A program made the position numbers and the translations under genes. Below are positions 1-64,000 of a stretch of DNA of 64,000 bases, one piece after another. The notes below the pieces were generated by a model. The model had not been told where the DNA came from. It was given only the letters and a program-made list of their open reading frames with translations, and ran no database searches. Source of the DNA: Ardenticatenaceae bacterium (GTDB lineage: Bacteria > Chloroflexota > Anaerolineae > Promineifilales > Promineifilaceae); NCBI GenBank assembly GCA_020634495.1, contig JACKBR010000024.1, forward strand, positions 12,921-76,920. Direction: 5' to 3'. How positions within the stretch are numbered: position 1 is the stretch's first letter; each line of letters begins with the position of its first letter.

Positions 1-994
1 CCGCTGCTGGATCGCATGGAAACGATCACCATGCCCGGCTACATTGAAGAAGAAAAGGTGGCCATCGCCGATGGCTATTTGCTGCCCAAGCAGCTAGAAG
101 GGCACGGCATTGGCGACGTAGAAGTCAGTTTTGAAAAAGAGTCCTTGCAGCATCTGATTCGTTACTACACGCGCGAAGCGGGCGTGCGTAACCTGGAGCG
201 CAGCATCGGCTCCGTGGTGCGCAAAATTGCGGTGAAGGTCGCCGGCGGCGAAGCGGGCCCGTTCACCGTCACGCCCGATGAGATTACGGAGTATCTTGGC
301 CCGACGAAGTTCCGCTACGGCATTGCCGAGGAGCAGGATGAGATTGGCGTGGTGACCGGTCTGGCGGTGAACAGCTTTGGCGGCGACACGCTGCCCATCG
401 AGGTGAGCCTGAGCGAGGGCAACGGCAAAATCACCCTCACCGGCTCGCTGGGCGACGTCATGCGCGAATCGGCGCAGGCGGCACTAACCTATGCCCGGGC
501 CAACGCGCGGGCGCTCGGTCTGGAACCGACCATCTTCGACCAGGTGAACATCCACGTGCACGTGCCCGACGGCGCGACGCCGAAAGATGGCCCCAGCGCG
601 GGCATCAGCATGGCTACGGCGATTATCTCCGCCTTCACCCGCCGCCCCGTGCGCCGCGACGTGGCCATGACCGGCGAGGTGACACTGCGCGGCAAGGTGC
701 TGGCCATCGGCGGCCTCAAGTCGAAGACGATTGCCGCCACCGAGCGGGCATCCAAACGGTAATTTTGCCCAACGACAACGCCAAGGACATTCCCGAACTG
801 CCGGATTCGATCCGGGAAGAGCTGGAACTGATTCCGGTGAGCCACCTGGATGAGGTGCTGGCAATTGCCCTGCTGCCCGGCAGCGAAGCCCCGTTTGCGG
901 TGGCAAGCAGCAATGAAGGGCTGAACGTGCCCTGCCCAAAGCCTCCAGCGGCTCCGGCATCCCCCACTGCGCGCCGACAACAGCTAACCAATAA
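1..994 (+). CDS. lon: Lon protease, C-terminal part, frameshifted (5' end outside window)
   Basis: ATP-dependent cytosolic serine protease of protein quality control. The open frame starts before the window: PLLDRME, the end of the AAA+ module, is read from base 1. The alpha domain and the proteolytic domain follow. The catalytic Ser is at codon 595-597 in PKDGPSAG and the catalytic Lys at 718-720 in GGLKSK. Near 748 the frame breaks: the family reads ERAGI(K/Q)TV(I)LP, whereas here the frame stops at 760-762 and homology resumes one frame over at about 750 ([13 protein letters not shown]), continuing through [15 protein letters not shown]. That frame then runs through the terminator at 1016-1047, so a second indel near 930 is likely and the true stop is probably 985-994. 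Pseudogene or assembly error cannot be separated here. Confidence 0.9.
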
Positions 995-1015
995 ATTCAA
1001 TAAAACTCAATTCCA

Positions 1016-1047
1016 GCGCCGCTGCCTGTTTAGGCAGCGGCGCTTTT
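1016..1047 (+). terminator. Intrinsic terminator after lon
   Basis: A perfect 12-bp stem (1016-1027 with 1032-1043) with a GTTT tetraloop, followed by TTTTGTTTT. It marks the 3' end of the lon transcript. Confidence 0.92.
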
Positions 1048-1228
1048 GTTTTCGCTATTCAATCAAGCGAAAAAGAAAACTCTCAAATTATCAAAGAACT
1101 GAAAGTTTTATACCGCCTTGAGTTCGTGTTTGTTGTCAGAACAGGATGTTTATCCAGCATTGGCACAGCTTAACAGTACAGTAGTGTAATTAAGGCTATT
1201 TGCAAAATTAATTTGGAAGTGACCCAGA

Positions 1229-2786
1229 ATGGACTTAGTAACATCAAACGTTAACGTTTAAGATTGAGGCAGCTCTCAAGATATCGAACCCACTACACTT
1301 TTGAGCACTTTGTGAATTTCTGCGTAGTTTCAAAAGAATATCCTGATGATTTGATATCGAAATTAAGCTGGTGTGGCAATGACCTTCAACTGGATGGAAT
1401 TGCAATCCTTTAAATGGTGTATTAATTACACACAAGACGAGATTGATGATTTAGTCCTCATGAATAAGTATCTCAATGCAGAATTTATATTGTTCAGCCA
1501 AGTCCGGTAAGGGTTTGAAGGGTTCTGAAATCTCTAATATGTTTTTTGGAATCCGGGACTTGTTCGCAACTGAGCCCAAGCTCAAGGAAACGAGCTTCAA
1601 GCTAAGGAAGAGTTATTACGATATGTGTATTCAAAAGTAATTTCTTCAGGCATGAAATCCTAAAATTAAGCCTACTTTGTGACAACGGGAAAGTAGAAGA
1701 CGATCCGCAATTAAGCACGAATTGAAATGAAATTGAAACCTTGACGAACTTAATATTTTGATTCACCAATTTTTCGCCTGTTGACGCTAGAATGCTACAA
1801 GGCTTTTCAATGCAAAAAACGCACTTCTAAATCTATAACTTTGTTAACAAAGTTACAATTCCTGCAATGCCTAATGTGAAGGAATCATACTTGAGCTTTT
1901 AACTGCCTCTGATATCTTCAATTAATCACAGATGAAAGCGGCAATCCTATTGCGTGGTCTATTCTATGAGAATGTGCGTGATTATCAGAGATAATCCAGT
2001 CAATCAGGAAATAAACACACTCAAATCTGATTCAAAAGAGGCATCGTTTTATTCAATAACGGTGTGACTGTGTTGCTGATGATCCTCGGTTGCGGGAAAC
2101 AACTTTACGCTATCTGGTTTTCAAATAGTAAATGGCTGTCAGACAAGTCACGTATTATTCAATAACCGTGAATCGATTAGCGAAGATATTACAATACCAA
2201 TCAAGCTGATTGTCTGCCAGAAGATGATCTAAAGAATCAGGTAATTAAGGCTACTAATCGACAGACTGTTGTAAAACCGAAGAATTATCTGCACTTACAG
2301 ATTTCAAAAGCATCTAGAACAATACTATGCTGCAATTCCAGAAGAGCACAGACTCCATTACGAACGCCGGTCACAACAATACAGCAACCCCAGGCTTGAG
2401 AAATCCATAGTAAGTATTCCTATACAGATTCGTGCGTTTGCATCAATGTTTCTCGATAGGCACATCAAGTCAGTCGCTATTACGGCACTCTACTCAAAAA
2501 TGCCAAAACAGAATATTTATTGAAGGCCACTTTCCAGTCGCATATTACGTAAGTATATGCACTTTTAGGATTGAATACTATTTGCGTCGAAAAGAAATCG
2601 TGGATACTGACCATTCAAATATCATTTATTAAATGTGATTCGAATGAATGAGGTTGGTGCAAATATGCCTGCAATGACAGCAAACAAATTTGAGAATTAT
2701 TGTGGCAGACTTGTAGAAATCCTGCATGATGATGCCAAGTGCCAACAAGCAGTTAATAATGCCTGGAAATACTTGATATTGTACTA
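1229..2786 (+). pseudogene. AIPR-family abortive-infection protein, decayed by many indels
   Basis: No long frame is open, but joining the three frames recovers an AIPR (abortive infection phage resistance, PF10592-type) protein. From ATG 1229 (MDLVTSNVNV) come N-terminal pieces GNDLQLDGIA, TQDEIDDLVLMNKYL and a FIFVQSK-like stretch. Around 2050-2270 are the family hallmarks FNNGVTV, IVNGCQTSH, ITIPIKLI and VIKATNRQTVVKPE. Around 2330-2640 are YYAAIPEEHRLHYERRSQQY, SIPIQIRAFASMFLDR and RIEYYLRRKEI, and at 2645-2785 MNEVGANMPAMTANKFENY followed by NNAWKYLDIVLNGQYERD. The segment is AT-rich and lacks the ACGGCCGT octamer. Function would have been phage defence; it is not expressible as read. 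A heavily indel-bearing assembly segment is the alternative. Confidence 0.75.
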
Positions 2787-2819
2787 AACGGACAATATGA
2801 ACGAGACGCTGCGAAATAT

Positions 2820-3083
2820 TTGTCGGAAGCAGACCCGGCTTTTCAAAAAGAATATGACGCGCTTGAGGCGGGATTTTTACTATTCGATCAGTTAATGAAT
2901 GCCAGAAAAGAAGCTGGGCTTACTCAGGCTGACGTCGCTGAGAAAATGGGAACCAAAACGTCAGCTATTGCCAGATTAGAAGCTGGTGGTGGGAGTAATA
3001 AACATTCTCCTTCTGTGGCTACCCTGCGTAAATATGCTGAAGCGGTTGGCTGTCGGCTAGAAATTCGTTTGGTACGCCAATAG
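2820..3083 (+). CDS. XRE-family HTH antitoxin-like regulator
   Basis: 87 residues from a TTG at 2820. Residues about 22-60 form an HTH_3/XRE fold (ARKEAGLTQADVAEKMGT, then SAIARLE). The C-terminus, LRKYAEAVGCRLEIRLV, is typical of HigA-type antitoxins. The same frame is open upstream to about 2769 and reads ILDIVLNGQYERDAAKYL, which matches the C-terminus expected for the preceding AIPR gene, so the real start is uncertain. No toxin of the HigB type lies next to it; the next gene, 21 bases downstream, is UPF0158. It probably binds DNA near its own promoter. Confidence 0.7.
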   Translation: MSEADPAFQKEYDALEAGFLLFDQLMNARKEAGLTQADVAEKMGTKTSAIARLEAGGGSNKHSPSVATLRKYAEAVGCRLEIRLVRQ

Positions 3084-3104
3084 CAAATAAGTGAGAAATA
3101 GCTA

Positions 3105-3584
3105 ATGAACCCAATCATTCGGCTAAAAGATTTTGTAGAAGAGATGGAAGTCGTTAGCGATGAAATCAAGGTCTTCTTGAATATTCGCACTGGGGAATTT
3201 GCCACGCACTCCACTGAAGAACTTGGTGCTGCGGAAGTAGGTGCGGATTTGGAAAAATTTCCAGAGTGGCAGCGGGCAGTTATTCAACAAGCTGGCGAGG
3301 TGCTGTTCAGTGATGATTTTCGCGAACTGCCAACCAAATTTGAGATTCATGAATACAAGATCATGGAAAGTTTTTGCTATTCCGTCGAGGATGAGGCGTT
3401 GAGTCGCCGTTTGTTGAATGGCATCCGAGGGCGCGGCGCATTCAGATATTTCAAGGATGTTGTCTACGAATTTGGGATAGAAAAAGAGTGGTTTCAATTT
3501 CGTGAACAAGCATTCAAGGAAATTGCAATCGACTGGCTGGAAACCAATAACATTGCCTATACAGACGATAGCGAACCGAGTTAA
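3105..3584 (+). CDS. UPF0158 family protein
   Basis: 159 residues. The C-terminal half carries the family signature: SFCYSVEDEALSRRLLNGIR, GRGAFRYFKDVVYEFGIEKEW and FREQAFKEIAIDWLE. Length is typical for UPF0158 (PF03682), whose biochemical role is unknown. The ATG at 3105 follows the HTH gene by 21 bases and the next gene starts 15 bases downstream, so 2820-4012 looks like one small operon within the AT-rich island. Confidence 0.75.
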   Translation: MNPIIRLKDFVEEMEVVSDEIKVFLNIRTGEFATHSTEELGAAEVGADLEKFPEWQRAVIQQAGEVLFSDDFRELPTKFEIHEYKIMESFCYSVEDEALSRRLLNGIRGRGAFRYFKDVVYEFGIEKEWFQFREQAFKEIAIDWLETNNIAYTDDSEPS

Positions 3585-3598
3585 AGTGAGGTCTTAAA

Positions 3599-4012
3599 AT
3601 GGCAAAGAATCCAAAACGATGGGTTTATAGCCCCAAAAAAGCATCATCAAGTAAACCATCTGAAAGTGTAAAGGCAGAAGTAGAAACCAAAGCAAATGAG
3701 TTAATCGAATCTTTTCTCAAGCCAACATTCATAAAACCGCCGCCAGAAGATGACCGTTTCAATTATCTCGTAGATATCACATCAAAGTGGTACCGGAACT
3801 ATTTCTACTTTTGCAGCCGATACTGTAGTCCAGGAACAAATGCCATCTCACCGTATTTTGGTGATAAATTTGCCCGTCTTGAGTATGCAGGCGTTAATAG
3901 TTATAACCTGGCATTCATGAGACATACGGGTCAATGGCAGGAACTACATTTCGAGCTTAGCTTAGAAGAATGTCTTCAAGCTATTCAAAGTGAGCCATTT
4001 TTTCACCCATAG
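3599..4012 (+). CDS. Conserved hypothetical protein, 137 aa
   Basis: Basic, Lys/Ser-rich N-terminus (residues 1-40) followed by a compact aromatic region containing DITSKWYRNYFYFCSRY, NAISPYFGDKFARLEY and MRHTGQWQELHF, ending LEECLQAIQSEPFF. I recall similar sequences as uncharacterised proteins in cyanobacteria and Chloroflexota but cannot name a family. There is no signal peptide or membrane segment. It starts 15 bases after the UPF0158 gene and is probably co-transcribed with it. Confidence 0.6.
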   Translation: MAKNPKRWVYSPKKASSSKPSESVKAEVETKANELIESFLKPTFIKPPPEDDRFNYLVDITSKWYRNYFYFCSRYCSPGTNAISPYFGDKFARLEYAGVNSYNLAFMRHTGQWQELHFELSLEECLQAIQSEPFFHP

Positions 4013-4103
4013 CAAGCCCTCTGCTCCGTTGCGGTCTTCCTGAGTTGTTGTGATCGGTTTTTGACCATGCCATTCTTCTTCCTTGGGATCTGACCATTTT
4101 TTC

Positions 4104-4412
4104 TTACTCGGGTTTAGCAATTGTATGTGAAATGGAGAAGGTTTCAGGAAAACGGCCGATCACCGCATCCACCAACGCTTCCCCAATCGCCCAAAAGCTT
4201 TGTGTTGATTTGAGGTCAGTTCCCTGCCATCGCCACTGCCAGCGATCATTATCATCCAACCAAAGCACCAATCCTTGAGCCGATAGCTCATCCAAAATAA
4301 AGCCTATGTGCCGGAGAAAGGTGTAGGCGGCTACCTCAGCACTCGGAGGGCAGATCGGCATGGCACTAGAATTCCTGCACGGTGCAGATTTTGATACAAT
4401 TGGTTTTTTCAT
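4104..4412 (-). CDS. Hypothetical protein, 102 aa
   Basis: Minus-strand frame of 102 residues, divergent from the HTH gene at 4486. The middle, LSAQGLVLWLDDNDRWQWRWQGTDL, and the end, ALVDAVIGRFPETF, look like real protein rather than a shadow frame, and there is no competing plus-strand gene. No family recognised. The first 25 residues are low quality (MKKPIVSKSAPCRNSS...), so the true start may lie further in. Confidence 0.4.
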   Translation of the reverse strand: MKKPIVSKSAPCRNSSAMPICPPSAEVAAYTFLRHIGFILDELSAQGLVLWLDDNDRWQWRWQGTDLKSTQSFWAIGEALVDAVIGRFPETFSISHTIAKPE

Positions 4413-4441
4413 GACATCGTTTCTGGTTTATTTACATAGAT

Positions 4442-4463
4442 TTGCTGACTAATAAGTCAGCAA
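4442..4463. promoter_or_regulatory. Candidate operator palindrome in divergent gap
   Basis: Perfect 9-bp inverted repeat TTGCTGACT-AATA-AGTCAGCAA between the divergent 4104-4412 and 4486-4728 genes, 22 bases before the HTH start codon. Likely autoregulatory site of the HTH protein; inferred from position and symmetry only. Confidence 0.55.
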
Positions 4464-4485
4464 GTTGTATCAAAACCTTAATTAA

Positions 4486-4728
4486 ATGTCAACCACTGAA
4501 ACTAATTTTGACCCTATGCAAAGATTTGGTGAAAAGTTGCATACTCTGCGTATACAACGAGGTTTTACTTTGCGAGAATTAGCCGATTTGCTTGGCGTTC
4601 ACAATAGCCACGTTGCCAGAATTGAGAAAGGCAAAAAACCGTCAGTTGAGCTAATTCTAAAAATATCACGCTTATTTGATGTGCCTATTGATATTTTGAT
4701 GAAGGATGAATTAGAATTAGATGACTGA
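4486..4728 (+). CDS. Small XRE-family HTH regulator
   Basis: 80 residues that are almost entirely an HTH_3 domain: FGEKLHTLRIQRGFTLRELA, DLLGVHNSHVARIEKGKKPS, then ILKISRLFDVPIDILM. No ribosome-binding site is visible before ATG 4486, so translation may be leaderless or weak. It sits 31 bases before the TumE-like pair and is probably its transcriptional regulator or antitoxin; the palindrome at 4442-4463 is its likely target. Confidence 0.8.
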   Translation: MSTTETNFDPMQRFGEKLHTLRIQRGFTLRELADLLGVHNSHVARIEKGKKPSVELILKISRLFDVPIDILMKDELELDD

Positions 4729-4758
4729 TGAAACGCTTATCAAGTAAAGGATCAACTA

Positions 4759-5055
4759 ATGGCAAAAATAACAATCACAAAAGATAACCTGCTTAGTCTT
4801 GCAGAATTTAAGTCTTTACTGGAACAAGCGGAAACACGAAGTTCAACAATGGACTACATATTTCGCCTGCTGCGGGAATTAGTTTCTTTTGAAGAAAAAT
4901 TTAACATGGCTACCGATGTCTTTTATGCTCGTTTTATGCGTGGTGAAATAGGCGACGATTTGCCCTTCATTAAGTGGGCTGGTCGATATGAATTATATCT
5001 CGAAGCCAGACAAGAAATTGACAGTCAGTTAGCCGAAGTGCCTGTGGCAGTCTGA
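4759..5055 (+). CDS. Antitoxin-like partner of DUF6516/TumE-type toxin
   Basis: 98 residues, acidic and helical: DNLLSLAEFKSLLEQAETRS, DYIFRLLRELVSFEEKFNM, FMRGEIGDDLPFIKWAGRYE. There is no DNA-binding motif. Its stop overlaps the next start as TGATG, which implies translational coupling. Proteins of this shape commonly precede DUF6516 genes, so I infer an antitoxin or accessory role; no direct motif proves it. Confidence 0.6.
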   Translation: MAKITITKDNLLSLAEFKSLLEQAETRSSTMDYIFRLLRELVSFEEKFNMATDVFYARFMRGEIGDDLPFIKWAGRYELYLEARQEIDSQLAEVPVAV

Positions 5056-5435
5056 TGCTAAATCGGTATCTATATCGACTTTACGATACGATCATCTCTC
5101 GTGGTTATGTCGAAATTGAGCGTCTGGATTTCGATGAGTTGCCAGGTCGTCAAGGCATTATTGAAGGGCGGCTCAAATTTCACGATGGGTCGCTGCTTGA
5201 ATTTGATGAGGTTATCATCTTCCGCAATGAACAGATTGCGAAGTTGCGTTATGCCTACCATTATCAAAATGAATCGGGAGAGGTTATTTTCCGCTACGAT
5301 AATGCCCCACACTATCCAAACATCTTGACCTATCCTCACCATAAGCATGTTGGTTCTACCGTTGAGCCTACTCAAGTTCCCGATCTCAGCGATGTTCTCC
5401 GTGAAATTGAGCAGATGATTTTTAATAGTGATTGA
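5055..5435 (+). CDS. TumE/DUF6516-like toxin candidate
   Basis: 126 residues. The pattern GRLKFHDGSLLEFDEVIIF, KLRYAYHYQNESGEVIFRYD, NAPHYPNILTYPHHKHV matches the DUF6516 family, which includes TumE-type toxins; the paired histidines in PHYP and PHHKHV are the conserved features. It overlaps the upstream 98-residue gene by one base. With the HTH gene at 4486 this makes a probable three-gene toxin-antitoxin module. All three frames are intact, unlike the neighbouring AIPR remnant. Confidence 0.65.
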   Translation: MLNRYLYRLYDTIISRGYVEIERLDFDELPGRQGIIEGRLKFHDGSLLEFDEVIIFRNEQIAKLRYAYHYQNESGEVIFRYDNAPHYPNILTYPHHKHVGSTVEPTQVPDLSDVLREIEQMIFNSD

Positions 5436-5721
5436 ATTCCGAGTATGAAACCGCGCTCTCCAATCACCGTCTAACAGTGCTTTAACCTGACCGCGAGATC
5501 GATCTTCTTTGAAATTATTTGGTGATCCTCTGTGCTGTGGCTGGTCTTCAGACCGTGTCACTTTTGTCTCTTTGCCACTCGAATTGTGAATATTAACGAC
5601 AAACAGTTTGTTAGAATACGGCCGTTCCCCCTTCCACCCCCCAACTTGATCTATTGCAACGTTGCTCCCCCGCTCATCTGCTAAAATACGGGCAGCTTAA
5701 ATTAAATCCTGGAGAAAATAG

Positions 5722-6096
5722 ATGAGCGAACCAACCTATGGACTTGTTGAAAATTTAGCGGCGCTGCTGCCGGAAATCCCCCCGGAATCGATTGTGAGCC
5801 GCAAGGTGTACAGCGATGAGTTGCTGAAAGTCACCCTGTTTGGCTTTGCCGTCGGGGAAGAACTGACGGAGCATACGGCCGCTTTCCCCGCCACCCTCCA
5901 TTTTTTAAGTGGTGAAGCCACGTTGACCCTCGGTGAAGACACGTTTGCAGCCCAGGCGGGCACCTGGGTGCAGATGCCTGCTCATCTGCCGCACAGCGTT
6001 TTTGCCAAAACGGCCGTTACCATGCTCCTCACCCTCACCGTCACTAAAGATTATCCGCAGATTTCGCAGATTAGCGCAGATTTTTTTGCTTTTTAA
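5722..6096 (+). CDS. Small single-domain cupin protein
   Basis: 124 residues with one cupin barrel. Motif 1 is degenerate (GEELTEHTAAFPATLHFLSG, keeping His) and motif 2 reads GTWVQMPAHLPHSVFA. GGAGAAAATAG precedes ATG 5722. Such small cupins near NnrS-like genes are often linked to nitrosative or metal sensing, but the substrate cannot be read from sequence. The last 17 residues (KDYPQISQISADFFAF) are encoded by an intergenic CGCAGATT-type repeat that has run into the gene end, so the ancestral C-terminus was probably shorter. Confidence 0.75.
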   Translation: MSEPTYGLVENLAALLPEIPPESIVSRKVYSDELLKVTLFGFAVGEELTEHTAAFPATLHFLSGEATLTLGEDTFAAQAGTWVQMPAHLPHSVFAKTAVTMLLTLTVTKDYPQISQISADFFAF

Positions 6097-6126
6097 TCTC
6101 GCGCTATTGCGTTAATCTGCGGATAA
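6056..6126. repeat. CGCAGATT-type intergenic repeat
   Basis: Short imperfect units based on CGCAGATTNNCGCAGATT, with an inverted half (TTAATCTGCGGAT), overlapping the end of the cupin gene. The same family occurs at 7196-7262 and, in part, at 36080-36165. Confidence 0.6.
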
Positions 6127-6134
6127 ATCATTCA

Positions 6135-7207
6135 ATGAAATCTAAGCTTCCTCCAATCCAACTACCCATCATGGCAGCGGTGCTGGTTACGCTGCTGGCG
6201 GCGCTGTGGGCCGGGCTGATTCGCCTGGCTGGCAGTGGCCGCCTTGCAGCCGCTGCTGCCTTCGCTGCACGGCCCGCTGATGATCTCTGGCTTTTGGGCA
6301 CGCTGATTAGTTTGGAGCGGGCGGTGGCCTTAAATCTGGCAACGTTCACCAACGTCGGCCCCAGCTCAGCGGCATTGGCGCAATTTGCTGGTTATTGATT
6401 ACCTTTGCTGGTGGGGCAGTGGCTGCTGCTGTTTGGGGAGTGGGGTTAACGGCTGTCGTTTTCTACATCATCCGCCAGCACACCGCCAGCTATACCCCAA
6501 CAATGGGGCTGGGGGCGCTCTGTTGGCTGGTGGGCAACGCCCTGTGGCTGGGCGGTGGCCCATATTTCGCATCGTTTACTGGTGGGCGGGCTTTTTGGTA
6601 CTCACCATCGTCGGCGAGCGGCTGGAGCTGAGCTGCGTGGCCCGGCTTTCAGCCAACACGATACGACTGTTTGGAATCAGCCGTTACGCTCTTTCATAAT
6701 CGGACTGGTTGTGTGCTGCTGCAAGGCAGTCTGGGTACCTGGCTCATCGGCGGGCTTTGTGGCCCGGCGCTGTGGTTGAGCCGCTTCGACATTGCCTGCA
6801 CACCGTGCGCGCACTGGGCTGACGCGCTTTATTGCCGCAAACCTGCTGCTGGGCTATGGCTGTGCTGCTGGTGGCGGCATCACCGCCGGTGGGTGGGGGC
6901 AGGCGGTAGCCGGCCGCGCTACGATTTTATGCCGCACGCCGTCTTTGTCGGCTTTGTCTTTGCATGATTTTGCTCACGCTCCCCATCATCGTGCCCTCCA
7001 TCCTGCCCATTCAAATTCGTTTTCATCCCGTTTTGTATGGCCCGACGATTTTTTTGCACCTGGCGCCGCTGCTGCGGGCGTTGGGGACGTGGGCGGCTGG
7101 CAGCCGGTCGCGCCTGGGGCGGTCTGCTCAACGCGGTGGCCATTTTGTGGTTTATGGGGCAAATGGCTCATCTGGCGGCCACAGCCCAAAAAGTAGGACG
7201 CGGATAA
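6135..7207 (+). pseudogene. NnrS-like multi-pass membrane protein, frameshifted
   Basis: Fragments in three frames assemble into one polytopic protein of about 355 residues: LPIMAAVLVTLLAALWAGLI, FLGTLISLERAVALN, MGLGALCWLVGNALWL, WWAGFLVLTIVGERLELS, LTRFIAANLLLGY, then a FGHAPII-like stretch and RFHPVLY. The order and motifs (GTLISLERAVAL, GERLEL, FVGFVF followed by HAP) match membrane proteins related to NnrS of nitric-oxide metabolism. At least four single-base indels are needed, for example one T missing in the run near 6292. The frame ends with TAA 7205-7207. Next to a cupin and a YwiC-like gene, it suggests nitrogen-oxide stress functions. Confidence 0.65.
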
Positions 7208-7262
7208 ACGCAGATGACGCGGATAAAAAGATCAGCGTTCATCAGCGTTCATCCGCGTCCAA
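7196..7262. repeat. CGCGGATNAACGCAGAT-type intergenic repeat
   Basis: Direct and inverted short words (ACGCGGATAAACGCAGATGA and TCAGCGTTCATCAGCGTTCA) forming an imperfect hairpin between the NnrS-like and YwiC-like genes. Same family as 6056-6126. Confidence 0.6.
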
Positions 7263-7298
7263 ATTTTTCATTTTCCCAAGGATGACACACACGATAAA

Positions 7299-8104
7299 AT
7301 GAGCAGTATGACTGATTCACAACCGCAGGCCAAACGGCTATCCTTTCACCGCAAACAACTCATCCTCCCGCCGAACACGGTTCCTGGAGCTGGCTGCTTT
7401 GTACCCTTTTGGTGGGAACGGCCGTTGCCGAACAATCAATCTGCCCGTCTGGCTGGTGCTGCTGGGCGGATTGGCCGCCTTTTGCTGCGCCAACCGGCCA
7501 CCGTTCTGGCTGCGGGCACGGCAGGGCGTGGTCGCCGCAGCGATGAGCTGCTGGCGCTGCGCTTAATGCTGCTGCTGGGTGGGATTGTGCTGCTGTGTGG
7601 CATCGGGTTGCTGATGTACGGCCGTTTTGTGCTGATCTGGCTGGTGTTGCCCGCGCGCCATTGCTGCTGGTCTACGTGCAGGCAGCGCGCAGTCGCCAAA
7701 CCCGCACTGCCGTGCATTATGCAGCCGGCTGGCGCTGATGGCTCTGGCGGCGATGCTGGCAGCTACGGGCATGTCTAACCCGGTGGTGTGGTTGGTGTGG
7801 GCGTGATGGCAGCCCAAAATGTGCTGGGCGTTTTTTACGTCCGCCAGCGTATTGCTGCACGCATGAACGGCCGCTTAACCGCCGTTCGCTTTGTGAGTCA
7901 TGTGCTGGGGATGGTGTTGCGTGGGGGAATCTGCCGTAGCTGAGTTCATTCCCTGGCTGGCAATAAAGTGCCATTTGTCGGCTTTTTGCCGCGGGCCATC
8001 TGGCCGGGCAGCCCAGACCCGTTGGCAACATGAAAAGTTTGGCTTCCTGGAAGTGGGCGTGAACCATTGAGCGGCGCTTTCGTTGTTGCGGATACTTGCT
8101 TTGA
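7299..8104 (+). pseudogene. YwiC-like membrane protein, frameshifted
   Basis: Reads MTDSQPQAKRLSFHRKQLIL, with a PxEHGSW-like stretch expected next but broken. It continues LLLRQPATVL, GRGRRSDELLALRLMLLLGG, ATGMSNPVVWLVWV, MAAQNVLGVFYVRQRI, RFVSHVLGMVL and VANMKKFGFLEVGV when frames are joined. This is the order of the YwiC-like family (PF14256), about 260 residues, found beside NnrS-type and anaerobic nitrogen-metabolism genes. Several one-base deletions are required (for example near 7795 and 7930). Two ACGGCCGT copies (near 7419 and 7618) sit in frame, so the gene belongs to the native genome rather than the AT-rich island. Confidence 0.65.
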
Positions 8105-8159
8105 AGGAAGATTAAGTAGAACGCGAAGCTTTTACTCTGTAGCAGGGTCCACTCAAAGT

Positions 8160-8578
8160 TTACGTCGGCGCAAACGTCTCAACATCGCTATTCGCCAATT
8201 TACGAATTAACGGGCATCGGCTGTTAATAGTGGCAGAGATAGCTGTTGAGCCAAAGCTGCGTAACAGGCATCATATGCGGTTAGATCATATTGCACAGCC
8301 AATTAAAGGCTGGGCGCAGCAAATCGGCTGTGAAACCGTTTGCAAACGCAAAGCTTGTAAAGCAAGAATGTCCTGGCGAGCATTATCAAGTAGCGTAGCC
8401 AAATGGACGCATATATTTCCACAGGAATGTTGCCACTCTATAAAAAACAAATCTGGCACATAAAACCGGCTGGAGGGCCAGCAGTCAGTTCAGCAAAAAG
8501 GCGATGGGCAGCATCAGAACCGTCTTCATCTAAAAACAGCTTGATACCCACACTGGTATCGACTGTACAACTGCCCAT
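8160..8578 (-). pseudogene. PIN-domain (VapC/FitB-type) toxin, frameshifted
   Basis: From ATG at 8578 the minus strand reads MGSCTVDTSVGIKLFLDEDG, SDAAHRLFAELTAGPPAGF and, after frame changes, FYVPDLFF, a NILWKYMR-like stretch, NARQDILALQALRLQ, DLTAYDACYAALAQQLSLPL and TADARLIRKLANSD. The acidic residues of the PIN active site (D in VDTS, E/D in the centre, D in YDACY, D in TADA) are recognisable; it would be a ribonuclease toxin. The start overlaps the antitoxin stop as TAATG. Single-base deletions break the frame at about four places, so either the toxin is dead or the local sequence is wrong. Confidence 0.6.
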
Positions 8579-8829
8579 TACCGCCCCCTATCTTCCCGCA
8601 GCAAGGTCAAAGTGCATCATGGCGCTCCTGGCAGCAGTGATTAAAAGAACGGCGACGACGAATAGTTTCCAACAGCTCCGCCTGATTGTCATTATTCTCC
8701 TCCAAAGCACAAAAGTCCAACAGCGTAATAACTTCTGCACTCAGTGAACGATTCTTTGACTTTTGCCCGCTGCCGTAAAACCGATCATAAAGTATTTCAG
8801 GAACATTTCCGAACATGTAAGGTAGACAT
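8578..8829 (-). pseudogene. FitA-like ribbon-helix-helix antitoxin, frameshifted
   Basis: ATG at 8829 gives MSTLHVR, then with one extra A removed NVPEILYDR, KSKNRSLSAEVITLLD, and with another shift EENNDNQAELLETIRRRRSF and TLLREDRGR. This is the usual FitA/Arc-type antitoxin (N-terminal ribbon-helix-helix, basic Ser-Leu-rich helix, C-terminal toxin-binding tail). It precedes and overlaps the PIN gene by TAATG, the standard order. Confidence 0.6.
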
Positions 8830-9142
8830 ATCTCGCACCTTTTCAGCCTCAGCTCGGATATTTATTAGTAAACCCATTACTGCCAGTTGGTTGAAGCTGT
8901 ATAAACCATTGTAAACTGGCTGGTTGCGCAATGCAACACAAACCAACAAACTATCGACTGTGGTAACTCCTCACAACATCCGCGTAATCCGCTGCAAAAA
9001 TGTAGTGGTCAAGCACTTCTTGAATAAATTTTACCGCAAAAACGCGAAGATTTCTCTTTAATCTCTGTGGAAACTCTGTGGCTTTCTGTGAAATCCTGTG
9101 TAACTTGTTTTTGACCATAACAAATCCGCTGCAAAAACAACA
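8830..9142. repeat. Gap with CTCTGTGG-type repeat; no gene seen
   Basis: Between the FitA-like start and the tmRNA terminator I find no convincing gene. About 9035-9110 (AATCTCTGTGGAAACTCTGTGG and neighbours) belongs to the dispersed CTCTGTG family that also appears near 12.0, 17.0, 36.1 and 51.9 kb. Confidence 0.55.
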
Positions 9143-9187
9143 AAAAACCGGATTTTGAGCAAAATTCTGTCTCAAAATCCGGTTTTT
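9143..9187 (-). terminator. Intrinsic terminator of tmRNA
   Basis: A perfect 17-bp stem (9143-9159 with 9171-9187) and an 11-base loop. On the minus strand it ends in a T-run and lies nine bases after the tmRNA 3' CCA. Confidence 0.92.
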
Positions 9188-9195
9188 GCTTGAGG

Positions 9196-9608
9196 TGGAG
9201 ATGGCGGGAATCGAACCCGCGTCCGAAAAATTCGGCCTCTAGACGTCTACAAGCATAGTTGGTCTATTTGTTGGTTTAGCTGATAGGCACCCCGACCAAC
9301 TGGGTCAGCTAACAGCCCGCTGCTGACTCCCGAAAGAGTCGCTTAAGCATCCCTAGCAGCATCGGGATGCAGCACGTTGGCATTCATGTCGCCTAACACT
9401 CAGCCGGACAACGAGCGAATGAGGTAGACGGAGCTTCCGTCTTTGGAAGCCGCACGCTAGGTTTTAGCTGGGATTAAGCAGCCAAAGGCATAGCGTTGTA
9501 GGTTGTGCGTGTGTTTGCACTTATTGTTTGCTTCCAGTTTTACGAGGTGTAAAGCGTGCTCGGCTTGCAGTCCAGGACCAACCTTCCCCGTCGAAGCCAG
9601 TCATCCCC
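9196..9608 (-). ncRNA. ssrA: tmRNA (transfer-messenger RNA), one-piece
   Basis: Rescues stalled ribosomes and tags nascent peptides. On the minus strand the 5' end reads GGGGATGACTGGCTTCGACG and the 3' end is a tRNA-like arm with GGTTCGATTCCCGCC and an encoded CCA. GGGGATG pairs with CATCTCC to form the acceptor stem. The tag frame begins at a GCA resume codon inside AAGTGCAAACACACG and reads ANTRTTYNAMPLAA followed by TAA, a 14-residue tag with the expected LAA end. Length is 413 bases. A TATACT -10 box lies at 9620-9625. No integrase or duplicated 3' end is seen near it. Confidence 0.95.
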
Positions 9609-9619
9609 AGACAGTTGGA

Positions 9620-9625
9620 AGTATA
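9620..9625 (-). promoter_or_regulatory. -10 box of ssrA
   Basis: TATACT on the minus strand, 12 bases before the mature tmRNA 5' end. No good -35 box is visible at 17 bases. Confidence 0.55.
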
Positions 9626-9671
9626 GCAGAATGGAGAACGGCCGTCTATTGGAAGCGCGTTAGTTTTGACA

Positions 9672-9750
9672 AGGTGACAGGGTGACTAGGTGAAGGGGTG
9701 AACGGCCGTTAAAAATTCACCATTTACAATTCACGATTCACAATTGGAAA
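9672..9750. repeat. GGTGAC and AATTCAC short-word repeats
   Basis: Tandem variants of AGGTGACAGGGTGACTAGG, then an octamer copy, then CACCATTTACAATTCACGAT words. The second part is related to the hairpin at 13713-13795. Confidence 0.6.
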
Positions 9751-9755
9751 ATAAG

Positions 9756-11023
9756 TCAGCTGATCCAGTCGAGGAGGCGATAGTAATGGCCCAGCAGCGG
9801 GGCGAAGCGGGCGCGTTGGCGGAGTAAAAGTGGGTGACGGGGTTGGATGGCCGCCAAAGGGGCTGTTGCGTTTTGGCCCGTCAGCAGCAGGCCCGCCTCG
9901 CGGCCCAGGTAGGCGGAGAGCGCTATGCCCTGCCCACTGTAGCCCAGGGCAAAATGCACCCCGTTCAGCCGCCCGATGTGGGGCACCATGTCAAACGTTT
10001 GGCCCAGCCTGCCTGCCCAAACGTGGAAAGGGGGTGATCTTTGAGGATGGGAAACTGCTTGACCATTTTTTGGCGCAGGGCTTCGGCGCTGTCTCGCAAA
10101 TCTTGTTCCAGCCGCCATTTTTGATGGGTGCCAAAGAGAAAACGGCCGTCTGGCGTCAATCGAAAATAGTGATGCAGCCAGCGAGAATCCTGAGCGGTAC
10201 GGCCGTTTGGGTTCAGGTACGTCTGCTCAGCCGTGGTGAGCGGCTCTGTGACGATGGCGACGCTGTTCATGGGGAACACCAGGCGCTGAATGGGACGCAC
10301 CAGTTTGCCACTGTAGCCATTGGTTGCCAGCAAAACCTCGCGGGCTTTGATGGTGCCCTGGCTGGTATGCACCGTAAAGCCACTGGCCAGTTTTTCTAGG
10401 CGGGTCACGGCCGTTTTTTCACACAGCAGCCCGCCCTGCCGGGCCACCGCACCCGCCAGACCGTATAAATATTTGCTGGGGTGCAGGCTGGCGCTCCATT
10501 CATTGACCATGCCCCCGAAATAACTTTGGGAGCCAACGGCCGTTGCCACCTCCCCCGCCGAAAGCAGCTGCAAATCATAGTCCAGCTCCTGGGCAAACCA
10601 GGCTACCAGCTTCTTCATCGAGACAAAATGGGTAGGCTTGGCGGCTAATGTGAGGTGTCCCCGGCGGGTAAAATCGCACTCGATGCCTTCGTCGGCCACG
10701 AGTTCACCAACCAGATCGACGGCATCCAGCGACGCCTGCCACAGCTGCCGCCCCAGCGCCTCGCCGTGCAAATCGAACAAATTGGCCAGACTTTGCCGGA
10801 AGCCTGGGGTTACCATGCCCGGATGGCGTGTGCTGGCTCCCGCCCCGATGCGATCTTGTTCTAGAACGGCCGTTGCCACCCCACTTTTGGCCAACGTATA
10901 AGCCGCCGCCAGTCCCGTGCAGCCGCCACCGACCACAGCCACATCCACCTGCTCCGGCAATGGCGAAACAGGTATGGTGTCAGGTCGCGGATAATCATCT
11001 TGCCAAAAGGGGATTGTCTTCAT
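9756..11023 (-). CDS. FAD-dependent oxidoreductase (DAO family), one frameshift
   Basis: About 420 residues in two frames. The N-terminal part (ATG 11023) has a Rossmann FAD site, VDVAVVGGGCTGLAAAYTLA with the following Glu in VLEQDRIGAGAS, then GMVTPGFRQSL, as in PuuB/OrdL-type amine and glycine-oxidase-like enzymes. The frame stops at 9965, but homology continues one frame over from about 10030 (HVWAGRLGQTFDMVPHIGRL, HFALGYSGQGIALSAYLGRE) to the stop at 9756; this contains the C-terminal FAD motif. A single indel near 10025-10035 separates the two. It would oxidise an amine or amino acid in the cytosol; the substrate is unknown. Confidence 0.8.
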
Positions 11024-11082
11024 GGCTTACGGTCTCAATGATGTTGGGCGCAAATAATGGCTCTATTGTCTGTAACTGTTTG

Positions 11083-11985
11083 CTACAGGTCAAGCTGACT
11101 TTTAAATTGGGGAAAAGTTTTCGCCTGAAGTTGACCAGAGCTGGGGTAGGTGGTCAATGGCGGCGCAGCTTCAACGGTTACAGTGAACATTTGTCCATCT
11201 TCGGCCTGAAATTGCACCTGCCACACACTTTCTGCGGGGGAGTGCGTGTTGGCGTGCCGATATGATGTCAGTTGAAGTTCGGCCGTTTCTTGCCGCAAAA
11301 ATTGTTCGGCTACCTGGACGACTGGTTCGTAGCAGGCACGCCCGCGCAATTTTTCCAGCCAGAGGGTGCCATCTTGCAGATGGGTCAACAGCTGGGGGGC
11401 TTCTTGAGGATTGATACGGCCGTAAGTCACCCCATCTGGCAAGGTTAGCAACGTTGGCGCAAAGCGATGCCCGCCCAGATGCGTCGTTTGCCACACGGCC
11501 TGGCCAACCTGGGCCGCCAACGCCCGCAAAAGCGCCATGCCTTGCAGGGCACAGCACACATCTCGCTTGCCGTTGGTGCAAATGAAGAGCTGCATTTCCG
11601 TGGTGAGATGGGCGGCATAGCCCACCTTGCCAGCCACAATGGACGCCAAATCCAGCGCCAACAGATCTTCATAGGCGGCCAGATCAAAGCGATAAACGCG
11701 GGAACCGGTGTCGGCAAAGATGGCCACAAAGAAGGCCCAGCCGGTGCGTTGGCCACGCGGCTGCTTGATGAATTGCAGACGGCCGTTCACCAACGCCCCC
11801 TGTTCCGCCAACCACGCCTGCACCGGCTGAGGCAGGTTGTTGTCACTGGTGGCTTTGGCCGCCCACGGCTGGTTGACCTCTAAAAAGAGCCAGACCTTGT
11901 TGGAAACGGCCGTGCCCGCCATCGGCTCATCAATGGCCAACGACCAATCTGTGCAGTAAAAATCAGGGGCTGGAGTAGTTGTCAT
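11083..11985 (-). CDS. Sucrase/ferredoxin-like family protein
   Basis: 300 residues from ATG 11985 (MTTTPAPDFYCTDWSLA); the frame extends further upstream only through a repeat. It matches the Suc_Fer-like family (PF06999): an N-terminal Cys in FYCTD, then FICTNGKRDVCCALQGMAL and the hallmark THLGGHRFAPTLL. The C-terminal thioredoxin-like half binds an Fe-S cluster in related proteins. Function in bacteria is unclear. The neighbours are ferritin and iron uptake, which fits an iron-sulfur protein. Confidence 0.8.
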   Translation of the reverse strand: MTTTPAPDFYCTDWSLAIDEPMAGTAVSNKVWLFLEVNQPWAAKATSDNNLPQPVQAWLAEQGALVNGRLQFIKQPRGQRTGWAFFVAIFADTGSRVYRFDLAAYEDLLALDLASIVAGKVGYAAHLTTEMQLFICTNGKRDVCCALQGMALLRALAAQVGQAVWQTTHLGGHRFAPTLLTLPDGVTYGRINPQEAPQLLTHLQDGTLWLEKLRGRACYEPVVQVAEQFLRQETAELQLTSYRHANTHSPAESVWQVQFQAEDGQMFTVTVEAAPPLTTYPSSGQLQAKTFPQFKSQLDL

Positions 11986-11986
11986 C

Positions 11987-12052
11987 TTTTTTACCGCGGA
12001 GGGCGCGGAGAACGCTGAGAAATAAAAACCTCTACGCTCTCCGTACCCTCCA
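11987..12052. repeat. CGCGGAG/CTCCGT-type intergenic repeat
   Basis: ACCGCGGAGGGCGCGGAGAA followed by the inverted CTCTACGCTCTCCGTACCCT forms an imperfect hairpin. A close copy lies at 16962-17022. Confidence 0.6.
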
Positions 12053-12061
12053 TGGTTAATT

Positions 12062-12574
12062 TTATTCAGCGGCTTCTGCGCCACCGCCAGCGGCCATGGT
12101 GCGCCGCACAAAATCTTCCACCAACAGCAGCGCGCCGCCCGCGTGTTTGATCGTGTTCAGCAGCGTGGTCATCGAATCAACCTCTTCCACCTGCTCCGTG
12201 ACAAACCATTGCAAGAACTGGCTGCTGGCATAATCCTTTTCTGCATCGGCAATAGAAACCAGGTTATTGATCTGGTTCGTCACCTTAATTTCCTGGTCGA
12301 GGGCAAACTGCACCGCATCGCTGGCGCTGCTAAACTCATTGCGCATTTCTGGCAGGCCCGGAATGATGGGCTTGGCCCCTGCTTCCAGCAAGAAATGGAC
12401 AAACTTCATGGCGTGCATGCGCTCTTCTTCCGCCTGGCGGTAGAAAAATGCGGCCAGATCGGGCAAGGTTTGTTCGTCAAAGTAGACGGCAATGGCCACG
12501 TACTGCGCCGAAGCCGTAAATTCGCTCTGGATTTGGGCGTTCATCGCCTCAACAACTTTGGGTTTAATGATCAT
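12062..12574 (-). CDS. ftnA: Ferritin (non-haem, FtnA type)
   Basis: 170 residues, iron-storage cage protein. The ferroxidase ligands are visible: E in IQSEFTASAQY, E-x-x-H in EEERMHAMKFVHFL, E in DQEIKVTNQIN and Q/E in QWFVTEQVEEV. No haem-ligand Met of the bacterioferritin type is evident. ATG 12574 is chosen because AAGGAGATCACC precedes it; an upstream ATG at 12601 lacks a site. It lies downstream of FbpC with its own promoter and operator-like palindrome, so iron uptake and storage are clustered. Confidence 0.92.
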   Translation of the reverse strand: MIIKPKVVEAMNAQIQSEFTASAQYVAIAVYFDEQTLPDLAAFFYRQAEEERMHAMKFVHFLLEAGAKPIIPGLPEMRNEFSSASDAVQFALDQEIKVTNQINNLVSIADAEKDYASSQFLQWFVTEQVEEVDSMTTLLNTIKHAGGALLLVEDFVRRTMAAGGGAEAAE

Positions 12575-12595
12575 GGTGATCTCCTTCAAAATGTT

Positions 12596-12617
12596 GGTCA
12601 ATTTTTCAAAATTGACC
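12596..12617 (-). promoter_or_regulatory. Operator-like palindrome upstream of ferritin
   Basis: Perfect 10-bp arms GGTCAATTTT / AAAATTGACC around a 2-base centre, located between the TATAAT box at 12634-12639 and the ferritin ribosome-binding site. Position just after the expected transcription start suits a repressor, plausibly iron-responsive. The regulator is not identified. Confidence 0.55.
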
Positions 12618-12658
12618 TACGAGTATTGTGTTCATTATAGCTGGATACGGTTGGACTT

Positions 12659-13708
12659 TCAGCGACTTTTGTCGGGTACGAAGCGGTTTTGGTGAAAGCA
12701 GGGCAGGGCATGGGGCGTGGCAAATTGGACGGACACGGCCGTTCCTTCCGCCAGACTGTTTTCGTGGGGCTGCCAGCTGTGAATGAGCGTGCCATCCTGG
12801 AGACGCACGCCGTAAACAAAAGCGATGCCCACAAATTGACGAGATATGATACGGCCGTTCCCCACATCATCCGGGGCAAGTCGCAAATCGTCAGGACGTA
12901 CCGCCACCTCAATTTGCGTACCGTTGGCCAAAGGCAACGTTTGGGGCAAGATGCCCAGCGGCGTCTGCACGCCCTGGCTGGTCACTTCGCCCGGCAAAAA
13001 GTCTGTCTGGCCTAAAAATTCGGCCACAAAACGGGTGCGGGGCTGGTGGAAAATCGTTTCAGGCGTGCCCACCTGCTCCAGCCGCCCAGCATTCATCACG
13101 CCAACCTGATCCCCCATAAACAGCGCCTCTTCCTGATCGTGGGTGACGAATACGGCAGTTGTGCCACTGGCTTTCAACAAACGCCGCACCTCCTGGCGCA
13201 TTTCCACGCGCAGGGCGGCATCCAGGTTAGAAAATGGTTCATCCAGCAGCAGCACCACCGGCTGCGGAGCCAGGGCTCGCGCCAGAGCCACGCGCTGCTG
13301 CTGTCCGCCAGAAAGCTGGTGCGGCATCCGCTGCCCCAGGCCGGGCAGGCCCACAAATTCCAGCATCTCGTCCACCCGGGCAGATTGGCCACGCTTGAGG
13401 CCAAAGCCCACATTTTGCGCCAGGTTCAGGTGGGGAAAAATGGCATAATCCTGGAACACAATGCCGGTGCGTCGCTTTTCTGGCGGGGTGTGCAGGTTGC
13501 CATCGGCTACGAGCTGATTGTCGATTTCGATACGGCCGTAATCCAACTGCTCGAACCCAGCAATGAGCCGCAGCGTGGTTGTCTTGCCACAGCCGCTTGG
13601 CCCCAGCAGCACCAAAATCGACCCCGGCGACACAGACAAACTTACATCTTGCACCACGGGCTGGCCTTCAAATGATTTATGCAAATTGCGGCAGGTTACG
13701 GTGGACAT
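12659..13708 (-). CDS. fbpC: Ferric-iron ABC transporter, ATP-binding protein
   Basis: 349 residues. Walker A GPSGCGKTT, Q-loop FQDYAIFPHLNL, signature LSGGQQQRVALARAL, Walker B VVLLLDEPFSNLD and H-loop VTHDQEEAL are complete. The C-terminal TOBE-like regulatory domain follows from about residue 240 (FVAEFLGQTDFLPGEV). It powers import through the two-part permease encoded upstream. Order on the minus strand is FbpA, FbpB, FbpC, then ferritin. Only a repeat-filled 85-base gap separates it from the permease. Confidence 0.92.
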   Translation of the reverse strand: MSTVTCRNLHKSFEGQPVVQDVSLSVSPGSILVLLGPSGCGKTTTLRLIAGFEQLDYGRIEIDNQLVADGNLHTPPEKRRTGIVFQDYAIFPHLNLAQNVGFGLKRGQSARVDEMLEFVGLPGLGQRMPHQLSGGQQQRVALARALAPQPVVLLLDEPFSNLDAALRVEMRQEVRRLLKASGTTAVFVTHDQEEALFMGDQVGVMNAGRLEQVGTPETIFHQPRTRFVAEFLGQTDFLPGEVTSQGVQTPLGILPQTLPLANGTQIEVAVRPDDLRLAPDDVGNGRIISRQFVGIAFVYGVRLQDGTLIHSWQPHENSLAEGTAVSVQFATPHALPCFHQNRFVPDKSR

Positions 13709-13712
13709 GGGG

Positions 13713-13795
13713 AATTGTGAATAGTGACTGGTGAATTGTGAATTGTGAATGAGATTTGCCGTTCACAATTAAGACTTCACCATTCACCATTAATT
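13713..13795. repeat. GAATTGTGAATTGTGAAT hairpin repeat
   Basis: Tandem GAATTGTGAATTGTGAAT words on one side and the complementary TTCACAATT...TTCACCATTCACCATT on the other form a long imperfect hairpin between fbpC and fbpB. Confidence 0.7.
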
Positions 13796-15476
13796 ATTCT
13801 TTCTCTCGCAGGGTCATCCAGGCCAGGGGGATGGAGGAGAGCAGGAGCAGCAGCAGCGTGGGGGCGGCGGCGCGGGCAAAGAAGGCCTCGCCGATGTTGG
13901 ACCAGATTTCGGCAGACAGGGTATTAAAACCCAGCGGGCTTAAAATGAGGGTGGCGGGCAGCTCCTTCATGCAGGTGAGGAAAACAAGTGCCGCCCCAGC
14001 CAGCATCCCTGGTTTTACCAAAGGCAGGGTGATGCGGCGGAAAATAGTGGACGGCCGTTTGCCTAAACTTTGTGCCGCCTCTTCCAAACTCGAAGACAGT
14101 TGCAGCAGCGAACTGCGCTGCGCTCCCACTGCCTGGGGAATAAACAAAATGACGTAAGCGATGAGCAGCATCGGCATGGTCTGGTAAAGCGATGAAGCGT
14201 AGTTGCTGCCAAAAAAGACGTAAGCCAGGGCCACCACAATGCCGGGCAGGGCAAAGCTGGCGTAAGAAAGCTGCTCAAACAGGCGGCTCAGGCGTCCAGG
14301 ACGGCGCACGGCCAGAATGGCAATGGGCAGCGCCAGCAGCATGGCCAGGCCCGCCCCCAGCAGCGAAGCCGACAGCGAATGCCAGGCGGGTTCCACCAAT
14401 GACAGCAGTGACTCCACATTTGTTTGGGCAACGCCCAGGCTCTTCACGGCCCAATCCTGGTTCAGGCCACGCCAGAACCAGTAAGCCAGCCCCAGCGAGG
14501 GCACAATCAATGCCCAAAAGGAAAGCAGGCCAGTAAAGGAAAGTCCTAACCAGCGCCAGTGGCCGAGCTTTACGGGAGTCTGGGCGCGGGCTACGCCGAT
14601 GGAAACGCGGGCGTATTGGGTTTTGCCCCGGCTGCGCTGCTCCAGGTACAGAATAACGGCCGTTACCACCACCAGCACCAGAGCCATCGCCGCCGCCATG
14701 TCCAGCTTGTAGCCCAGGTAGCGGTTGTAAATGATGCGGGTGAAGGTGGAATATTGCAGCATGGTCACTGCGCCAAAGTCACGCAGGGTGTAGAGCATCA
14801 CCAGCAAGCCGCCCGCAGCGATAGACGGCCGTAAATAAGGCAAGGTCACCCGCCAAAACGCCCGCCACGGTGACAACCCCAGACTGCGGGCTGCTTCCAC
14901 CAGCGCCGGGTCCATCTTCTTCAGGGCGCTGCGCACGGTGAGAAAGACAAATGGGTAGCTCACCAGGGTCAATACCAGGAAGGCACCGGGGAACCCATAA
15001 AAATTGGGCAGCCGTTCAATGCCAAAAATGGGGTGCAGAATTTGTTGCAGCAATCCTTTGGGGGTGAGAATGGAGGCAAAAAGGTAGGCGGCCACGTAGC
15101 TGGGCACCACCAGCGGCAGGGCGACAATGACAGCCCAGAACCGTTTGCCCGGCAGATCGGTGCAGGTGGTGAGCCAGGCTAAAGGCACGGCGATGAGGAT
15201 GGAAACGGCCGTAACCGCCACAGCCAGCCCCAACGTGTTCCCCAAAATTTCCAGCGTGCGCGCCTGAGCCAGCGTTTGCCACGCTTCGGCCCAACCCGTA
15301 CCCATGCGCAGCAGCAGGTAAGCTGGAACCAGCAAGATGAGTGCCGCAACCAAACCGGCGCTGCCTACGAGCAGCCAATGAAAAGGAGACCCGTACCGCT
15401 GACGCAGCCAGCTCTGGTCAAATTCAATTTTGAATCTGGGCAGTGGTCGAACGCTGCCAAAATCAGTAACACCCAT
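13794..15476 (-). CDS. fbpB: Ferric-iron ABC transporter permease, fused two-domain
   Basis: 560 residues with about 12 membrane segments in two homologous binding-protein-dependent permease domains. Each has an EAA loop: LVEAARSLGLSPWRAFWRVTLP in the first half and LEEAAQSLGKRPSTIFRRITLP in the second. This fused arrangement is typical of FbpB/SfuB iron permeases. ATG 15476 follows AGGATTTATAA. It is separated from fbpA by a 338-base gap holding repeats, so readthrough must cross a MITE-like hairpin. Confidence 0.92.
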   Translation of the reverse strand: MGVTDFGSVRPLPRFKIEFDQSWLRQRYGSPFHWLLVGSAGLVAALILLVPAYLLLRMGTGWAEAWQTLAQARTLEILGNTLGLAVAVTAVSILIAVPLAWLTTCTDLPGKRFWAVIVALPLVVPSYVAAYLFASILTPKGLLQQILHPIFGIERLPNFYGFPGAFLVLTLVSYPFVFLTVRSALKKMDPALVEAARSLGLSPWRAFWRVTLPYLRPSIAAGGLLVMLYTLRDFGAVTMLQYSTFTRIIYNRYLGYKLDMAAAMALVLVVVTAVILYLEQRSRGKTQYARVSIGVARAQTPVKLGHWRWLGLSFTGLLSFWALIVPSLGLAYWFWRGLNQDWAVKSLGVAQTNVESLLSLVEPAWHSLSASLLGAGLAMLLALPIAILAVRRPGRLSRLFEQLSYASFALPGIVVALAYVFFGSNYASSLYQTMPMLLIAYVILFIPQAVGAQRSSLLQLSSSLEEAAQSLGKRPSTIFRRITLPLVKPGMLAGAALVFLTCMKELPATLILSPLGFNTLSAEIWSNIGEAFFARAAAPTLLLLLLSSIPLAWMTLREKE

Positions 15477-15565
15477 TTATAAATCCTACAATTTGGAAAT
15501 ATTGCCAAAAAAGCGGCTACCCTCTTTAAGAATTATCCAGTGAATGGGGATTGAAACAAGAGGAG

Positions 15566-15799
15566 GTGGTCAACTTTTGAATTAACAAACGATCAGGCAA
15601 AACAAACGGCCGGTTAAGTCAAAAGTTAACCGCAGTTAAACTTTCTCACGTAGCCGCGGATTCTTTCCGCGCAAAGGAAACGCGGTAAGAAACCGCGGCT
15701 GAGCGCAGCGAAGAATCCCTACAGTCACGACCAATCGCGGGCAAGGTTCTTAAGTGATGGTGTTTAGAGGGATTCTTCACTTCGCTGCGCTTCGTTCAG
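15566..15799. repeat. Repeat-filled gap between fbpA and fbpB with MITE-like element
   Basis: Three nested inverted repeats: GGTCAACTTTTGA (15566 on) with TCAAAAGTTAACC (near 15634); CCGCGG-bordered words at about 15653-15698; and a 101-base element at 15699-15799 with imperfect terminal inverted repeats (CTGAGCGCAGCGAAGAATCC against GGGATTCTTCACTTCGCTGC). The last is the same family as 26074-26191. No gene is seen. Confidence 0.7.
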
Positions 15800-15814
15800 A
15801 AAGACACTGTTAGG

Positions 15815-16936
15815 TTATTCGATGATGCCCAGTTCCAGAAGCATATCCTGCGTGCCTTCTAGATCGGCCAGATCGTTCATAGAAATGTTCAAGGCAACTG
15901 CATCCAGGTCTGAAAATGGCGGTAAACCGGGATCAATAGCCACACCGTCAACGACCGGGTACTCAAAGGTTTCATCAGCAAAATATTGCTGGGCCTCTAC
16001 GGACAGCAAAAAGTCGATGAAGCGCTGGGCGTTAGCGGCGTTGGCGGCTGTGTTGAGGATACCAGCCCCGGAAACCATGATAAGCGAGCCAGGGCCGCCG
16101 CCAGGCAGGAAATAGTTCCGAGCCGGGAAGCTTTCCCCTTCTTCTGCCAAAAAGCGGTAAAGGTAGTAATGATTGACAAAACCAACATCTACTTCGCCAG
16201 CAGCCACGCCAGAAACGATGGGAGTGTTGCCGCTGTAGACAACGGGATTGTTTGCCTGGATGCCGCTAAGCCATTCACTGGTTTTCTCATCGCCCCAGGT
16301 GGCGCGCATGGCGGTGACCATTGCCTGGAATGAGCCATTGGTGGGTGCCCAACCGATACGGCCGTTCCAGGCCGGGTCGATAAACTCAAAAATGTCTTCT
16401 GGCAATTCGGCCGTGGGGTCAGTAATAACAGTGGTGTTGTAAACAACTACCCGTGCCCGACCAGAAACACCAACCCAGGTGCTGTTTGCCGGGGCAAAGC
16501 GTTCTGGTACCTGGGCAATGGTTGCCTCTGGCAACGTAGCAAAAAGGCCAGCGGCAGAAATGGCACCAAGGCCACCAGGGTCTTGAGCATAAAAGACATC
16601 TGCCGGACTGTTGGCTCCTTCCTCCAGCAAAACGCCAGCCATTTCTGAAGTGCTGCCGTAGCGCACCTGCACATTGATGCCTGTTTCCGCGGCAAACTGA
16701 TCGATGATGGGTTGAACCAGGCTTTCGCTGCGGCCAGAGTAGATGACCAGGCTGCCCGCATCTTCATCGCCTTCGGTAACAACTACCGCTTCTGGATCGG
16801 GTTCCGGGTCTGGTTCGGCCGCAACTTCTTCATTTGTTGCGGTGTCTTCAGCGCCTGTTTGGCAAGCGGCCAACGGCAGGGTCATAAACAGTAAGACCAG
16901 AATCATGACAAGTTTTCTGGATTTTTGGTTTAGCAT
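15815..16936 (-). CDS. fbpA: Ferric-iron ABC transporter substrate-binding lipoprotein
   Basis: 373 residues. N-terminal signal KLVMILVLLFMTLPLAAC with a lipobox (LAAC) anchors it to the outer face of the membrane, followed by an acidic linker (TNEEVAAEPDPEPDPE). The mature fold starts SLVIYSGRSESLVQPIIDQF, the usual opening of FbpA/FutA-type ferric-binding proteins; GSTSEMAGVLL and the tyrosine-rich NHYYLYRF supply the expected ligand region. ATG 16936 follows AGAGGAG. It is the first gene of the iron-uptake operon. Confidence 0.92.
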   Translation of the reverse strand: MLNQKSRKLVMILVLLFMTLPLAACQTGAEDTATNEEVAAEPDPEPDPEAVVVTEGDEDAGSLVIYSGRSESLVQPIIDQFAAETGINVQVRYGSTSEMAGVLLEEGANSPADVFYAQDPGGLGAISAAGLFATLPEATIAQVPERFAPANSTWVGVSGRARVVVYNTTVITDPTAELPEDIFEFIDPAWNGRIGWAPTNGSFQAMVTAMRATWGDEKTSEWLSGIQANNPVVYSGNTPIVSGVAAGEVDVGFVNHYYLYRFLAEEGESFPARNYFLPGGGPGSLIMVSGAGILNTAANAANAQRFIDFLLSVEAQQYFADETFEYPVVDGVAIDPGLPPFSDLDAVALNISMNDLADLEGTQDMLLELGIIE

Positions 16937-17256
16937 AATACGTCTCCTCTGAAAATAATTTAACCGCGGAGAGCGCGGAGAGCGCAGAGAAAATCTGCGT
17001 ACTCTGCGTACTCTACGGATCTTCCTTTATGGTGTTGAGCTTGCGCTTATGAAGTTGCCTTCAAAAAGGTTGTACTCTTCAAAATTTCGGGTTGATTATG
17101 CCGGAGAGGTAGGAGGGAAAACAACAACAGCCGATCAATTAAAAATGTACGGCCGTTCACAACAATTCGATCGTCGGTTAAAGGGAAATTTAACTTTGGT
17201 TTATTTGGGAAACTGGGGATTGAAAATAAAAGTCTCGAATCCCCAGTCTCCACTCT
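16937..17256. repeat. Gap with CGCGGAGAGCG-type repeat; otherwise nothing seen
   Basis: 16962-17022 is a copy of the CGCGGAG/CTCTGCGTACTC family, and 17212-17262 a GGGGATT/AATCCCC word repeat. The stretch 17030-17210 has one octamer copy (near 17149) but no gene I can support. Confidence 0.55.
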
Positions 17257-18663
17257 CTAAATTAATGCGTGAATTTGGGCAACGGCCGTTGCTGTTTCCG
17301 CATCAGCCACCACCACGCTAATGCTGCACTCCGACGACCCCTGGGCAATGGCAATGGCATTCACTTTTTCCTCGCCCAGCGCCATGAAAATGCGCCCGGC
17401 AATGCCCGGCGTGCCGCGCATCCCCGCCCCCACGATGGTGACAATCGACACCGGCTCTTGCGCCCAAATGCGGTCGATGTCTTTACGAGCCAGCTCCACC
17501 TTAAATTCATCTTCCAGGCTGTGAATAATTTTGTCTGTGGCCTCATCTGGCGCGGCAAAGCAGATCGATTGCTCGGATGAAGCCTGGCTGATCAGCAGCA
17601 CGCTCTGGTTATCGCGGGCCACTGCGCCAAAGGTACGGGCAGCAATGCCGGGAATGCCCATCATGCCTTTGCCCTCCACCGTAATCAAGCCCAGGTTTTT
17701 AATGGCCGTAACGGCTTTGATGCCGCCGTTGCCGTTGGGGGCGTCTGGTACGATGACGGTGCCGGGATGCTCCGGGTTGAACGTGTTTTTGATGCGCAGT
17801 GGAATATTATTTTCCACGCAGGGGCGCATCGTTTTGGGGTGCAGCACTTTGGCTCCGTAAAAGGCCAGTTCAGACACCTCGCGGTAGCTCAATTTGGGAA
17901 TAGAGCGGGCTTTGGCTACCAGCCGCGGATCGGCCGTCATGACGCCATCGACATCGGTCCAAATCCAAACTTCATCGGCGGCCAGGGCTTCGCCCAAAAT
18001 GGCCCCGGTGTAGTCGGAACCGCCGCGCCCCAGCGTGGTGGTGACGCCATTGGCATTGGCGGCAATGAAGCCAGTGACGATGGGGATAACGCCCTGGGCC
18101 AGCAACGGCCGTATTCGCGCTGCTGTCTTTTGTCGGGTTAATTCAAACTGGGGCGTGGCGTTCTGAAAATTGCTGTCGGTGACGATGAGTTCAGTGGCGT
18201 CAACCGCTTCGGCTGGCGTGCCGGTCTGGCGCAAAAAGGCGGCCAAAATGCGGGCGCTCATCTGCTCGCCCATGCCGCCAATGGTGTCCAGAGCACGCGG
18301 GCTGAGTTCGCCCAGCACGTAAACGGCCTGGCACAAATCAGCAAACCGGTCAATGAAACGGCCGTTTTCCATCAGAATTTGCTGCCGTTCACCATCGGGG
18401 GCCAGCAAACCATCAATCGCTTCATAATGAATCTGGCGCATTTGCTCGGCCAACTGCTGGTAAGTTTGGCCATCGCCATTCGCAGCCAAATGAGCGCCTT
18501 GCAGCAGCAAATCGGTAACTTTCACTGGCTTGGAACCCATTGCCGAAACGACGGCCACAGTTTGCCCCCACTGCTTTTTAGTTTGTTGAATGAGAACGGC
18601 CGTTTCGCGCATGGCTTGGGCGCTGCCAACGGACGTGCCGCCGAATTTCATTACAAGTGTCAT
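17257..18663 (-). CDS. lysC: Aspartate kinase (monofunctional)
   Basis: 468 residues; phosphorylates aspartate, the first step toward Lys, Thr and Met. It opens with MKFGGTSVGS, has GGMGEQMSARILAAFL, GFIAANANGVTTTLGRGGSD and WTDVDGVMTADPR of the amino-acid-kinase fold, then two ACT domains at the C-terminus (LGLITVEGKGMMGIPGIAAR and VSIVTIVGAGMRGTPGIAGR) for feedback control. ATG 18663 is preceded by GGAG; an upstream in-frame ATG at 18690 lies in a GCGAGTTTGC repeat. It follows the riboswitch-controlled sulfur-amino-acid gene by 56 bases and is probably co-transcribed. Confidence 0.93.
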   Translation of the reverse strand: MTLVMKFGGTSVGSAQAMRETAVLIQQTKKQWGQTVAVVSAMGSKPVKVTDLLLQGAHLAANGDGQTYQQLAEQMRQIHYEAIDGLLAPDGERQQILMENGRFIDRFADLCQAVYVLGELSPRALDTIGGMGEQMSARILAAFLRQTGTPAEAVDATELIVTDSNFQNATPQFELTRQKTAARIRPLLAQGVIPIVTGFIAANANGVTTTLGRGGSDYTGAILGEALAADEVWIWTDVDGVMTADPRLVAKARSIPKLSYREVSELAFYGAKVLHPKTMRPCVENNIPLRIKNTFNPEHPGTVIVPDAPNGNGGIKAVTAIKNLGLITVEGKGMMGIPGIAARTFGAVARDNQSVLLISQASSEQSICFAAPDEATDKIIHSLEDEFKVELARKDIDRIWAQEPVSIVTIVGAGMRGTPGIAGRIFMALGEEKVNAIAIAQGSSECSISVVVADAETATAVAQIHALI

Positions 18664-18719
18664 GTTGTACTCCAGTTTGCGAGTTTGCAAGTGTGCGAGT
18701 GGCGAGTGAGTGGGCTGGC

Positions 18720-19985
18720 TTACTCGCCCAGTGGCACACTCGCCAGCGCTTGCGCCAAATCGGCCAGTATATCCTCAGTTTCTTCAATGCCTATGGCAAA
18801 TCTAACCAAATTATCCTTCATGCCAATTGTGCGCCGCTCCTCGCTAGACAGTTCGAAGTAAGACATGATGGCGGGCTGCTCGATGAGGCTTTCTACGCCG
18901 CCCAGGCTGGCGGCGATGTAGGGAATTTTGAGCGCATCGACCACTTTGGCGGCGCACTCCAGCGGATTTTCAGCGGGCGGCACGGCCACTTCAAAACTCA
19001 CCACACCGCCAAAACCGCGCATTTGCTGGCTGGCAATGGCGTGGTCTGGGTGGGAGGGCAGGCCGGGGTACCAGACCCGGTCGATGGCGGGATGGCTTTC
19101 CAGGAATTCGGCGACTCGCTGGGCAGATTGGTTTTGCTGCTGCACGCGCAGCGCCAATGTTTTGAGGCCGCGCTCCAGCAGGTAGGCGGCGTGCGGATCA
19201 ATGACGCCGCCCAACATGCCCTGGCTCTGGCGCAAGGCGTGGATAAGGCCAGCCTCGCCAATGGCCACACCAGCCATCACGTCATTGTGCCCGCTAAAAT
19301 ATTTGGTGCCGCTGTGGATGACCAGATCGATGCCGTAGGTTAACGGCCGTTGGTTCACCGGGGTGGCAAAGGTGGCATCAATAATCGTTTTGATGCGCCT
19401 GTGCTGCCGGGCAATGGCCACCACTTTTTCCAGGTCGGCGACGCGCAGGTAGGGGTTGGTGGGGCTTTCTGTGAGGATGATGCGGGTATTGGGCTGGATG
19501 GCGGCGGCCAGGGCGTCGTAGTCGCCCATGGGCACCTGGCTGGTTTGAATGCCCAGCCGCTTGAGGAAGGTTTGGCAAAATTGGCGTGTCTTGCGGTAGC
19601 TGTCATCGGTAAAGATGACGTGGCTGCCGGTGGGCAGCATGGAGAGGAGGATATTGGTTACGGCCGTCATCCCCGTGGGAAACAGCAAGGCATCATATTG
19701 ACCCGGCAGATCGCCTGCTTCCAATGCAGCCAGCCGCTTTTCTACCGTCTGCACAGTGGGGTTGCCGTAGCGGGCATATTCTATACGGCCGTGTGTGCCG
19801 CCCCACAGTTTTCGTTCCTGGTAGGCAATGAGATCGGCCGTGTTTTCAAAGGTGTAGGTCGCCGTTTGCCAGATGGGGGTGGTGAGGGCGTGGTTGGGTT
19901 GAGCCTGGCGCGTTTGCAGGTTGCCGTGAACGGCCGTTGTGCCATTGGGCAGTTTATCATTGAGTTGTTCTTTTAGATTTTCCAT
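18720..19985 (-). CDS. Cystathionine gamma-synthase / Met-Cys metabolism PLP enzyme
   Basis: 421 residues of the Cys/Met metabolism PLP family. The PLP lysine is K228 in HSGTKYFSGHNDVMAG; other family motifs are RYGNPTVQTVEKRLAALE, FPTGMTAVTNILLSML, ESPTNPYLRVADLEKV and SLGGVESLIEQPA. ATG 19985 follows a purine-rich AGAAGAAAG; the longer frame would run through the riboswitch terminator. Control by a SAM-I riboswitch and co-transcription with aspartokinase indicate methionine synthesis, so cystathionine gamma-synthase (metB) is the best guess. O-acetylhomoserine sulfhydrylase or a lyase cannot be excluded from sequence alone. Confidence 0.88.
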   Translation of the reverse strand: MENLKEQLNDKLPNGTTAVHGNLQTRQAQPNHALTTPIWQTATYTFENTADLIAYQERKLWGGTHGRIEYARYGNPTVQTVEKRLAALEAGDLPGQYDALLFPTGMTAVTNILLSMLPTGSHVIFTDDSYRKTRQFCQTFLKRLGIQTSQVPMGDYDALAAAIQPNTRIILTESPTNPYLRVADLEKVVAIARQHRRIKTIIDATFATPVNQRPLTYGIDLVIHSGTKYFSGHNDVMAGVAIGEAGLIHALRQSQGMLGGVIDPHAAYLLERGLKTLALRVQQQNQSAQRVAEFLESHPAIDRVWYPGLPSHPDHAIASQQMRGFGGVVSFEVAVPPAENPLECAAKVVDALKIPYIAASLGGVESLIEQPAIMSYFELSSEERRTIGMKDNLVRFAIGIEETEDILADLAQALASVPLGE

Positions 19986-20011
19986 CTTTCTTCTTCTCAC
20001 TTGGCTGCATA

Positions 20012-20045
20012 CAAAAAGCCCCTTCTGGAAGTTGCAGAAGGGGCT
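20012..20045 (-). terminator. Riboswitch expression-platform terminator
   Basis: An 11-bp stem (20035-20045 with 20017-20027), GC-rich, followed on the minus strand by TTTTT. It lies between the SAM-I aptamer and the start codon at 19985. Confidence 0.92.
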
Positions 20046-20063
20046 AATAAAATCAATGTCGCC

Positions 20064-20258
20064 ACATCTCATCTTCCAGAAGATCACATTTCTTCTGCCG
20101 GAATTAGCACCTGTCTCTTGTTTCGGTAATCAGTGTTCAGTAGGTCAGTAATCAGTTGCAATGGTTTTTACTGATTACTGTTTACCGATTACTGACTACT
20201 GTCAGAAATGGTTGCTGAGGTATCATCGGGCCGTTCCCTCCACCTCTCTGGATAAGAA
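20064..20258 (-). promoter_or_regulatory. SAM-I (S-box) riboswitch with enlarged P3 loop
   Basis: Minus-strand order: CTTATCCAGAGAGGTGGAGG, CGGCCCGATGATACCTCAGC, AACC, then a long loop, then GGTGCTAATTCCGGCAGAAG and CTTCTGGAAGATGAGA. These are the conserved P1, P2, P3 and P4 elements; TCTTATC pairs with GATGAGA to close P1. Binding of S-adenosylmethionine should favour the downstream terminator and shut off methionine synthesis. The P3 loop (about 20112-20209) is filled by a CAGTAATCAGT word repeat that itself forms a perfect 11-bp hairpin, far larger than the usual few bases. Confidence 0.93.
20124..20208. repeat. CAGTAATCAGT hairpin repeat inside the riboswitch
   Basis: Tandem variants of GTAATCAGT/CAGTAG on one side and ACTGATTACTG/CCGATTACTGACTACTG on the other, with a perfect CAGTAATCAGT stem. 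It resembles in style the other short-word hairpin repeats (13713, 30004) but is located in the P3 loop of the SAM-I element. Confidence 0.75.
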
Positions 20259-20517
20259 TTGCGCCTGGGTAAAAATTGGTCTTACCCAAGACACTATTTA
20301 GTTGTGGCTGGGATGGTAGCAAAAGCGAGGGGGGTTGTCAAAAAGAAGTGTTGCTGTCTGAAATCCAGCAGATTGGTGATTTTTCATTGGCACAAATGAG
20401 GTATCAGGCAGCATGAGCCCATTTTGGCTCAGTGGCTTGCCCGCAAATAAGTTAGCGGTATCGGGCGGACGGTTTCGAGTAAGCGACCTTTCTTTCAGGT
20501 AAGTTATTGTTGGCCGC

Positions 20518-23500
20518 TCACTTAATGACTCGCAAAAATTTTCGCAATCGCCGGATAAAGGCATCCAGCCGGTACGGTTTCTGCAAAAATCCAACCAGCG
20601 GCGGTCTGGCGAAGCCGCGTGTGGCATCAGCTTCGCTGTAGCCGGAAGAAAGCAAAATGCGCACGTTGGGATCAAACTGCTGCAATTCTAAAAATGTTTC
20701 ATGCCCGCTTTTGCCCGGCATGGATAAATCGAGCAGAACCAGATCGATGTCTTGGGCCTGAGTTTTATAGAGGGCAATGCCTTCATCGCCGTTGGCAGCG
20801 GTAAGGACATCAATGCCTTCCATCTCTAAAATATCAATTACAGCTTCGCGCACGGCGCGTTCATCATCGATCACCAACACCAGACCCGCAACGGCCGTTT
20901 CTGAATCTGCCACGGATTCTGGCGCAAAATCGGCGGTAGTTGCCACTTCTGTTTTTCCAGAAATAGGGAGCAGCAGCTCAAAAAGTGTGCCTGTGCCTAC
21001 CTGGCTAGACACTTTCAGCCCGCCTTGGTGACTGCGAACAATTCCAAGCACCGCTGCCAAACCCAAACCTCGTCCTGTAAACTTGGTTGTGAAGAACGGA
21101 TCAAAAATCTTGGTGATTGTTTCGTCGGCCATGCCGCCACCACTGTCTTCGATTAGCAAAGAAACGTATGGCCCTGGCGGCAGAGGCTGGTCTGTAAAGC
21201 GCCAAAAGATGGTATCTTGCTCTGTGATGTGCCGTACGGCCGTTTGCACCAAAATGGTTCCAGGCTGCTCCCCAATTGCTTCGGCCGCGTTTATTAGCAA
21301 ATTCATCAACACCTGTTGCAGTTGGGCCGTATCTATTTCAACCAGCGGTAAATCCTCAGCCAAATCAAACTCTAAAAAGGTTTTCTTGGGCAAAGCAACT
21401 CTAAGCAAATCAAAACTTTCTTCAATAAGGTCATTCAAATGAAACGGCTGAATGGTGAACTGACCGCCACCAGAATAGGCCAGCAGCTGCCTGGTTAAAC
21501 TGGCCGCTTGCTCGGCGGCTTTTACAACTTTATGAACATGCCCAAACGCGGGATGGTGACCATTTAAATGCACCTGGGCCAATGAAGCCTGCCCCAACAT
21601 AGCCACCAGCAAATTATTAAAATCGTGCGCAATGCCGCCAGCCAACACTCCCAGGCTTTCCATTTTTTGCTTGCGGTGCATGGCCCGCATTGTTTTCCGC
21701 CGCTCGGTTACATCTCTGGCGGTGGTGACAAACGAAACAACACTGCCTTCGCTATCCAAAATAGGATTGGTAATAAACTCAATTTCATAGGCGCTGTCTG
21801 CCACAGGGTATTGAATTTCTCGGGTAATTGGCTTGCCAGTTTGCAGCACAGCAGCCCGGTCTTGGTCGCTAAGGGTGCCAAATTCAAAAGGCAAGTTGAG
21901 GTCTTGCCAGGTTTTACCCACAATCAAGTCGGCGGGAATATTCAAAAATGCAGAAACGGCAGGGCTAATAAATTGGAAACGGCCGTGCAAATCAAACGCC
22001 AAAAAGTTATCTGGGGTTGCCGCCAAAACAGCATCCAGCAGCAGCGTTTGCTGCCTCAACTCATCCGCCAGCCGGCGCTGCTGCTCCTCCGCCCGCTTAC
22101 GCTCAATGACGCTGGCAATCTGTTCAGAAACAAAAACTAAAAATTGCTCATCTTGCTCCGAATACGCCGTGCTTTCCTCATAGCTTTGCACAACCAGCGC
22201 CCCAATCGCCTCGTTTTGCGATTGTAATGGGACGCCCAACCATACCTGCGGCAGCGTGCCCTTCAGCGTGACCATGCCCTGATCAATGTAAAAGCCAATT
22301 TGCTGCTGCGTTAACAACTTTGAGCAATTGGACCGCATCACAAATTCGGTTAACCCATTTGCCGCCGGGTAAGGTTCAGGGCGGCTGTCAAACTTGTCAA
22401 CAAAATAGGGCACGCTAATCTCATCTGAGACTTTGTCGTACAGGGCAATGTAAAAATTTTGGACATTTAGAAAAAGCGCCAAAGCGTCATGGATAGAACG
22501 GTAAAGCTCCTCCAAGGAAATATCGGTGTGGGCCACCGCCGCAATGCGATACACCGTTTTTTGCAGCATATCTGCTCTTACCCGCTCGGTAATGTCGCTG
22601 ATGACCCCTTCCAGAAACAGCAGGTTGCCCTTGTTGTCAAACACACCAGCGCCCACATCCTCTGCCCAACGCCATTGGCCAGACTTGTGCTGAACGCGGT
22701 AAATAACGCGAAATGCCTCTCCTGAAGCAAGCTGTTCTTCTGTCTGCACCTCATTGGCTTCAGCGCGGTCTTCTGGATGGATTAAGCCGCTAAACATTAT
22801 TTCGCCAGCGATAAATTTTTCTTTTGGATAGCCTGTTAAATCTTCGATCCCGTCATTTAGGTAAAGCAGCGGAAAATCTGGTTCGTTTTTGCACAGGTAA
22901 ATGGTGCCCGGCACGTTTGCGGCCAAAATGCGGAACTGCTCTTCGCGCTGGCGCAGGGCAGCCTCGGCCCATTTGGCTTCTGTGATGTCTCTTACTAAAC
23001 CATTAAGGACTGGCTGGCCATTTAGCTCCACCACAGTGGTAGAAATTTGCCAATGACGCTCTTTGCCATCTCTTGTAACAAAGGGAACTTCAAACACATG
23101 GTTCCCCTGTTCAAAAGCGATATCAAAATGCTCCTGGTAAAGCTGGTAGATTTGAGGCGAGGCCCAGCGGGACGGCCGTATCGAGCCAAGCTCCTCTGCA
23201 CGCATGCCCAGTAAAGCCAGCATCTTTGGATTTGCTGATAACAACTTCCTGGTTTTTCTATCAAATAAAAAGATGCCGTCGTTGGCCGATTCAAACAAGC
23301 GGCGGTATTGGGACTCTGCCGTCTGGACGGCCTGGAACAACCGGGCATTTTCCAGGGCAATGGATAGATGCGTGGCAAAAGCCGCAATGGCAGGCACATC
23401 CTCTATCCGCAAAACGGAACCGGCCACATACATCACCCCAATCACCTCAGATTTGGCAAAAACTGGGGCAAGTATGGCCGGCAGTTTTAAAAAAGGCGTC

Positions 23501-23919
23501 ATCAATTTGGAAACAATGCGGTAGATCTTTGGTGGAATGACCTGCTGCATTTTTTCACTGTTGTCCGCTAAAAAAACGACATCCCCCTTGGTTAGGACGA
23601 TTTTATCGGCAAGTGAGGCATCAATTGGATATGTAAATTCTTGGGTTTTAATGTTGAGGAGTTTTTCTGCTCGTTTCACCACACGCATCAATCGGTCAGA
23701 AAAAACCATAGAGGTGATATGAAGATTTTTTCCAGATTCGTCGATCAAGTTGATGGTGCCGTGAAGTCCTAATTTAACCAACTGCTCGTTAAAAACCTGG
23801 TAAACGGCCGTCTCTGATTGTGCCGCCTGCTGTAAGGCGAGTGAGGCTGCATTTAACCCTTGCCAAAAATTGCCATCTTCTGAGTTGTTGACGAAAGATG
23901 CTACCTTAAATTCAATCAT
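20518..23919 (-). CDS. Hybrid sensor histidine kinase, GAF-PAS-PAS-GAF-PAS-HK-REC
   Basis: 1133 residues, no membrane segment, so a cytosolic sensor. Order: GAF-like (about 20-200), PAS (205-320), PAS/PAC (325-450, LIHPEDRAEANEV and RWAEDVGAGVFDNKGN), GAF (460-615), PAS (640-745), NtrB-type HisKA with the phosphorylated H765 in GGIAHDFNNLL, HATPase (N-box NLLINAAEAI, GGGMADETI, GRGLGLAAVLGIV) and a C-terminal receiver with D1064 in LVLLDLSMPG and Lys in FLQKPYR. The signal is unknown. It is monocistronic, with no output regulator next to it, so phosphotransfer probably goes to a distant partner. Confidence 0.9.
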   Translation of the reverse strand: MIEFKVASFVNNSEDGNFWQGLNAASLALQQAAQSETAVYQVFNEQLVKLGLHGTINLIDESGKNLHITSMVFSDRLMRVVKRAEKLLNIKTQEFTYPIDASLADKIVLTKGDVVFLADNSEKMQQVIPPKIYRIVSKLMTPFLKLPAILAPVFAKSEVIGVMYVAGSVLRIEDVPAIAAFATHLSIALENARLFQAVQTAESQYRRLFESANDGIFLFDRKTRKLLSANPKMLALLGMRAEELGSIRPSRWASPQIYQLYQEHFDIAFEQGNHVFEVPFVTRDGKERHWQISTTVVELNGQPVLNGLVRDITEAKWAEAALRQREEQFRILAANVPGTIYLCKNEPDFPLLYLNDGIEDLTGYPKEKFIAGEIMFSGLIHPEDRAEANEVQTEEQLASGEAFRVIYRVQHKSGQWRWAEDVGAGVFDNKGNLLFLEGVISDITERVRADMLQKTVYRIAAVAHTDISLEELYRSIHDALALFLNVQNFYIALYDKVSDEISVPYFVDKFDSRPEPYPAANGLTEFVMRSNCSKLLTQQQIGFYIDQGMVTLKGTLPQVWLGVPLQSQNEAIGALVVQSYEESTAYSEQDEQFLVFVSEQIASVIERKRAEEQQRRLADELRQQTLLLDAVLAATPDNFLAFDLHGRFQFISPAVSAFLNIPADLIVGKTWQDLNLPFEFGTLSDQDRAAVLQTGKPITREIQYPVADSAYEIEFITNPILDSEGSVVSFVTTARDVTERRKTMRAMHRKQKMESLGVLAGGIAHDFNNLLVAMLGQASLAQVHLNGHHPAFGHVHKVVKAAEQAASLTRQLLAYSGGGQFTIQPFHLNDLIEESFDLLRVALPKKTFLEFDLAEDLPLVEIDTAQLQQVLMNLLINAAEAIGEQPGTILVQTAVRHITEQDTIFWRFTDQPLPPGPYVSLLIEDSGGGMADETITKIFDPFFTTKFTGRGLGLAAVLGIVRSHQGGLKVSSQVGTGTLFELLLPISGKTEVATTADFAPESVADSETAVAGLVLVIDDERAVREAVIDILEMEGIDVLTAANGDEGIALYKTQAQDIDLVLLDLSMPGKSGHETFLELQQFDPNVRILLSSGYSEADATRGFARPPLVGFLQKPYRLDAFIRRLRKFLRVIK

Positions 23920-24291
23920 GATTCATCCCTGTGTACTAACCTAAATAGTGTAGCATAAAGCAGGGTTAGCACGTCTGGTAAATTGGTCAAAAAGTCAGGT
24001 AAATGCAAATATTCACCCCATTTTGGGCTATTTTGCAGGAGATGCGCCAGGTGGCAGTTGATGCCGTAAAAATTCTGCCACCAATTCATGGCATTCAGGC
24101 AAAATTCGTGTACTATTTTGCCAAAATTTATGAGCATTTTGCAGAACGGCCGTATCCCCAAAAAACGCGCTGCAAAAGAAATGAATAAAGTTAAATTTCC
24201 GGCAGCCTGAGTGCCGGATTCTTTCTTTTAAGCGTGAAGGGAAACGGCCGTTTTGCGTTAAATTCAACAAAAAAGGAAAAGATAAAAGGCA
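23920..24291. other. Gap between kinase and SET gene
   Basis: Divergent promoter region. It holds two octamer copies (near 24145 and 24243) and a short hairpin CCGGCAGCCTGAGTGCCGG at about 24201 followed by ATTCTTTCTTTT, a weak terminator candidate. No gene supported. Confidence 0.4.
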
Positions 24292-24834
24292 ATGGATAAT
24301 CGTAAAAGCTTTGTTTCTGGCAAGCTGGAAGTCAGAGAGAATCCGGCAAAGGGAAACTACGGGCTGTTTGCCCGTGAGGCCATCCGGCAGGGCGAACTGC
24401 TCATCTGCTGGGGTGGTTCTGTGGTGACAACAGAAGAATTTGACCAGCTTTCACCGTTTGAACGCGAGCACAGCGTGCAAATTGAAGAGGATTTGTTTCA
24501 GGTTCCACACGGGGCCGACCTTGATCCTGGCGATTATGTAAACCATTCTTGTGACCCCAACCTGGGCATGAGCAACTCCATTACCCTGGTTGCCCTGCGT
24601 GACATTCAGCCAAATGAAGAAGTTTGTTTCGATTACGCCATGACAGACAGCACCCCATACGACGAATTTGCTTGTGGCTGTGGTGCCAGCATTTGCCGGG
24701 GCATGGTCACAGGCGACGACTGGAAATTGCCCAACCTGCAAACCCGGTACGATGGCTTTTTCTCCCCCTATTTGCAGCGCCGCATTAACCGGCTCAAGCA
24801 AGAAAAAGAGGTCAATGAAATTGTTTTCCTCTGA
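24292..24834 (+). CDS. SET-domain protein (lysine methyltransferase-like)
   Basis: 180 residues. SET core: GNYGLFAREAIRQGELLICW at the N-terminus, then the substrate/cofactor signature DYVNHSCDPNLGMSNSITLV, catalytic-Tyr region EEVCFDYAM, and a zinc-binding post-SET-like CGCGASICRG. These match eukaryote-type SET methyltransferases as found sporadically in bacteria; S-adenosylmethionine would be the methyl donor and the target protein is unknown. GGAAAAGATAAAAGGCA precedes ATG 24292. The length fits a minimal SET protein without extra domains. Confidence 0.85.
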   Translation: MDNRKSFVSGKLEVRENPAKGNYGLFAREAIRQGELLICWGGSVVTTEEFDQLSPFEREHSVQIEEDLFQVPHGADLDPGDYVNHSCDPNLGMSNSITLVALRDIQPNEEVCFDYAMTDSTPYDEFACGCGASICRGMVTGDDWKLPNLQTRYDGFFSPYLQRRINRLKQEKEVNEIVFL

Positions 24835-24865
24835 CTGAAATACCCAGCAACTGGCCTTCAGCCAA

Positions 24866-24923
24866 TAAAAGGTGAGAGTCATCTAATCTTTTCTGAAAAT
24901 TAGAGGTGGCTGTCACCTTTTTT
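24866..24923 (+). terminator. Terminator hairpin after SET gene
   Basis: Imperfect long stem: AAAAGGTGAGAG on the left pairs with the region ending CTGTCACCTTTTTT, closing with a T-run. It separates the SET gene from tgt. Confidence 0.65.
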
Positions 24924-24949
24924 GTTGTGCCGGGGTGATTCACATATAA

Positions 24950-26071
<1,122 letters not shown>

Positions 26072-26073
26072 TT

Positions 26074-26191
26074 TGTCATTCTGAGCGCAGCGAAGAATCT
26101 CTCTAAACTTTGGCAGGCAGAGCCTGCGGCAAACGGCAAAACTTGAACAAATGGTGCGCCGTTGGGATGCTTCACTTCGTTCAGCATGACA
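26074..26191. mobile_element. MITE-like repeat with 28-bp imperfect terminal inverted repeats
   Basis: The left end starts TGTCATTCTGAGCGCAGCGA; the right end, reversed and complemented, starts TGTCATGCTGAACGAAGTGA. The 118-base unit has no coding capacity and an internal GGCAGGCAGAGCCTGC hairpin. A related 101-base copy is at 15699-15799. Non-autonomous element or structured intergenic repeat. Confidence 0.65.
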
Positions 26192-26213
26192 TAAAACAAT
26201 TACAGGAAGTTTT

Positions 26214-27029
26214 ATGTCAATCATTGAAGCGATTATTATTGGGATTATTCAGGGGGCCACCGAATTTTTGCCCATTTCCAGCTCTGGGCATCTGGTGCTG
26301 CTGCCAGAGGTTTTTCAGATGACCAACCCAGACCTGACGCTGATTGGGCTGGTACACGCCGGAACGCTGCTGGCGGTGCTCATTTATTTTCGGCAAGATT
26401 TGTGGGACATTGTTACGGCCGTTCTGCGCGACCTTGCCCAACGCCAACCATTGGCCAGCGCCAATGCCCGCCTGGGCTGGTTCATTGTGGTGGGTTCCAT
26501 CCCGGTAGCATTGATTGGCCTGCCGCTAAAAGGTTTTTTTGAAGATATTTTTAGCAGCCCACGCGCCGCCGCCGGATTTTTGCTGGTAACGGCCGTTCTG
26601 CTGGTGCTGGGTGAACGTATGTTGTCTGGCAAAAAAGACATTCCCCACATGACCTGGACCGATGCCATCGTCATTGGCCTGTTCCAGGTGATGGCCCTCT
26701 TCCCCGGCGTGTCGCGCAGCGGCAGCACCATTGTGGGCGGGCTGTCACGCGGGCTAGACCGCCCCACTGCCGCCCGCTACAGCTTTCTGCTGGGTATTCC
26801 CGCCATTTTGGGTGCGGGTCTGCAAGCCATTCTGGACATCTTCAGCGCCGATGGCAACGACTTTTCCACCGGCGTCTACGTCGTTGCTTTTATTGCCGCT
26901 GGCGTTACCGGCTATGCCTGCATCCATTGGCTGCTCACCTGGGTAAAAAACCACACGCTGTACGGCTTTGCCGCTTATGTGGCCCTGTTCAGCATCGTTT
27001 TTCTGCTCATTTCCTTCATTGGCGGTTAA
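26214..27029 (+). CDS. uppP: Undecaprenyl-diphosphatase
   Basis: 271 residues, integral membrane; recycles the undecaprenyl carrier for cell-wall synthesis. Motif 1 is GATEFLPISSSGHLVL near the N-terminus, and the catalytic second motif is MALFPGVSRSGSTI. Eight or so hydrophobic segments follow the family pattern. AGGAAG lies before ATG 26214. The next gene begins immediately after the stop codon. Confidence 0.95.
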   Translation: MSIIEAIIIGIIQGATEFLPISSSGHLVLLPEVFQMTNPDLTLIGLVHAGTLLAVLIYFRQDLWDIVTAVLRDLAQRQPLASANARLGWFIVVGSIPVALIGLPLKGFFEDIFSSPRAAAGFLLVTAVLLVLGERMLSGKKDIPHMTWTDAIVIGLFQVMALFPGVSRSGSTIVGGLSRGLDRPTAARYSFLLGIPAILGAGLQAILDIFSADGNDFSTGVYVVAFIAAGVTGYACIHWLLTWVKNHTLYGFAAYVALFSIVFLLISFIGG

Positions 27030-27857
27030 ATGATGATGCGATGGATTTGGCTGCTGCTGGCGCTGGTTGGCACAACGGCCGTTGCCTGCAACAGTGACCC
27101 CGCTCCACCGCCAACTTTGCCAGCCGCCGCCCCACCCGCGCTGCTGCAAATTGGCGTTACCAGCAGCGCCAGCGCAATCATTCCGCTGGTACAGCCAGTT
27201 TATGCGCAAGAAAACCCGCAAGTAGAATTGCAGTTTGTGTTGAGCAACAACGGCACGCTGCACAATGATCTGGCCAATGGCCTGCTGGATGCCATCCTGG
27301 TACACCACATTCCAGAGGGCACCCCGCGCTACTTTAACCCGGTGGGTCTGGATGGGCTGGTTATCCTGGTTCACCCCAGCAATCCGGTGCAAACTGTCAC
27401 TCGTGCAGAGGTGCAGGCGATTTTTAACGGCCGTATCACCAATTGGCAATCTGTTGGCGGGGCCAATGAAGAAATTGTGCTGCTGAGCCGCGAACAGGGT
27501 TCTGGGCTGCGCACGTTGCTGCGCCAGCAGATCATGGCCGAGCAGCGCATTAGCCCCAATGCCCTGCTGCAAACGGGCAATGAGGCGATGCTAACGGCCG
27601 TTGCCAACAATCCCGCCGCCATTGGCTACAGCAGCATGAGCAGCGCCAGCCAATCCCCCGTGAAGATGTTGCCGATAGACGGCCGTTCCGCCACCCCAGC
27701 CACCACTGCTGACCAAACCTACCCGCTCACCACCCCGCTCTACTTTGTTGCCGCCACCGAGGCAGAGCCAACTGGCGAGCTGCGCGCTTTCCTGGCCTGG
27801 CTGCAATCAGAAGCAGGGCAGGGCGTGATTGAGGAGGCTTACGGCCGTGTGCGCTGA
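27030..27857 (+). CDS. PstS-like substrate-binding lipoprotein
   Basis: 275 residues. Signal MRWIWLLLALVGTTAVAC with a lipobox Cys, then a Pro/Ala linker and a PBP-like fold: LLQIGVTSSASAIIPLVQPV, the anion-binding type segment REQGSGLRTLLRQQI, VQAIFNGRITNWQSVGG and PAAIGYSSMSSA. These are typical of phosphate-ABC-type binding proteins (PBP_like_2). It starts at the base after the uppP stop and so shares its operon. No permease genes are nearby, so it may act as a sensor or with a distant transporter. Confidence 0.82.
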   Translation: MMMRWIWLLLALVGTTAVACNSDPAPPPTLPAAAPPALLQIGVTSSASAIIPLVQPVYAQENPQVELQFVLSNNGTLHNDLANGLLDAILVHHIPEGTPRYFNPVGLDGLVILVHPSNPVQTVTRAEVQAIFNGRITNWQSVGGANEEIVLLSREQGSGLRTLLRQQIMAEQRISPNALLQTGNEAMLTAVANNPAAIGYSSMSSASQSPVKMLPIDGRSATPATTADQTYPLTTPLYFVAATEAEPTGELRAFLAWLQSEAGQGVIEEAYGRVR

Positions 27858-27882
27858 AAAACCTCACACTTATCGGCCCAAT

Positions 27883-28167
27883 CTAATAATTTCCAGATTC
27901 CATAGACCTGACAATCCGTGATTTAGCATTCATCATGATGGTTCCCTCCACTTTGCCCCAAACGACCTGCATAGCGGCAAGCAAGGCCTCTGCCTGGCTT
28001 ACCGTATCGAATTCGAGATCAATCATTATGTATTTGGGATCGTCAACAGGCTGCAAAATCTGATAACTGCGCACACCAGACTTCTCCCGACCAACCGGGT
28101 CACTGTCAAAAGCCTTCTTCCAGGCATCATAATCAAAAATTGGATGTTCAATTCGCAACATGTACAT
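27883..28167 (-). CDS. Small dimeric alpha/beta-barrel (ABM-like) protein
   Basis: 94 residues: MLRIEHPIFDYDAWKKAFDS, VGREKSGVRSYQILQPVDDP and YIMIDLEFDTVSQAEALLAA. The beta-alpha-beta pattern with D-Y-D-A-W-K-K and R-S-Y matches monooxygenase-like ABM small proteins. No catalytic role can be assigned. Convergent with the PstS-like gene. Confidence 0.65.
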   Translation of the reverse strand: MYMLRIEHPIFDYDAWKKAFDSDPVGREKSGVRSYQILQPVDDPKYIMIDLEFDTVSQAEALLAAMQVVWGKVEGTIMMNAKSRIVRSMESGNY

Positions 28168-28236
28168 TTAGATCACCTTTCCACCTTTATTGACTTTTAA
28201 CTTTTAACTGCTTCCAAACTTTAAAATACCGCTTAA

Positions 28237-28268
28237 CACAAAAAGCCGCTGACGGGCTGTCAGCGGCT
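28237..28268 (-). terminator. Terminator hairpin, minus strand, without obvious gene
   Basis: A perfect 10-bp stem AGCCGCTGAC / GTCAGCGGCT (28244-28253 with 28259-28268). The A-run at 28239-28244 gives a T-run on the minus strand. No minus-strand gene lies to its right, so it may end a small RNA or act in the leader of the 27883-28167 gene. Confidence 0.6.
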
Positions 28269-28529
28269 CTGGATTGCAACAGATGGGCCTGTCAGCGAGC
28301 AGGTATATTCCGTATATTCCAACTCCAGTTAGCAACTAAAAAACGAGATATTTTTGCGAGTTGTGTCTAGAGCGAAATTGTAATTTAGATATTGCAAAAG
28401 TCAATCACCAGTTTTGTGACGGTAGGCTTTTTTTTTTGTTCCCTAACAAACCCGATGCAGAACCATTTTTTTCACCCGCAACCCGTTCTTGCCCACTAAA
28501 AACAAGATTGCTCGTACCATTTTTACCCA

Positions 28530-28558
28530 TAGACAGAAATCAGAACCAAATCTATAAT
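28530..28558 (+). promoter_or_regulatory. Sigma-70-type promoter
   Basis: TAGACA, 17-base spacer, TATAAT. The expected start is about 28565, which leads into the attenuator-like leader at 28565-28674. Confidence 0.75.
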
Positions 28559-28564
28559 TAGCCT

Positions 28565-28674
28565 TGAAAACAATATAGTTTTTACGAAAAGATGATGGCT
28601 CATTGAGGACAATGTGCTGTCTGAGCAAAGCCTGATGACCGGACAATTTGTTCGATTAGATCAGGCTTTTTTTT
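28565..28674 (+). ncRNA. Short terminated leader or small RNA upstream of ornithine aminotransferase
   Basis: A transcript from the promoter at 28530 would contain a GCTCA/TGAGC stem and end about 110 bases later at a hairpin (28627-28636 with 28660-28669) followed by eight T. It is on the same strand and 131 bases before the aminotransferase start. It is either an orphan sRNA or a transcription attenuator for that gene. I recognise no known riboswitch class. Confidence 0.5.
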
Positions 28675-28682
28675 ATCGGCGT

Positions 28683-28747
28683 GAGGACTGGCAGTCCTTC
28701 AGTTTATAAACAGGCAGGCAACCACTTGTAGGACTGCCAGTCCTGCA
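28683..28747. repeat. GGACTGGCAGTCC palindrome pair
   Basis: AGGACTGGCAGTCCT and AGGACTGCCAGTCCT, each nearly self-complementary and complementary to each other, about 45 bases apart. Another short intergenic palindrome family. Confidence 0.65.
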
Positions 28748-28805
28748 TCCAGGCATGGCGTTGCCCATAATTCCCCAAACCCATTGGCAAGGAGATTGAT
28801 TCATT

Positions 28806-29999
28806 ATGAACAGTCAAAGATTTATTGAACTCGATGAAACCTACAGCGCCCACAACTATCATCCGCTGGACGTGGTGATTGAAAAAGCGGAGGGCGTCTG
28901 GGTGTATGATGTGGACGGCAAGAAGTATTTGGATTGTCTGGCGGCGTACTCCGCCGTCAATCAAGGCCATTGCCACCCTGGTATTATGGCGGCCGCCACG
29001 GAGCAGATGCACAAGGTGACGCTGACCTCTCGCGCTTTTCGCAATGACCAGATGGGGCCGTTCCTTAAGGAGCTGTGCGAGCTGACCAACTACGAGATGG
29101 CCCTGCCCATGAATACGGGGGCTGAAGCGGTGGAAACGGCCGTAAAAGCAGCGCGTAAATGGGGCTACGAAGTAAAAAACGTCCCCGACAACCAGGCAGA
29201 AATCATCGTCTGTGAAGGCAACTTCCACGGACGCACCACCACCATCATCGGCTTTTCCAGCGAGGCCAGCTACAAGCGCAACTTTGGCCCCTTCACCCCT
29301 GGCTTCGTCATGATCCCCTATGGCGATACGGCCGCTTTAGAAGCAGCCATCACCCCCAACACCGTGGGCTTTTTGGTTGAGCCCATCCAGGGAGAAGGCG
29401 GCGTAATCATCCCGCCGCACGGATTCCTTAAAGAAGCATACGACATTTGCCAGCAGCACAATGTTTTGTTTATTGCCGATGAGATTCAAACGGGATTCGG
29501 CCGTACGGGCAAGCTGTTTGCCTGTGATCATGAAGGCATCAAGCCAGACGTTACCATTGTGGGCAAGGCGTTGAGCGGTGGTTTTTATCCGGTTTCGGCC
29601 GTTCTCACCGACCGTAACGTGCTGGGACTGTTCCACCCCGGTGACCACGGCAGCACTTTTGGCGGCAACCCGCTGGGAGCGGCCGTTGGTCGTGCCGCCC
29701 TCAAAGCCCTGACAGATGAAAAGCTGGTTGAACGCTCCCAAGAGTTGGGCGAATACTTCAAAGGTCGCCTGGAACGCATCGAAAGTGAACACATCAAAGT
29801 TGTGCGCGGCAAGGGGCTGTTCATTGGCGTAGAACTGCACACCCGCGCCCGCCGCTTCTGCGAGGCGCTGCAAGATCGGGGCATTCTGTGCAAAGAAACG
29901 CACGAAAACGTGATCCGCTTCGCCCCGCCGCTGGTCATCAAAAAAGAAGATATTGATTGGGCTTTGGAGCATATTGAACCTGTGTTGATGATGCCTTAA
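28806..29999 (+). CDS. rocD: Ornithine--oxo-acid aminotransferase
   Basis: 397 residues; PLP enzyme turning ornithine into glutamate semialdehyde. Opening residues [20 protein letters not shown] and the [52 protein letters not shown] and [15 protein letters not shown] segments are those of ornithine aminotransferase. PLP lysine is K254 in [31 protein letters not shown] precedes ATG 28806. Monocistronic; expression may depend on the upstream terminated leader. Confidence 0.93.
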
Positions 30000-30003
30000 T
30001 AGT

Positions 30004-30061
30004 AGGAGACTGGGGATTGGAGATTGGAGATTGAGGATTACTCAATCTCCGGTCACAATCC
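30004..30061. repeat. GGAGATTGGAGATTG hairpin repeat
   Basis: Tandem GGGATTGGAGATTGGAGATT followed by the complementary ACTCAATCTCCGG...AATCCCC. Same word family as 17212-17262. Lies downstream of rocD and may act as a transcript end. Confidence 0.65.
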
Positions 30062-30128
30062 CCTGCAAAACATGTGCGTTGGTAAAACGGCCGTTTCCTG
30101 AGCAAAGTACCGCTTAAGTTAGGTAAAG

Positions 30129-30515
30129 TTGGCAGGTTTGGAAGCAAAAGAGTGGGATTATTGCACGATCAAATTTAGCACCTACCACAACATGGGTGGC
30201 GGGGAACATGCGGGCCTAAATTATGGCTTGCTGTGGTTTGTAGCTGAAGCCAAAGGGCCAAACGGCCGTTACAGTGCAGGCAAATCCACCGAAATTCCTT
30301 TTGGTCGCGTAGCAGAGGGCATCCCAGATCAACGCAATGCGGCGCACCAAAGCGTGCATCGCGAGCTAGTTGCAGCCCTAAAAAAAGAAGGCTGGCAACC
30401 AATCTCTGGGGGCGGCTCCGGCTGGTGGGAAAAACGGTTCCGCCGCGACCCAGGCAAAGCGCCACTAACTTTAGGCCAAAAGATTCGCAGCTACTTTTCC
30501 CCGGAAAAAGAATAA
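30129..30515 (+). CDS. Conserved hypothetical protein, 128 aa
   Basis: Starts at TTG 30129 or possibly at the internal ATG 30192 (MGGGEHAGLNYGL). The sequence KEWDYCTIKFSTYHNMGGGE, RNAAHQSVHRELVAALKKEG, WQPISGGGSGWWEKRFRR is a recurrent small-protein pattern (YCTI at the start, GW..W...RF at the end) in Chloroflexota and cyanobacteria; no function is known. No signal peptide. Confidence 0.6.
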   Translation: MAGLEAKEWDYCTIKFSTYHNMGGGEHAGLNYGLLWFVAEAKGPNGRYSAGKSTEIPFGRVAEGIPDQRNAAHQSVHRELVAALKKEGWQPISGGGSGWWEKRFRRDPGKAPLTLGQKIRSYFSPEKE

Positions 30516-30704
30516 TTCTCCTTGGCCAATTGGCCATCTGCCTAAAAAACCTTTGCCTAAAAAACCTTAATCAACTGCCAATCCACATGGTGCATTCCAG
30601 CACTTTTTTGACTATTTAGAGATGCGTTGACAATACGGCCGTTCCCTAAGTAAGATACCCTCTAGCAAATTTGTTCATTTCCCTGTGCTTAAGGAGGATA
30701 AGTT

Positions 30705-31598
30705 GTGAATAATCCCTTGCCCATCCCAGATAACGACAGCGCTGAATTTTTGGACGCCCTCTTTACGGCCGTTACCAACGAAGAGGGCACATTGGCTGGC
30801 GGTGATACGGAGCAGCTCTTTGAAGGAGGAACGGCCGTACAAGGTCTACGCGAAACCAAAATCACCTTTGGCCATCCGCTGCATCGCCTGACGCGCTTAA
30901 CCCCCGCCCTTTTTACGGCTTTGGGCATCGAGTTGGACCCCATACTCAAGAAACAACGGCGGGATTATGAATTTTATTCCATGACGCTGGCCGTCTCGCT
31001 CTCGCCCAAGCGCGGGGCTTCCTTCCAGCGGGTAGAATGTGAGCTACAGTTTGGCCCCGACGGGTTAAAGGCTCCGATTGTGGAAACCATGTTCCCTCAA
31101 ACAAAATGGCATTCTGTTTTGTCCTGGGGCGGCGGCATGAATTTGGCTTTGAACGGCCGTCTCGACTGGGAGATTGGCCTGCCCGACAACGAAGCAGTGG
31201 AAGCTGCCAAGCAGATGAGCGGCGCACCGGCAGCCCAGCTTAAAAACAATAACGAAATGAAAGCCCACATCATCCTCCCAGACTACAGTTTTGAGATGGG
31301 CCGGGTAGAAACCAACGCCGCAGGCGAAGGCAACACCTACTGCCGCTGGCGCATTGAAGACCCGCAGTTGCAAAAAACAGAATCGGCCAACTTTGTTGTT
31401 GTTTTTAAGGTGCCAAAAGAGATTAAAACCATTGAACTAAGCGGCATCGTCACCGCCGATACCAAAATGAGCTGGCTTACCGCCCAGCTAAACAACGTTT
31501 TTGGCGACCTGGCAGATCGCTTCCAGGCGCTGTGGCAGCCCAAGGCAAGGCTGCCCATCGGCGTCAAAGAAACCTGGACGCTGCCTTTGCCAGAGTAA
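30705..31598 (+). CDS. Unknown protein, first gene of the CHAT/MoxR/vWA cluster
   Basis: 297 residues from GTG 30705, chosen because AAGGAGG lies 7 bases before it. No family recognised. Residues 1-50 are acidic and disordered-looking; 50-120 contain GLRETKITFGHPLHRLTRLT and KKQRRDYEFYSMTLAVSLSP; the remainder alternates short strands (CELQFGPDGLKAPIVETMF, NFVVVFKVPKEIKTIELSGI), suggesting a beta-rich fold. No catalytic motif, signal or membrane segment. It precedes the CHAT gene by 161 bases on the same strand and carries three octamers. Inferred role: accessory or sensor component of the conflict cluster. Confidence 0.7.
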   Translation: MNNPLPIPDNDSAEFLDALFTAVTNEEGTLAGGDTEQLFEGGTAVQGLRETKITFGHPLHRLTRLTPALFTALGIELDPILKKQRRDYEFYSMTLAVSLSPKRGASFQRVECELQFGPDGLKAPIVETMFPQTKWHSVLSWGGGMNLALNGRLDWEIGLPDNEAVEAAKQMSGAPAAQLKNNNEMKAHIILPDYSFEMGRVETNAAGEGNTYCRWRIEDPQLQKTESANFVVVFKVPKEIKTIELSGIVTADTKMSWLTAQLNNVFGDLADRFQALWQPKARLPIGVKETWTLPLPE

Positions 31599-31631
31599 TT
31601 AGGTGCTTTGCTCAGTTTTCATTTTTAAATC

Positions 31632-31725
31632 AGTAACTTACGTTACGTAGTTACTCTGGTAGAAACCCTAAGGGTTTTGCAAAACCAGCACCAATTTCCA
31701 GAGCTATAGTAAACCCTTAGGGTTT
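31632..31725. promoter_or_regulatory. Palindrome cluster upstream of the CHAT gene
   Basis: Three symmetrical sites: GTAACT...AGTTAC around 31632-31652, AAACCCTAAGGGTTT at 31663-31677 and AAACCCTTAGGGTTT at 31711-31725. The two 15-mers can pair with each other or act as twin operator half-sites. Operator versus intergenic repeat cannot be settled here. Confidence 0.5.
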
Positions 31726-31759
31726 GCGCTGCGTAACATCAGTCAGTAAGGAAAAATTT

Positions 31760-33154
31760 ATGTCTGACGCTACTTATACTTATCATGTCAACATCATCAG
31801 CCGGGAAAGTGTGCAGGTTCGTAAAATTGATGGAAACGGCCGTTCCGCTGGCAACCCACCCGGCACATTTGGCTACAAAGGCAACCGTAAAAAGCTGATC
31901 GAAAACCTTAGCCAAAAAGCCAATGCACGTACCATTACTAGCGATGAAATCCAAACTTTGGGGGAAACTCTTTTCCAGGTTCTCTTCAACGAAAGCTTGC
32001 GTGTTGATTTTCTCAAAACCTACAATGAGCTTAAGAAAGAAAACAACATCACCCTGCGCCTGGAACTGGGAGCAGATGAAAAGACCTTGCCAGATGTCGC
32101 CGCCCTGCCCTGGGAATTCCTGTGCGCACCTTCCAACGATATTACAGGCCAGGTCTGGCTGGGAACCGATCCCAATGTCGTCCTGTCCCGTACCAGAGAC
32201 CTTTGGGAGCCAGCTGCACCTATTCAGCTAGCCACCAATGAAAAGCTGCGCATCGCTGTGGTCGTCTCCGCACCAACCGATAATCCAGTAAAAGTACTCT
32301 ATGAAAAGCTGTGGCAAGCGTTGCAAAAATTGGCCGAAGATAATTCAGAGAAGATTGAGCTGCTGCCGCTAGTCCAGTCGGCCACCAAAGAAGCGATTGA
32401 TGATCTTCTAGAAGATCATGAGCCTCATATTTTTCATTTTATCGGACACGGCCGTCTCAAAAATGAAGCTGGGAACGAAATTGGAGAAATTGCCCTGATG
32501 CACGAGAGTGGTCAGGCGCGTTGGGTCGATGCGCAACGATTTAGCACCCTGTTTGCTCGCCACCAACCTGGCGTAGTGCTTTTGCAAGCCTGTGAGGGCG
32601 GCCAACTGTCTGCTTCGCAGGCGTTTGCTGGCGTGGCTTCGCAAATTGTGCAGCAGCAAATTCCCGTGGTGGTGGCCATGCAGTATGAAGTCAGCAACAG
32701 CATTGCCCGCAAGTTTGCCGTGGAATTTTACGAGCGGCTGGCCGAGTTTAAGCCGGTTGACGTGGCCGCGCAGGAAGGTCGCAACCGCATCTCTGACTTT
32801 AATTCCAGCCGCAATTTTGCCACGCCCGTCCTTTTTATGCGGGCAGAGAAGGGCCATCTGTTCAGCCCGCCGTCCGCCGCTGCCCAAAACCCAGAGCCTG
32901 TCACGCCTCATGCCCCTGGTGAATTAGCCAGCGAACAACGCAGCCAACTACGGATGAAGCTTAGCAAATATTTTAGCCTGAACGACCTTTATGGCCTTTG
33001 CTTTGATTTGAACATTGACAAGGACAATTTTCCAACAACCCAGGGTAAAGACACGTTTATCCAGCATTTGGTTGAATATTTGGAACGCAACGGCCGTATC
33101 GACCAATTCCTGGCGCTCTGCAAAAGGGATCGGCCTAAGGTACAATGGCCCTGA
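31760..33154 (+). CDS. CHAT-domain protease with C-terminal effector-associated-type domain
   Basis: 464 residues from ATG 31760 (AAGGAA before it; an in-frame ATG at 31724 lies inside a palindrome). The CHAT caspase-like fold spans about 60-370, with a conserved pre-domain (LRVDFLKTYNEL, LPWEFLCAPSND, LGTDPNVVLSR) and the catalytic dyad H230 in FHFIGHGR and C278 in VVLLQACEGG. A Pro-rich linker leads to a helical C-terminal domain (about 393-464: LRMKLSKYFSLNDLYGLCFD, LVEYLERNGRIDQFLALC, KRDRPKVQW) of effector-associated type, like the one ending the 2058-residue protein. I infer activation by homotypic EAD contact and then proteolysis of a target or of cluster partners. Confidence 0.88.
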   Translation: MSDATYTYHVNIISRESVQVRKIDGNGRSAGNPPGTFGYKGNRKKLIENLSQKANARTITSDEIQTLGETLFQVLFNESLRVDFLKTYNELKKENNITLRLELGADEKTLPDVAALPWEFLCAPSNDITGQVWLGTDPNVVLSRTRDLWEPAAPIQLATNEKLRIAVVVSAPTDNPVKVLYEKLWQALQKLAEDNSEKIELLPLVQSATKEAIDDLLEDHEPHIFHFIGHGRLKNEAGNEIGEIALMHESGQARWVDAQRFSTLFARHQPGVVLLQACEGGQLSASQAFAGVASQIVQQQIPVVVAMQYEVSNSIARKFAVEFYERLAEFKPVDVAAQEGRNRISDFNSSRNFATPVLFMRAEKGHLFSPPSAAAQNPEPVTPHAPGELASEQRSQLRMKLSKYFSLNDLYGLCFDLNIDKDNFPTTQGKDTFIQHLVEYLERNGRIDQFLALCKRDRPKVQWP

Positions 33155-33200
33155 GACTTACCCCAACACATCTATAAATCTCAGCATCTAACTTTATGCT

Positions 33201-35144
33201 ATGGGCAGCAATATCTTCACCTTTCGCCTCAATGTAGAAAATAACCAGCAAGTCCTCGCCACAAAAAGCGGCGGTGACGATGGCTGGGCAGGAAACCCCA
33301 ACGGCAAGCTCGGCTTCAAACCCAAAAAACAGCAGCAAATTCAAAGCTTGTGCCAGGCCGTGCACAACAACACCGCCGACAAAGATGATGTACGCAACCT
33401 GGGAAACCTGCTCTTTTCCACCCTTTTTGACGACAGCCTGCGCGTTGATTTTTTGAAAGGGTACAACCACGTCAGAAATCAGCCCAACGGGCTGCTGCGC
33501 CTGGAGCTGGACATTAATGAAGCTATTTTGCCCGAACTGGCAGCTTTGCCCTGGGAATTTATGTGCGTGCCCACAAACAATATCACCAGCGAGCTGTGGC
33601 TGGGCACAGACCCCAATGTGGTGCTGTCCCGCCGCTCAGCGCGGTGGCAGGCGCTGCCCCAGCGCGAATTGGCCCACGATGAACCAATCCGCATTGCGGT
33701 CATTGTGGCCAACCCCAGCGACAAGCCCGACGATATTGATTTCGGCGACCTGTGGCAGCAGGTGAAGCAGTTAGAAAGGAAAGAACCAACTCTTTATGCC
33801 GTAAGGTTAGAAACACAGCCAACTAAAGAAAATTTGGATGCCTTGCTGGAAGGGTTTAAGCCGCATATTTTTCACTTTATTGGTTACGGCCGTTCCCACC
33901 AAAAGCCAGAGCAAGCCACCCCACCCGAAGCTCAAATTGCTGTGCTGCACGACAGCGGGCAGGCCAAATGGGTGTCGGCTGCTCAATTTGGCACCCTGTT
34001 CGCCCGCCATAGGCCAGCGGTGGTTCTCTTTCAGGATGCGGCTTCAGACCAGACCCACCCGGTACCCATCTTCCCGGCTTTGGCCTGCCAGGCCATGACT
34101 CAGGATATTGCCGTGGCTGTGGCCTTACAATATCCTCTGGAAAATACGCGAGCGCACCGTTTTTGCCTGGAGTTTTATCAGCGACTTGCCAAAAACGAAC
34201 CGGTTGATAAATCCGTGCAGGAGGGGCGCGGTTCCATTTCCAATGCCGATTGGTATGAAACCCGCGACTTTGCCAGCCCCATGCTGCATATCCGCGTGGC
34301 CAACGGGCATTTATTTAGCCGCCAGCCCGCGCCCCCCATTGCCAGCCTGCAACCGCCCGACGCAGAGCTGGTGCGCCGCGCCCTGCTAAAGCTCAATTAC
34401 AGCCAACAAGAAACGCACTTCCAGGGCATCACCTTTAAGCCACAGCGCATGGGCGCTTTTTTAATCACCGCCCCCACACCAAACACAGAACCGTATTGGC
34501 TGCTGCACAAATTGGTCACCATGCTGCCCGGCAGCCATGTGCAGGATGAAGTGATTAAGATTGATATGAACATGGCCGATTCACCAGCAGAAACGGCGCT
34601 GTGGTGGGAAACGGTGGCAGATTTTATGGGGCTAAATTTTACCGCCAGCCAACAGGAGATTGTAACGGCCGTAAATGAAGCACGCGCCTACAAAAATTTG
34701 ATCTTTATCTTCGACAACGTCGGTCATTATCCAGGCTGTGTGCAAATCATATTAGACAAATTCTGGCAGCCCTTATCCCAATCAGCCGATCATACCGGGC
34801 AGCAGTGGCAGCTGCTCTTTTTGGTAGAAAGCCAGGGCAGGCTGGGGGAGGACAGTTTAGAAGTTACCGAACTTTCATCACCCACCTGGCAGCCCACCCA
34901 GGCCATACCCTTGCCATCCATAAATAAACACTTTCAGGAATCAGAGCTTCAAAGCTGGTTATTAAAAGATGAAACAAAGGCCATTGAACCGATAGAGCTG
35001 CGCCTGAACCACGACCCCCAAGCGTTGCTCCAGGAAATTATGGTTAAAGAGGGCGAACCCCGCTATGTCATGCGGGCGATTGGTCATTTATGCCAAATTA
35101 GTTGGCAAAGCAAAAAAAGAGAATGGTGTAGAAAATATGAGTGA
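33201..35144 (+). CDS. Catalytically dead CHAT fused to P-loop-less STAND-like domain
   Basis: 647 residues, paralogous to the preceding CHAT protein through residue about 370 (LRVDFLKGYNHV, LPWEFMCVPTNN, LGTDPNVVLSR). The catalytic His is replaced by Y229 (FHFIGYGR) and the Cys position by A280 (VVLFQDAASD), so it should not cleave. Residues about 400-620 resemble a STAND NTPase core whose P-loop is lost: RMGAFLITAPTPNTEPYWLL in place of GxxGxGKT, then KNLIFIFDNVGHY at the Walker-B position. This matches the inactive-STAND (iSTAND) type seen in MoxR-vWA systems. No EAD follows. It overlaps the MoxR start by eight bases, so the two are translationally coupled. Confidence 0.82.
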   Translation: MGSNIFTFRLNVENNQQVLATKSGGDDGWAGNPNGKLGFKPKKQQQIQSLCQAVHNNTADKDDVRNLGNLLFSTLFDDSLRVDFLKGYNHVRNQPNGLLRLELDINEAILPELAALPWEFMCVPTNNITSELWLGTDPNVVLSRRSARWQALPQRELAHDEPIRIAVIVANPSDKPDDIDFGDLWQQVKQLERKEPTLYAVRLETQPTKENLDALLEGFKPHIFHFIGYGRSHQKPEQATPPEAQIAVLHDSGQAKWVSAAQFGTLFARHRPAVVLFQDAASDQTHPVPIFPALACQAMTQDIAVAVALQYPLENTRAHRFCLEFYQRLAKNEPVDKSVQEGRGSISNADWYETRDFASPMLHIRVANGHLFSRQPAPPIASLQPPDAELVRRALLKLNYSQQETHFQGITFKPQRMGAFLITAPTPNTEPYWLLHKLVTMLPGSHVQDEVIKIDMNMADSPAETALWWETVADFMGLNFTASQQEIVTAVNEARAYKNLIFIFDNVGHYPGCVQIILDKFWQPLSQSADHTGQQWQLLFLVESQGRLGEDSLEVTELSSPTWQPTQAIPLPSINKHFQESELQSWLLKDETKAIEPIELRLNHDPQALLQEIMVKEGEPRYVMRAIGHLCQISWQSKKREWCRKYE

Positions 35145-36078
35145 AAAGCAAACCACATTAACGTATACCGGCGATCAATCCAACTTGTCTGAGCCGTATT
35201 TTCCCAGCGATGAGCTGAAGGAAGCGGTGAATATTGCCATTGCTTTGGAACGGCCGTTGCTGCTTAAAGGCGAACCGGGCTGCGGCAAAACCCGGCTGGC
35301 CCAGGCCGTGGCCGAGGAATTCGGCCTGGAGCGCGACAAACAATATTTTGAATGGCACGTCAAATCCACCAGCCGCGCCCAGGATGGCCTGTACATCTAC
35401 GACACCATTGGCCGCCTGCGTGACTCCCAATTAGTCGCCACCCAGCACATCTCAGATGAAGAGCGTGCCCAGCTAAAGCAAAAGCTGGCCGACCCGGAAG
35501 GGCACGTGAATTGGGGCCAGCTTGGGCGTGCCTTTCGCAACCAACACAAACGCGCCGTGGTGCTCATTGATGAAATTGACAAAGCCGATTTAGATTTTCC
35601 CAACGACTTGCTGAACGAACTGGACCGCAAACGCTTTCAGGTACACGAGACAAATCCGCCCATCCCCGTAGCCGCCGCCAAAGGGCACGAGCCCATCATT
35701 TTTGTCACCAACAACGACGAAAAGCCGCTGCCCGCCGCCTTTCTGCGCCGCTGCCTGTTTCACTACATCAAATTCCCAGAACCAAATGATTTGCGCCGCA
35801 TTGTGAGCCACCACGTGGCTCTGGACGAAGAAGATGAACTGGTGAAGAAGGCTGTCGGCCGTTTTTGGGAGCTGCGCGGCAGGATGGTGAAGGACAAACC
35901 GCATGGCGGCAAAAAGGTAAATACCAGTGAGCTGATTGATTGGGTGCGCTACATGAACGGCCGTCCTGACCGGGACAAACTGGCAGAACGACTCACCGAC
36001 GAACTGCTCTTTCCCAGCATCTTGCTTAAGAGCGTGGTGGATTACGGCCGTTACGCCGACAAACCCGACGTTGAATAA
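35137..36078 (+). CDS. MoxR-type AAA+ ATPase
   Basis: 313 residues. Walker A GEPGCGKTRLAQAVA, Walker B RAVVLIDEIDKAD, sensor-1 IIFVTNNDEKPLP and arginine-finger region AFLRRCLFHYIKFPEP; the C-terminal lid follows. MoxR ATPases act as chaperones with a vWA partner, here encoded 102 bases downstream. ATG 35137 overlaps the upstream stop (ATGAGTGA). In the published MoxR-vWA-coupled conflict systems this pair is the NTP-dependent threshold module that holds the effector in check; that role is inferred for this locus. Confidence 0.93.
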   Translation: MSEKQTTLTYTGDQSNLSEPYFPSDELKEAVNIAIALERPLLLKGEPGCGKTRLAQAVAEEFGLERDKQYFEWHVKSTSRAQDGLYIYDTIGRLRDSQLVATQHISDEERAQLKQKLADPEGHVNWGQLGRAFRNQHKRAVVLIDEIDKADLDFPNDLLNELDRKRFQVHETNPPIPVAAAKGHEPIIFVTNNDEKPLPAAFLRRCLFHYIKFPEPNDLRRIVSHHVALDEEDELVKKAVGRFWELRGRMVKDKPHGGKKVNTSELIDWVRYMNGRPDRDKLAERLTDELLFPSILLKSVVDYGRYADKPDVE

Positions 36079-36079
36079 T

Positions 36080-36165
36080 CCGCAGATTGCCCAGATGAAC
36101 ACAGATTTCTCTTAATTCTCTGTGAAGCTCTGTGCCTCCTCTGCGCAACTCTGTGTTCCGCTTTT
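36080..36165. repeat. CTCTGTG-type intergenic repeat between MoxR and vWA genes
   Basis: CAGATTGCCCAGATGAACACAG-type words followed by AATTCTCTGTGAAGCTCTGTG and CAACTCTGTGT. Same family as 9035-9110 and 51903-51965. Confidence 0.6.
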
Positions 36166-36180
36166 TTGTAGGTTAAACGC

Positions 36181-37407
36181 ATGGACCAACTTACAACCGA
36201 ACTAACCAATCTTTATAACCGCCTGCACCGCCAGCCAGAGTTCCCGCTTGTAACCGAGCTAACCAATCTCTATAACCACCTGCGCCGCCAGCCAGAATTC
36301 CCGCTGGGCATCGACCAATTCCTGCTGCTAACTCGCGCCCTGCGCCTGGGCTTTGGCCTGGAAAACGACGACGCCCTGCGCCGCCTGTGCCTCATGCTGT
36401 GGGTTGAGTCGCAAGAAGAGATAGACACCTTCAACAAGCTATTTAACCAGTTCATCACCCCTTTTCCCCAGGAAGAGGCGCCAACAGACCCTACGCCTAA
36501 ACCGACCACGCCCCCAAAATCCCAGGAAGACAAGCCAGCCAAAGAAGAAGATAAAACCGAGGCAAAAAAGGAGCTGCCCAAAGAGAAACCCACCCCGCCA
36601 GAGCCAATTGAACCACCCCCCAAGAGTGAACCAGGCCCGCAAGTCAGCCTGCCTTTGCTGGCGGGCGAGATGGAAATTGCCTACGATCCCCAGCTGCTGT
36701 TCACCGAATATTTGCCCGTCACCGAGCGGCAAATGAAGCAAAGCTGGCGCTTTTTGCGGCGCATGGTGCGCGAAGGCCCGCCCGTGGAAATTAACGTGCC
36801 CGCCACCATCGACAAGCTGGTTCGGGATGGCTTTTTGCTGGCCCCGGTGCTGCAACCGCGCCGCACCAACAAGGCCACATTGCTGCTGCTGCTGGACCAA
36901 AACGGCTCAATGGTGCCGTTCAAAGCGTTTGCCACCCGCCTGGCAAAAACAGCCAAAGAAACAGGCCATTTGGCAAAGCTGGCAGTGTACCATTTTCACA
37001 ACTGCCCGCCTGTGCAACCCACCCTGCTGCCCACTTTGCCGGGCGACTTTTACCGGGAGCATCTCCTCTTCCAAAAGCCGCAATGTGTGCAGCCAGTGCC
37101 AGCCAGCCAGGCGTTGGCCGAATTTGGGCCAACCCTGCCCGGCGTGGTGATTTTTAGCGATGGCGGGGCAGCGCGTGGCGGTTGGAGCCAGGAACGCATC
37201 GAAAGTACGGCGACGTTTATTTTTCAACTGCGTGCCTTGGGCGTGGAGTACATGGCCTGGATGAATCCGATGCCTGCTGCGCGTTGGCAAAAGAGCAGCG
37301 CTGCGGAAATTGCTAAATTTGTCCCCATGCTCAGCCTGGATGCCGCCCAAATGAGTGAGGCGGTGCAGGTGTTGAGCGGCCGTTTTGCGGGAATTACAGG
37401 ATGGTAA
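36181..37407 (+). CDS. vWA-domain partner of MoxR (SAV_2336-like)
   Basis: 408 residues. The N-terminus has an 18-residue segment (TELTNLYNRLHRQPEFPL) repeated at once with three changes, a recent in-frame 57-base duplication. Residues 45-90 form a helical domain, 95-150 a Pro/Lys/Glu-rich linker, and about 232-400 a vWA fold. The MIDAS motif is altered: DQNGSM (D239) where DxSGS is usual, so metal binding may be weakened. VVIFSDGG is present. Similar vWA proteins accompany MoxR and formylglycine-enzyme or protease effectors in related loci. The giant gene starts four bases after its stop. Confidence 0.85.
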   Translation: MDQLTTELTNLYNRLHRQPEFPLVTELTNLYNHLRRQPEFPLGIDQFLLLTRALRLGFGLENDDALRRLCLMLWVESQEEIDTFNKLFNQFITPFPQEEAPTDPTPKPTTPPKSQEDKPAKEEDKTEAKKELPKEKPTPPEPIEPPPKSEPGPQVSLPLLAGEMEIAYDPQLLFTEYLPVTERQMKQSWRFLRRMVREGPPVEINVPATIDKLVRDGFLLAPVLQPRRTNKATLLLLLDQNGSMVPFKAFATRLAKTAKETGHLAKLAVYHFHNCPPVQPTLLPTLPGDFYREHLLFQKPQCVQPVPASQALAEFGPTLPGVVIFSDGGAARGGWSQERIESTATFIFQLRALGVEYMAWMNPMPAARWQKSSAAEIAKFVPMLSLDAAQMSEAVQVLSGRFAGITGW

Positions 37408-37411
37408 TTGT

Positions 37412-40400
37412 ATGGATGTGGTAGACCCCATCGAGGTGGAACTGGCTCAGGAGGCAATTGACGATTTTTGCCGCCAGTTTGGCGCGCCAGGCAGCCATCT
37501 GTACCAGGCGTACCGGGATTTTGCCCGGCACGCGGCGCTGCCTTTAACGTTTACGGCCGATTTGCTGTATCGCCTGCAAGAACGGTTCCGCCGGGACATG
37601 CGGGGCCATGCCCTGCACATTCCTTGGGTGGCTGTGGCCGACCTGATGCTGTCTCATCTTTGCCACCAGGTACGGCCAGAAACGTTTCGCCTGGACGAGC
37701 AAGTGCAAGATGTGCTGCTGGCTGAACTGCAAGAAGATCGAGAGCGGTTTTGGTCGGAAGACGGCCGTTCCAGCCGACTGCAAGAAGTGGCAAATTTTCT
37801 GATAAGTTACGCCGCCCACCAGATGAACCACCCTAGCCATTACGTGCGCGAGGCGGCCAAAGCAGAACGGCTCAATGCCCAGGTGATTATCAATCCAGAA
37901 TGGGTGCGGCAATCTTTGCAGGAAACGGCCGTTACCCTTCAACCCCAGCAAGACCCGGTGGCCACCCTCCGCCTGGCCTCGTTGGTCAATTCGTTTAACC
38001 GCTCTGTGTCCCTCACCCGCGACGAGACCGATCCGACCCGTCAAGATTTTAATAAATTGCGTGCGTACACCGCGGGTCAGGCACTATTGGCGGAAGGGAA
38101 AGCGGTTACGGCCGTATCCCAACAGTTCCAAACCGCCTTTGGCAGCGACAGCAACATCCAAATCGGCGGGCAAACCCTCCCCAGCCTGGGCGAGCTTACC
38201 GGCCAACCTGTCCAGCCCACACTGCAAAGCTCAATCCACATCGCCTTTCCTGGCATGGAAATGACCACATTGTTTGCAAAGGGAACCACTCTGCCAACAA
38301 CTTCTGAACCTGTAACACTTAAACGACTTCCTTTCAGTTTTGTACGTGGCTATGGTCATGATGGCATATTGATTTTTTCTGGTGAATCAAAGTTTGCCCA
38401 TGCAAATTTGCAAATCGGGGGCATCAATATAGACAATGACACGCTTTACAACGATGAGATTGAACTTCAAGTCACAGCCTCAATCGATGCTGCACAAGTT
38501 TTGCAGGTGATTGTTAGCCACGAATCAGGGTTTAGCCGCAATGCCAAAATTTCCCTGACAAATTTAGCCAGTTCGCAGTCCCCATCGGTTCTCGATTTTT
38601 CCACCCTGTTAGAACGCCACATTTCAGGTATTCAAGAAAACGCACATTTACAGGTGCTTACGGCCGTTTCTAACTGGCTACACACCACCGACTCAGAACG
38701 CATCATGATCCTCACTGGGGAACCCGGCATTGGCAAAACAACCATCACCTCACTGATTGCCCAATACTTCCGGGGCGACCGCCTACCCCCCCATAGCCAG
38801 GAGGCCGAAGAAGCCGTGCTCGGCTCACTGCTTATTGACCCCGACGCCCTGTATGAAGTCTCCAACTTTTTACGCCCAGAGGCCTTTTACCGCACCACCA
38901 ACAAATGGATTTACGAATCAATTCTGAGCCTGAGCGAGCGGCGCGAACCGCTGGACTTTGTCACCCTCACAGAAGAACTGCGGCGGCGCGAACAGCTAGA
39001 AGAAGTGGGTGGCGAAGCGTACGTCATCGGCCTGATCAATGCCGTACCGACAGCCATCAACGCCCGCAACTATGCCAAACTCGTGGAAGCCGCAGCCCTG
39101 CGCCGCAAGCTCATCGGAGCAGCCAGCACCAGCGCAGTTTACTTTTGCCAGCCATCATTACCCAACACGCTCGATCCGCGCAGCTTTGCTCTGACAATTG
39201 CCAGCCAGTGGGCCAGCCGCGACAGTAATTTTGCTTACCTGCAAAGCATCATCGACAACCACGAAGAATATGCGCTAGACGAGCTGGTTGAGCGGCTGCT
39301 CATCAAACCGTTTATCGAAAACAGCGAATCGGTTGACCCCAACTCCATCATCTTCCTGGTGGATGATTTGGAAGCAGCCCTGCAATATTCCGGCGACACA
39401 AACATCGTAGACGTGATTTTACGGATGCTGCGCGAGGTTTATGGCGTGCGCTTTTTGCTCACCGCCCAAATGCAAACGGCCGTGCGCGACAAGCTGGCCA
39501 ACATTAAGGCGCAAATTTATGAGCTGCCGCCTTACTTTGCACCCATCTTCAATTTTTCGCCAGCGCTCAACGCCATGCCAACGGCCGTACCCGGATTTAC
39601 AGAGCTGCTGCCCGCCGTGGATGCCTGGTTAACCAGTCCAGAAGCGCCACAGCATGGTGGCGTTTTCCCTGAACAAATCTCTGGAAAATCGGCCGCGATG
39701 GCCAATCTCATTAAATATTCGCAAGGTTTGTTGCCACTGCCACCAGAACTGACTACGAGGTTAACGGCCGTTCAATCTGGATTCATCGCCGCTTACCATC
39801 TTTACCAATCCACCGACCCGCGCACGATGAACCCGCGCTGTTTTATCCAGTCAATCGCCATTCAGCTGGCGAATAAATATTCCGCCTACAACGCCGCCCT
39901 GCGCCAAATAATCGAAAACTTCGCCAACGAGCTGGCCGCGCAAAAAGCGCCTGCCGAGTTCCGTCTGGATGATGACGAGCTGGGGGAAGACCATCCTCAG
40001 CTCAACATCGTCAACCAGATGGGCGTCCTTGAAGCGGTCAAACAACTGCTAATTCAGCCCTGGCAAAGCATTAGCCAACGGGAGCCTGTCCTCATTTTGA
40101 TCGACGGCCTGGACGAGATGCTGGCGTATGCAGGAGCCACAAACATTCCGCTGCTGCTGAACGAGGCACCGCTGCCTGCCTTTCTACGCCTTTTCCTGGC
40201 AGCCAACGAAAATTCAGACATCGTCAATATGCTTGCTGATTTGCGTATACAAAATTTCCGCTGGGAGCAATTTGAGGGGGAACGGCCGTCCGGCACTCGC
40301 CGCCCCGACAGTAAATTTATGCAGGATATGACCATTCCCGATGACAGCCTCATCCAGCCAGGGGAAACCTTTGACAAAATTTGGCAGCTACGCAACACCG

Positions 40401-43400
40401 GCACGCAAAAATGGAGCGAGGGGTTCAGGCTTACGTTTGTAGAAGGTGAGCCAATGACAACTACGTTGAGCCAGCCCATTTTCCCAATTCAGCCTGGGGA
40501 AGAGCTTAGAATTTCAATTTCGCTCACAGCACCAACGCAAAGTGGCTCACACGTCAGCGTCTGGCGGTTGCAAGATGACCGGGACATCTTTTTTGGCGAT
40601 CATGTGTGGGCCAAGATTGTTGTGGATGAAACGGCCGTTCCGCCAGAACCAACCCCCGCCCCCACCTACGACAATTTCGACATCTGGGTTGGTGAAGCTG
40701 ACGACAGGGGACGTCATCCTGTAACCGCAGAATCCGTTGAAAATTCAGCTTGGACTACAAAAGTAAAATGGCAACAACTCGATTCTATTCTTGGTGACAG
40801 TGTTCAAATCCTTACTCAGTTCAATGATTTATTTTCAAAGCCAAGTGAAGCTGTAAAGTTAGGCAAAAGATTGTTCGAATTTCTCTTCCCCGAAGAAGTG
40901 CTTGATCTCTTTGAACAAGTCAGGCAGGATGCAGAAAAACGCGGCAAAAGCAGATTACGCGTAAGAGTTAAATTTGTAGACAGTAATTTACAACGTTTAC
41001 CTTGGGAGCTGTGTCATGACGGCCGTTCCTTCATCTTCAACAATCCCGACCAGCCAATTTTACTGACCCGCACCGTTGGCTTAGACACTGTACAGACACC
41101 GCCACCGCTCCCCCGCCCCGTGCGTCTGCTCGTGGCCATCGCCGCCCCAACAGACCAGGGCCACATTGATGTATACGACCAGGAAAAAATGATCCACTTC
41201 GCAACAGAAGAGCTGGTCACCAGCAGTGAACTGGACTATCAAATAATTCAGCACACCACGCTGCGGGAGCTAGAAAGCACTGTCCAATCCTTCCAACCAA
41301 ACATCGTCCATTTCATCGGCCACAGCAGCAGCGAAAAAGAAGGGTCACTGGTTTTGGAAAATATGTCCAGCCTCAGCAACCTCGTCCCCGTCAGCGAAAT
41401 CAGGCGAATTTTGGCACCCGCCCCGGTGCAGTGCGTGATTTTGAGTCCGGTTGCCGCCGGGGAACGCAACGTCAGCCAATATGGCTCCCAATTCATCCCG
41501 GGCGGGAGCAGCTCGCAAAACGAACCAAATCAGGAAACCGGCATGACCCAACTCGCCCCCCAATTCATCCAGCAAGGCATCCCCACCGTCCTGGCCGGGC
41601 AGTTTGTGCTGGCTGTCAACTCCGCCGTTCAGCTCTGGAAGGCTTTTTACCATGCCTTGCTGTTTGATCGGCTGTCGTTTGAGGAGGCCATCCAAAACAC
41701 ACGCTACCACCTGGCCACCACCCACCGCGAACCCTTCTGGAGCCATGTAACACTTTTTTCAATTCAAGGTTTATCTGAAAAGACCAAATCTTCTAACGAA
41801 AATTCCCCAGAAAAAAGCATAGATAACCAAGCTTTAGGTAACAATTCACTTGAGCAATTCAAAGAAGGATTGCCAAGATTATTCGAAGCGAATCTATTTA
41901 TTTTAGGAGAACCAGGTGCTGGGGCAACCTCCCTTGTCCGCAAACTTATTGAGCCCAACGCATCTACTCCTATTTGGGAAGAAAGCACTGAGGGTATTGA
42001 TATCAATGTTTGGACATTTCCCTTAGCAGATCTTGGCGCAATTGATTCTCAGATCTTCTCGACAATCGATTTTCGGGTCAATGTTTGGGACTTTGGCGGG
42101 CAGGAGATTTACCATGCTACACATCAATTTTTTCTAAGGCAGCGTTCGCTATATGTAATAGTAGCGGATGCTCGCGAACAAAAAACGGACTTTTATTACT
42201 GGCTTAATCTTATTCAACATCTTGGGGATCGTAGCCCAGTAATTATTTTCAATAATGAGATACAGAATCGTCCCTGGGCTATCAACGAACAGAGGCTGCG
42301 GGCCAACTTCCCGGATATTATTCAAGGAGTGTTTGCCTTTAATCTAGCCAACGACAATGAAAGTCTAGCTAATTTACGTATGGAAATTCAGGATCAAATT
42401 ATCAAACTGCCTCACATCGGGGATATACTACCAGTCACCTGGATTAACGTGCGACACGCTTTGGAGGCCGATACTCGGCCTGCTATCTCTCTACAAGAAT
42501 TCTTGCATCTTTGTCTAGAAAACGGCCTCTCTCGGAGAGAGGATGCTCTGCAACTTAGTAGTTATCTTCATGACCTTGGAATAATCCTTCACTTTCAAGA
42601 GGATCCATTACTAAATCTAATTGTTATACTCAACCCAAATTGGGTTACTGATGCTGTTTATCGTGTATTAGACAATGCGATCTTAATGAATAATTTAGGT
42701 TTTTTCAATCGAGAGCATTTGCGCAATATTTGGCATGAAGAAACATATGCTTCCTTAATGGATGAGCTATTAGCTTTAATGATGAAATTTGAGATTTGCT
42801 ACGCACTTCCTCACAAGAAAGATCACTATATCGCTCCCCAACTGCTCAGTGTGCAACCCCCTAATTATGATCTGACTTTAACCACTGCAGAAAGAGAAAA
42901 GAAGAGTTTAGAGCTACGCTATAAGTACGAAGAATTCATGCCCAGAGGAATATTAACACGCTTCATTGTGGCGATGCATTTTCTAATCGTTAATAACCAG
43001 CTAGTGTGGCGCACAGGCGTCGTACTAGAAGAAAATGGTACCCGTGCAGAGGTGGTAGAATTTTACCATCGCCGAGAAATTCGTATTCATGTCACAGGCA
43101 AAAACGCACGTGATTTATTGACAATCATCAGTTTTCAACTTGATGAATTGAATCAAGTATTTCACAATCTCAAATACGACAAGTTGATTCCTTGCAACTG
43201 TACTACTTGTCAGTCGCTTGACGTGCCAAATTTCTATCCCCTGGATATGCTTAAAATGCGGCTAGATCACGACGTAGATATCGTGGAGTGTGATATTCCG
43301 CCATTCAACAATGTAGAAATAAATTCGTTACTTGAAAATATTGGCGTAGCAACACAAACTGAAGAACTATCCAATCTATTACGGCTGCTCGTTACGGCTT

Positions 43401-43588
43401 TTAACATAGAAGAATTCAGAGCAATTTGTGTGGAGTTAGGTATCAATTATGATGATCTAAAGGGTGAAGTGCTTAAAGATAAAAAGCGAGATCTATTGTT
43501 ATTATTGGCACTAAAAAAGCGTCTTCCAGAATTCATAGATTTATTGCGCCGGAAAAGACCAAACCAAGATTGGTCGCTAAACCCATAA
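37412..43588 (+). CDS. 2058-aa VMAP-like fusion: STAND with inserted DnaB-N, second STAND, NBR1-Ig, dead CHAT, Roc-COR, EAD
   Basis: ATG 37412 follows the vWA stop by four bases. Domains in order: helical N-terminus (1-260); STAND core with Walker A TGEPGIGKTT (about 436), then a complete DnaB N-terminal domain (about 458-572: RLPPHSQEAEEAVLGSLL, REPLDFVTLTEELRRREQLE, VGGEAYVIGLINAVPT), then the strand VYFCQPS and Walker B IIFLVDDLE (about 646); second STAND-like unit without a clear Walker A but with VLILIDGLDEML (about 892); NBR1-type Ig (965-1072); CHAT (1090-1450) keeping His (HFIGHSS) but with Cys lost (CVILSPVAAG); Roc with Lys-less P-loop GEPGAGATS (about 1500) and DFGGQE; COR (1676-1930); EAD (1973-2058). 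The Roc-COR-EAD part is AT-richer and octamer-free. Probably the signal-integrating member of the system. Confidence 0.85.
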   Translation: MDVVDPIEVELAQEAIDDFCRQFGAPGSHLYQAYRDFARHAALPLTFTADLLYRLQERFRRDMRGHALHIPWVAVADLMLSHLCHQVRPETFRLDEQVQDVLLAELQEDRERFWSEDGRSSRLQEVANFLISYAAHQMNHPSHYVREAAKAERLNAQVIINPEWVRQSLQETAVTLQPQQDPVATLRLASLVNSFNRSVSLTRDETDPTRQDFNKLRAYTAGQALLAEGKAVTAVSQQFQTAFGSDSNIQIGGQTLPSLGELTGQPVQPTLQSSIHIAFPGMEMTTLFAKGTTLPTTSEPVTLKRLPFSFVRGYGHDGILIFSGESKFAHANLQIGGINIDNDTLYNDEIELQVTASIDAAQVLQVIVSHESGFSRNAKISLTNLASSQSPSVLDFSTLLERHISGIQENAHLQVLTAVSNWLHTTDSERIMILTGEPGIGKTTITSLIAQYFRGDRLPPHSQEAEEAVLGSLLIDPDALYEVSNFLRPEAFYRTTNKWIYESILSLSERREPLDFVTLTEELRRREQLEEVGGEAYVIGLINAVPTAINARNYAKLVEAAALRRKLIGAASTSAVYFCQPSLPNTLDPRSFALTIASQWASRDSNFAYLQSIIDNHEEYALDELVERLLIKPFIENSESVDPNSIIFLVDDLEAALQYSGDTNIVDVILRMLREVYGVRFLLTAQMQTAVRDKLANIKAQIYELPPYFAPIFNFSPALNAMPTAVPGFTELLPAVDAWLTSPEAPQHGGVFPEQISGKSAAMANLIKYSQGLLPLPPELTTRLTAVQSGFIAAYHLYQSTDPRTMNPRCFIQSIAIQLANKYSAYNAALRQIIENFANELAAQKAPAEFRLDDDELGEDHPQLNIVNQMGVLEAVKQLLIQPWQSISQREPVLILIDGLDEMLAYAGATNIPLLLNEAPLPAFLRLFLAANENSDIVNMLADLRIQNFRWEQFEGERPSGTRRPDSKFMQDMTIPDDSLIQPGETFDKIWQLRNTGTQKWSEGFRLTFVEGEPMTTTLSQPIFPIQPGEELRISISLTAPTQSGSHVSVWRLQDDRDIFFGDHVWAKIVVDETAVPPEPTPAPTYDNFDIWVGEADDRGRHPVTAESVENSAWTTKVKWQQLDSILGDSVQILTQFNDLFSKPSEAVKLGKRLFEFLFPEEVLDLFEQVRQDAEKRGKSRLRVRVKFVDSNLQRLPWELCHDGRSFIFNNPDQPILLTRTVGLDTVQTPPPLPRPVRLLVAIAAPTDQGHIDVYDQEKMIHFATEELVTSSELDYQIIQHTTLRELESTVQSFQPNIVHFIGHSSSEKEGSLVLENMSSLSNLVPVSEIRRILAPAPVQCVILSPVAAGERNVSQYGSQFIPGGSSSQNEPNQETGMTQLAPQFIQQGIPTVLAGQFVLAVNSAVQLWKAFYHALLFDRLSFEEAIQNTRYHLATTHREPFWSHVTLFSIQGLSEKTKSSNENSPEKSIDNQALGNNSLEQFKEGLPRLFEANLFILGEPGAGATSLVRKLIEPNASTPIWEESTEGIDINVWTFPLADLGAIDSQIFSTIDFRVNVWDFGGQEIYHATHQFFLRQRSLYVIVADAREQKTDFYYWLNLIQHLGDRSPVIIFNNEIQNRPWAINEQRLRANFPDIIQGVFAFNLANDNESLANLRMEIQDQIIKLPHIGDILPVTWINVRHALEADTRPAISLQEFLHLCLENGLSRREDALQLSSYLHDLGIILHFQEDPLLNLIVILNPNWVTDAVYRVLDNAILMNNLGFFNREHLRNIWHEETYASLMDELLALMMKFEICYALPHKKDHYIAPQLLSVQPPNYDLTLTTAEREKKSLELRYKYEEFMPRGILTRFIVAMHFLIVNNQLVWRTGVVLEENGTRAEVVEFYHRREIRIHVTGKNARDLLTIISFQLDELNQVFHNLKYDKLIPCNCTTCQSLDVPNFYPLDMLKMRLDHDVDIVECDIPPFNNVEINSLLENIGVATQTEELSNLLRLLVTAFNIEEFRAICVELGINYDDLKGEVLKDKKRDLLLLLALKKRLPEFIDLLRRKRPNQDWSLNP
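38785..39128 (+). other. DnaB replicative-helicase N-terminal domain inserted in STAND core
   Basis: About 115 codons inside the 2058-residue gene. They read as a full DnaB N-terminal domain (HSQEAEEAVLGSLLIDPDAL, FLRPEAFYRTTNKWIYESIL, INARNYAKLVEAAALRRKLI) and interrupt a STAND sequence exactly between the P-loop helix (ITSLIAQYFRG) and the next strand (AVYFCQPS). The RecA-like half of DnaB is absent. The frame is continuous on both sides. Confidence 0.88.
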
Positions 43589-43701
43589 CAAATTAGATAA
43601 TTACGGCCGTTTCCCCATCCACACCTCAACTCAATTTCAGAATTGATAGGACTTTACAAATATCTTATACTACAGATCGTTAAAGGCTCATGGAGGCAAA
43701 G

Positions 43702-43911
43702 ATGCTACTAAATGACTTGATTCCAGCTGTAAAAGACCTGCCACGCATTGACAAACTACGCCTCATGCAGGTGCTGGCAGATGATTTGGTTGAGGAAGAG
43801 GGCGCACAGCCAATAATTCTGCGTGAATCATATCCAGTCTGGACGCCTGTTAATGCCATTGCCGCTGGTGAAACCTTGCTTCAACTGCTTGAAAATCACG
43901 AAAGCGCATGA
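43702..43911 (+). CDS. Small antitoxin-like protein paired with retropepsin-like gene
   Basis: 69 residues from ATG 43702, chosen because GGAGG lies five bases before it (an earlier ATG at 43690 would leave no site). LLNDLIPAVKDLPRIDKLRL and MQVLADDLVEEEG are like the N-terminal helices of small antitoxin or addiction-module proteins (LPxxdKLrLmqlLadeL). The stop overlaps the next start as ATGA. It begins 113 bases after the giant conflict gene, on the same strand. Confidence 0.65.
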   Translation: MLLNDLIPAVKDLPRIDKLRLMQVLADDLVEEEGAQPIILRESYPVWTPVNAIAAGETLLQLLENHESA

Positions 43912-44324
43912 CAACGGCCGTTCGCTACCCCTACCTTCCCTCCCAAACAGATCAACCCACAATTCTTTTGCCATTGCTCCCCCTCCAACTTACGTCTAAT
44001 GATCGATCTGTGGAAACCATCGGTCTTTTAGACAGCGGGGCGGCTGTCAACGTGTTGCCCTTTTCCATTGGCCGTCAACTAGGGCTAGTTTGGGAAGCTA
44101 CTCATCCAGAAATCCAACTCACCGGCAATCTAGCAAAATTACCTGCAAAAGGCGTTATTGTTTCGGCAAAAACAGCACATTTCCCTTTAGTCGATCTGGC
44201 TTTTGCCTGGAGCCAATCAGACGAAGTGCCGTTACTGTTAGGGCAGATTAATTTCTTCATGGCGTTCGACGTCTGCTTTTTCCGTTCACAGTCCACATTT
44301 GAAATAAAACCCAAAAGCGACTAG
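43908..44324 (+). CDS. Retropepsin-like aspartic protease
   Basis: 138 residues. IGLLDSGAAVNVLPFSIGRQ contains the D-S-G-A motif of single-domain retroviral-type aspartyl proteases; such enzymes work as dimers. The second conserved hydrophobic-Gly segment is VPLLLGQINFF. No signal peptide. It overlaps the antitoxin-like gene by four bases (ATGA). Pairs of this kind recur in Chloroflexota and cyanobacteria, and the substrate is unknown. Position directly behind a protease-based conflict cluster may or may not be meaningful. Confidence 0.75.
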   Translation: MTTAVRYPYLPSQTDQPTILLPLLPLQLTSNDRSVETIGLLDSGAAVNVLPFSIGRQLGLVWEATHPEIQLTGNLAKLPAKGVIVSAKTAHFPLVDLAFAWSQSDEVPLLLGQINFFMAFDVCFFRSQSTFEIKPKSD

Positions 44325-44389
44325 GCAAAACGGCCGTTCCCTTCCACACATCTGACAAATCCACCACAACCCGCTATCATTCCCCCCTT

Positions 44390-45295
44390 ATGCACACAAA
44401 AGCTTTACCCTACGTGGGCCTTTTAGGCCTGATGTGGGGCACCAACCTTGTTGTTATGCGCGTCGGCGTGGGGCAGTTCGACCCGATGGTTTTTGTCGGG
44501 GTGCGGCTGCTGCTGTCTAGCCTGGCCTTTGTGCTGGTGTACACCTTCTCTGGCCGCCGCCTCATCCCTACCGACCGCAAATTGTGGCTGTATGCCACGT
44601 TTTTGGGCGTGTTTAGCACGGCCATCCCCATGACGGCCGTTGTCTCCTCCCTCACCTTTCAATCCAGCGGCGTTACGGCCCTGCTCATTACCACCGCACC
44701 GGCGTACATCACCATTGCCGCCCACTTTTTCTTGCCCGATGAGCAAATAAATCTCCGCAAGCTGCTGGGCGTTTTTCTGGCGCTGGGCGGCGCGGCGCTC
44801 ATCGTCTTGCGCGGGGAAAGCGGCCTGCCCGATGTGGCCAAAGGCAGCCCAATCGGCTATGCGCTGGTCATGAGCGCCATGCTGTTCGAGACGGTCGGCA
44901 CCATTTTGATTCGGCGGCGGATGCAGCAGTTTAGCGCGTTTGACGTCACGGCCGTTCGCCTCACTGTCGCCGGGTTAACCGTCATGCCTGTTGCCATCCT
45001 GCTGCGCGGCTTTGATTTGTCGCAGGTAACGGGCAGCGGCTGGTTTTCTCTGATTTACGCCACGCTGATTGGGGCTTTTTCGGCCCAAATCCTGGCCTTT
45101 AACATCACCAAGCGGTTTGGCGCGACGGCCTTCTCGCTTACCAGCTACGTTATTCCCGTGGTGGCGGCCGTCACCGGGGTGCTCTGGCTCAACGAAACGA
45201 TTACCCTGTGGATGCTGCTGGGCATGGTGCTGATTGGCGGGGGGATTTTGTTGATAAACGGCCGTCGCAGCCTCAGGCTTATGCCCAATCCTTAA
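44390..45295 (+). CDS. EamA/DMT-family transporter
   Basis: 301 residues, ten predicted membrane segments in two EamA repeats: LPYVGLLGLMWGTNLVVMRV with TFQSSGVTALLITTAPAYIT in the first half, and AMLFETVGTILIRRR through FSLTSYVIPVVAAVTGVLWL in the second. A metabolite or amino-acid exporter in the cytoplasmic membrane; substrate unknown. Four octamers lie in the gene or just upstream. Confidence 0.9.
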   Translation: MHTKALPYVGLLGLMWGTNLVVMRVGVGQFDPMVFVGVRLLLSSLAFVLVYTFSGRRLIPTDRKLWLYATFLGVFSTAIPMTAVVSSLTFQSSGVTALLITTAPAYITIAAHFFLPDEQINLRKLLGVFLALGGAALIVLRGESGLPDVAKGSPIGYALVMSAMLFETVGTILIRRRMQQFSAFDVTAVRLTVAGLTVMPVAILLRGFDLSQVTGSGWFSLIYATLIGAFSAQILAFNITKRFGATAFSLTSYVIPVVAAVTGVLWLNETITLWMLLGMVLIGGGILLINGRRSLRLMPNP

Positions 45296-45373
45296 CAGTA
45301 TGTGGGGTGCGACTCACTTCCGTTAGCCACACCCCACACCAGAACAAGTGCGTCGCACCTGTGAAATTAAATT

Positions 45374-46141
45374 ATGAATCACGAACCCTACCCCATCCTT
45401 GAATTTGATCCCGATTCCAGCGCCTTTGTTGATCCGCAGGATTTGCTTAAGCCTATTGACATTGCCCGCCGCTGCATCCTTTGCTTCTTTCAGGACATTT
45501 TGGAAGAGGGGCAAGCAAATGGCCAGCTAAAAGCGGTTTACAAGCTTGGCTCAGAAATTGGGCGGAACATGGTGTACGAGATGACCGTTGAGGGTGAGCG
45601 CATTGCCGTGCTGCACCCCGGCGTGGGCGCACCGCTGGCCGGTGCATTTTTAGAGGAACTGATTGCCCTGGGCTGCCGCGATTTTATCGCCTGCGGCGGC
45701 TGTGGGGTGTTGGACAAATCTATTGGCCTGGGGCATGTGGTGGTTCCGGCAACGGCCGTTCGTGACGAAGGCACCTCCTATCATTATTTACCGCCCAGCC
45801 GGGAAGTTGCCGCCCATCCAGACGCGGTCCAGGCCATCGAACAAGCTCTGCAAAAACATCATGTTCCCTACATCATTGGCAAAACCTGGACCACGGACGG
45901 GGTCTACCGCGAGACACCCACCCGCATTGCCCGCCGCCGCGAGGAAGGCTGCCATGTGGTAGAAATGGAAGCAGCGGCCTTTTTTGCCATCGCTCAGTTT
46001 CGGAGCGTACGCTTTGGTCAGCTGCTTTACGGTGGCGATGATTTAACGGGGGATGCTTGGGACGGCCGTAACTGGCAAAAAGAAAGCTCCACCCGCGCCC
46101 GGCTCTTCCAGCTCGCCGTCGAGGCTTGCCTGCTCCTGTAA
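45374..46141 (+). CDS. Nucleoside phosphorylase (uridine phosphorylase-like)
   Basis: 255 residues of the PNP_UDP_1 fold. Phosphate/ribose site VLHPGVGAPLAGAFLEELIA, FIACGGCGVLDKSIGLGHVV, VVPATAVRDEGTSYHYLPPS and the ribose-contacting VVEMEAAAFFAIAQF are present, the last being the hallmark EMEAAA. Probably salvages a pyrimidine nucleoside in the cytosol. It lies next to an HTH-NB-ARC gene, but as a stand-alone enzyme there is no evidence it is a STAND effector. Confidence 0.88.
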   Translation: MNHEPYPILEFDPDSSAFVDPQDLLKPIDIARRCILCFFQDILEEGQANGQLKAVYKLGSEIGRNMVYEMTVEGERIAVLHPGVGAPLAGAFLEELIALGCRDFIACGGCGVLDKSIGLGHVVVPATAVRDEGTSYHYLPPSREVAAHPDAVQAIEQALQKHHVPYIIGKTWTTDGVYRETPTRIARRREEGCHVVEMEAAAFFAIAQFRSVRFGQLLYGGDDLTGDAWDGRNWQKESSTRARLFQLAVEACLLL

Positions 46142-46232
46142 TATGCCCACTACTTCAATTGAATGTAAATATTTTCATGAAAATTAGCCTAAAGGTTTTC
46201 CCGCCAAGGCTGTTTAAATTTATAATTGCCCT

Positions 46233-47723
46233 ATGAGCGAATCATCCGATTTTGCCGATGTCTTACAGAATTATGTCAACCAAAGCAGCTATTCTGCCGG
46301 TCAGCTTGCCCGCCTGACAGGCATTCCCAAACCGACCATTTTAAGCTGGCTAGACGGCCGTGTTAAACACCCCCGTTCCTACTCAGATTTGGTTAAGCTG
46401 TCCGAATCTTTACGGCTCAAGCCAGATGAAGCCACCCACCTTTTGGCAGCAGCCGGCTTTATGGATGCTGCCGAAAGGCTCCAGCAAACAGGAGCCGCCG
46501 CCAAAAATGATCGAGCCAAAACGGCCGTTTCTTCCACACCATTCCAGGCCATCCCCATCTTGCCCTATTTTGTAGGCAGGCAAAGCCTGATCAAGCAAAT
46601 TGAAGAAACCTTACTCACCGATCCCACCGTACATGCCTGCTGTTTGCAAGGGATGGCCGGGGCAGGCAAAACGGCGCTGGCGGCACAAATAGCCTACCGC
46701 TTGCGCCCACACTTCCCCGATGGCGTCCTGTGGGCAAATCCGCATCGCACCACGCCAATGACCATCCTGGCCGCATTTGGCAACGCTTACGGCGAAAACC
46801 TGAGCCAGTACGCCGACCTGGAAAGCCGGAGCCAGGTCGTTCGCCAGCTGCTTGCCGACAAACGCATTCTGGTTGTTTTAGATGATGTATGGCATGGTCA
46901 GGACATCTTACCGCTGCTGCCACCATCCACAAAAGGAACGGCCGTGCTCATCACCACTCGCCGCCAAGACCTGTTCGCTACCGCTGGTATGCGCCGCCTG
47001 ACGGTTGGCCCATTCGACGCCTCCCAGCAAGTTTCGTTAAAATTGTTTAACCACTTTCTCGGCGACAACCTGACAAATTCAAATGAAGAATTGCTCTCGC
47101 AAATTGCAGAGTTATTAGGGCATCTTCCCCTGGCCATTGCTATTGCCGCCAGCCGCCTGGCATACGAGCCAAGCTGGTCGCCAGCCGCCTTTTTAGACCG
47201 CCTGGTGCAAACCCAGCAGCTTTCGGAGCTAGAGTTTGAAGACCAAAGCGTACAAATTTCATTCTCTACCAGCTTTGCCCTGCTGGATGACACCTTGCAA
47301 ACCTTTTTTGGTTTAATGGGTTTATTTGGCGGACGCGAATTTACCTCGGCGGCAGCTGCCGCAGTTGCCCAAACATCCCAGCAGCAAGCCGAAGACCGGC
47401 TGCGCAAGCTGTATGCTCTTTCCCTTTGCCAGTTAGGACGCACGGGGGTACAGGCTCGATATCGACTCCATCCGCTACTCAGCAAATATGCCGAAGAAAC
47501 GGCCGTAAGCCAACTGAATGTCCCAGAAGCACATCTAAGACTCATCAACTACTTCGTCGATTATGGTGAAAAGCATCATGACCAACATGAAATGCTGACC
47601 GCCGAAATCAACAACGTCTTCACCGTGCTAGAACTTGCCCAAAAATACAGCCTGCCTGATGCCTATCGTCGCTGCCAGACTGCTTTTGCTCCCGTTTTGG
47701 GCAAACACCATCCTTTCACCTAA
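46233..47723 (+). CDS. HTH-NB-ARC (STAND) regulator with short C-terminus
   Basis: 496 residues. An N-terminal HTH (about 10-70: SAGQLARLTGIPKPTILSWL, DGRVKHP) is followed by an NB-ARC ATPase: YFVGRQSLIKQIEE, Walker A QGMAGAGKTALAAQI, Walker B RILVVLDDVWHGQ, VLITTRRQDL, GLPL-type LGHLPLAIAIAAS, and the winged-helix/MHD region with YRLHPLLSKYAEE. Relatives usually carry several hundred residues of TPR or WD repeats after this point; here the protein ends soon after NVFTVLELAQKYSLPDAYRR. It is either a short natural form or a truncation that lost its sensor repeats. Regulates transcription or triggers a response on ligand binding. Confidence 0.85.
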   Translation: MSESSDFADVLQNYVNQSSYSAGQLARLTGIPKPTILSWLDGRVKHPRSYSDLVKLSESLRLKPDEATHLLAAAGFMDAAERLQQTGAAAKNDRAKTAVSSTPFQAIPILPYFVGRQSLIKQIEETLLTDPTVHACCLQGMAGAGKTALAAQIAYRLRPHFPDGVLWANPHRTTPMTILAAFGNAYGENLSQYADLESRSQVVRQLLADKRILVVLDDVWHGQDILPLLPPSTKGTAVLITTRRQDLFATAGMRRLTVGPFDASQQVSLKLFNHFLGDNLTNSNEELLSQIAELLGHLPLAIAIAASRLAYEPSWSPAAFLDRLVQTQQLSELEFEDQSVQISFSTSFALLDDTLQTFFGLMGLFGGREFTSAAAAAVAQTSQQQAEDRLRKLYALSLCQLGRTGVQARYRLHPLLSKYAEETAVSQLNVPEAHLRLINYFVDYGEKHHDQHEMLTAEINNVFTVLELAQKYSLPDAYRRCQTAFAPVLGKHHPFT

Positions 47724-47832
47724 ATGCCTAACCAAAAATCAGCCACAGAGCTTCTTAATTCGCTTTTTCTTACTTAAACTTCAACTGCGCTCAGTACAAG
47801 CCTGTGGCTTTTCGGATTGATCCTAAATCAAA

Positions 47833-47863
47833 AAGAGGCGATGTGTTAAGCACATCGCCTCTT
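47833..47863. terminator. Bidirectional terminator
   Basis: A perfect 13-bp stem AAGAGGCGATGTG / CACATCGCCTCTT with a TTAAG loop between the convergent NB-ARC and ABC lipoprotein genes; A-rich on the left and T-rich on the right. Confidence 0.85.
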
Positions 47864-47954
47864 CATTTATACTAAAATCTGTTCTGCAAAATCACAGCGT
47901 ATCAGGATTTTCCAAACACCACTCTGCTCTGCAGATAGATAGTAGACTCAAAAA

Positions 47955-49925
47955 CTACTGTTGCAGATCGAACTGATAAATATTGTACAGTTCAGAGTTC
48001 TGTGTCGGGTCCACACCGAAGTTCAAAACGTTCGGGCGAGCCGCAGCAACCTTCAAGCGCAGGAACAACGGAATTACCGGTACCTGGTCAGAGAAGATAA
48101 TCTGTGCGTCAATGTGACCCTGTGTGTATTCATCTGTGCCAGGCAGGGAGCCTTGAGCCAAAGAACAAGCGGCATCAAAGTCAGGATTTGACCAACCAGT
48201 TTCGTTGGAGTTACCCCAACCGCCAAAACCTTCTTCTTCTGGACCAGTGATGCTCACTGTGTTGTACAGGTTACAGCTGGGTTCTACACCCGTCAACCAG
48301 GCGAATTCACCCAGGTCAAAACGACGGCCAAACAGAACGCCATCGGGACCATCAGCAAACCACTCACCAGCAGGCAGGTAGTACAGTTCTACATCAACAC
48401 CACATTGCAGCAGATTCTCTTTGAAGATTTGGGTCAGCTGCTGACGCATTTCATTACCCGTGGTTGTACCCAGGGTTACATGGAACGGAACACCTGTGAC
48501 TGAATCTTCGCGGATGCCGTCGCCATCACCATCAACATAGCCTACCTCGTCCAGCAAGGCATTGGCTGCTTCTACATCGTAGGGCCATTCGGTCAGTTCG
48601 CCAGCCGGGTACAGCGGATGAACGCTGGGGATGTAGCTGTGAATAACCTCGGAACGGCCGAACAGGATGTTGTCTACCATGCTCTGGCGGTCGGTACACA
48701 TCGTCATTGCCTGACGGACGCGTACATCTTCGAACCAGTCGGGACGGCCAACGCCATCACCGTAGTCGCCGTAGCTGTTGATACCAAAGTCGATGTGTTC
48801 GTACACGGTACCAGTCTGGAAGTACGGGGTCAGCAGGCCGTTGTTCTCTGCTTCGATGAGGAACGGTGCCTGGCCCACATCCATACCGTCTTGCGTGCCG
48901 ATGTCACAAGCGCCAGACAGCAGCTGAGCAATCAGCTGGTTGGTGTCGGGGATGAACTTGTAGGTGACGCTGTCCAGATAGGGCAGACCTTCGTCAGCGC
49001 GATAGTAGAATTCGTTGGGGGAAAGACGGATGCTGTCGCCAGCGATCCATTCGTCGATCTTGAAAGCGCCATCGCCCAATGGCAAACGGCTGGATTCTTC
49101 GGCTGTCAGCAGTTCAGCAGCAGAGAAGCCACCTAAGTGATGACGGGGCAGCGGGCCCCAGAAGTTAATAAAGTAGGTAGCGTCCTTAAAGCCAGGCACA
49201 GACGTCCAACGGGTTGTCAGGTCGCCAGTAGCTTCGTAGCTAGCGGTACGTTCAACCGTGTATTTGGAGGTGGTGGAATCGGGATCGCCAACAATTTCGA
49301 AGCTGTAAACGGAGTCGTCAGCGGTGACAGGTTCGCCATCTGACCAGTAGCGTTGTTTCATGGTGAAATCAACAACCATCTGTTCCATCATGACAGGATT
49401 GCCATCGAAGACAACATCTTCGCCATCAGCATTGGCTACGGTTACACCCTCGCCCCAGGCAACAACGGTGTCGGTGACATCCCGAACCATATCGCCAGGC
49501 TGTACTTCAACCACGTTAACAATGGCATCGCCATCAGCCAGGCTTGGCATTTTCTCAAGCCCTTCTGACTGGTAACCATAGGACAGGGTGGTGAAATCAT
49601 TGGTGAAAACAGCGTGACGGATAGCCGAGGCTACCAATGTGCTACCGCCATAGACATACAGAGTTTCCGGTTCCTGAGCCATACAAACGATCAGGTCTTT
49701 GGGGCCGGCCGGTTCTGCTTCTGGCTCTACTTCAACGGTTTCCACAACGGTTTCAGTTACAACACGGGTAACTTCCACTTCTTGACCTTCTTCGACAACC
49801 GTTTCAGTTACAATGCGGGTAACTTCTACGGTTACGGTCTCGGTTGTGGGGGTACAAGCTGCCAGGGCAACTGCACCAAGTGCTACGAGTAGGGCAACAA
49901 GTGCCCAGCGTTTTTTAGAAAACAT
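47955..49925 (-). CDS. Peptide-type ABC transporter substrate-binding lipoprotein
   Basis: 656 residues from ATG 49925 (AGAGGAGG before it; the longer frame to 50006 adds a non-signal sequence). Signal RWALVALLVALGAVALAAC with lipobox, then a repetitive stalk of VTETV/VTRVVTE units (about 27-72) and an SBP_bac_5 domain: CMAQEPETLYVYGGSTLVAS, MKQRYWSDGEPVTADDSVYS, FEDVRVRQAMTMCTDRQSMV. It binds oligopeptides or similar ligands outside the cell. Its permease genes are not in the window. The gene lacks the ACGGCCGT octamer and its codon choice looks like that of a highly expressed protein. Confidence 0.92.
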   Translation of the reverse strand: MFSKKRWALVALLVALGAVALAACTPTTETVTVEVTRIVTETVVEEGQEVEVTRVVTETVVETVEVEPEAEPAGPKDLIVCMAQEPETLYVYGGSTLVASAIRHAVFTNDFTTLSYGYQSEGLEKMPSLADGDAIVNVVEVQPGDMVRDVTDTVVAWGEGVTVANADGEDVVFDGNPVMMEQMVVDFTMKQRYWSDGEPVTADDSVYSFEIVGDPDSTTSKYTVERTASYEATGDLTTRWTSVPGFKDATYFINFWGPLPRHHLGGFSAAELLTAEESSRLPLGDGAFKIDEWIAGDSIRLSPNEFYYRADEGLPYLDSVTYKFIPDTNQLIAQLLSGACDIGTQDGMDVGQAPFLIEAENNGLLTPYFQTGTVYEHIDFGINSYGDYGDGVGRPDWFEDVRVRQAMTMCTDRQSMVDNILFGRSEVIHSYIPSVHPLYPAGELTEWPYDVEAANALLDEVGYVDGDGDGIREDSVTGVPFHVTLGTTTGNEMRQQLTQIFKENLLQCGVDVELYYLPAGEWFADGPDGVLFGRRFDLGEFAWLTGVEPSCNLYNTVSITGPEEEGFGGWGNSNETGWSNPDFDAACSLAQGSLPGTDEYTQGHIDAQIIFSDQVPVIPLFLRLKVAAARPNVLNFGVDPTQNSELYNIYQFDLQQ

Positions 49926-50060
49926 AAGTATTCCTCCTCTTAGGAATGTAGGGTTTTGAACTTTTGCTGAGTCTTTAACTTCCTGTCTTTTTCGTGTCTT
50001 TCCCAATTTACCTCCATTGGCCCTAAAAAATATTTATTCTGTACTGTTTGGTAGGAACGA

Positions 50061-50127
50061 GGGGCAGAGTTGTTGGCAACTTTGCCCCTTTCGGTCTACA
50101 AAAAAACCCCTATGAATTTTTGTAGAC
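50061..50127. repeat. Two inverted repeats upstream of the ABC lipoprotein gene
   Basis: A GC-rich hairpin GGGGCAGAGTTG / CAACTTTGCCCC (50061-50088) and an AT-rich one GTCTACAAAAA / TTTTTGTAGAC (50094-50104 with 50117-50127). They may end the proS transcript or act in the leader of the lipoprotein gene. The rest of 49926-50377 holds one octamer (near 50296) and no gene. Confidence 0.5.
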
Positions 50128-50377
50128 GGAGGAAGATTTTGGGCTAGCGCGTACCAAGTGATGGGAAATAGACGCGCCTACCCACCCCAAATTATGAATG
50201 TATTGTGGCTAAAATCTCATGCGTTTTGCATGAAATGTGCATGAAATGAGGCATGTTGTCACCAAAAAGTCGCTTTTAGATACCAATGTTCCAGAAACGG
50301 CCGTTTCCACCTTCACCCCAGGGAAGAAAGCGGAGTCGGCACATTTGGCCACTTTGTGTTCCTAACTTCGAGAAACT

Positions 50378-51892
50378 TCATGCGGCGGCGAGCCAGTTTT
50401 TGACATAAGCCAGCAGCTCATCCAGGGGGACAACGGCCGTTTCCCCACCATTTCTCACCTTCACCTCCACGCCACCCGCCGCCAGGGAGCGCTGGCTTAC
50501 CGTCAGGCGCAGCGGCAGCCCAATGAGATCGGCATCGTTGAACTTCACGCCCGGACGCTCGTCACGGTCATCAAACAACAGTTCGACCCCTGCTTCTTGC
50601 AATTGAGCGTAAAGGGAAACGGCCGTTTCCAGCCCACCGCGCAGCGCCAACAAATGCCCCTGGTACGGCGCAATCGCCACCGGCCAGGTCAGTCCATTTT
50701 CATCGTGGTGCTGCTCTGCCAGACAAGCCAGCAGCCGGGTCACACCGATGCCGTAGCACCCCATCACAATCGGCTGGGCCACATTCTGCTCATCCACAAA
50801 CGTCGCCCCCATCGTGTCACTGTAGCGCGTGCCCAGATTGAAGATATTGGCCACCTCTACAGCGCGCACCGTGCGCAGCGGCTGGCCGCAGGTTGTGCAG
50901 GCATCGCCTGCCTGCGCCGCCGTGATGTCTGCCACAACGTCCACCGCGCCATCCCAGCCTGACTCGTCCACAGCATCATCCACCACCCAGATGTCGGTGG
51001 TCTGTTCGGCCGTCGGACGCACGCGCTGGGCGTCTAGCACATGCACCAGCTTGGTTTCGTTAATCTGAGCATTTTGGTAGACAACGGCCGTTACCACCTG
51101 CTCAATCGTTTCTTCTCCCCTCACCAACTCGGCTACAAACTGAACCGCCTCCGTGCCCGTCACCTTTTTTGGCTTACGAAATGTGGCCACCTGGCGATTG
51201 GCCCGGTAACCACAACTATCGCACAGCAGCAGCGTATCCTCACCGATGGGCGTCAGGTACATAAATTCGTGGGCAAACTTGCCGCCCATCATGCCCACGT
51301 CTGCCTCTACGGCCAAAACCGGCAGGCCACAGCGGGCAAAAATGCGGAAATACGCCGCATAATGTGCCTGGTACTGCACGTCCAAACCCGCATCGTCGGC
51401 GTCCAGACTGTAGCTGTCTAGCATGGTAAATTCGCGGCTGCGGATTAGCCCGGCCCGCGGGCGCGGATCGTCGCGCCATTTGGTTTGGATGTGGTAGGCC
51501 ATTTGCGGCAGCTGCCGGTAGGAATGGATTTCCTGGCGAGTCAGTTCAGCCAGGGTTTCTTCATGGGAAAGGGCGAGGGTCAGGGAACGGCCGTTTCTAT
51601 CCACCAACCGCCCCAACTCCGCATCAATCTCATACCATCGCCCCGATGCCTGCCACAGCGCCGCCGGATGCACCAGCGGCATTTTGATCTCCTGCCCACC
51701 CAGCGCGTTCATCTCCTGCCGCATGATCGCTTCCAGTTTTTGCAATGTGCGCTGCCCCAAATGCAAATAGCTAAACACGCCTGCCGCCATTTGTCGTACA
51801 AAACCAGCCCGCAGCAGCAGCTGATGCCCGGCCACCTCAGTCGCCGCCGATGCTTCTCGCAGCGTTTCGTTCATCAATCGACTCATCTTCAT
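50378..51892 (-). CDS. proS: Proline--tRNA ligase
   Basis: 504 residues, class II synthetase charging tRNA-Pro. Motif 1 and active-site regions LRAGFVRQMAAGVFSYLHLG, WRDDPRPRAGLIRSREFTML and motif 3 GCYGIGVTRLLACLAEQ are present; the C-terminal anticodon-binding domain ends AYVKNWLAAA. It is of the bacterial type with a shortened editing insertion (YxCDSCGYRAN follows motif 2), about 60 residues shorter than the E. coli enzyme. ATG 51892 is kept because MKMSRLMNETLREA aligns with the usual MRxSxLxxxTLKEA start. Transcribed from a leader that contains a terminator. Confidence 0.95.
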   Translation of the reverse strand: MKMSRLMNETLREASAATEVAGHQLLLRAGFVRQMAAGVFSYLHLGQRTLQKLEAIMRQEMNALGGQEIKMPLVHPAALWQASGRWYEIDAELGRLVDRNGRSLTLALSHEETLAELTRQEIHSYRQLPQMAYHIQTKWRDDPRPRAGLIRSREFTMLDSYSLDADDAGLDVQYQAHYAAYFRIFARCGLPVLAVEADVGMMGGKFAHEFMYLTPIGEDTLLLCDSCGYRANRQVATFRKPKKVTGTEAVQFVAELVRGEETIEQVVTAVVYQNAQINETKLVHVLDAQRVRPTAEQTTDIWVVDDAVDESGWDGAVDVVADITAAQAGDACTTCGQPLRTVRAVEVANIFNLGTRYSDTMGATFVDEQNVAQPIVMGCYGIGVTRLLACLAEQHHDENGLTWPVAIAPYQGHLLALRGGLETAVSLYAQLQEAGVELLFDDRDERPGVKFNDADLIGLPLRLTVSQRSLAAGGVEVKVRNGGETAVVPLDELLAYVKNWLAAA

Positions 51893-51902
51893 GATCTAAA
51901 AC

Positions 51903-51965
51903 CTTTGGCCACAGAGGGCACAGAGAAAAAAGAGGCAATTCTCTTAAAATTCTGTGCCCTCTGTG
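51903..51965. repeat. CACAGAGGGCACAGA inverted repeat
   Basis: A nearly perfect 17-bp inverted repeat GCCACAGAGGGCACAGA / TCTGTGCCCTCTGTGGC around an A/T-rich loop just ahead of proS. Clearest member of the CTCTGTG repeat family in this window. Confidence 0.7.
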
Positions 51966-51999
51966 GCAAATAAAAAAACATACAATCGCCTGTGAACAC

Positions 52000-52030
52000 A
52001 AAAAAGCCCCGTGCCGGGCAGACACGGGGC
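52000..52030 (-). terminator. Intrinsic terminator in the proS leader
   Basis: Stem GCCCCGTG / CACGGGGC (52023-52030 with 52006-52013) followed by six T on the minus strand, about 108 bases before the proS start codon. It must be bypassed for proS expression from the promoter at 52185-52213. Confidence 0.85.
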
Positions 52031-52064
52031 AAAACGTTTTCACAGTTGCAGATTAGTCGTTGAA

Positions 52065-52175
52065 TTAGATGAGAACTATCAGTTGCTGCATATGCGACAA
52101 ACGCCAGCCTCCCGCTGCCCAGGCAACGGGGCTGGTAGGTACGGGCGTGTTCGTCGCAATCAGCCAATCATTCAT
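52065..52175 (-). CDS. Putative proS leader peptide, 36 aa
   Basis: ATG at 52175 opens a 36-codon frame, MNDWLIATNTPVPTSPVAWA and so on to TAA at 52067-52065, between the promoter and the terminator. Three Pro codons fall within six positions (PVPTSP), as in amino-acid attenuation leaders. The start lies only about four bases after the predicted transcription start, so translation would be leaderless. The same RNA folds into a strong hairpin (CCAGCCCCGTTGCC with GGCAGCGGGAGGCTGG) that shares GCCCCGT with the terminator arm. Real translation is unproven. Confidence 0.4.
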   Translation of the reverse strand: MNDWLIATNTPVPTSPVAWAAGGWRLSHMQQLIVLI

Positions 52176-52184
52176 AGTGGCGTA

Positions 52185-52213
52185 ACCATACAAAATTAGC
52201 CGCCGATTGTCAA
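52185..52213 (-). promoter_or_regulatory. proS leader promoter
   Basis: TTGACA (52208-52213), 17-base spacer, TATGGT (52185-52190) on the minus strand, between the nucleotidase stop and the proS leader. A near-consensus sigma-70 promoter. Confidence 0.75.
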
Positions 52214-52218
52214 TCAAT

Positions 52219-53754
52219 TTATGGCCTGCTCAAATCGTCAATAGCGGCATCTATTGGATTTTCTGATGAGGAATCTTGGGCCATAATCCAATCAATAACA
52301 GGCTGTCGCCAATTGATGGCAGTGTTGTAGCCGTCAGGATCATACACCGCCAGCAGCGCATAATCATCTCCACCAGCGTACATAAAATCATTCACCAGCA
52401 CGGTATAAAATGCCTCAGGCTCAAGTTCTTCATCCGTTTCTTTGAGGTACCAACGGAAATTGTCGCGGTACACGCCACCAATCGCGGCCGAATCTTGCCC
52501 TAGCATCACCTCTAGCTGTTCCCCCGTTAGCAAAAGCTCTACGATCACATTCTCAAAGGGCATCACCCCCACCACATCTGCCAGCGTCATGTTGCCCGGT
52601 GGCAAGTCTGCCCGCATCCCGCCCAGGTTGGTTATGGCCACGTCGGCTGTGGGGTATGCCCATAGCCACGCCTCGGTGATGAGTGACTGCATTTCCTGGC
52701 TCCGCCGCGCCACCCCCTGCTCGCTGTAACCAATGGTGCGGTTTAGCTCGGCGTCGGCTTCATCCTGCCAGCGCAGCAAGATCGACTCCACGGTGGGATC
52801 GGCTGCGCCGCCGCTGTTGCCTTCCACGCCATATTCTACTGAGACGGCCGTATCGCTGGCCGTATCAAACTGGAAGGTGGCATAAGCATAGCTGGCCATG
52901 GCCGTACCGCCCTCTAACAAAACAATGCCATTCACCTCGCTGGCAAACAGCTCATTGCAATGGCCGCCACCCAGCAGTTGAATCCCTAAATCCGCGACGT
53001 CCTGGGCCAGGTTTTCCAACTCGTTTTGGCAAATGTGGGCGGGCACCACGATCATCTCTGCGCCTGCGTCTTTCACCTGGGGTATCACTTCGCGCAGCGC
53101 GGTTTCGTAATCAATAAAGTCAAATTCGGCCACATTTACGGGATTGGTGGTGGTTGGTGTACTTGTAGTAGTCAGGCCAATGATACCTACTTGAATCTCG
53201 TTGACGGTGACGATGGTGTACGGCCGTATCCCTAAATCTTCTGGCGTTGTGCCATCACTTTTATAGCGAATATTCGCGCTCAAAAATGGGAATGCCGATT
53301 CAGAAGCGCGGGCTTGCAGCGCCTCAAGGCCAAAATCAAATTCATGGTTGCCAATGGCCGCCGCGTCATACCCCATGCTATTCATAATTTCTGCCATGCT
53401 CTGCCCCTGAAACCAGGTGGAGATGGCTGGGCCAGTCCACATGTCCCCGCCACTAAGCAGCAAAAAGTTGCCATCCGGTTGATATTGTTCGGCCGTTTGC
53501 CACAAGCCCATCAGGTTTGCCGCACTGGCATCTTCTTGTTGCCCGGCCATCCAGCCATGCTCATCGTTGGTGTACAAGATGGTTATTTCCCGAATCGTGT
53601 CTGCGAGGGGAACGGCCGTAGGCGAAATTTCTACAGTTGTGGCTGGTGTTGCCGGGGGTGGGGTAGGAACGGCCGTTTGTCGGCAGCCACCAACAATGAA
53701 AAGTATCAACAAAACTAATGTCGCAAAATAAGCTGCTTTCTGCTGCATATCCAT
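52219..53754 (-). CDS. 5'-nucleotidase / bifunctional metallophosphatase lipoprotein
   Basis: 511 residues. Signal YFATLVLLILFIVGGC with lipobox Cys, then a Pro/Thr linker. Metallophosphatase domain: ILYTNDEHGWM, LLSGGDMWTGPAI, IGNHEFDFGLEALQ and LLGGGHCNE supply the dinuclear metal site. The C-terminal nucleotide-binding domain has TNLGGMRADLPPGNMTLADV and FMYAGGDDYALL. It is anchored outside the cell and hydrolyses extracellular nucleotides to nucleosides, which fits the nucleoside phosphorylase at 45.4 kb. Monocistronic. Confidence 0.9.
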   Translation of the reverse strand: MDMQQKAAYFATLVLLILFIVGGCRQTAVPTPPPATPATTVEISPTAVPLADTIREITILYTNDEHGWMAGQQEDASAANLMGLWQTAEQYQPDGNFLLLSGGDMWTGPAISTWFQGQSMAEIMNSMGYDAAAIGNHEFDFGLEALQARASESAFPFLSANIRYKSDGTTPEDLGIRPYTIVTVNEIQVGIIGLTTTSTPTTTNPVNVAEFDFIDYETALREVIPQVKDAGAEMIVVPAHICQNELENLAQDVADLGIQLLGGGHCNELFASEVNGIVLLEGGTAMASYAYATFQFDTASDTAVSVEYGVEGNSGGAADPTVESILLRWQDEADAELNRTIGYSEQGVARRSQEMQSLITEAWLWAYPTADVAITNLGGMRADLPPGNMTLADVVGVMPFENVIVELLLTGEQLEVMLGQDSAAIGGVYRDNFRWYLKETDEELEPEAFYTVLVNDFMYAGGDDYALLAVYDPDGYNTAINWRQPVIDWIMAQDSSSENPIDAAIDDLSRP

Positions 53755-53950
53755 TTCTCCATCTAAAAATTACTCTTTACTTTGCCTGCCGTCTGCTAAA
53801 AAAGCAAGCTATTTCCCAAAACTCTCCGCAAATATTGGCGAGGTTTCGCAGGTTATTACACAAATATCAACATTTAAGCAAAGAAGCGATCCTTTTTGTC
53901 ATAAAATGGGCAATTTTGCGCTATTAGCACAACCTATTATGTATTTTTTA

Positions 53951-53978
53951 TAGACAAGCATTTGATAATAATTATGAT
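53951..53978 (+). promoter_or_regulatory. Promoter for candidate ncRNA
   Basis: TAGACA, 16-base A/T spacer, TATGAT. Followed about 7 bases later by a 200-base non-coding stretch that ends in a strong terminator. Confidence 0.55.
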
Positions 53979-53984
53979 AAGAAA

Positions 53985-54186
53985 AGATTCGGTCAGGTTA
54001 AGAGGAACTCCTCCCCCCAAACTGGCACAAATGAGGCTAACAAATCTGTTAGCTATGCGACTGGAACAACCCTGGCTGCGATCTAGATAATTATCCACCC
54101 CTTCCTCGACTCGGATATTTATCGCAGCTTGATGACCCACTCCCCTGGTGAATTAAGCAAGCCGCCCCTAGGGGCGGCTTTTTTTT
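53985..54186 (+). ncRNA. Candidate structured ncRNA, about 200 nt
   Basis: No open frame spans this stretch, but it is rich in paired elements: GAGGAACTCCTC, GCTAACAAATCTGTTAGC, and a long stem GCTGCGAT...ATAATTATCC with GGATATTTATCGCAGC (about 54077-54127). It ends at a perfect GCCGCCCC/GGGGCGGC terminator with eight T, and a promoter precedes it. The next gene begins about 100 bases beyond the terminator. I cannot match it to 6S, RNase P, SRP or a known riboswitch. Confidence 0.55.
54159..54186 (+). terminator. Intrinsic terminator
   Basis: Palindrome AAGCCGCCCCTAGGGGCGGC plus TT followed by a T-run of eight; one of the strongest terminators in the window, plus strand. Confidence 0.9.
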
Positions 54187-54287
54187 GCCTATTTCCATTT
54201 GGTGGAACCTAAATTCACATTTTTTCGTTACTAAGGTATGCTTGGCAGGATGGCATTGTTCCCTGGCGTTTATAAAGGCTTTTTATC

Positions 54288-55283
54288 ATGCAGATTCTTT
54301 CAGGAAAACATATTGTGAAAAAGCGCCATCTGGCACAGAGTTGGCTAATTTTTATCACAGTTTTACTGTTACTGGCAGCCTGCGGCGGTGGCAGCGATGA
54401 AGCTGTAGAGGACACCAGCGGCAGTGACGCGGTTTCTATGGATGAGGCAGCAGAAAGTGAAGCAATCGGGGACAACGATATCAACGCTACCGGCAGTGAA
54501 GAAGACAGCGGCGAACTGCCGCCAACCCCAGATACAGACAATAAGGTGGAAGCGCCTCGCGCCACACCGAATGTGATTGCCAGTGGCAATACGGCCGTAC
54601 CCGCACTAACCACCCCCGTCAACCGCACTGACCCAGAGTTGGTGACCACTCCCCAACAGCTAGATATTGTCTTATTACTCGATGCCACAGGCAGCATGGC
54701 AAACGAATTGGCCATGCTTAAAGCCGATGCAGATGAGATTGGCGCATTATTGGCAACATTACCTGACAATATTGATTTGCAATTTGGCCTTGTTATCTAC
54801 CGGGATCAAGGGCCAGACGGTTCCGTACAGCGTTTTGACTTAACAGATAGCTGGGCGCTCTTTGCAGAAAACTTAAGTGAGGTAACGGCCGTTGGCGGTG
54901 GAGATTACCCAGAAAATTTGAATGCAGGCTTGCACCAGGCCGTCACCCAAATAAACTGGCGTGCAGAAGCCGAGCGATTGCTGATCCTGCTAGGGGACGC
55001 CCCACCCAAGCCAAACATCCCAGATACGGTTCCATACGATGAGACCATCCTTATAGCGGCAGAGAAAAATATCACTATATTTACCATTGGCAGCGATGGC
55101 TTAAATGCGTCTGGCATTGCAATTTACCAGACGATTGCTGCCCGTAGCAACGGCCGTTTTACCTACCTAACTAAGAACCCAGAAACGCCTCCGGCAAATG
55201 TAACGGCCGTTCAGCCCAGCACCAATTTATCAGCCGTGCTTGTGGAAATTGTGTTAGAGGCCTTAGATGAGGAAACGCCTTAA
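54288..55283 (+). CDS. vWA-domain lipoprotein
   Basis: 331 residues. Signal SWLIFITVLLLLAAC with lipobox, then an acidic Ser/Glu-rich stalk (35-115). The vWA domain (about 124-310) has an intact MIDAS: DIVLLLDATGSMANELAMLK, then FGLVIYRDQGPDG and a third site LLILLGDAPPKPN. GGGDYPENLNAGLHQAVTQI matches vWA proteins of bacterial surfaces. ATG 54288 is used; an internal ATG is absent before the signal. It overlaps the next gene by 17 bases, so the two are coupled. Confidence 0.85.
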   Translation: MQILSGKHIVKKRHLAQSWLIFITVLLLLAACGGGSDEAVEDTSGSDAVSMDEAAESEAIGDNDINATGSEEDSGELPPTPDTDNKVEAPRATPNVIASGNTAVPALTTPVNRTDPELVTTPQQLDIVLLLDATGSMANELAMLKADADEIGALLATLPDNIDLQFGLVIYRDQGPDGSVQRFDLTDSWALFAENLSEVTAVGGGDYPENLNAGLHQAVTQINWRAEAERLLILLGDAPPKPNIPDTVPYDETILIAAEKNITIFTIGSDGLNASGIAIYQTIAARSNGRFTYLTKNPETPPANVTAVQPSTNLSAVLVEIVLEALDEETP

Positions 55284-55785
55284 ACAATCCTTTTTGAAAA
55301 ATAAAAACAAGCGCTTGTTGTCCGTCCCAGGCACAATTCTGTTACTCTTGCTCATTGTGCTAGCCGCCTGCTCGCCCAAAACCGAGACCATTACTGTAGA
55401 AGTAACCAGGGTTGTGACCGAAACAGTTATAGAAGAGGGAGAATCTGTGGAGGTAACCCGTGTTGTTACCGAAACGATTGTTGAATCTATAGAAGTTGAA
55501 CCAGAGGAAGAATCTGATACAGAACCTCCCTCAGCGACGGGCAGCGAGGGGGATGCAGGCCCGTTGCCCCCGATCCCAACCGAAGGGCCAAAAGTCCCCG
55601 CCCGGCGGGGTTCATCTGCTGTGGCTAGTTTGGCTATCGAAACGGCCGTAACCTTACGCGCAGCCCAAACCAACAATGAGTTCATCCAGCAAACGGCCGT
55701 TGTCGCCCCAACAATCATTTCTCCATCAGAGTGGCAACAAGCCTGTGACCAGGTCAAAATACTTTACAAGAAGCGATGTGATTAA
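55267..55785 (+). CDS. Lipoprotein with VTRVVTE stalk, unknown function
   Basis: 172 residues. Basic start, signal PGTILLLLLIVLAAC, then about 45 residues of VTRVVTETV-type repeats nearly identical to the stalk of the ABC lipoprotein at 47955-49925. A Pro/Glu-rich stretch and a short C-terminal domain with two Cys (QQACDQVKILYKKRC) follow. No catalytic motif. It overlaps the vWA lipoprotein gene by 17 bases and is probably a surface partner of it. Confidence 0.75.
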   Translation: MRKRLKQSFLKNKNKRLLSVPGTILLLLLIVLAACSPKTETITVEVTRVVTETVIEEGESVEVTRVVTETIVESIEVEPEEESDTEPPSATGSEGDAGPLPPIPTEGPKVPARRGSSAVASLAIETAVTLRAAQTNNEFIQQTAVVAPTIISPSEWQQACDQVKILYKKRCD

Positions 55786-55800
55786 ACAGCATATAAACAC

Positions 55801-55833
55801 AAAAAGAGAGGCCAAACAGAAGCTTGGCCTCTC
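55801..55833 (-). terminator. Terminator, minus strand
   Basis: A perfect 10-bp stem GAGAGGCCAA / TTGGCCTCTC (55806-55815 with 55824-55833). The flanking A-run gives TTTTT on the minus strand. Confidence 0.8.
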
Positions 55834-56226
55834 GCTATGGAAGTAAACACCTACTGTGAAGTAAACGAGGCAGGGCACCTGTTTACAACAACCCGATTCA
55901 ACAACTCGCTGTAAGAGTACCCCTGGCAGGATACTGGCTCACCCAAAAAACTACTATCTTGAAGAGGCAGTTTTCATTAAGCCGTCGTAAGATTTCACGC
56001 TATGGAGTGCAATCATAACCACAAATTTTAGGATGCTGGCGCTACTACAATCTGTATCTAGCAACCCAAGCCAATCCAGATTACACATTATGTTTTGACT
56101 CTGCCGTTTTTTCTTTAACGGCGGCTTATGCGTATATCATATCAGCTTTACTAAAGGTACATAGTGCCATTTGTCATGCGCAATTTATGACATTCTTCAA
56201 GTATCATTTTTGCCTTTAGCTTGTTG
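55834..56226 (-). other. Gap ending in a minus-strand terminator; possible ncRNA
   Basis: No gene is visible. The minus strand downstream of the epimerase gene runs about 390 bases to the terminator at 55801. It contains pairable segments (TTACAGC with GTTGTAA, and a GCAGGGCACCTG region), so a long 3' UTR or a separate small RNA is possible. Plus-strand ACGGCGGC/GCCGTTTTTTC words at about 56102-56126 form another short hairpin. Confidence 0.3.
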
Positions 56227-56634
56227 CTATGCCGCAGCAAGCTCATACAATTCCACCAATACCCCATTCGCAGACTTCGGGTGAATAAAGGCAAACTTAC
56301 GCCCATCAGACCCCAGAACAGGTGTCTCATTAATTAGCTGAACCTCAGCTATTTTCAGCTTAGCCAAAGCAGTTTCAATATTATCTACTTCAAAGCAAAG
56401 GTGGTGCATACCCGACCCTCTTTTTTCCAAATATCGGGCTACCCCGCTTTGCTCATCTGTAGGCTGCAAAAGTTCAATTTTGCTTTCTCCAAGGGGCAAA
56501 AAAGCAACATCAACCCCTTCATCTGCTACGTGTTCCTGATGGGCAAGTTCCAGGCCCAACACATCTACCCAAAAATGTTTAGAAGCTTCTAAATCTGGCA
56601 CAACAATCGCTATATGATTTATCTTTTTGATCAT
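56227..56634 (-). CDS. mce: Methylmalonyl-CoA epimerase (VOC fold)
   Basis: 135 residues from ATG 56634; a TTG four codons earlier is possible. Metal ligands of the VOC fold are visible: H in INHIAIVVPDLEAS, E in ESKIELLQP, H in GMHHLCFEVDNI and E in GVLVELYELA. The spacing and the VARYLEKRGSGMHHLCFEV segment match methylmalonyl-CoA epimerase, which converts the S to R form in propionate or branched-chain degradation. The mutase genes are not in this window. Monocistronic, minus strand. Confidence 0.85.
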   Translation of the reverse strand: MIKKINHIAIVVPDLEASKHFWVDVLGLELAHQEHVADEGVDVAFLPLGESKIELLQPTDEQSGVARYLEKRGSGMHHLCFEVDNIETALAKLKIAEVQLINETPVLGSDGRKFAFIHPKSANGVLVELYELAAA

Positions 56635-56874
56635 GTTTATATCCAATGTATTTTGCGTTCATTTTATGCGTTTTGGCATAATGTAAACTATTTTACATTT
56701 CAAATGTATTCAGATCGCCAACGCGAAATCCAAAATTTGCCTATACTTACCAGCATAGTTGAGTTGTAATGAGTTCAAATTTTGTATAAGAAGCTGTAAC
56801 AAAATTGTATTTTTATTATTGATTTATTCTTAAATTTCCTCTTTTCTCCTTCTTCTCCTCTTCCCGCAAGAAGC

Positions 56875-56896
56875 CTCGCTAAGCGAGGCTTTTTGT
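56875..56896. terminator. Terminator hairpin at end of M50-type gene
   Basis: GCCTCGCTAAGCGAGGC palindrome followed by TTTTTGTG on the plus strand, four bases from the M50-type stop codon. Better as a plus-strand terminator by its T-run, but placed to serve both strands. Confidence 0.65.
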
Positions 56897-56899
56897 GTT

Positions 56900-58081
56900 T
56901 TACGGGTCAGATGCTTTTTCCATTAGCGCCTTTAGCCAGGCAAGCTCGGCTTTTTGTCGTCCGGTTTGCCTTTCTTTCTCAAGAAGTGTCAGCCCGCGCA
57001 CGGCCGTTTCTCGCGCCAAAGTTCTCTCTCCTGCAAGGAAATACAAGGCTGCCTGGGTACGCCAAAATAATGAATCTTTTTGTCGGCGGCCTAATTTTAG
57101 CTGGTCTACTAACGCTTGTGCCTTCTGACCATCCGCCCCAAAGGCCGCAGCCAGAAACGCTTTTTCTAGCAGTAACCGGGTATGTATACCAGTCTCCCAG
57201 GTAACAGGCAGGTTCAGCGCTTCTTCCAAAAAATTGGCCGCCATTTGGGGAGCATTTTTATCGAGGCAGTGGTGAAAATTCATCAAAACGGCCGTCAGAT
57301 AATCATGGCTGTTTTCAGACGGGGCGAGGGCTTGTTGCAGCAGTTTTGTGTCCCACAAAGACGGCCGTTCCCCGGCCAGATCTGCTACCGTTAACTTTAC
57401 CAGCATCTGCCAACGTGCAGCCTGGGCTGACTTGGTAGCCAGCATCAAAATGCGCCCACCGTCTGCAACCATGCCGTTGTGGTACGCCCCCGGCCGCATA
57501 GACGTCAGCAAGAAAAAGTAAGAGACAACGGCCGTAAACAAGCAGCATTCCCACAGCCACAAATAATCCAACATTCGGCTTAAATCATTGCTCAAGTAAA
57601 GAGCAACGACCAAGCAAGTTAGCGAAAGCAGCAAGCTGGCCAGTGGCCCCCCTAGAGCAAAATAAAGCAGCCGACGGGCCAAATTATCCATCTCTTGGGG
57701 CAGGCTGGCAGCCAGGCCGTTAAACAGCGAACCGCCCCGTTGGCGCTGTAGGCGTAAACGGCCGTTTTCAGCAGAAAGGCGCAGTGGGCCAACCACCAAC
57801 ACTTGAAAGCGAAACCGCACCCAATAACCGGCCAAAAGATGGCCAACTTCATGCACCATGGCCGTGAGTAACAAGAGCAATGACATGACGAGCAACACCA
57901 ACCAGCCGCTGCGAAAAACGGAGTTGTTCTCGGCTAACCGGAGCCGCAGTAACAACTTTGGCCACTGAATGAACAAGGAGATAAATACGGCCGTCAGCGA
58001 CACATTAAACAGCCAATGCCAAATCGTCAGCCATTTTGAAGTGGATTGTTTTACGTCGCTAGAAACACGCCTCTGCGCCAA
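56900..58081 (-). CDS. M50-type membrane metallopeptidase-like protein
   Basis: 393 residues from TTG 58081. About five membrane segments in the first 220 residues. The zinc motif HEVGH is in the second membrane segment (LTAMVHEVGHLLAGYW), and a later ADGGRI resembles the DG site of site-2-protease-like enzymes. The last 170 residues are soluble and helical, TPR-like (LDKNAPQMAANFLEEALNLP, ALYFLAGERTLARETAVRGL). It would cleave within or near the membrane; no substrate is suggested by neighbours. Five or six octamers fall in this gene. Confidence 0.8.
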   Translation of the reverse strand: MAQRRVSSDVKQSTSKWLTIWHWLFNVSLTAVFISLFIQWPKLLLRLRLAENNSVFRSGWLVLLVMSLLLLLTAMVHEVGHLLAGYWVRFRFQVLVVGPLRLSAENGRLRLQRQRGGSLFNGLAASLPQEMDNLARRLLYFALGGPLASLLLSLTCLVVALYLSNDLSRMLDYLWLWECCLFTAVVSYFFLLTSMRPGAYHNGMVADGGRILMLATKSAQAARWQMLVKLTVADLAGERPSLWDTKLLQQALAPSENSHDYLTAVLMNFHHCLDKNAPQMAANFLEEALNLPVTWETGIHTRLLLEKAFLAAAFGADGQKAQALVDQLKLGRRQKDSLFWRTQAALYFLAGERTLARETAVRGLTLLEKERQTGRQKAELAWLKALMEKASDP

Positions 58082-58097
58082 GTCAGCAACTTCTCCT

Positions 58098-58142
58098 AAA
58101 AAGCAACATCCGATCTACCTTTTATTTAGCAGATCGGATGTT
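58098..58142 (-). terminator. Terminator of mdh
   Basis: Stem AACATCCGATCT / AGATCGGATGTT with a 14-base loop, followed on the minus strand by GCTTTTT, about 25 bases after the mdh stop. Confidence 0.85.
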
Positions 58143-58167
58143 GAAAGCCAGATAACTTACAAACTGC

Positions 58168-59151
58168 TTACTTCAACAAATCAACAACTACCGCTTTTTC
58201 TTCCTTCAATTCGTTTTCCGTAATTGCTACCTTTTCTTTGGCAAAGTCACTCCATGACAGCCCCTGAACAATAGAATACCCCCCTGCACCGTCGCTGGTT
58301 ACGGGGAAGGAGAACATGAGCCCTTCTTCAATGCCATAGCTGCCATCAGAGGGAACGGCCGCAGAGAACCAGTGACCCTCAGGCGTTTTCGCTTCAAAAC
58401 TCATCACGTGATCCAGAGCAGCATTGGCGGCGGAGGCCGCTGAAGATTTACCCCTTGCCGCAATAATGGCAGCCCCACGCTTTTGCACAGTGGTAATAAA
58501 TTCACCGCGCAACCAATCATGATCGGTAATAACATCCATGGCTGGCTTGCCATTGATCTTGGCATTTTCAGCATCTGGATATTGCGTCGCGCTGTGGTTG
58601 CCCCAAATGGTGACATTGCTAACCGCGCTAACCGGTACGCCAGCTTTTTCAGCCAGCTGCGCATAAGCCCGATTTTGGTCCAAACGGGTTAAGGCACCAA
58701 ACCGGTTATCTGGCAAATCTGAATTGTTCATGGCAATCAGGCAGTTGGTATTTGCCGGATTACCCACAACCAGAACGCGCGCATCGGCTGCGGCCTTGTT
58801 GAGGCCCCGGCCTTGTCCCACAAATATGGGGCCATTTTCTCGGATTAGATCGCCTCGTTCCATCCCTGCGCCACGTGGTTTTGAACCCACCAACAAGGCC
58901 CAATTAACTCCGTCGAAAGCAACTTCCGCTTTATCCGTAACAACGACGTTTTCTAGCAAGGGGAAGGCACAATCGTTTAGCTCCATGACCACCCCTTCTA
59001 GGGCTGGCAACACCGGTGTTATCTCCAATAAATGAAGTGAAACCTTGGTGCTTGGTCCAAACACTTCGCCAGAGGCGAGGCGAAACAAGAGCGAATACCC
59101 AATTTGACCAGCCGCCCCAGTGACGGCCACCTTCACATTTTTTCTTGACAT
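58168..59151 (-). CDS. mdh: Malate dehydrogenase (cytosolic type)
   Basis: 327 residues from ATG 59151 (AAGGAGAG before it). NAD site [20 protein letters not shown]; substrate Args in [15 protein letters not shown], and catalytic pair Asp/His in [13 protein letters not shown] and [25 protein letters not shown] is the usual cofactor-loop sequence of this subfamily. Oxidises malate to oxaloacetate in the TCA cycle. It has its own terminator; no TCA partners are adjacent. Confidence 0.95.
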
Positions 59152-59343
59152 GAAACTCTCCTTCAGAGTGGACGTTAATCTTAAGCTGTCAATCAGCAAA
59201 CTTAACTTAGGCAATTATCGCCAAGGTGCCAAAACTGGCAACTGAATTTTGTGCCGGAAGCCAGCTGATTACCAGTGTACAATGTCACTTAGATTGTGAA
59301 CTTCATCATTTTTAGGGGGGAAACGGCCGTATTCCAGCTTTGA

Positions 59344-60105
59344 TCACAATTGGTTGAGCATTTCTGTGATAGAGATCCAATTGTGCAACCAGTCACTTGT
59401 CTCTGGCATTCTGGCATCAATGCCCGCTTGTTTAATGGCCTGGATATCAACAGGAATTCGGCGCAGATCAATACTTACCAAACCATCTTTTGAAGAAATG
59501 ATGCTGTATTCTGCCCAAGGCATGACTCGCGGACCGCGTTCGCCAAAGGGCATTTGCTCAAACGGCATACCCACACTACCAGAATTCACTATTAGAATTC
59601 CCATGTGCTGCCGCATCATTTGCACGTGGGTGTGCCCCCCGGCCATCACAGTGGCCCGACGGCCAGCCAACATTTCATTCAATTCAGGATTCGGTGTGGT
59701 GGCCAGGATATTGTCGGTGTGGCGGCGCGGTGAGCCATGGAAACAGATAAGGGTATTGTTGCCTTCCAGCTTTATCTTGAGCATGGGCTGAAATGACCGC
59801 ATAAACGTGTAATCTTCGGGGGTTAGCCGTGCCCGGCACCAGGTGAGAATGTCGTTAAACCATTGGGTTCCTTGCATGTAGGCTCGGCCTAGTGCGGGCT
59901 TAAAAAGATAGGTCTCGTGGTTACCGATGATACAGGGACAGCCTAGCTTTTTGAGCAGCTGCAAGACTTCGTGAGGTTGTGGGCCTAACGTGGCTGCATC
60001 GCCAAGGAATATAATTTCATTCACTTTTTGCCGTTCGATGTCAGCCAGAACAGCTTCTAAAGATATAAGGTTCCCGTGAACATCTGAAATTAAAGCGATT
60101 CGCAT
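59344..60105 (-). CDS. Calcineurin-like metallophosphoesterase
   Basis: 253 residues from ATG 60105 (MRIALISDVHGNLISLEAVL). Metal motifs DVHGN, FLGDAATLGPQ, IIGNHETYL, CFHGSPRRHTD and GGHTHVQMM are all present, as in YfcE/MJ0936-type phosphodiesterases. Length is above the minimal family size because of an inserted segment (about 95-130). It starts 16 bases after the upstream methyltransferase stop, so the two form an operon. Confidence 0.88.
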   Translation of the reverse strand: MRIALISDVHGNLISLEAVLADIERQKVNEIIFLGDAATLGPQPHEVLQLLKKLGCPCIIGNHETYLFKPALGRAYMQGTQWFNDILTWCRARLTPEDYTFMRSFQPMLKIKLEGNNTLICFHGSPRRHTDNILATTPNPELNEMLAGRRATVMAGGHTHVQMMRQHMGILIVNSGSVGMPFEQMPFGERGPRVMPWAEYSIISSKDGLVSIDLRRIPVDIQAIKQAGIDARMPETSDWLHNWISITEMLNQL

Positions 60106-60121
60106 ACGTTGTATACTCAAT

Positions 60122-60973
60122 CTAAAGAGCGGTGCTGGGTGACAGCTCTTGTATTTTTTTGCGCTGACGTATAGCTTCAAAGACGATAACGGCCGTTGCC
60201 ACGGATAAGTTCAGGCTGTCTACCATACCAAACATTGGTATCTGCAAAAGCATATCTGCCGCATTCAGCCATTCTGGAGCCACGCCAAATGCTTCGCTGC
60301 CCATGACCAGAGCCAGAGGGCCTTGAAGATTGGCTTCGGTGTACGGCCGTTCACCTTCTGGCGTTACTGCTGCAATTGCCACCTGCTGCTGGCGCAACCA
60401 TTTAAGCAAAACGGCTGGCTCAACTTCTATAACGGGTAAAGAAAACAAAGCACCCAAACTAGCCCGTACCACATTGGGGTTGTGAATATCGGTGCCGCTG
60501 TTGGTCTGGCCGGTCACCAAAACCGCGTCAATCCCGGCGGCATCAGCCGTACGGAGAATTGCGCCTAAATTACCAGGCTTTTCGCTGCCATCAATGATGA
60601 GCAATAGAGGCGACTCGCCTAAGGATAAGCTGGATAAGGAGTGTGCCAGATAGGGAATTATTAGAATGATACCGCCGCTCTGACCTCGATACGCGGCTTT
60701 TGCAAATAATTCCGGGGTTACAGTAAATAAGGCCAGCTGGCCGTCTTTTTCTAGAGATTGAAGCTGCCGCCAAACGGCCGTTGCTTCGGCAGTTGTAATG
60801 AGTTCCGGGCAAACATAGGCTTCATGCGGGACAATTCCAAAACGTAAAGCACGCTCGACTTCTCGTATGCCTTCAACAATTGTCTTTTTTTGTACATCCC
60901 GTTGCCGCCGATTGTTAAGTTTGAGGATGTTTTTAATATGAGCATTTTGCAAGCTTGTCAATAAAATAGTCAT
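60122..60973 (-). CDS. TrmH/SpoU-family RNA 2'-O-methyltransferase
   Basis: 283 residues. N-terminal substrate-binding domain (NAHIKNILKLNNRRQRDVQK, TIVEGIREVERAL) and a C-terminal SPOUT knot with the three SpoU motifs: DGSEKPGNLGAILRTADAAG, LALVMGSEAFGV and IPMFGMVDSLNLSVATAVIV. It methylates a ribose in tRNA or 23S rRNA with S-adenosylmethionine; which target is not clear from sequence. First gene of a two-gene operon with the phosphoesterase. Confidence 0.92.
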   Translation of the reverse strand: MTILLTSLQNAHIKNILKLNNRRQRDVQKKTIVEGIREVERALRFGIVPHEAYVCPELITTAEATAVWRQLQSLEKDGQLALFTVTPELFAKAAYRGQSGGIILIIPYLAHSLSSLSLGESPLLLIIDGSEKPGNLGAILRTADAAGIDAVLVTGQTNSGTDIHNPNVVRASLGALFSLPVIEVEPAVLLKWLRQQQVAIAAVTPEGERPYTEANLQGPLALVMGSEAFGVAPEWLNAADMLLQIPMFGMVDSLNLSVATAVIVFEAIRQRKKIQELSPSTAL

Positions 60974-61087
60974 TGTTGCTTAAAGTTCAAATTAATTGGC
61001 AATTCAACTTTTAAAAAAGTTGAGTTTTGTCAGATTTGATTTTGGTTCACAAACGGCCGTTTTAATACAAAGAAACGCAGGTTGTGC

Positions 61088-61591
61088 TCACAAAATGGTA
61101 ATAAAACCGTACTCTTTCTCCTGTCCCGTTATTGCCTGAATATATCGTTTGGCTAAAAATTCCTTGATTTGCCGAAAAACCGCTTCATAAAACGGCTCCA
61201 ACTCCCCTTGCCTATCTTCTGGAATCTTTATCTCGCGTCCATTTGGGCCGAGCTTAACAATAAAGTTTGGTCCCACTTTCTTAATAAAAAAGCTCAACAC
61301 AAGCGACAATGGATAAGCGCCAGAAGCCTCCATTAAATTTAGCTCTACACCAAAATGCCAAAAGGATTGGGCATCCATGCGCATCGCCCCAGCCAGCGCA
61401 TAAAATTTATTGTTGGGGTCTAGTTCTTCACCTAGAGGGATATATGTTATTTCTCGATCTTGCGGCCACTCAAAATATTCCACCATACCAAATATCAGGT
61501 CGCGAGCAAAGTTGCGGCACACTTCTTCATAATCTCGAAATGCCTTGCGGGCATTGCTATAACTTCGAGCTAATTCTTTGTATCTGGACAT
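61088..61591 (-). CDS. Hypothetical protein, 167 aa
   Basis: No family recognised. N-terminal helices (RYKELARSYSNARKAFRDYE) lead into a mixed region with DREITYIPLGEELDPNNKFY, WHFGVELNLMEASGAYPLSL and KIPEDRQGELEPFYEAVFRQ, ending in another helix. No signal or membrane segment. It looks like a sensor-type or effector-type single domain. Stand-alone, minus strand. Confidence 0.65.
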   Translation of the reverse strand: MSRYKELARSYSNARKAFRDYEEVCRNFARDLIFGMVEYFEWPQDREITYIPLGEELDPNNKFYALAGAMRMDAQSFWHFGVELNLMEASGAYPLSLVLSFFIKKVGPNFIVKLGPNGREIKIPEDRQGELEPFYEAVFRQIKEFLAKRYIQAITGQEKEYGFITIL

Positions 61592-61661
61592 TCCTTACCC
61601 TCTTTCCATGGTTGTCGTTTCGCTTGATGATACATTAGACGATTTACAAACATTTGACAAG

Positions 61662-62546
61662 CTATTTGCCAGGAGGTATTTGGGGAGATGATTTACCAAA
61701 TCCGGGAGCCAGCATCATCTCGCCAGAAGCCCAGGCCGATTCAGGCAAACTGGGCTTATCATCCTCTTCTCGGAGCCAGCTGCGCATAAGCAAAACGGCC
61801 GTCCAGGTAAACACAAGTCCTCCCACAGCCCACACCAAAGCAGCCCCCACACTTTGGTCGGTAATTTGCAGGTTATAAAATGAGATTTCGGCCGGATAGT
61901 GATAAACGGCCGTTGAGGTAAACATGAGCACCAGGCCAGCCAGCTTTATCGGCGTTGCTCCCAACGCAGCGTACCCCACCCGCCACAATAGCGGCATGGC
62001 CGAATGCAATCTGGGGGACGCCGCCATGATATGCCACCAATAAAAAACGGCCGTTCCCAACAACGTAACATTTTCCAGGCGATGAACCCAAGCCATTTGC
62101 AGTAACAAACGATCAATTTGGACATCGTGCCACAGCCAAAACGTGGAAACAAACAAAAACCAAACGGGCACAGGCCCAGAACAGCGAATAAACAGCCTGG
62201 CAAGCCGGGGAGCGGTGTGCGGCAGTTGGCTTATTTTGGCCTGGAGCTTTTGGGGAAGCCCCGCCAGCAAAATTGGTAGCGGATTCCCACTAAAAAAAAG
62301 AGAAGGGACAACTGCCACAAGCAAAAGCCGCTGCAACACATGAAAGGAAAAATAACGAGCAGCCAGGGTATGCAACGGGGAGACCAAAGCCACAAGCAAC
62401 ACCAACATGGCAGCCAAAAAAGCAACAATGCGCCAGCGATTTGGCAGCAAAGCGGTATTCTTTGTGGAAGAGCGCCGCCAACCAACCGTGAACAGCCAAA
62501 CGGCCGTTCCTACCACAACGTAAATGCCCCACTTCGCAAAAACCAT
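61662..62546 (-). CDS. ctaG: Cytochrome c oxidase assembly protein CtaG (caa3 type)
   Basis: 294 residues, about seven membrane segments. LVSPLHTLAARYFSFHVLQR, LFFSGNPLPILLAGLP, FLFVSTFWLWHDVQIDRLLL and FYWWHIMAASPRLHSAMPLL are characteristic of the caa3_CtaG family, with conserved His that may carry copper. It inserts copper into cytochrome oxidase during assembly. The C-terminus is cytosolic and acidic. Followed by a separate gene for a membrane-anchored protein on the same strand upstream. Confidence 0.9.
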   Translation of the reverse strand: MVFAKWGIYVVVGTAVWLFTVGWRRSSTKNTALLPNRWRIVAFLAAMLVLLVALVSPLHTLAARYFSFHVLQRLLLVAVVPSLFFSGNPLPILLAGLPQKLQAKISQLPHTAPRLARLFIRCSGPVPVWFLFVSTFWLWHDVQIDRLLLQMAWVHRLENVTLLGTAVFYWWHIMAASPRLHSAMPLLWRVGYAALGATPIKLAGLVLMFTSTAVYHYPAEISFYNLQITDQSVGAALVWAVGGLVFTWTAVLLMRSWLREEDDKPSLPESAWASGEMMLAPGFGKSSPQIPPGK

Positions 62547-62626
62547 TAAATTGTTGCCTCTTTCAGCAGTTGCCTAAATGAATCATGCTGATTTTAGCAC
62601 AACGAGCCACACGAAAGATATTCCAA

Positions 62627-62669
62627 AAACAAAAACCCCGGCTCCTCATCTGAAGAGCCAGGGTCTCTA
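62627..62669 (-). terminator. Terminator after 62695-63216 gene
   Basis: Stem CCCTGGCTC / GAGCCGGGG followed on the minus strand by TTTTTGTTTTT. Confidence 0.85.
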
Positions 62670-62694
62670 ATCGTCCAATACAGCAAAATAGCCG

Positions 62695-63216
62695 TTACGG
62701 TTTTAGCATCATCTCCACCGCCATAAGGTCGCCAGCTTTGCCAGGCAAATAAAACTCCTCACTGGTGGTAAGCAGATGATTGTCATGCTGGTCATAAACC
62801 TGCCAGCGATATGGCCCGGTTCCCAAATGCACATCTGCCAACCATATCTCCTTGACGCCCATCCAATCTTCTGCTTGTTGAATGGTGTCCAGCGTGCCTT
62901 GCCAACCATCCACATCCTGCCAAACGCCATCTTGGTCGAGCCATTGCACCTTTAACCACAAATCTTCTTGCCAGTGCATAGCATCCCACGGCCAATCCTG
63001 GCTAAAGTGCGCCTGCAAATGAACCCGCGCGCCTTGCCCGTTGGTCTGTACTTCAACCACTTCGGCTGGGCCTTCATTTTCGCGTGGTGGTAGATCATAA
63101 TCTTCGGCGGAGGCGTTTTGCGCCTGCATAAACAGCAGGCCCATTGCCCCCAGGAAAAACAGGGCAACCAAATAATAGATGCCGATACGGCCGTTTACAC
63201 TATTGTCTTGTTTCAT
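62695..63216 (-). CDS. Membrane-anchored extracytoplasmic protein, unknown
   Basis: 173 residues from ATG 63216 (GGGAG upstream). One N-terminal hydrophobic segment (IGIYYLVALFFLGAMGLLFM), then an external domain rich in Trp and Asp: VEVQTNGQGARVHLQAHFSQ, WPWDAMHWQEDLWLKVQWLD, GTGPYRWQVYDQHDNHLLTT. This is a beta-rich fold, with no catalytic motif seen. Neighbour of ctaG, so possibly linked to respiratory-chain assembly, but this is guesswork. Confidence 0.7.
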   Translation of the reverse strand: MKQDNSVNGRIGIYYLVALFFLGAMGLLFMQAQNASAEDYDLPPRENEGPAEVVEVQTNGQGARVHLQAHFSQDWPWDAMHWQEDLWLKVQWLDQDGVWQDVDGWQGTLDTIQQAEDWMGVKEIWLADVHLGTGPYRWQVYDQHDNHLLTTSEEFYLPGKAGDLMAVEMMLKP

Positions 63217-63270
63217 GTTTATTGCTCCCTCATCAATCAAATTACTTGATAAATCCTCTGCTGATGTTAT

Positions 63271-64000
63271 CTACCGCAGTGGCAAATCAAATGGGTCAGG
63301 GGCGGTTGCCGTCTGGCTGGCCGCAGATTGTTCTGCTGCTGAGGCCAAAAAGGCAACGGCCGTAAACGGCGCACTCACATTGTTGTACGCTGTGCCCAAA
63401 ATCTCGTGCGTTTCCAACACGCCACCAAAAGTCGTATTTAGGTGGGCCGAATCAACCTGGGCGTAAACCGGCGTCCCCACAGGCAGCGTGCCGCCATAAT
63501 CACTGTCGTTTGGCGAGAAATATAAATTGGGGGCATTGGCCGCCGTGCTGTAGCGCAGCGTCAATGACTCGCCTGCTGCAATAGAAATGTTCACACCCCA
63601 GGCAATACCCTCCGCCGACAAATCGTCCCAAAGTTCATTCTCATGTGTCGGTACCGGGCTGGGATTGATGTAAAAATCAACCCAAAAACCACTTGTCGTA
63701 GGCTGTGTTCCCTGGTTTTCAACAGTGACTTCGATGAGATTGCTGCTGGCGTTGATTTGGGTAACCACTAAATCTGGGGCGCTCACAAAGTTGTTCAACA
63801 TTGTGGGTACAAAAATCTCGAAGGAACCCAGCTGCATCGTCACAGTGGCCGTGTCGCTGCCTCCATTGCCATCGCTGATGGTGTAGGTGAAGCTGTCGCT
63901 GCCTGTTTCATCGGCATTGGGGGTGTAGGTCACGGTTGTGCCATTGTGGCTAACGCTGCCCTTACTGCCCTGCGTAACGGCCGTAATCGTCAATGTATCA
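63271..64000 (-). CDS. Secreted repeat/CARDB-domain protein, C-terminal part (5' end outside window)
   Basis: The frame is open to the right edge. It begins within a cadherin/VCBS-type repeat (TITAVTQGSKGSVSHNGTTV, YTPNADETGSDSFTYTISDG), passes FEIFVPTMLNNFVSAPDLVV, and then has a CARDB domain (VTQINASSNLIEVTVENQGT, GESLTLRYSTAANAPNLYFS). The C-terminus has no sorting motif. A large extracellular surface or adhesion protein is likely. Three octamers fall in the visible part. Confidence 0.8.
   Translation of the reverse strand, partial: DTLTITAVTQGSKGSVSHNGTTVTYTPNADETGSDSFTYTISDGNGGSDTATVTMQLGSFEIFVPTMLNNFVSAPDLVVTQINASSNLIEVTVENQGTQPTTSGFWVDFYINPSPVPTHENELWDDLSAEGIAWGVNISIAAGESLTLRYSTAANAPNLYFSPNDSDYGGTLPVGTPVYAQVDSAHLNTTFGGVLETHEILGTAYNNVSAPFTAVAFLASAAEQSAASQTATAPDPFDLPLR

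Follow-up and report, generated by a model that had tools for sequence, protein, structure and literature searches.

The window analysed here, a 64,000-nt stretch of DNA free of N, holds a row of six genes on its forward strand:

30705..31598, + strand: the row's first gene, without a Pfam family but with a counterpart in the related genomes G316 and G320
31724..33154, + strand: CHAT and EAD7 protein (Pfam; row comparison)
33201..35144, + strand: CHAT-like and iSTAND protein (Pfam; row comparison)
35065..36078, + strand: MoxR-like AAA+ ATPase, AAA_5 (Pfam; row comparison)
36181..37407, + strand: vWA protein, CoxE type (Pfam; row comparison)
37412..43588, + strand: P0001, variable sixth gene of the row, a STAND-based mosaic of 2058 aa

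The gene order is identical in G316 and G320. G318 and G316 lack the row at the corresponding syntenic position, and the chromosome that flanks it is syntenic with G318 on either side. Pfam found iSTAND in gene 33201–35144 (PF19995, E 5.8e-14, 53.2 bits at a cut-off of 24), a MoxR-type AAA+ ATPase, at the family level, in gene 35065–36078 (PF07728 AAA_5, E 5.9e-13), and a CoxE-type vWA domain in gene 36181–37407 (PF05762, E 6e-8, 32.8 bits at a cut-off of 26.4). The CHAT and EAD7 neighbor matched SAVED_CHAT in PADLOC, with 47.9 bits. P0001 is the last gene of this row of iSTAND, MoxR-like and vWA type.

With iSTAND, AAA_5/MoxR-like, CoxE-type vWA, CHAT and EAD7 adjoining, the row resembles the iSTAND-type MoxR–vWA ternary systems, which, in the passages of PMC7159879 that deal with them, are predicted to act against invaders, contain variable modules of cellular origin, some inactive, and have a MoxR that lacks the N- and C-terminal extensions seen in VMAP systems. 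Unlike the systems of those passages, the present row has six genes and carries its variable parts on a separate large STAND–CHAT gene. By this analysis the row is a predicted anti-invader conflict system with a variable last subunit.

The variability of that last gene is visible in an EAD7 before the P-loop in P0002, a Trans_reg_C in P0003, a response regulator, APH and TCAD9 in P0005, and four EAD7 stretches in G316. Such a rapidly varying part of MoxR–vWA systems recalls the sensors diversified by DGRs, where, in the relevant passages of PMC10907252, reverse transcription varies lectin-like domains, whereas variation here looks like recombination and module uptake.

Domain Architecture of P0001

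37412..38209, + strand: N-terminal region, residues 1–266, identical to P0002 except at residue 255
38210..39166, + strand: segment differing from the P0002 allele, residues 267–585 (sequence comparison)
38717..38740, + strand: Walker A, GEPGIGKT, residues 436–443 (Pfam STAND models and motif)
38777..39130, + strand: DnaB N-terminal domain, residues 456–573 (Pfam, dnaB comparison, structure)
39347..39367, + strand: Walker B-like IIFLVDD, residues 646–652 (motif read)
40331..40624, + strand: Ig-like domain N_BRCA1_IG, residues 974–1071 (Pfam)
40862..41752, + strand: CHAT peptidase-like domain, residues 1151–1447 (Pfam)
41894..43561, + strand: Roc-COR-A-COR-B and EAD7, residues 1495–2050 (Pfam)

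The initial annotation had described an uninterrupted frame of 2058 residues, and indeed the translation of 37412–43588 (+) contains zero inner stops. It had also called the product a STAND protein, which agrees with the Walker A motif GEPGIGKT, with IIFLVDD (which we take, from its motif, to be Walker B-like) and with the scores of NPHP3_N (59.8 bits, cut-off 24.8) and NACHT (28.9 bits, cut-off 26.7) on the P-loop side; nSTAND3 matched as well. The protein is, however, a mosaic with more modules than had been noted, since a second STAND-like unit, an Ig-like domain, CHAT, Roc-COR and EAD7 lie beside the first STAND.

The CHAT domain, presumably caspase-like, reads ILSP where the first CHAT of the row has QAC; as we take this to be the position of the catalytic motif, the CHAT of P0001 is likely inactive. 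Residues 1476–2058 have a GC content of 0.40, and the Roc-COR/EAD7 part is 61–62% identical to a separate Roc-COR-EAD gene of G318, while residues 1–266 show 32–40% identity to the orthologues in G316, G320 and G321. PADLOC gave only weak matches for P0001 (≤25.2 bits), a scan of viral contigs zero relatives, and a plasmid search only partial relatives, none at 80% query coverage.

Identity and Fold of the Insert

According to the initial annotation, the two Walker motifs flank a complete DnaB N-terminal domain, and the profile search confirmed this: DnaB-N (PF00772) covers residues 459–559 (E 8.7e-32, model positions 2–102 of 103), between Walker A (436–443) and the Walker B-like strand (646–652), and the best stretches of the STAND P-loop models end at residue 455–458. 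Its extent, first given as 458–572, is best placed at 456–573. The C-terminal helicase domain PF03796 was absent from P0001 in the Pfam scan, and DnaB equivalog models match through their N-terminal part only (120.4 bits, versus 780 for the best). The insert matches 14 PDB sequences, each named as a replicative or DnaB helicase. The 114-residue DnaB chain 1jwe, which we take to be the isolated N-terminal domain, aligns to it over positions 2–113.

That the segment adopts a DnaB-N fold, as had been proposed, is supported by model m2951af812c9a, which matched the M. tuberculosis DnaB-N structure 2r5u with a target TM of 0.78–0.83. Insert residues 465–544 reached pLDDT values of 80–94 (blocks of ten), with 51 for the first insert block, 66, 67 and 44 for the last ones, and values below 60 for the STAND part, for which the alignment of this second model (A6) held zero relatives. 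An earlier model of the whole module, whose alignment (A5) set the P-loop helix of P0003–P0006 beside the last DnaB helix, had a mean pLDDT of 52 and insert blocks of 27–60.

An intein-related origin was rejected, the Pfam scan of P0001 being without any intein family. In a long-protein search with P0001, 14 DnaB matches bear intein families (Pfam column); intein-bearing DnaBs were favored there because the search took in nothing shorter than about 1130 residues.

The Insertion Site in Homologues

Between the P-loop and the strand that follows, P0001 has 145 residues and 8/8 homologues measured have 38–44, namely 43–44 in P0002–P0006 and 38 in G316, G320 and G321 (one pattern); three remoter relatives, P0021–P0023, lie outside this count. 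The DnaB-N insert is absent at this site from all eight. Among them is P0002, which has no DnaB-N domain and outside residues 267–585 differs from P0001 at just 1/266 and 4/745 residues; by sequence comparison, it is likely a conspecific allele.

These observations bear on the possibility of an accident, in which a dnaB fragment landed in the gene copy of a single strain through illegitimate recombination and is either destined for loss or has inactivated the ATPase already. The absence of the insert from P0002 and the other homologues fits such an event, as do its nearly unchanged dnaB sequence and its location within the NTPase core. On the other hand, the frame is intact at both insert ends over 2058 codons, the whole domain was taken (as the 1jwe match indicates), and the sequence downstream of the exchanged segment still equals P0002 at 741/745 residues. 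We judge an accident quite possible, at odds somewhat short of even.

The search for other proteins with the same insertion, as initially suggested, gave no second STAND with DnaB-N among the matches listed in several protein and locus searches, a result whose scope excludes part of the DnaB-N matches, some of them with long frames (e.g., G286, G188, G250 and G165), and five DnaB-N loci (L058–L061 and L063).

Nor was an independent sequence across the joint found among the matches listed: the 120 listed of 1782 all belonged to the DnaB family, with query coverage ≤51%, and P0001 itself was absent from the 22 proteins returned by the long-protein search. This, together with the existence elsewhere of the almost identical allele P0002, fits the possibility that the assembler, or chimeric molecules, joined dnaB and the STAND gene in a mixed community. 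Such a chimera would nevertheless need two joints, on the same strand and both in frame, at shared bases (about 4–14 and 9) probably below the usual k-mer overlaps, within a chromosome whose synteny with G318 holds on both sides. We consider it quite unlikely, and the insertion is very probably real.

Origin of the Insert

The insert is 97% identical to the true DnaB P0024, and the best 120 of the 1348 matches in the insert search each carry PF03796. Against the dnaB genes of four relatives it shows a dS of 0.71–0.98 and a dN of 0.030–0.048. The dS of 13 window genes in 21 comparisons with relatives was 0.52–1.10, and that of the four dnaB genes among each other 0.42–0.80, somewhat below the insert's. 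The synonymous divergence of the insert from close relatives resembles that of the neighboring genes. The identity to P0024 and the relatives' dS, rather than a comparison with the host dnaB itself, mark the insert as a copy of a host protein. It probably derives from the dnaB of the host lineage, as judged through relatives.

An old conserved domain was ruled out, given the nearly unchanged DnaB sequence missing from eight measured homologues. Both ends of the insert look like short-homology joins, the homologies being read from the relatives' dnaB and STAND proteins:

38780..38783, + strand: left junction, shared bases CGCC (relatives' dnaB and STAND proteins; inference)
39123..39131, + strand: right junction, shared bases CCAGCACCA, at most 9 (relatives' dnaB and STAND proteins; inference)

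The left homology would extend to as many as 14 nt provided that Leu was already encoded there in the STAND donor. A piece of the organism's own dnaB was likely copied recently and in frame into the STAND ATPase loop, where it would have displaced some nine to twelve residues by recombination at 4–14 (left) and up to 9 (right) matching bases.

Because P0002 is near-identical and without the insert, DnaB identity is 97%, dS is neighbor-like and the junctions resemble short-homology joins, we favor, with a probability of roughly 60%, the view that dnaB of the host lineage was captured recently, at the strain level, in a variable segment of the last gene of the row. This figure covers origin and setting; on function, the alternatives overlap with this explanation.

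Possible Function

The N-terminal domain of DnaB is a binding partner of DnaG and is packed into the collar of the helicase. The captured domain might accordingly tether the STAND protein to DnaG primase or to DnaB, or aid multimerization, without being a bait, and PDB titles among the model matches include DnaB with DnaG C-terminal domains. The insert stops partway along the helix preceding the helical hairpin of the known structure, so that the collar contacts are likely incomplete; we regard such a tether or oligomerization role as very unlikely.

The initial annotation had proposed an integrated decoy. The DnaB-N placement and the conflict-type row agree with this, whereas the proposed function has no direct support, the dnaB sequence being near-unchanged and absent from the likely conspecific allele and the other homologues measured. 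In plant NLRs, integrated decoy domains are usually appended or lie between modules, and are under selection. P0001 resembles them in that a domain of a host protein has been copied into a STAND immune-type protein, and differs in that this copy splits the nucleotide-binding core and bears no sign of retention. The insert lacks the changes expected of a selected sensor and any mark of long retention, and its absence from 8/8 homologues measured speaks against selection keeping it across strains or species.

According to prediction, the DnaB-N domain would fold on its own in the loop that connects the P-loop helix to the strand after it. If primase of the host, or a replication protein of a phage, bound the DnaB N-terminal face, it would press on the nucleotide site and thereby switch both the STAND ATPase and the output through CHAT/EAD7. 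Splitting the ATPase core as it does, the insert might do no more than inactivate it. A bait or sensor function appears doubtful, the remaining case being a harmless or damaging accident, and we think it unlikely that we are seeing an integrated decoy at birth, i.e., a piece of the organism's own helicase offered as phage bait in the ATP-binding core and directly switching the ATPase.

The initial annotation knew of no described STAND with this insertion. For systems of this class, the decoy idea itself is not new: Kaur et al. (2020) already proposed, in passages of PMC7159879, that ternary systems take up inactive modules of cellular subsystems, some perhaps as decoys; the main text of that paper does not contain the word "DnaB", and the module described here differs in lying inside the ATPase core. 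Among the open-access titles listed, none concerned a STAND or NACHT protein with a DnaB domain, and the passages on decoys in PMC12409349 mention no captured host domain. By its description, P0001 can be likened to bNACHT25, a NACHT-type ATPase that needs host DnaJ for phage detection and is guard-like in its authors' model, whose abstract, unlike the case of P0001, mentions no captured host domain (PMC12169576). The capture of DnaB-N would be a further instance of such uptake, at an unusual place.

The step of module uptake is perhaps visible here in one strain, in which the donor type, the insertion site and a near-identical insert-free allele can all be named; capture, folding and function are therefore directly testable. 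If the insertion is real, a STAND gene can accommodate a domain of 118 residues between its two Walker motifs and stay in frame.

Domain Layout and Fold of the Insert

P0001, the STAND-based mosaic protein encoded at 37412–43588 (+ strand), was translated through 2058 codons without a single internal stop, which confirms the uninterrupted frame described in the initial annotation. The claim that an N-terminal domain of the DnaB helicase (DnaB-N) lies inside the STAND ATPase also held, as seen from the following features (residues of P0001):

436–443, Walker A
459–559, DnaB-N (Pfam, E 8.7e-32)
646–652, Walker B-like strand

The best stretches of several STAND P-loop models in Pfam stop at residues 455–458, and the P-loop is separated from the next strand by 145 residues, versus 38–44 in the eight homologues measured (P0002–P0006 and those of the related genomes G316, G320 and G321). 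Downstream of this part, Pfam identifies an Ig-like domain, CHAT, Roc-COR and EAD7. The CHAT domain is likely inactive, judging from the ILSP that it reads where the first CHAT of the gene row has QAC. GC content follows the module boundaries, being 0.58 at residues 1–265, 0.47 at 266–455, 0.59 in DnaB-N, 0.52 at 574–1475 and 0.40 at 1476–2058.

The insert matches 14 distinct PDB chains by sequence, all named replicative or DnaB helicases. A structure model aligned with DnaB relatives (pLDDT, in blocks of ten, 80–94 for residues 465–544, 51 in the first insert block and 66, 67 and 44 in the last ones) bore out the DnaB-N fold, matching the N-terminal domain in 2r5u with a target TM of 0.78–0.83 and an rmsd of 1.3–2.3. 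An earlier model with STAND relatives had a mean pLDDT of 52 (insert blocks 27–60), which we attribute to its alignment. The STAND core around the insert was seen in neither model.

Gene Row and Island

P0001 is the last of six genes, all on one strand, which we infer to form one operon:

30705–31598, gene 1, no family in Pfam
31724, gene 2, CHAT + EAD7
33201, gene 3, CHAT-like + iSTAND
35065, gene 4, AAA_5/MoxR-like
36181, gene 5, CoxE-type vWA
37412, gene 6, P0001

By gene content, the row is an iSTAND-type MoxR–vWA system of the kind set out by Kaur et al. (PMC7159879). Genomes G316 and G320 carry the six genes in identical order (31–55% identity in the best tblastn segments), including gene 1 (41–43% identity), for which Pfam, PADLOC and NCBIfam gave no match within the limits applied. 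Their last genes, of 1191 and 1261 residues, match the N-terminal region, STAND, CHAT and EAD7 parts of P0001; no match to DnaB-N or Roc-COR was found there by tblastn or by Pfam of the G316 gene.

The neighbouring genes on both sides show synteny with G318 and G316, and neither genome has the row at this place (the G316 copy is on a different contig); the row is therefore an island within an otherwise conserved chromosome stretch. Over 28806–45295 of the window, aminotransferase and EamA genes flank the island; in G318 and G316 (loci L069, L071) the DNA between these flanks is different and has a weak ABC-transporter match. After the island come genes for an HTH + NB-ARC protein and a solute-binding protein (46233–47723 and 47955–50006), neither matched in the G318 stretch L069; the genes on either side were matched.

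Search for Other Fusions

A protein search returned 22 proteins: five STAND relatives without DnaB-N (P0002–P0006), 14 long DnaB helicases annotated by Pfam with intein or homing-endonuclease families (P0007–P0020), and three other NPHP3_N proteins. A 321-residue query spanning the insert matched 281 of the 298 genomes of the class, and the matches listed overlap with its DnaB part (57–174). All 42 DnaB-N loci tested (39 distinct places; five further loci fall outside this count) carried the helicase domain; where it was cut short by an intein or by the end of the locus, its first ~50 residues or more were present. No match spanning the joint occurred among the best 120 of 1782 matches listed, in a search of candidates of 176–562 residues of which only the 8000 sharing most words were scored. 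No second STAND + DnaB-N fusion was found among the 22 proteins, the 42 loci and these best 120 matches. That the fusion is seen in this window alone counts against wide retention, and it also leaves room for an artefact in which the assembler joined a dnaB and a STAND gene.

Such a join is nevertheless unlikely, given how few bases are shared at the joints, which we read by sequence against the relatives' dnaB and STAND proteins. The left joint reads GAC CGC CTA, with a STAND-like Asp codon and a DnaB-like Leu codon. Four bases (CGCC) fit both sides there, and as many as 14 would if Leu was present in the STAND donor from the start; at the right joint (CC AGC ACC A), up to nine do. Short-homology recombination is the likely cause of both.

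Origin of the Insert

Residues 456–572 are 97% identical to the DnaB helicase P0024. The best 120 of 1348 matches to the insert each have the helicase family PF03796 in the Pfam column and, compared with these, only residues 463, 496 and the joint residue 574 are rare (under 10%). In the order of G168, 50 of 56 genomes match the insert, G316–G319 being the best (91–94%). These four genomes also show 92–94% identity to the window's TGT gene (G319 only partly covered), so the host is closely related to them.

Compared with dnaB of G316–G319, the insert gave dS 0.71–0.98 and dN 0.030–0.048. For 13 window genes (21 comparisons with G318 and G316) the ranges were 0.52–1.10 and 0.028–0.184, and for the four relatives' dnaB against each other 0.42–0.80 and 0.008–0.039. 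These values suggest that the insert has diverged about as much as expected for the host's own dnaB, and that it was under dnaB-like constraint until recently.

Variable Modules

P0002, a partial protein of 1333 residues from an Anaerolineales MAG, shows one difference from P0001 in residues 1–266 and four across residues 586–1330 (745 residues), so that it very likely represents the same gene in the same species. The two diverge widely at 267–585, where P0002 has an EAD7 directly before the P-loop and no DnaB-N, versus a DnaB-N directly after the P-loop in P0001. This divergence between near-identical flanks indicates that the segment was likely exchanged between strains, and modules seem to be swapped there from strain to strain (P0002 residues 456–516, with the EAD7, against window 38210–39166).

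The Roc-COR–EAD7 tail of P0001 (41837–43585) looks like a second captured module, being 61–62% identical to a separate Roc-COR–EAD gene of G318, in which leucine-rich-like repeats, read by eye, precede the matched part. Its GC is 0.40, versus 0.47–0.59 in the preceding pieces. Other homologues of the last gene carry Trans_reg_C (P0003), response regulator/APH/TCAD9 (P0005) or several EAD7 (G316).

Possible Role

The most likely reading is that a conflict system recently captured the front domain of DnaB, in frame, in its variable subunit. If functional, the insert would stand out from a loop beside the nucleotide site, and binding of a partner to it could switch the STAND ATPase, with the CHAT + EAD7 protein, presumably recruited through EAD7, as the output. 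The initial annotation, whose interpretation finds partial support, regarded the insert as a possible decoy for phage factors. This part of its interpretation is reasonable in light of the proposal by Kaur et al. (PMC7159879) that MoxR–vWA systems take inactive cellular modules, some perhaps as decoys, but a useless accident would fit the data about as well, or better. The fusion is single, unretained and oddly placed; as a capture by a conflict system, it provides a testable case.
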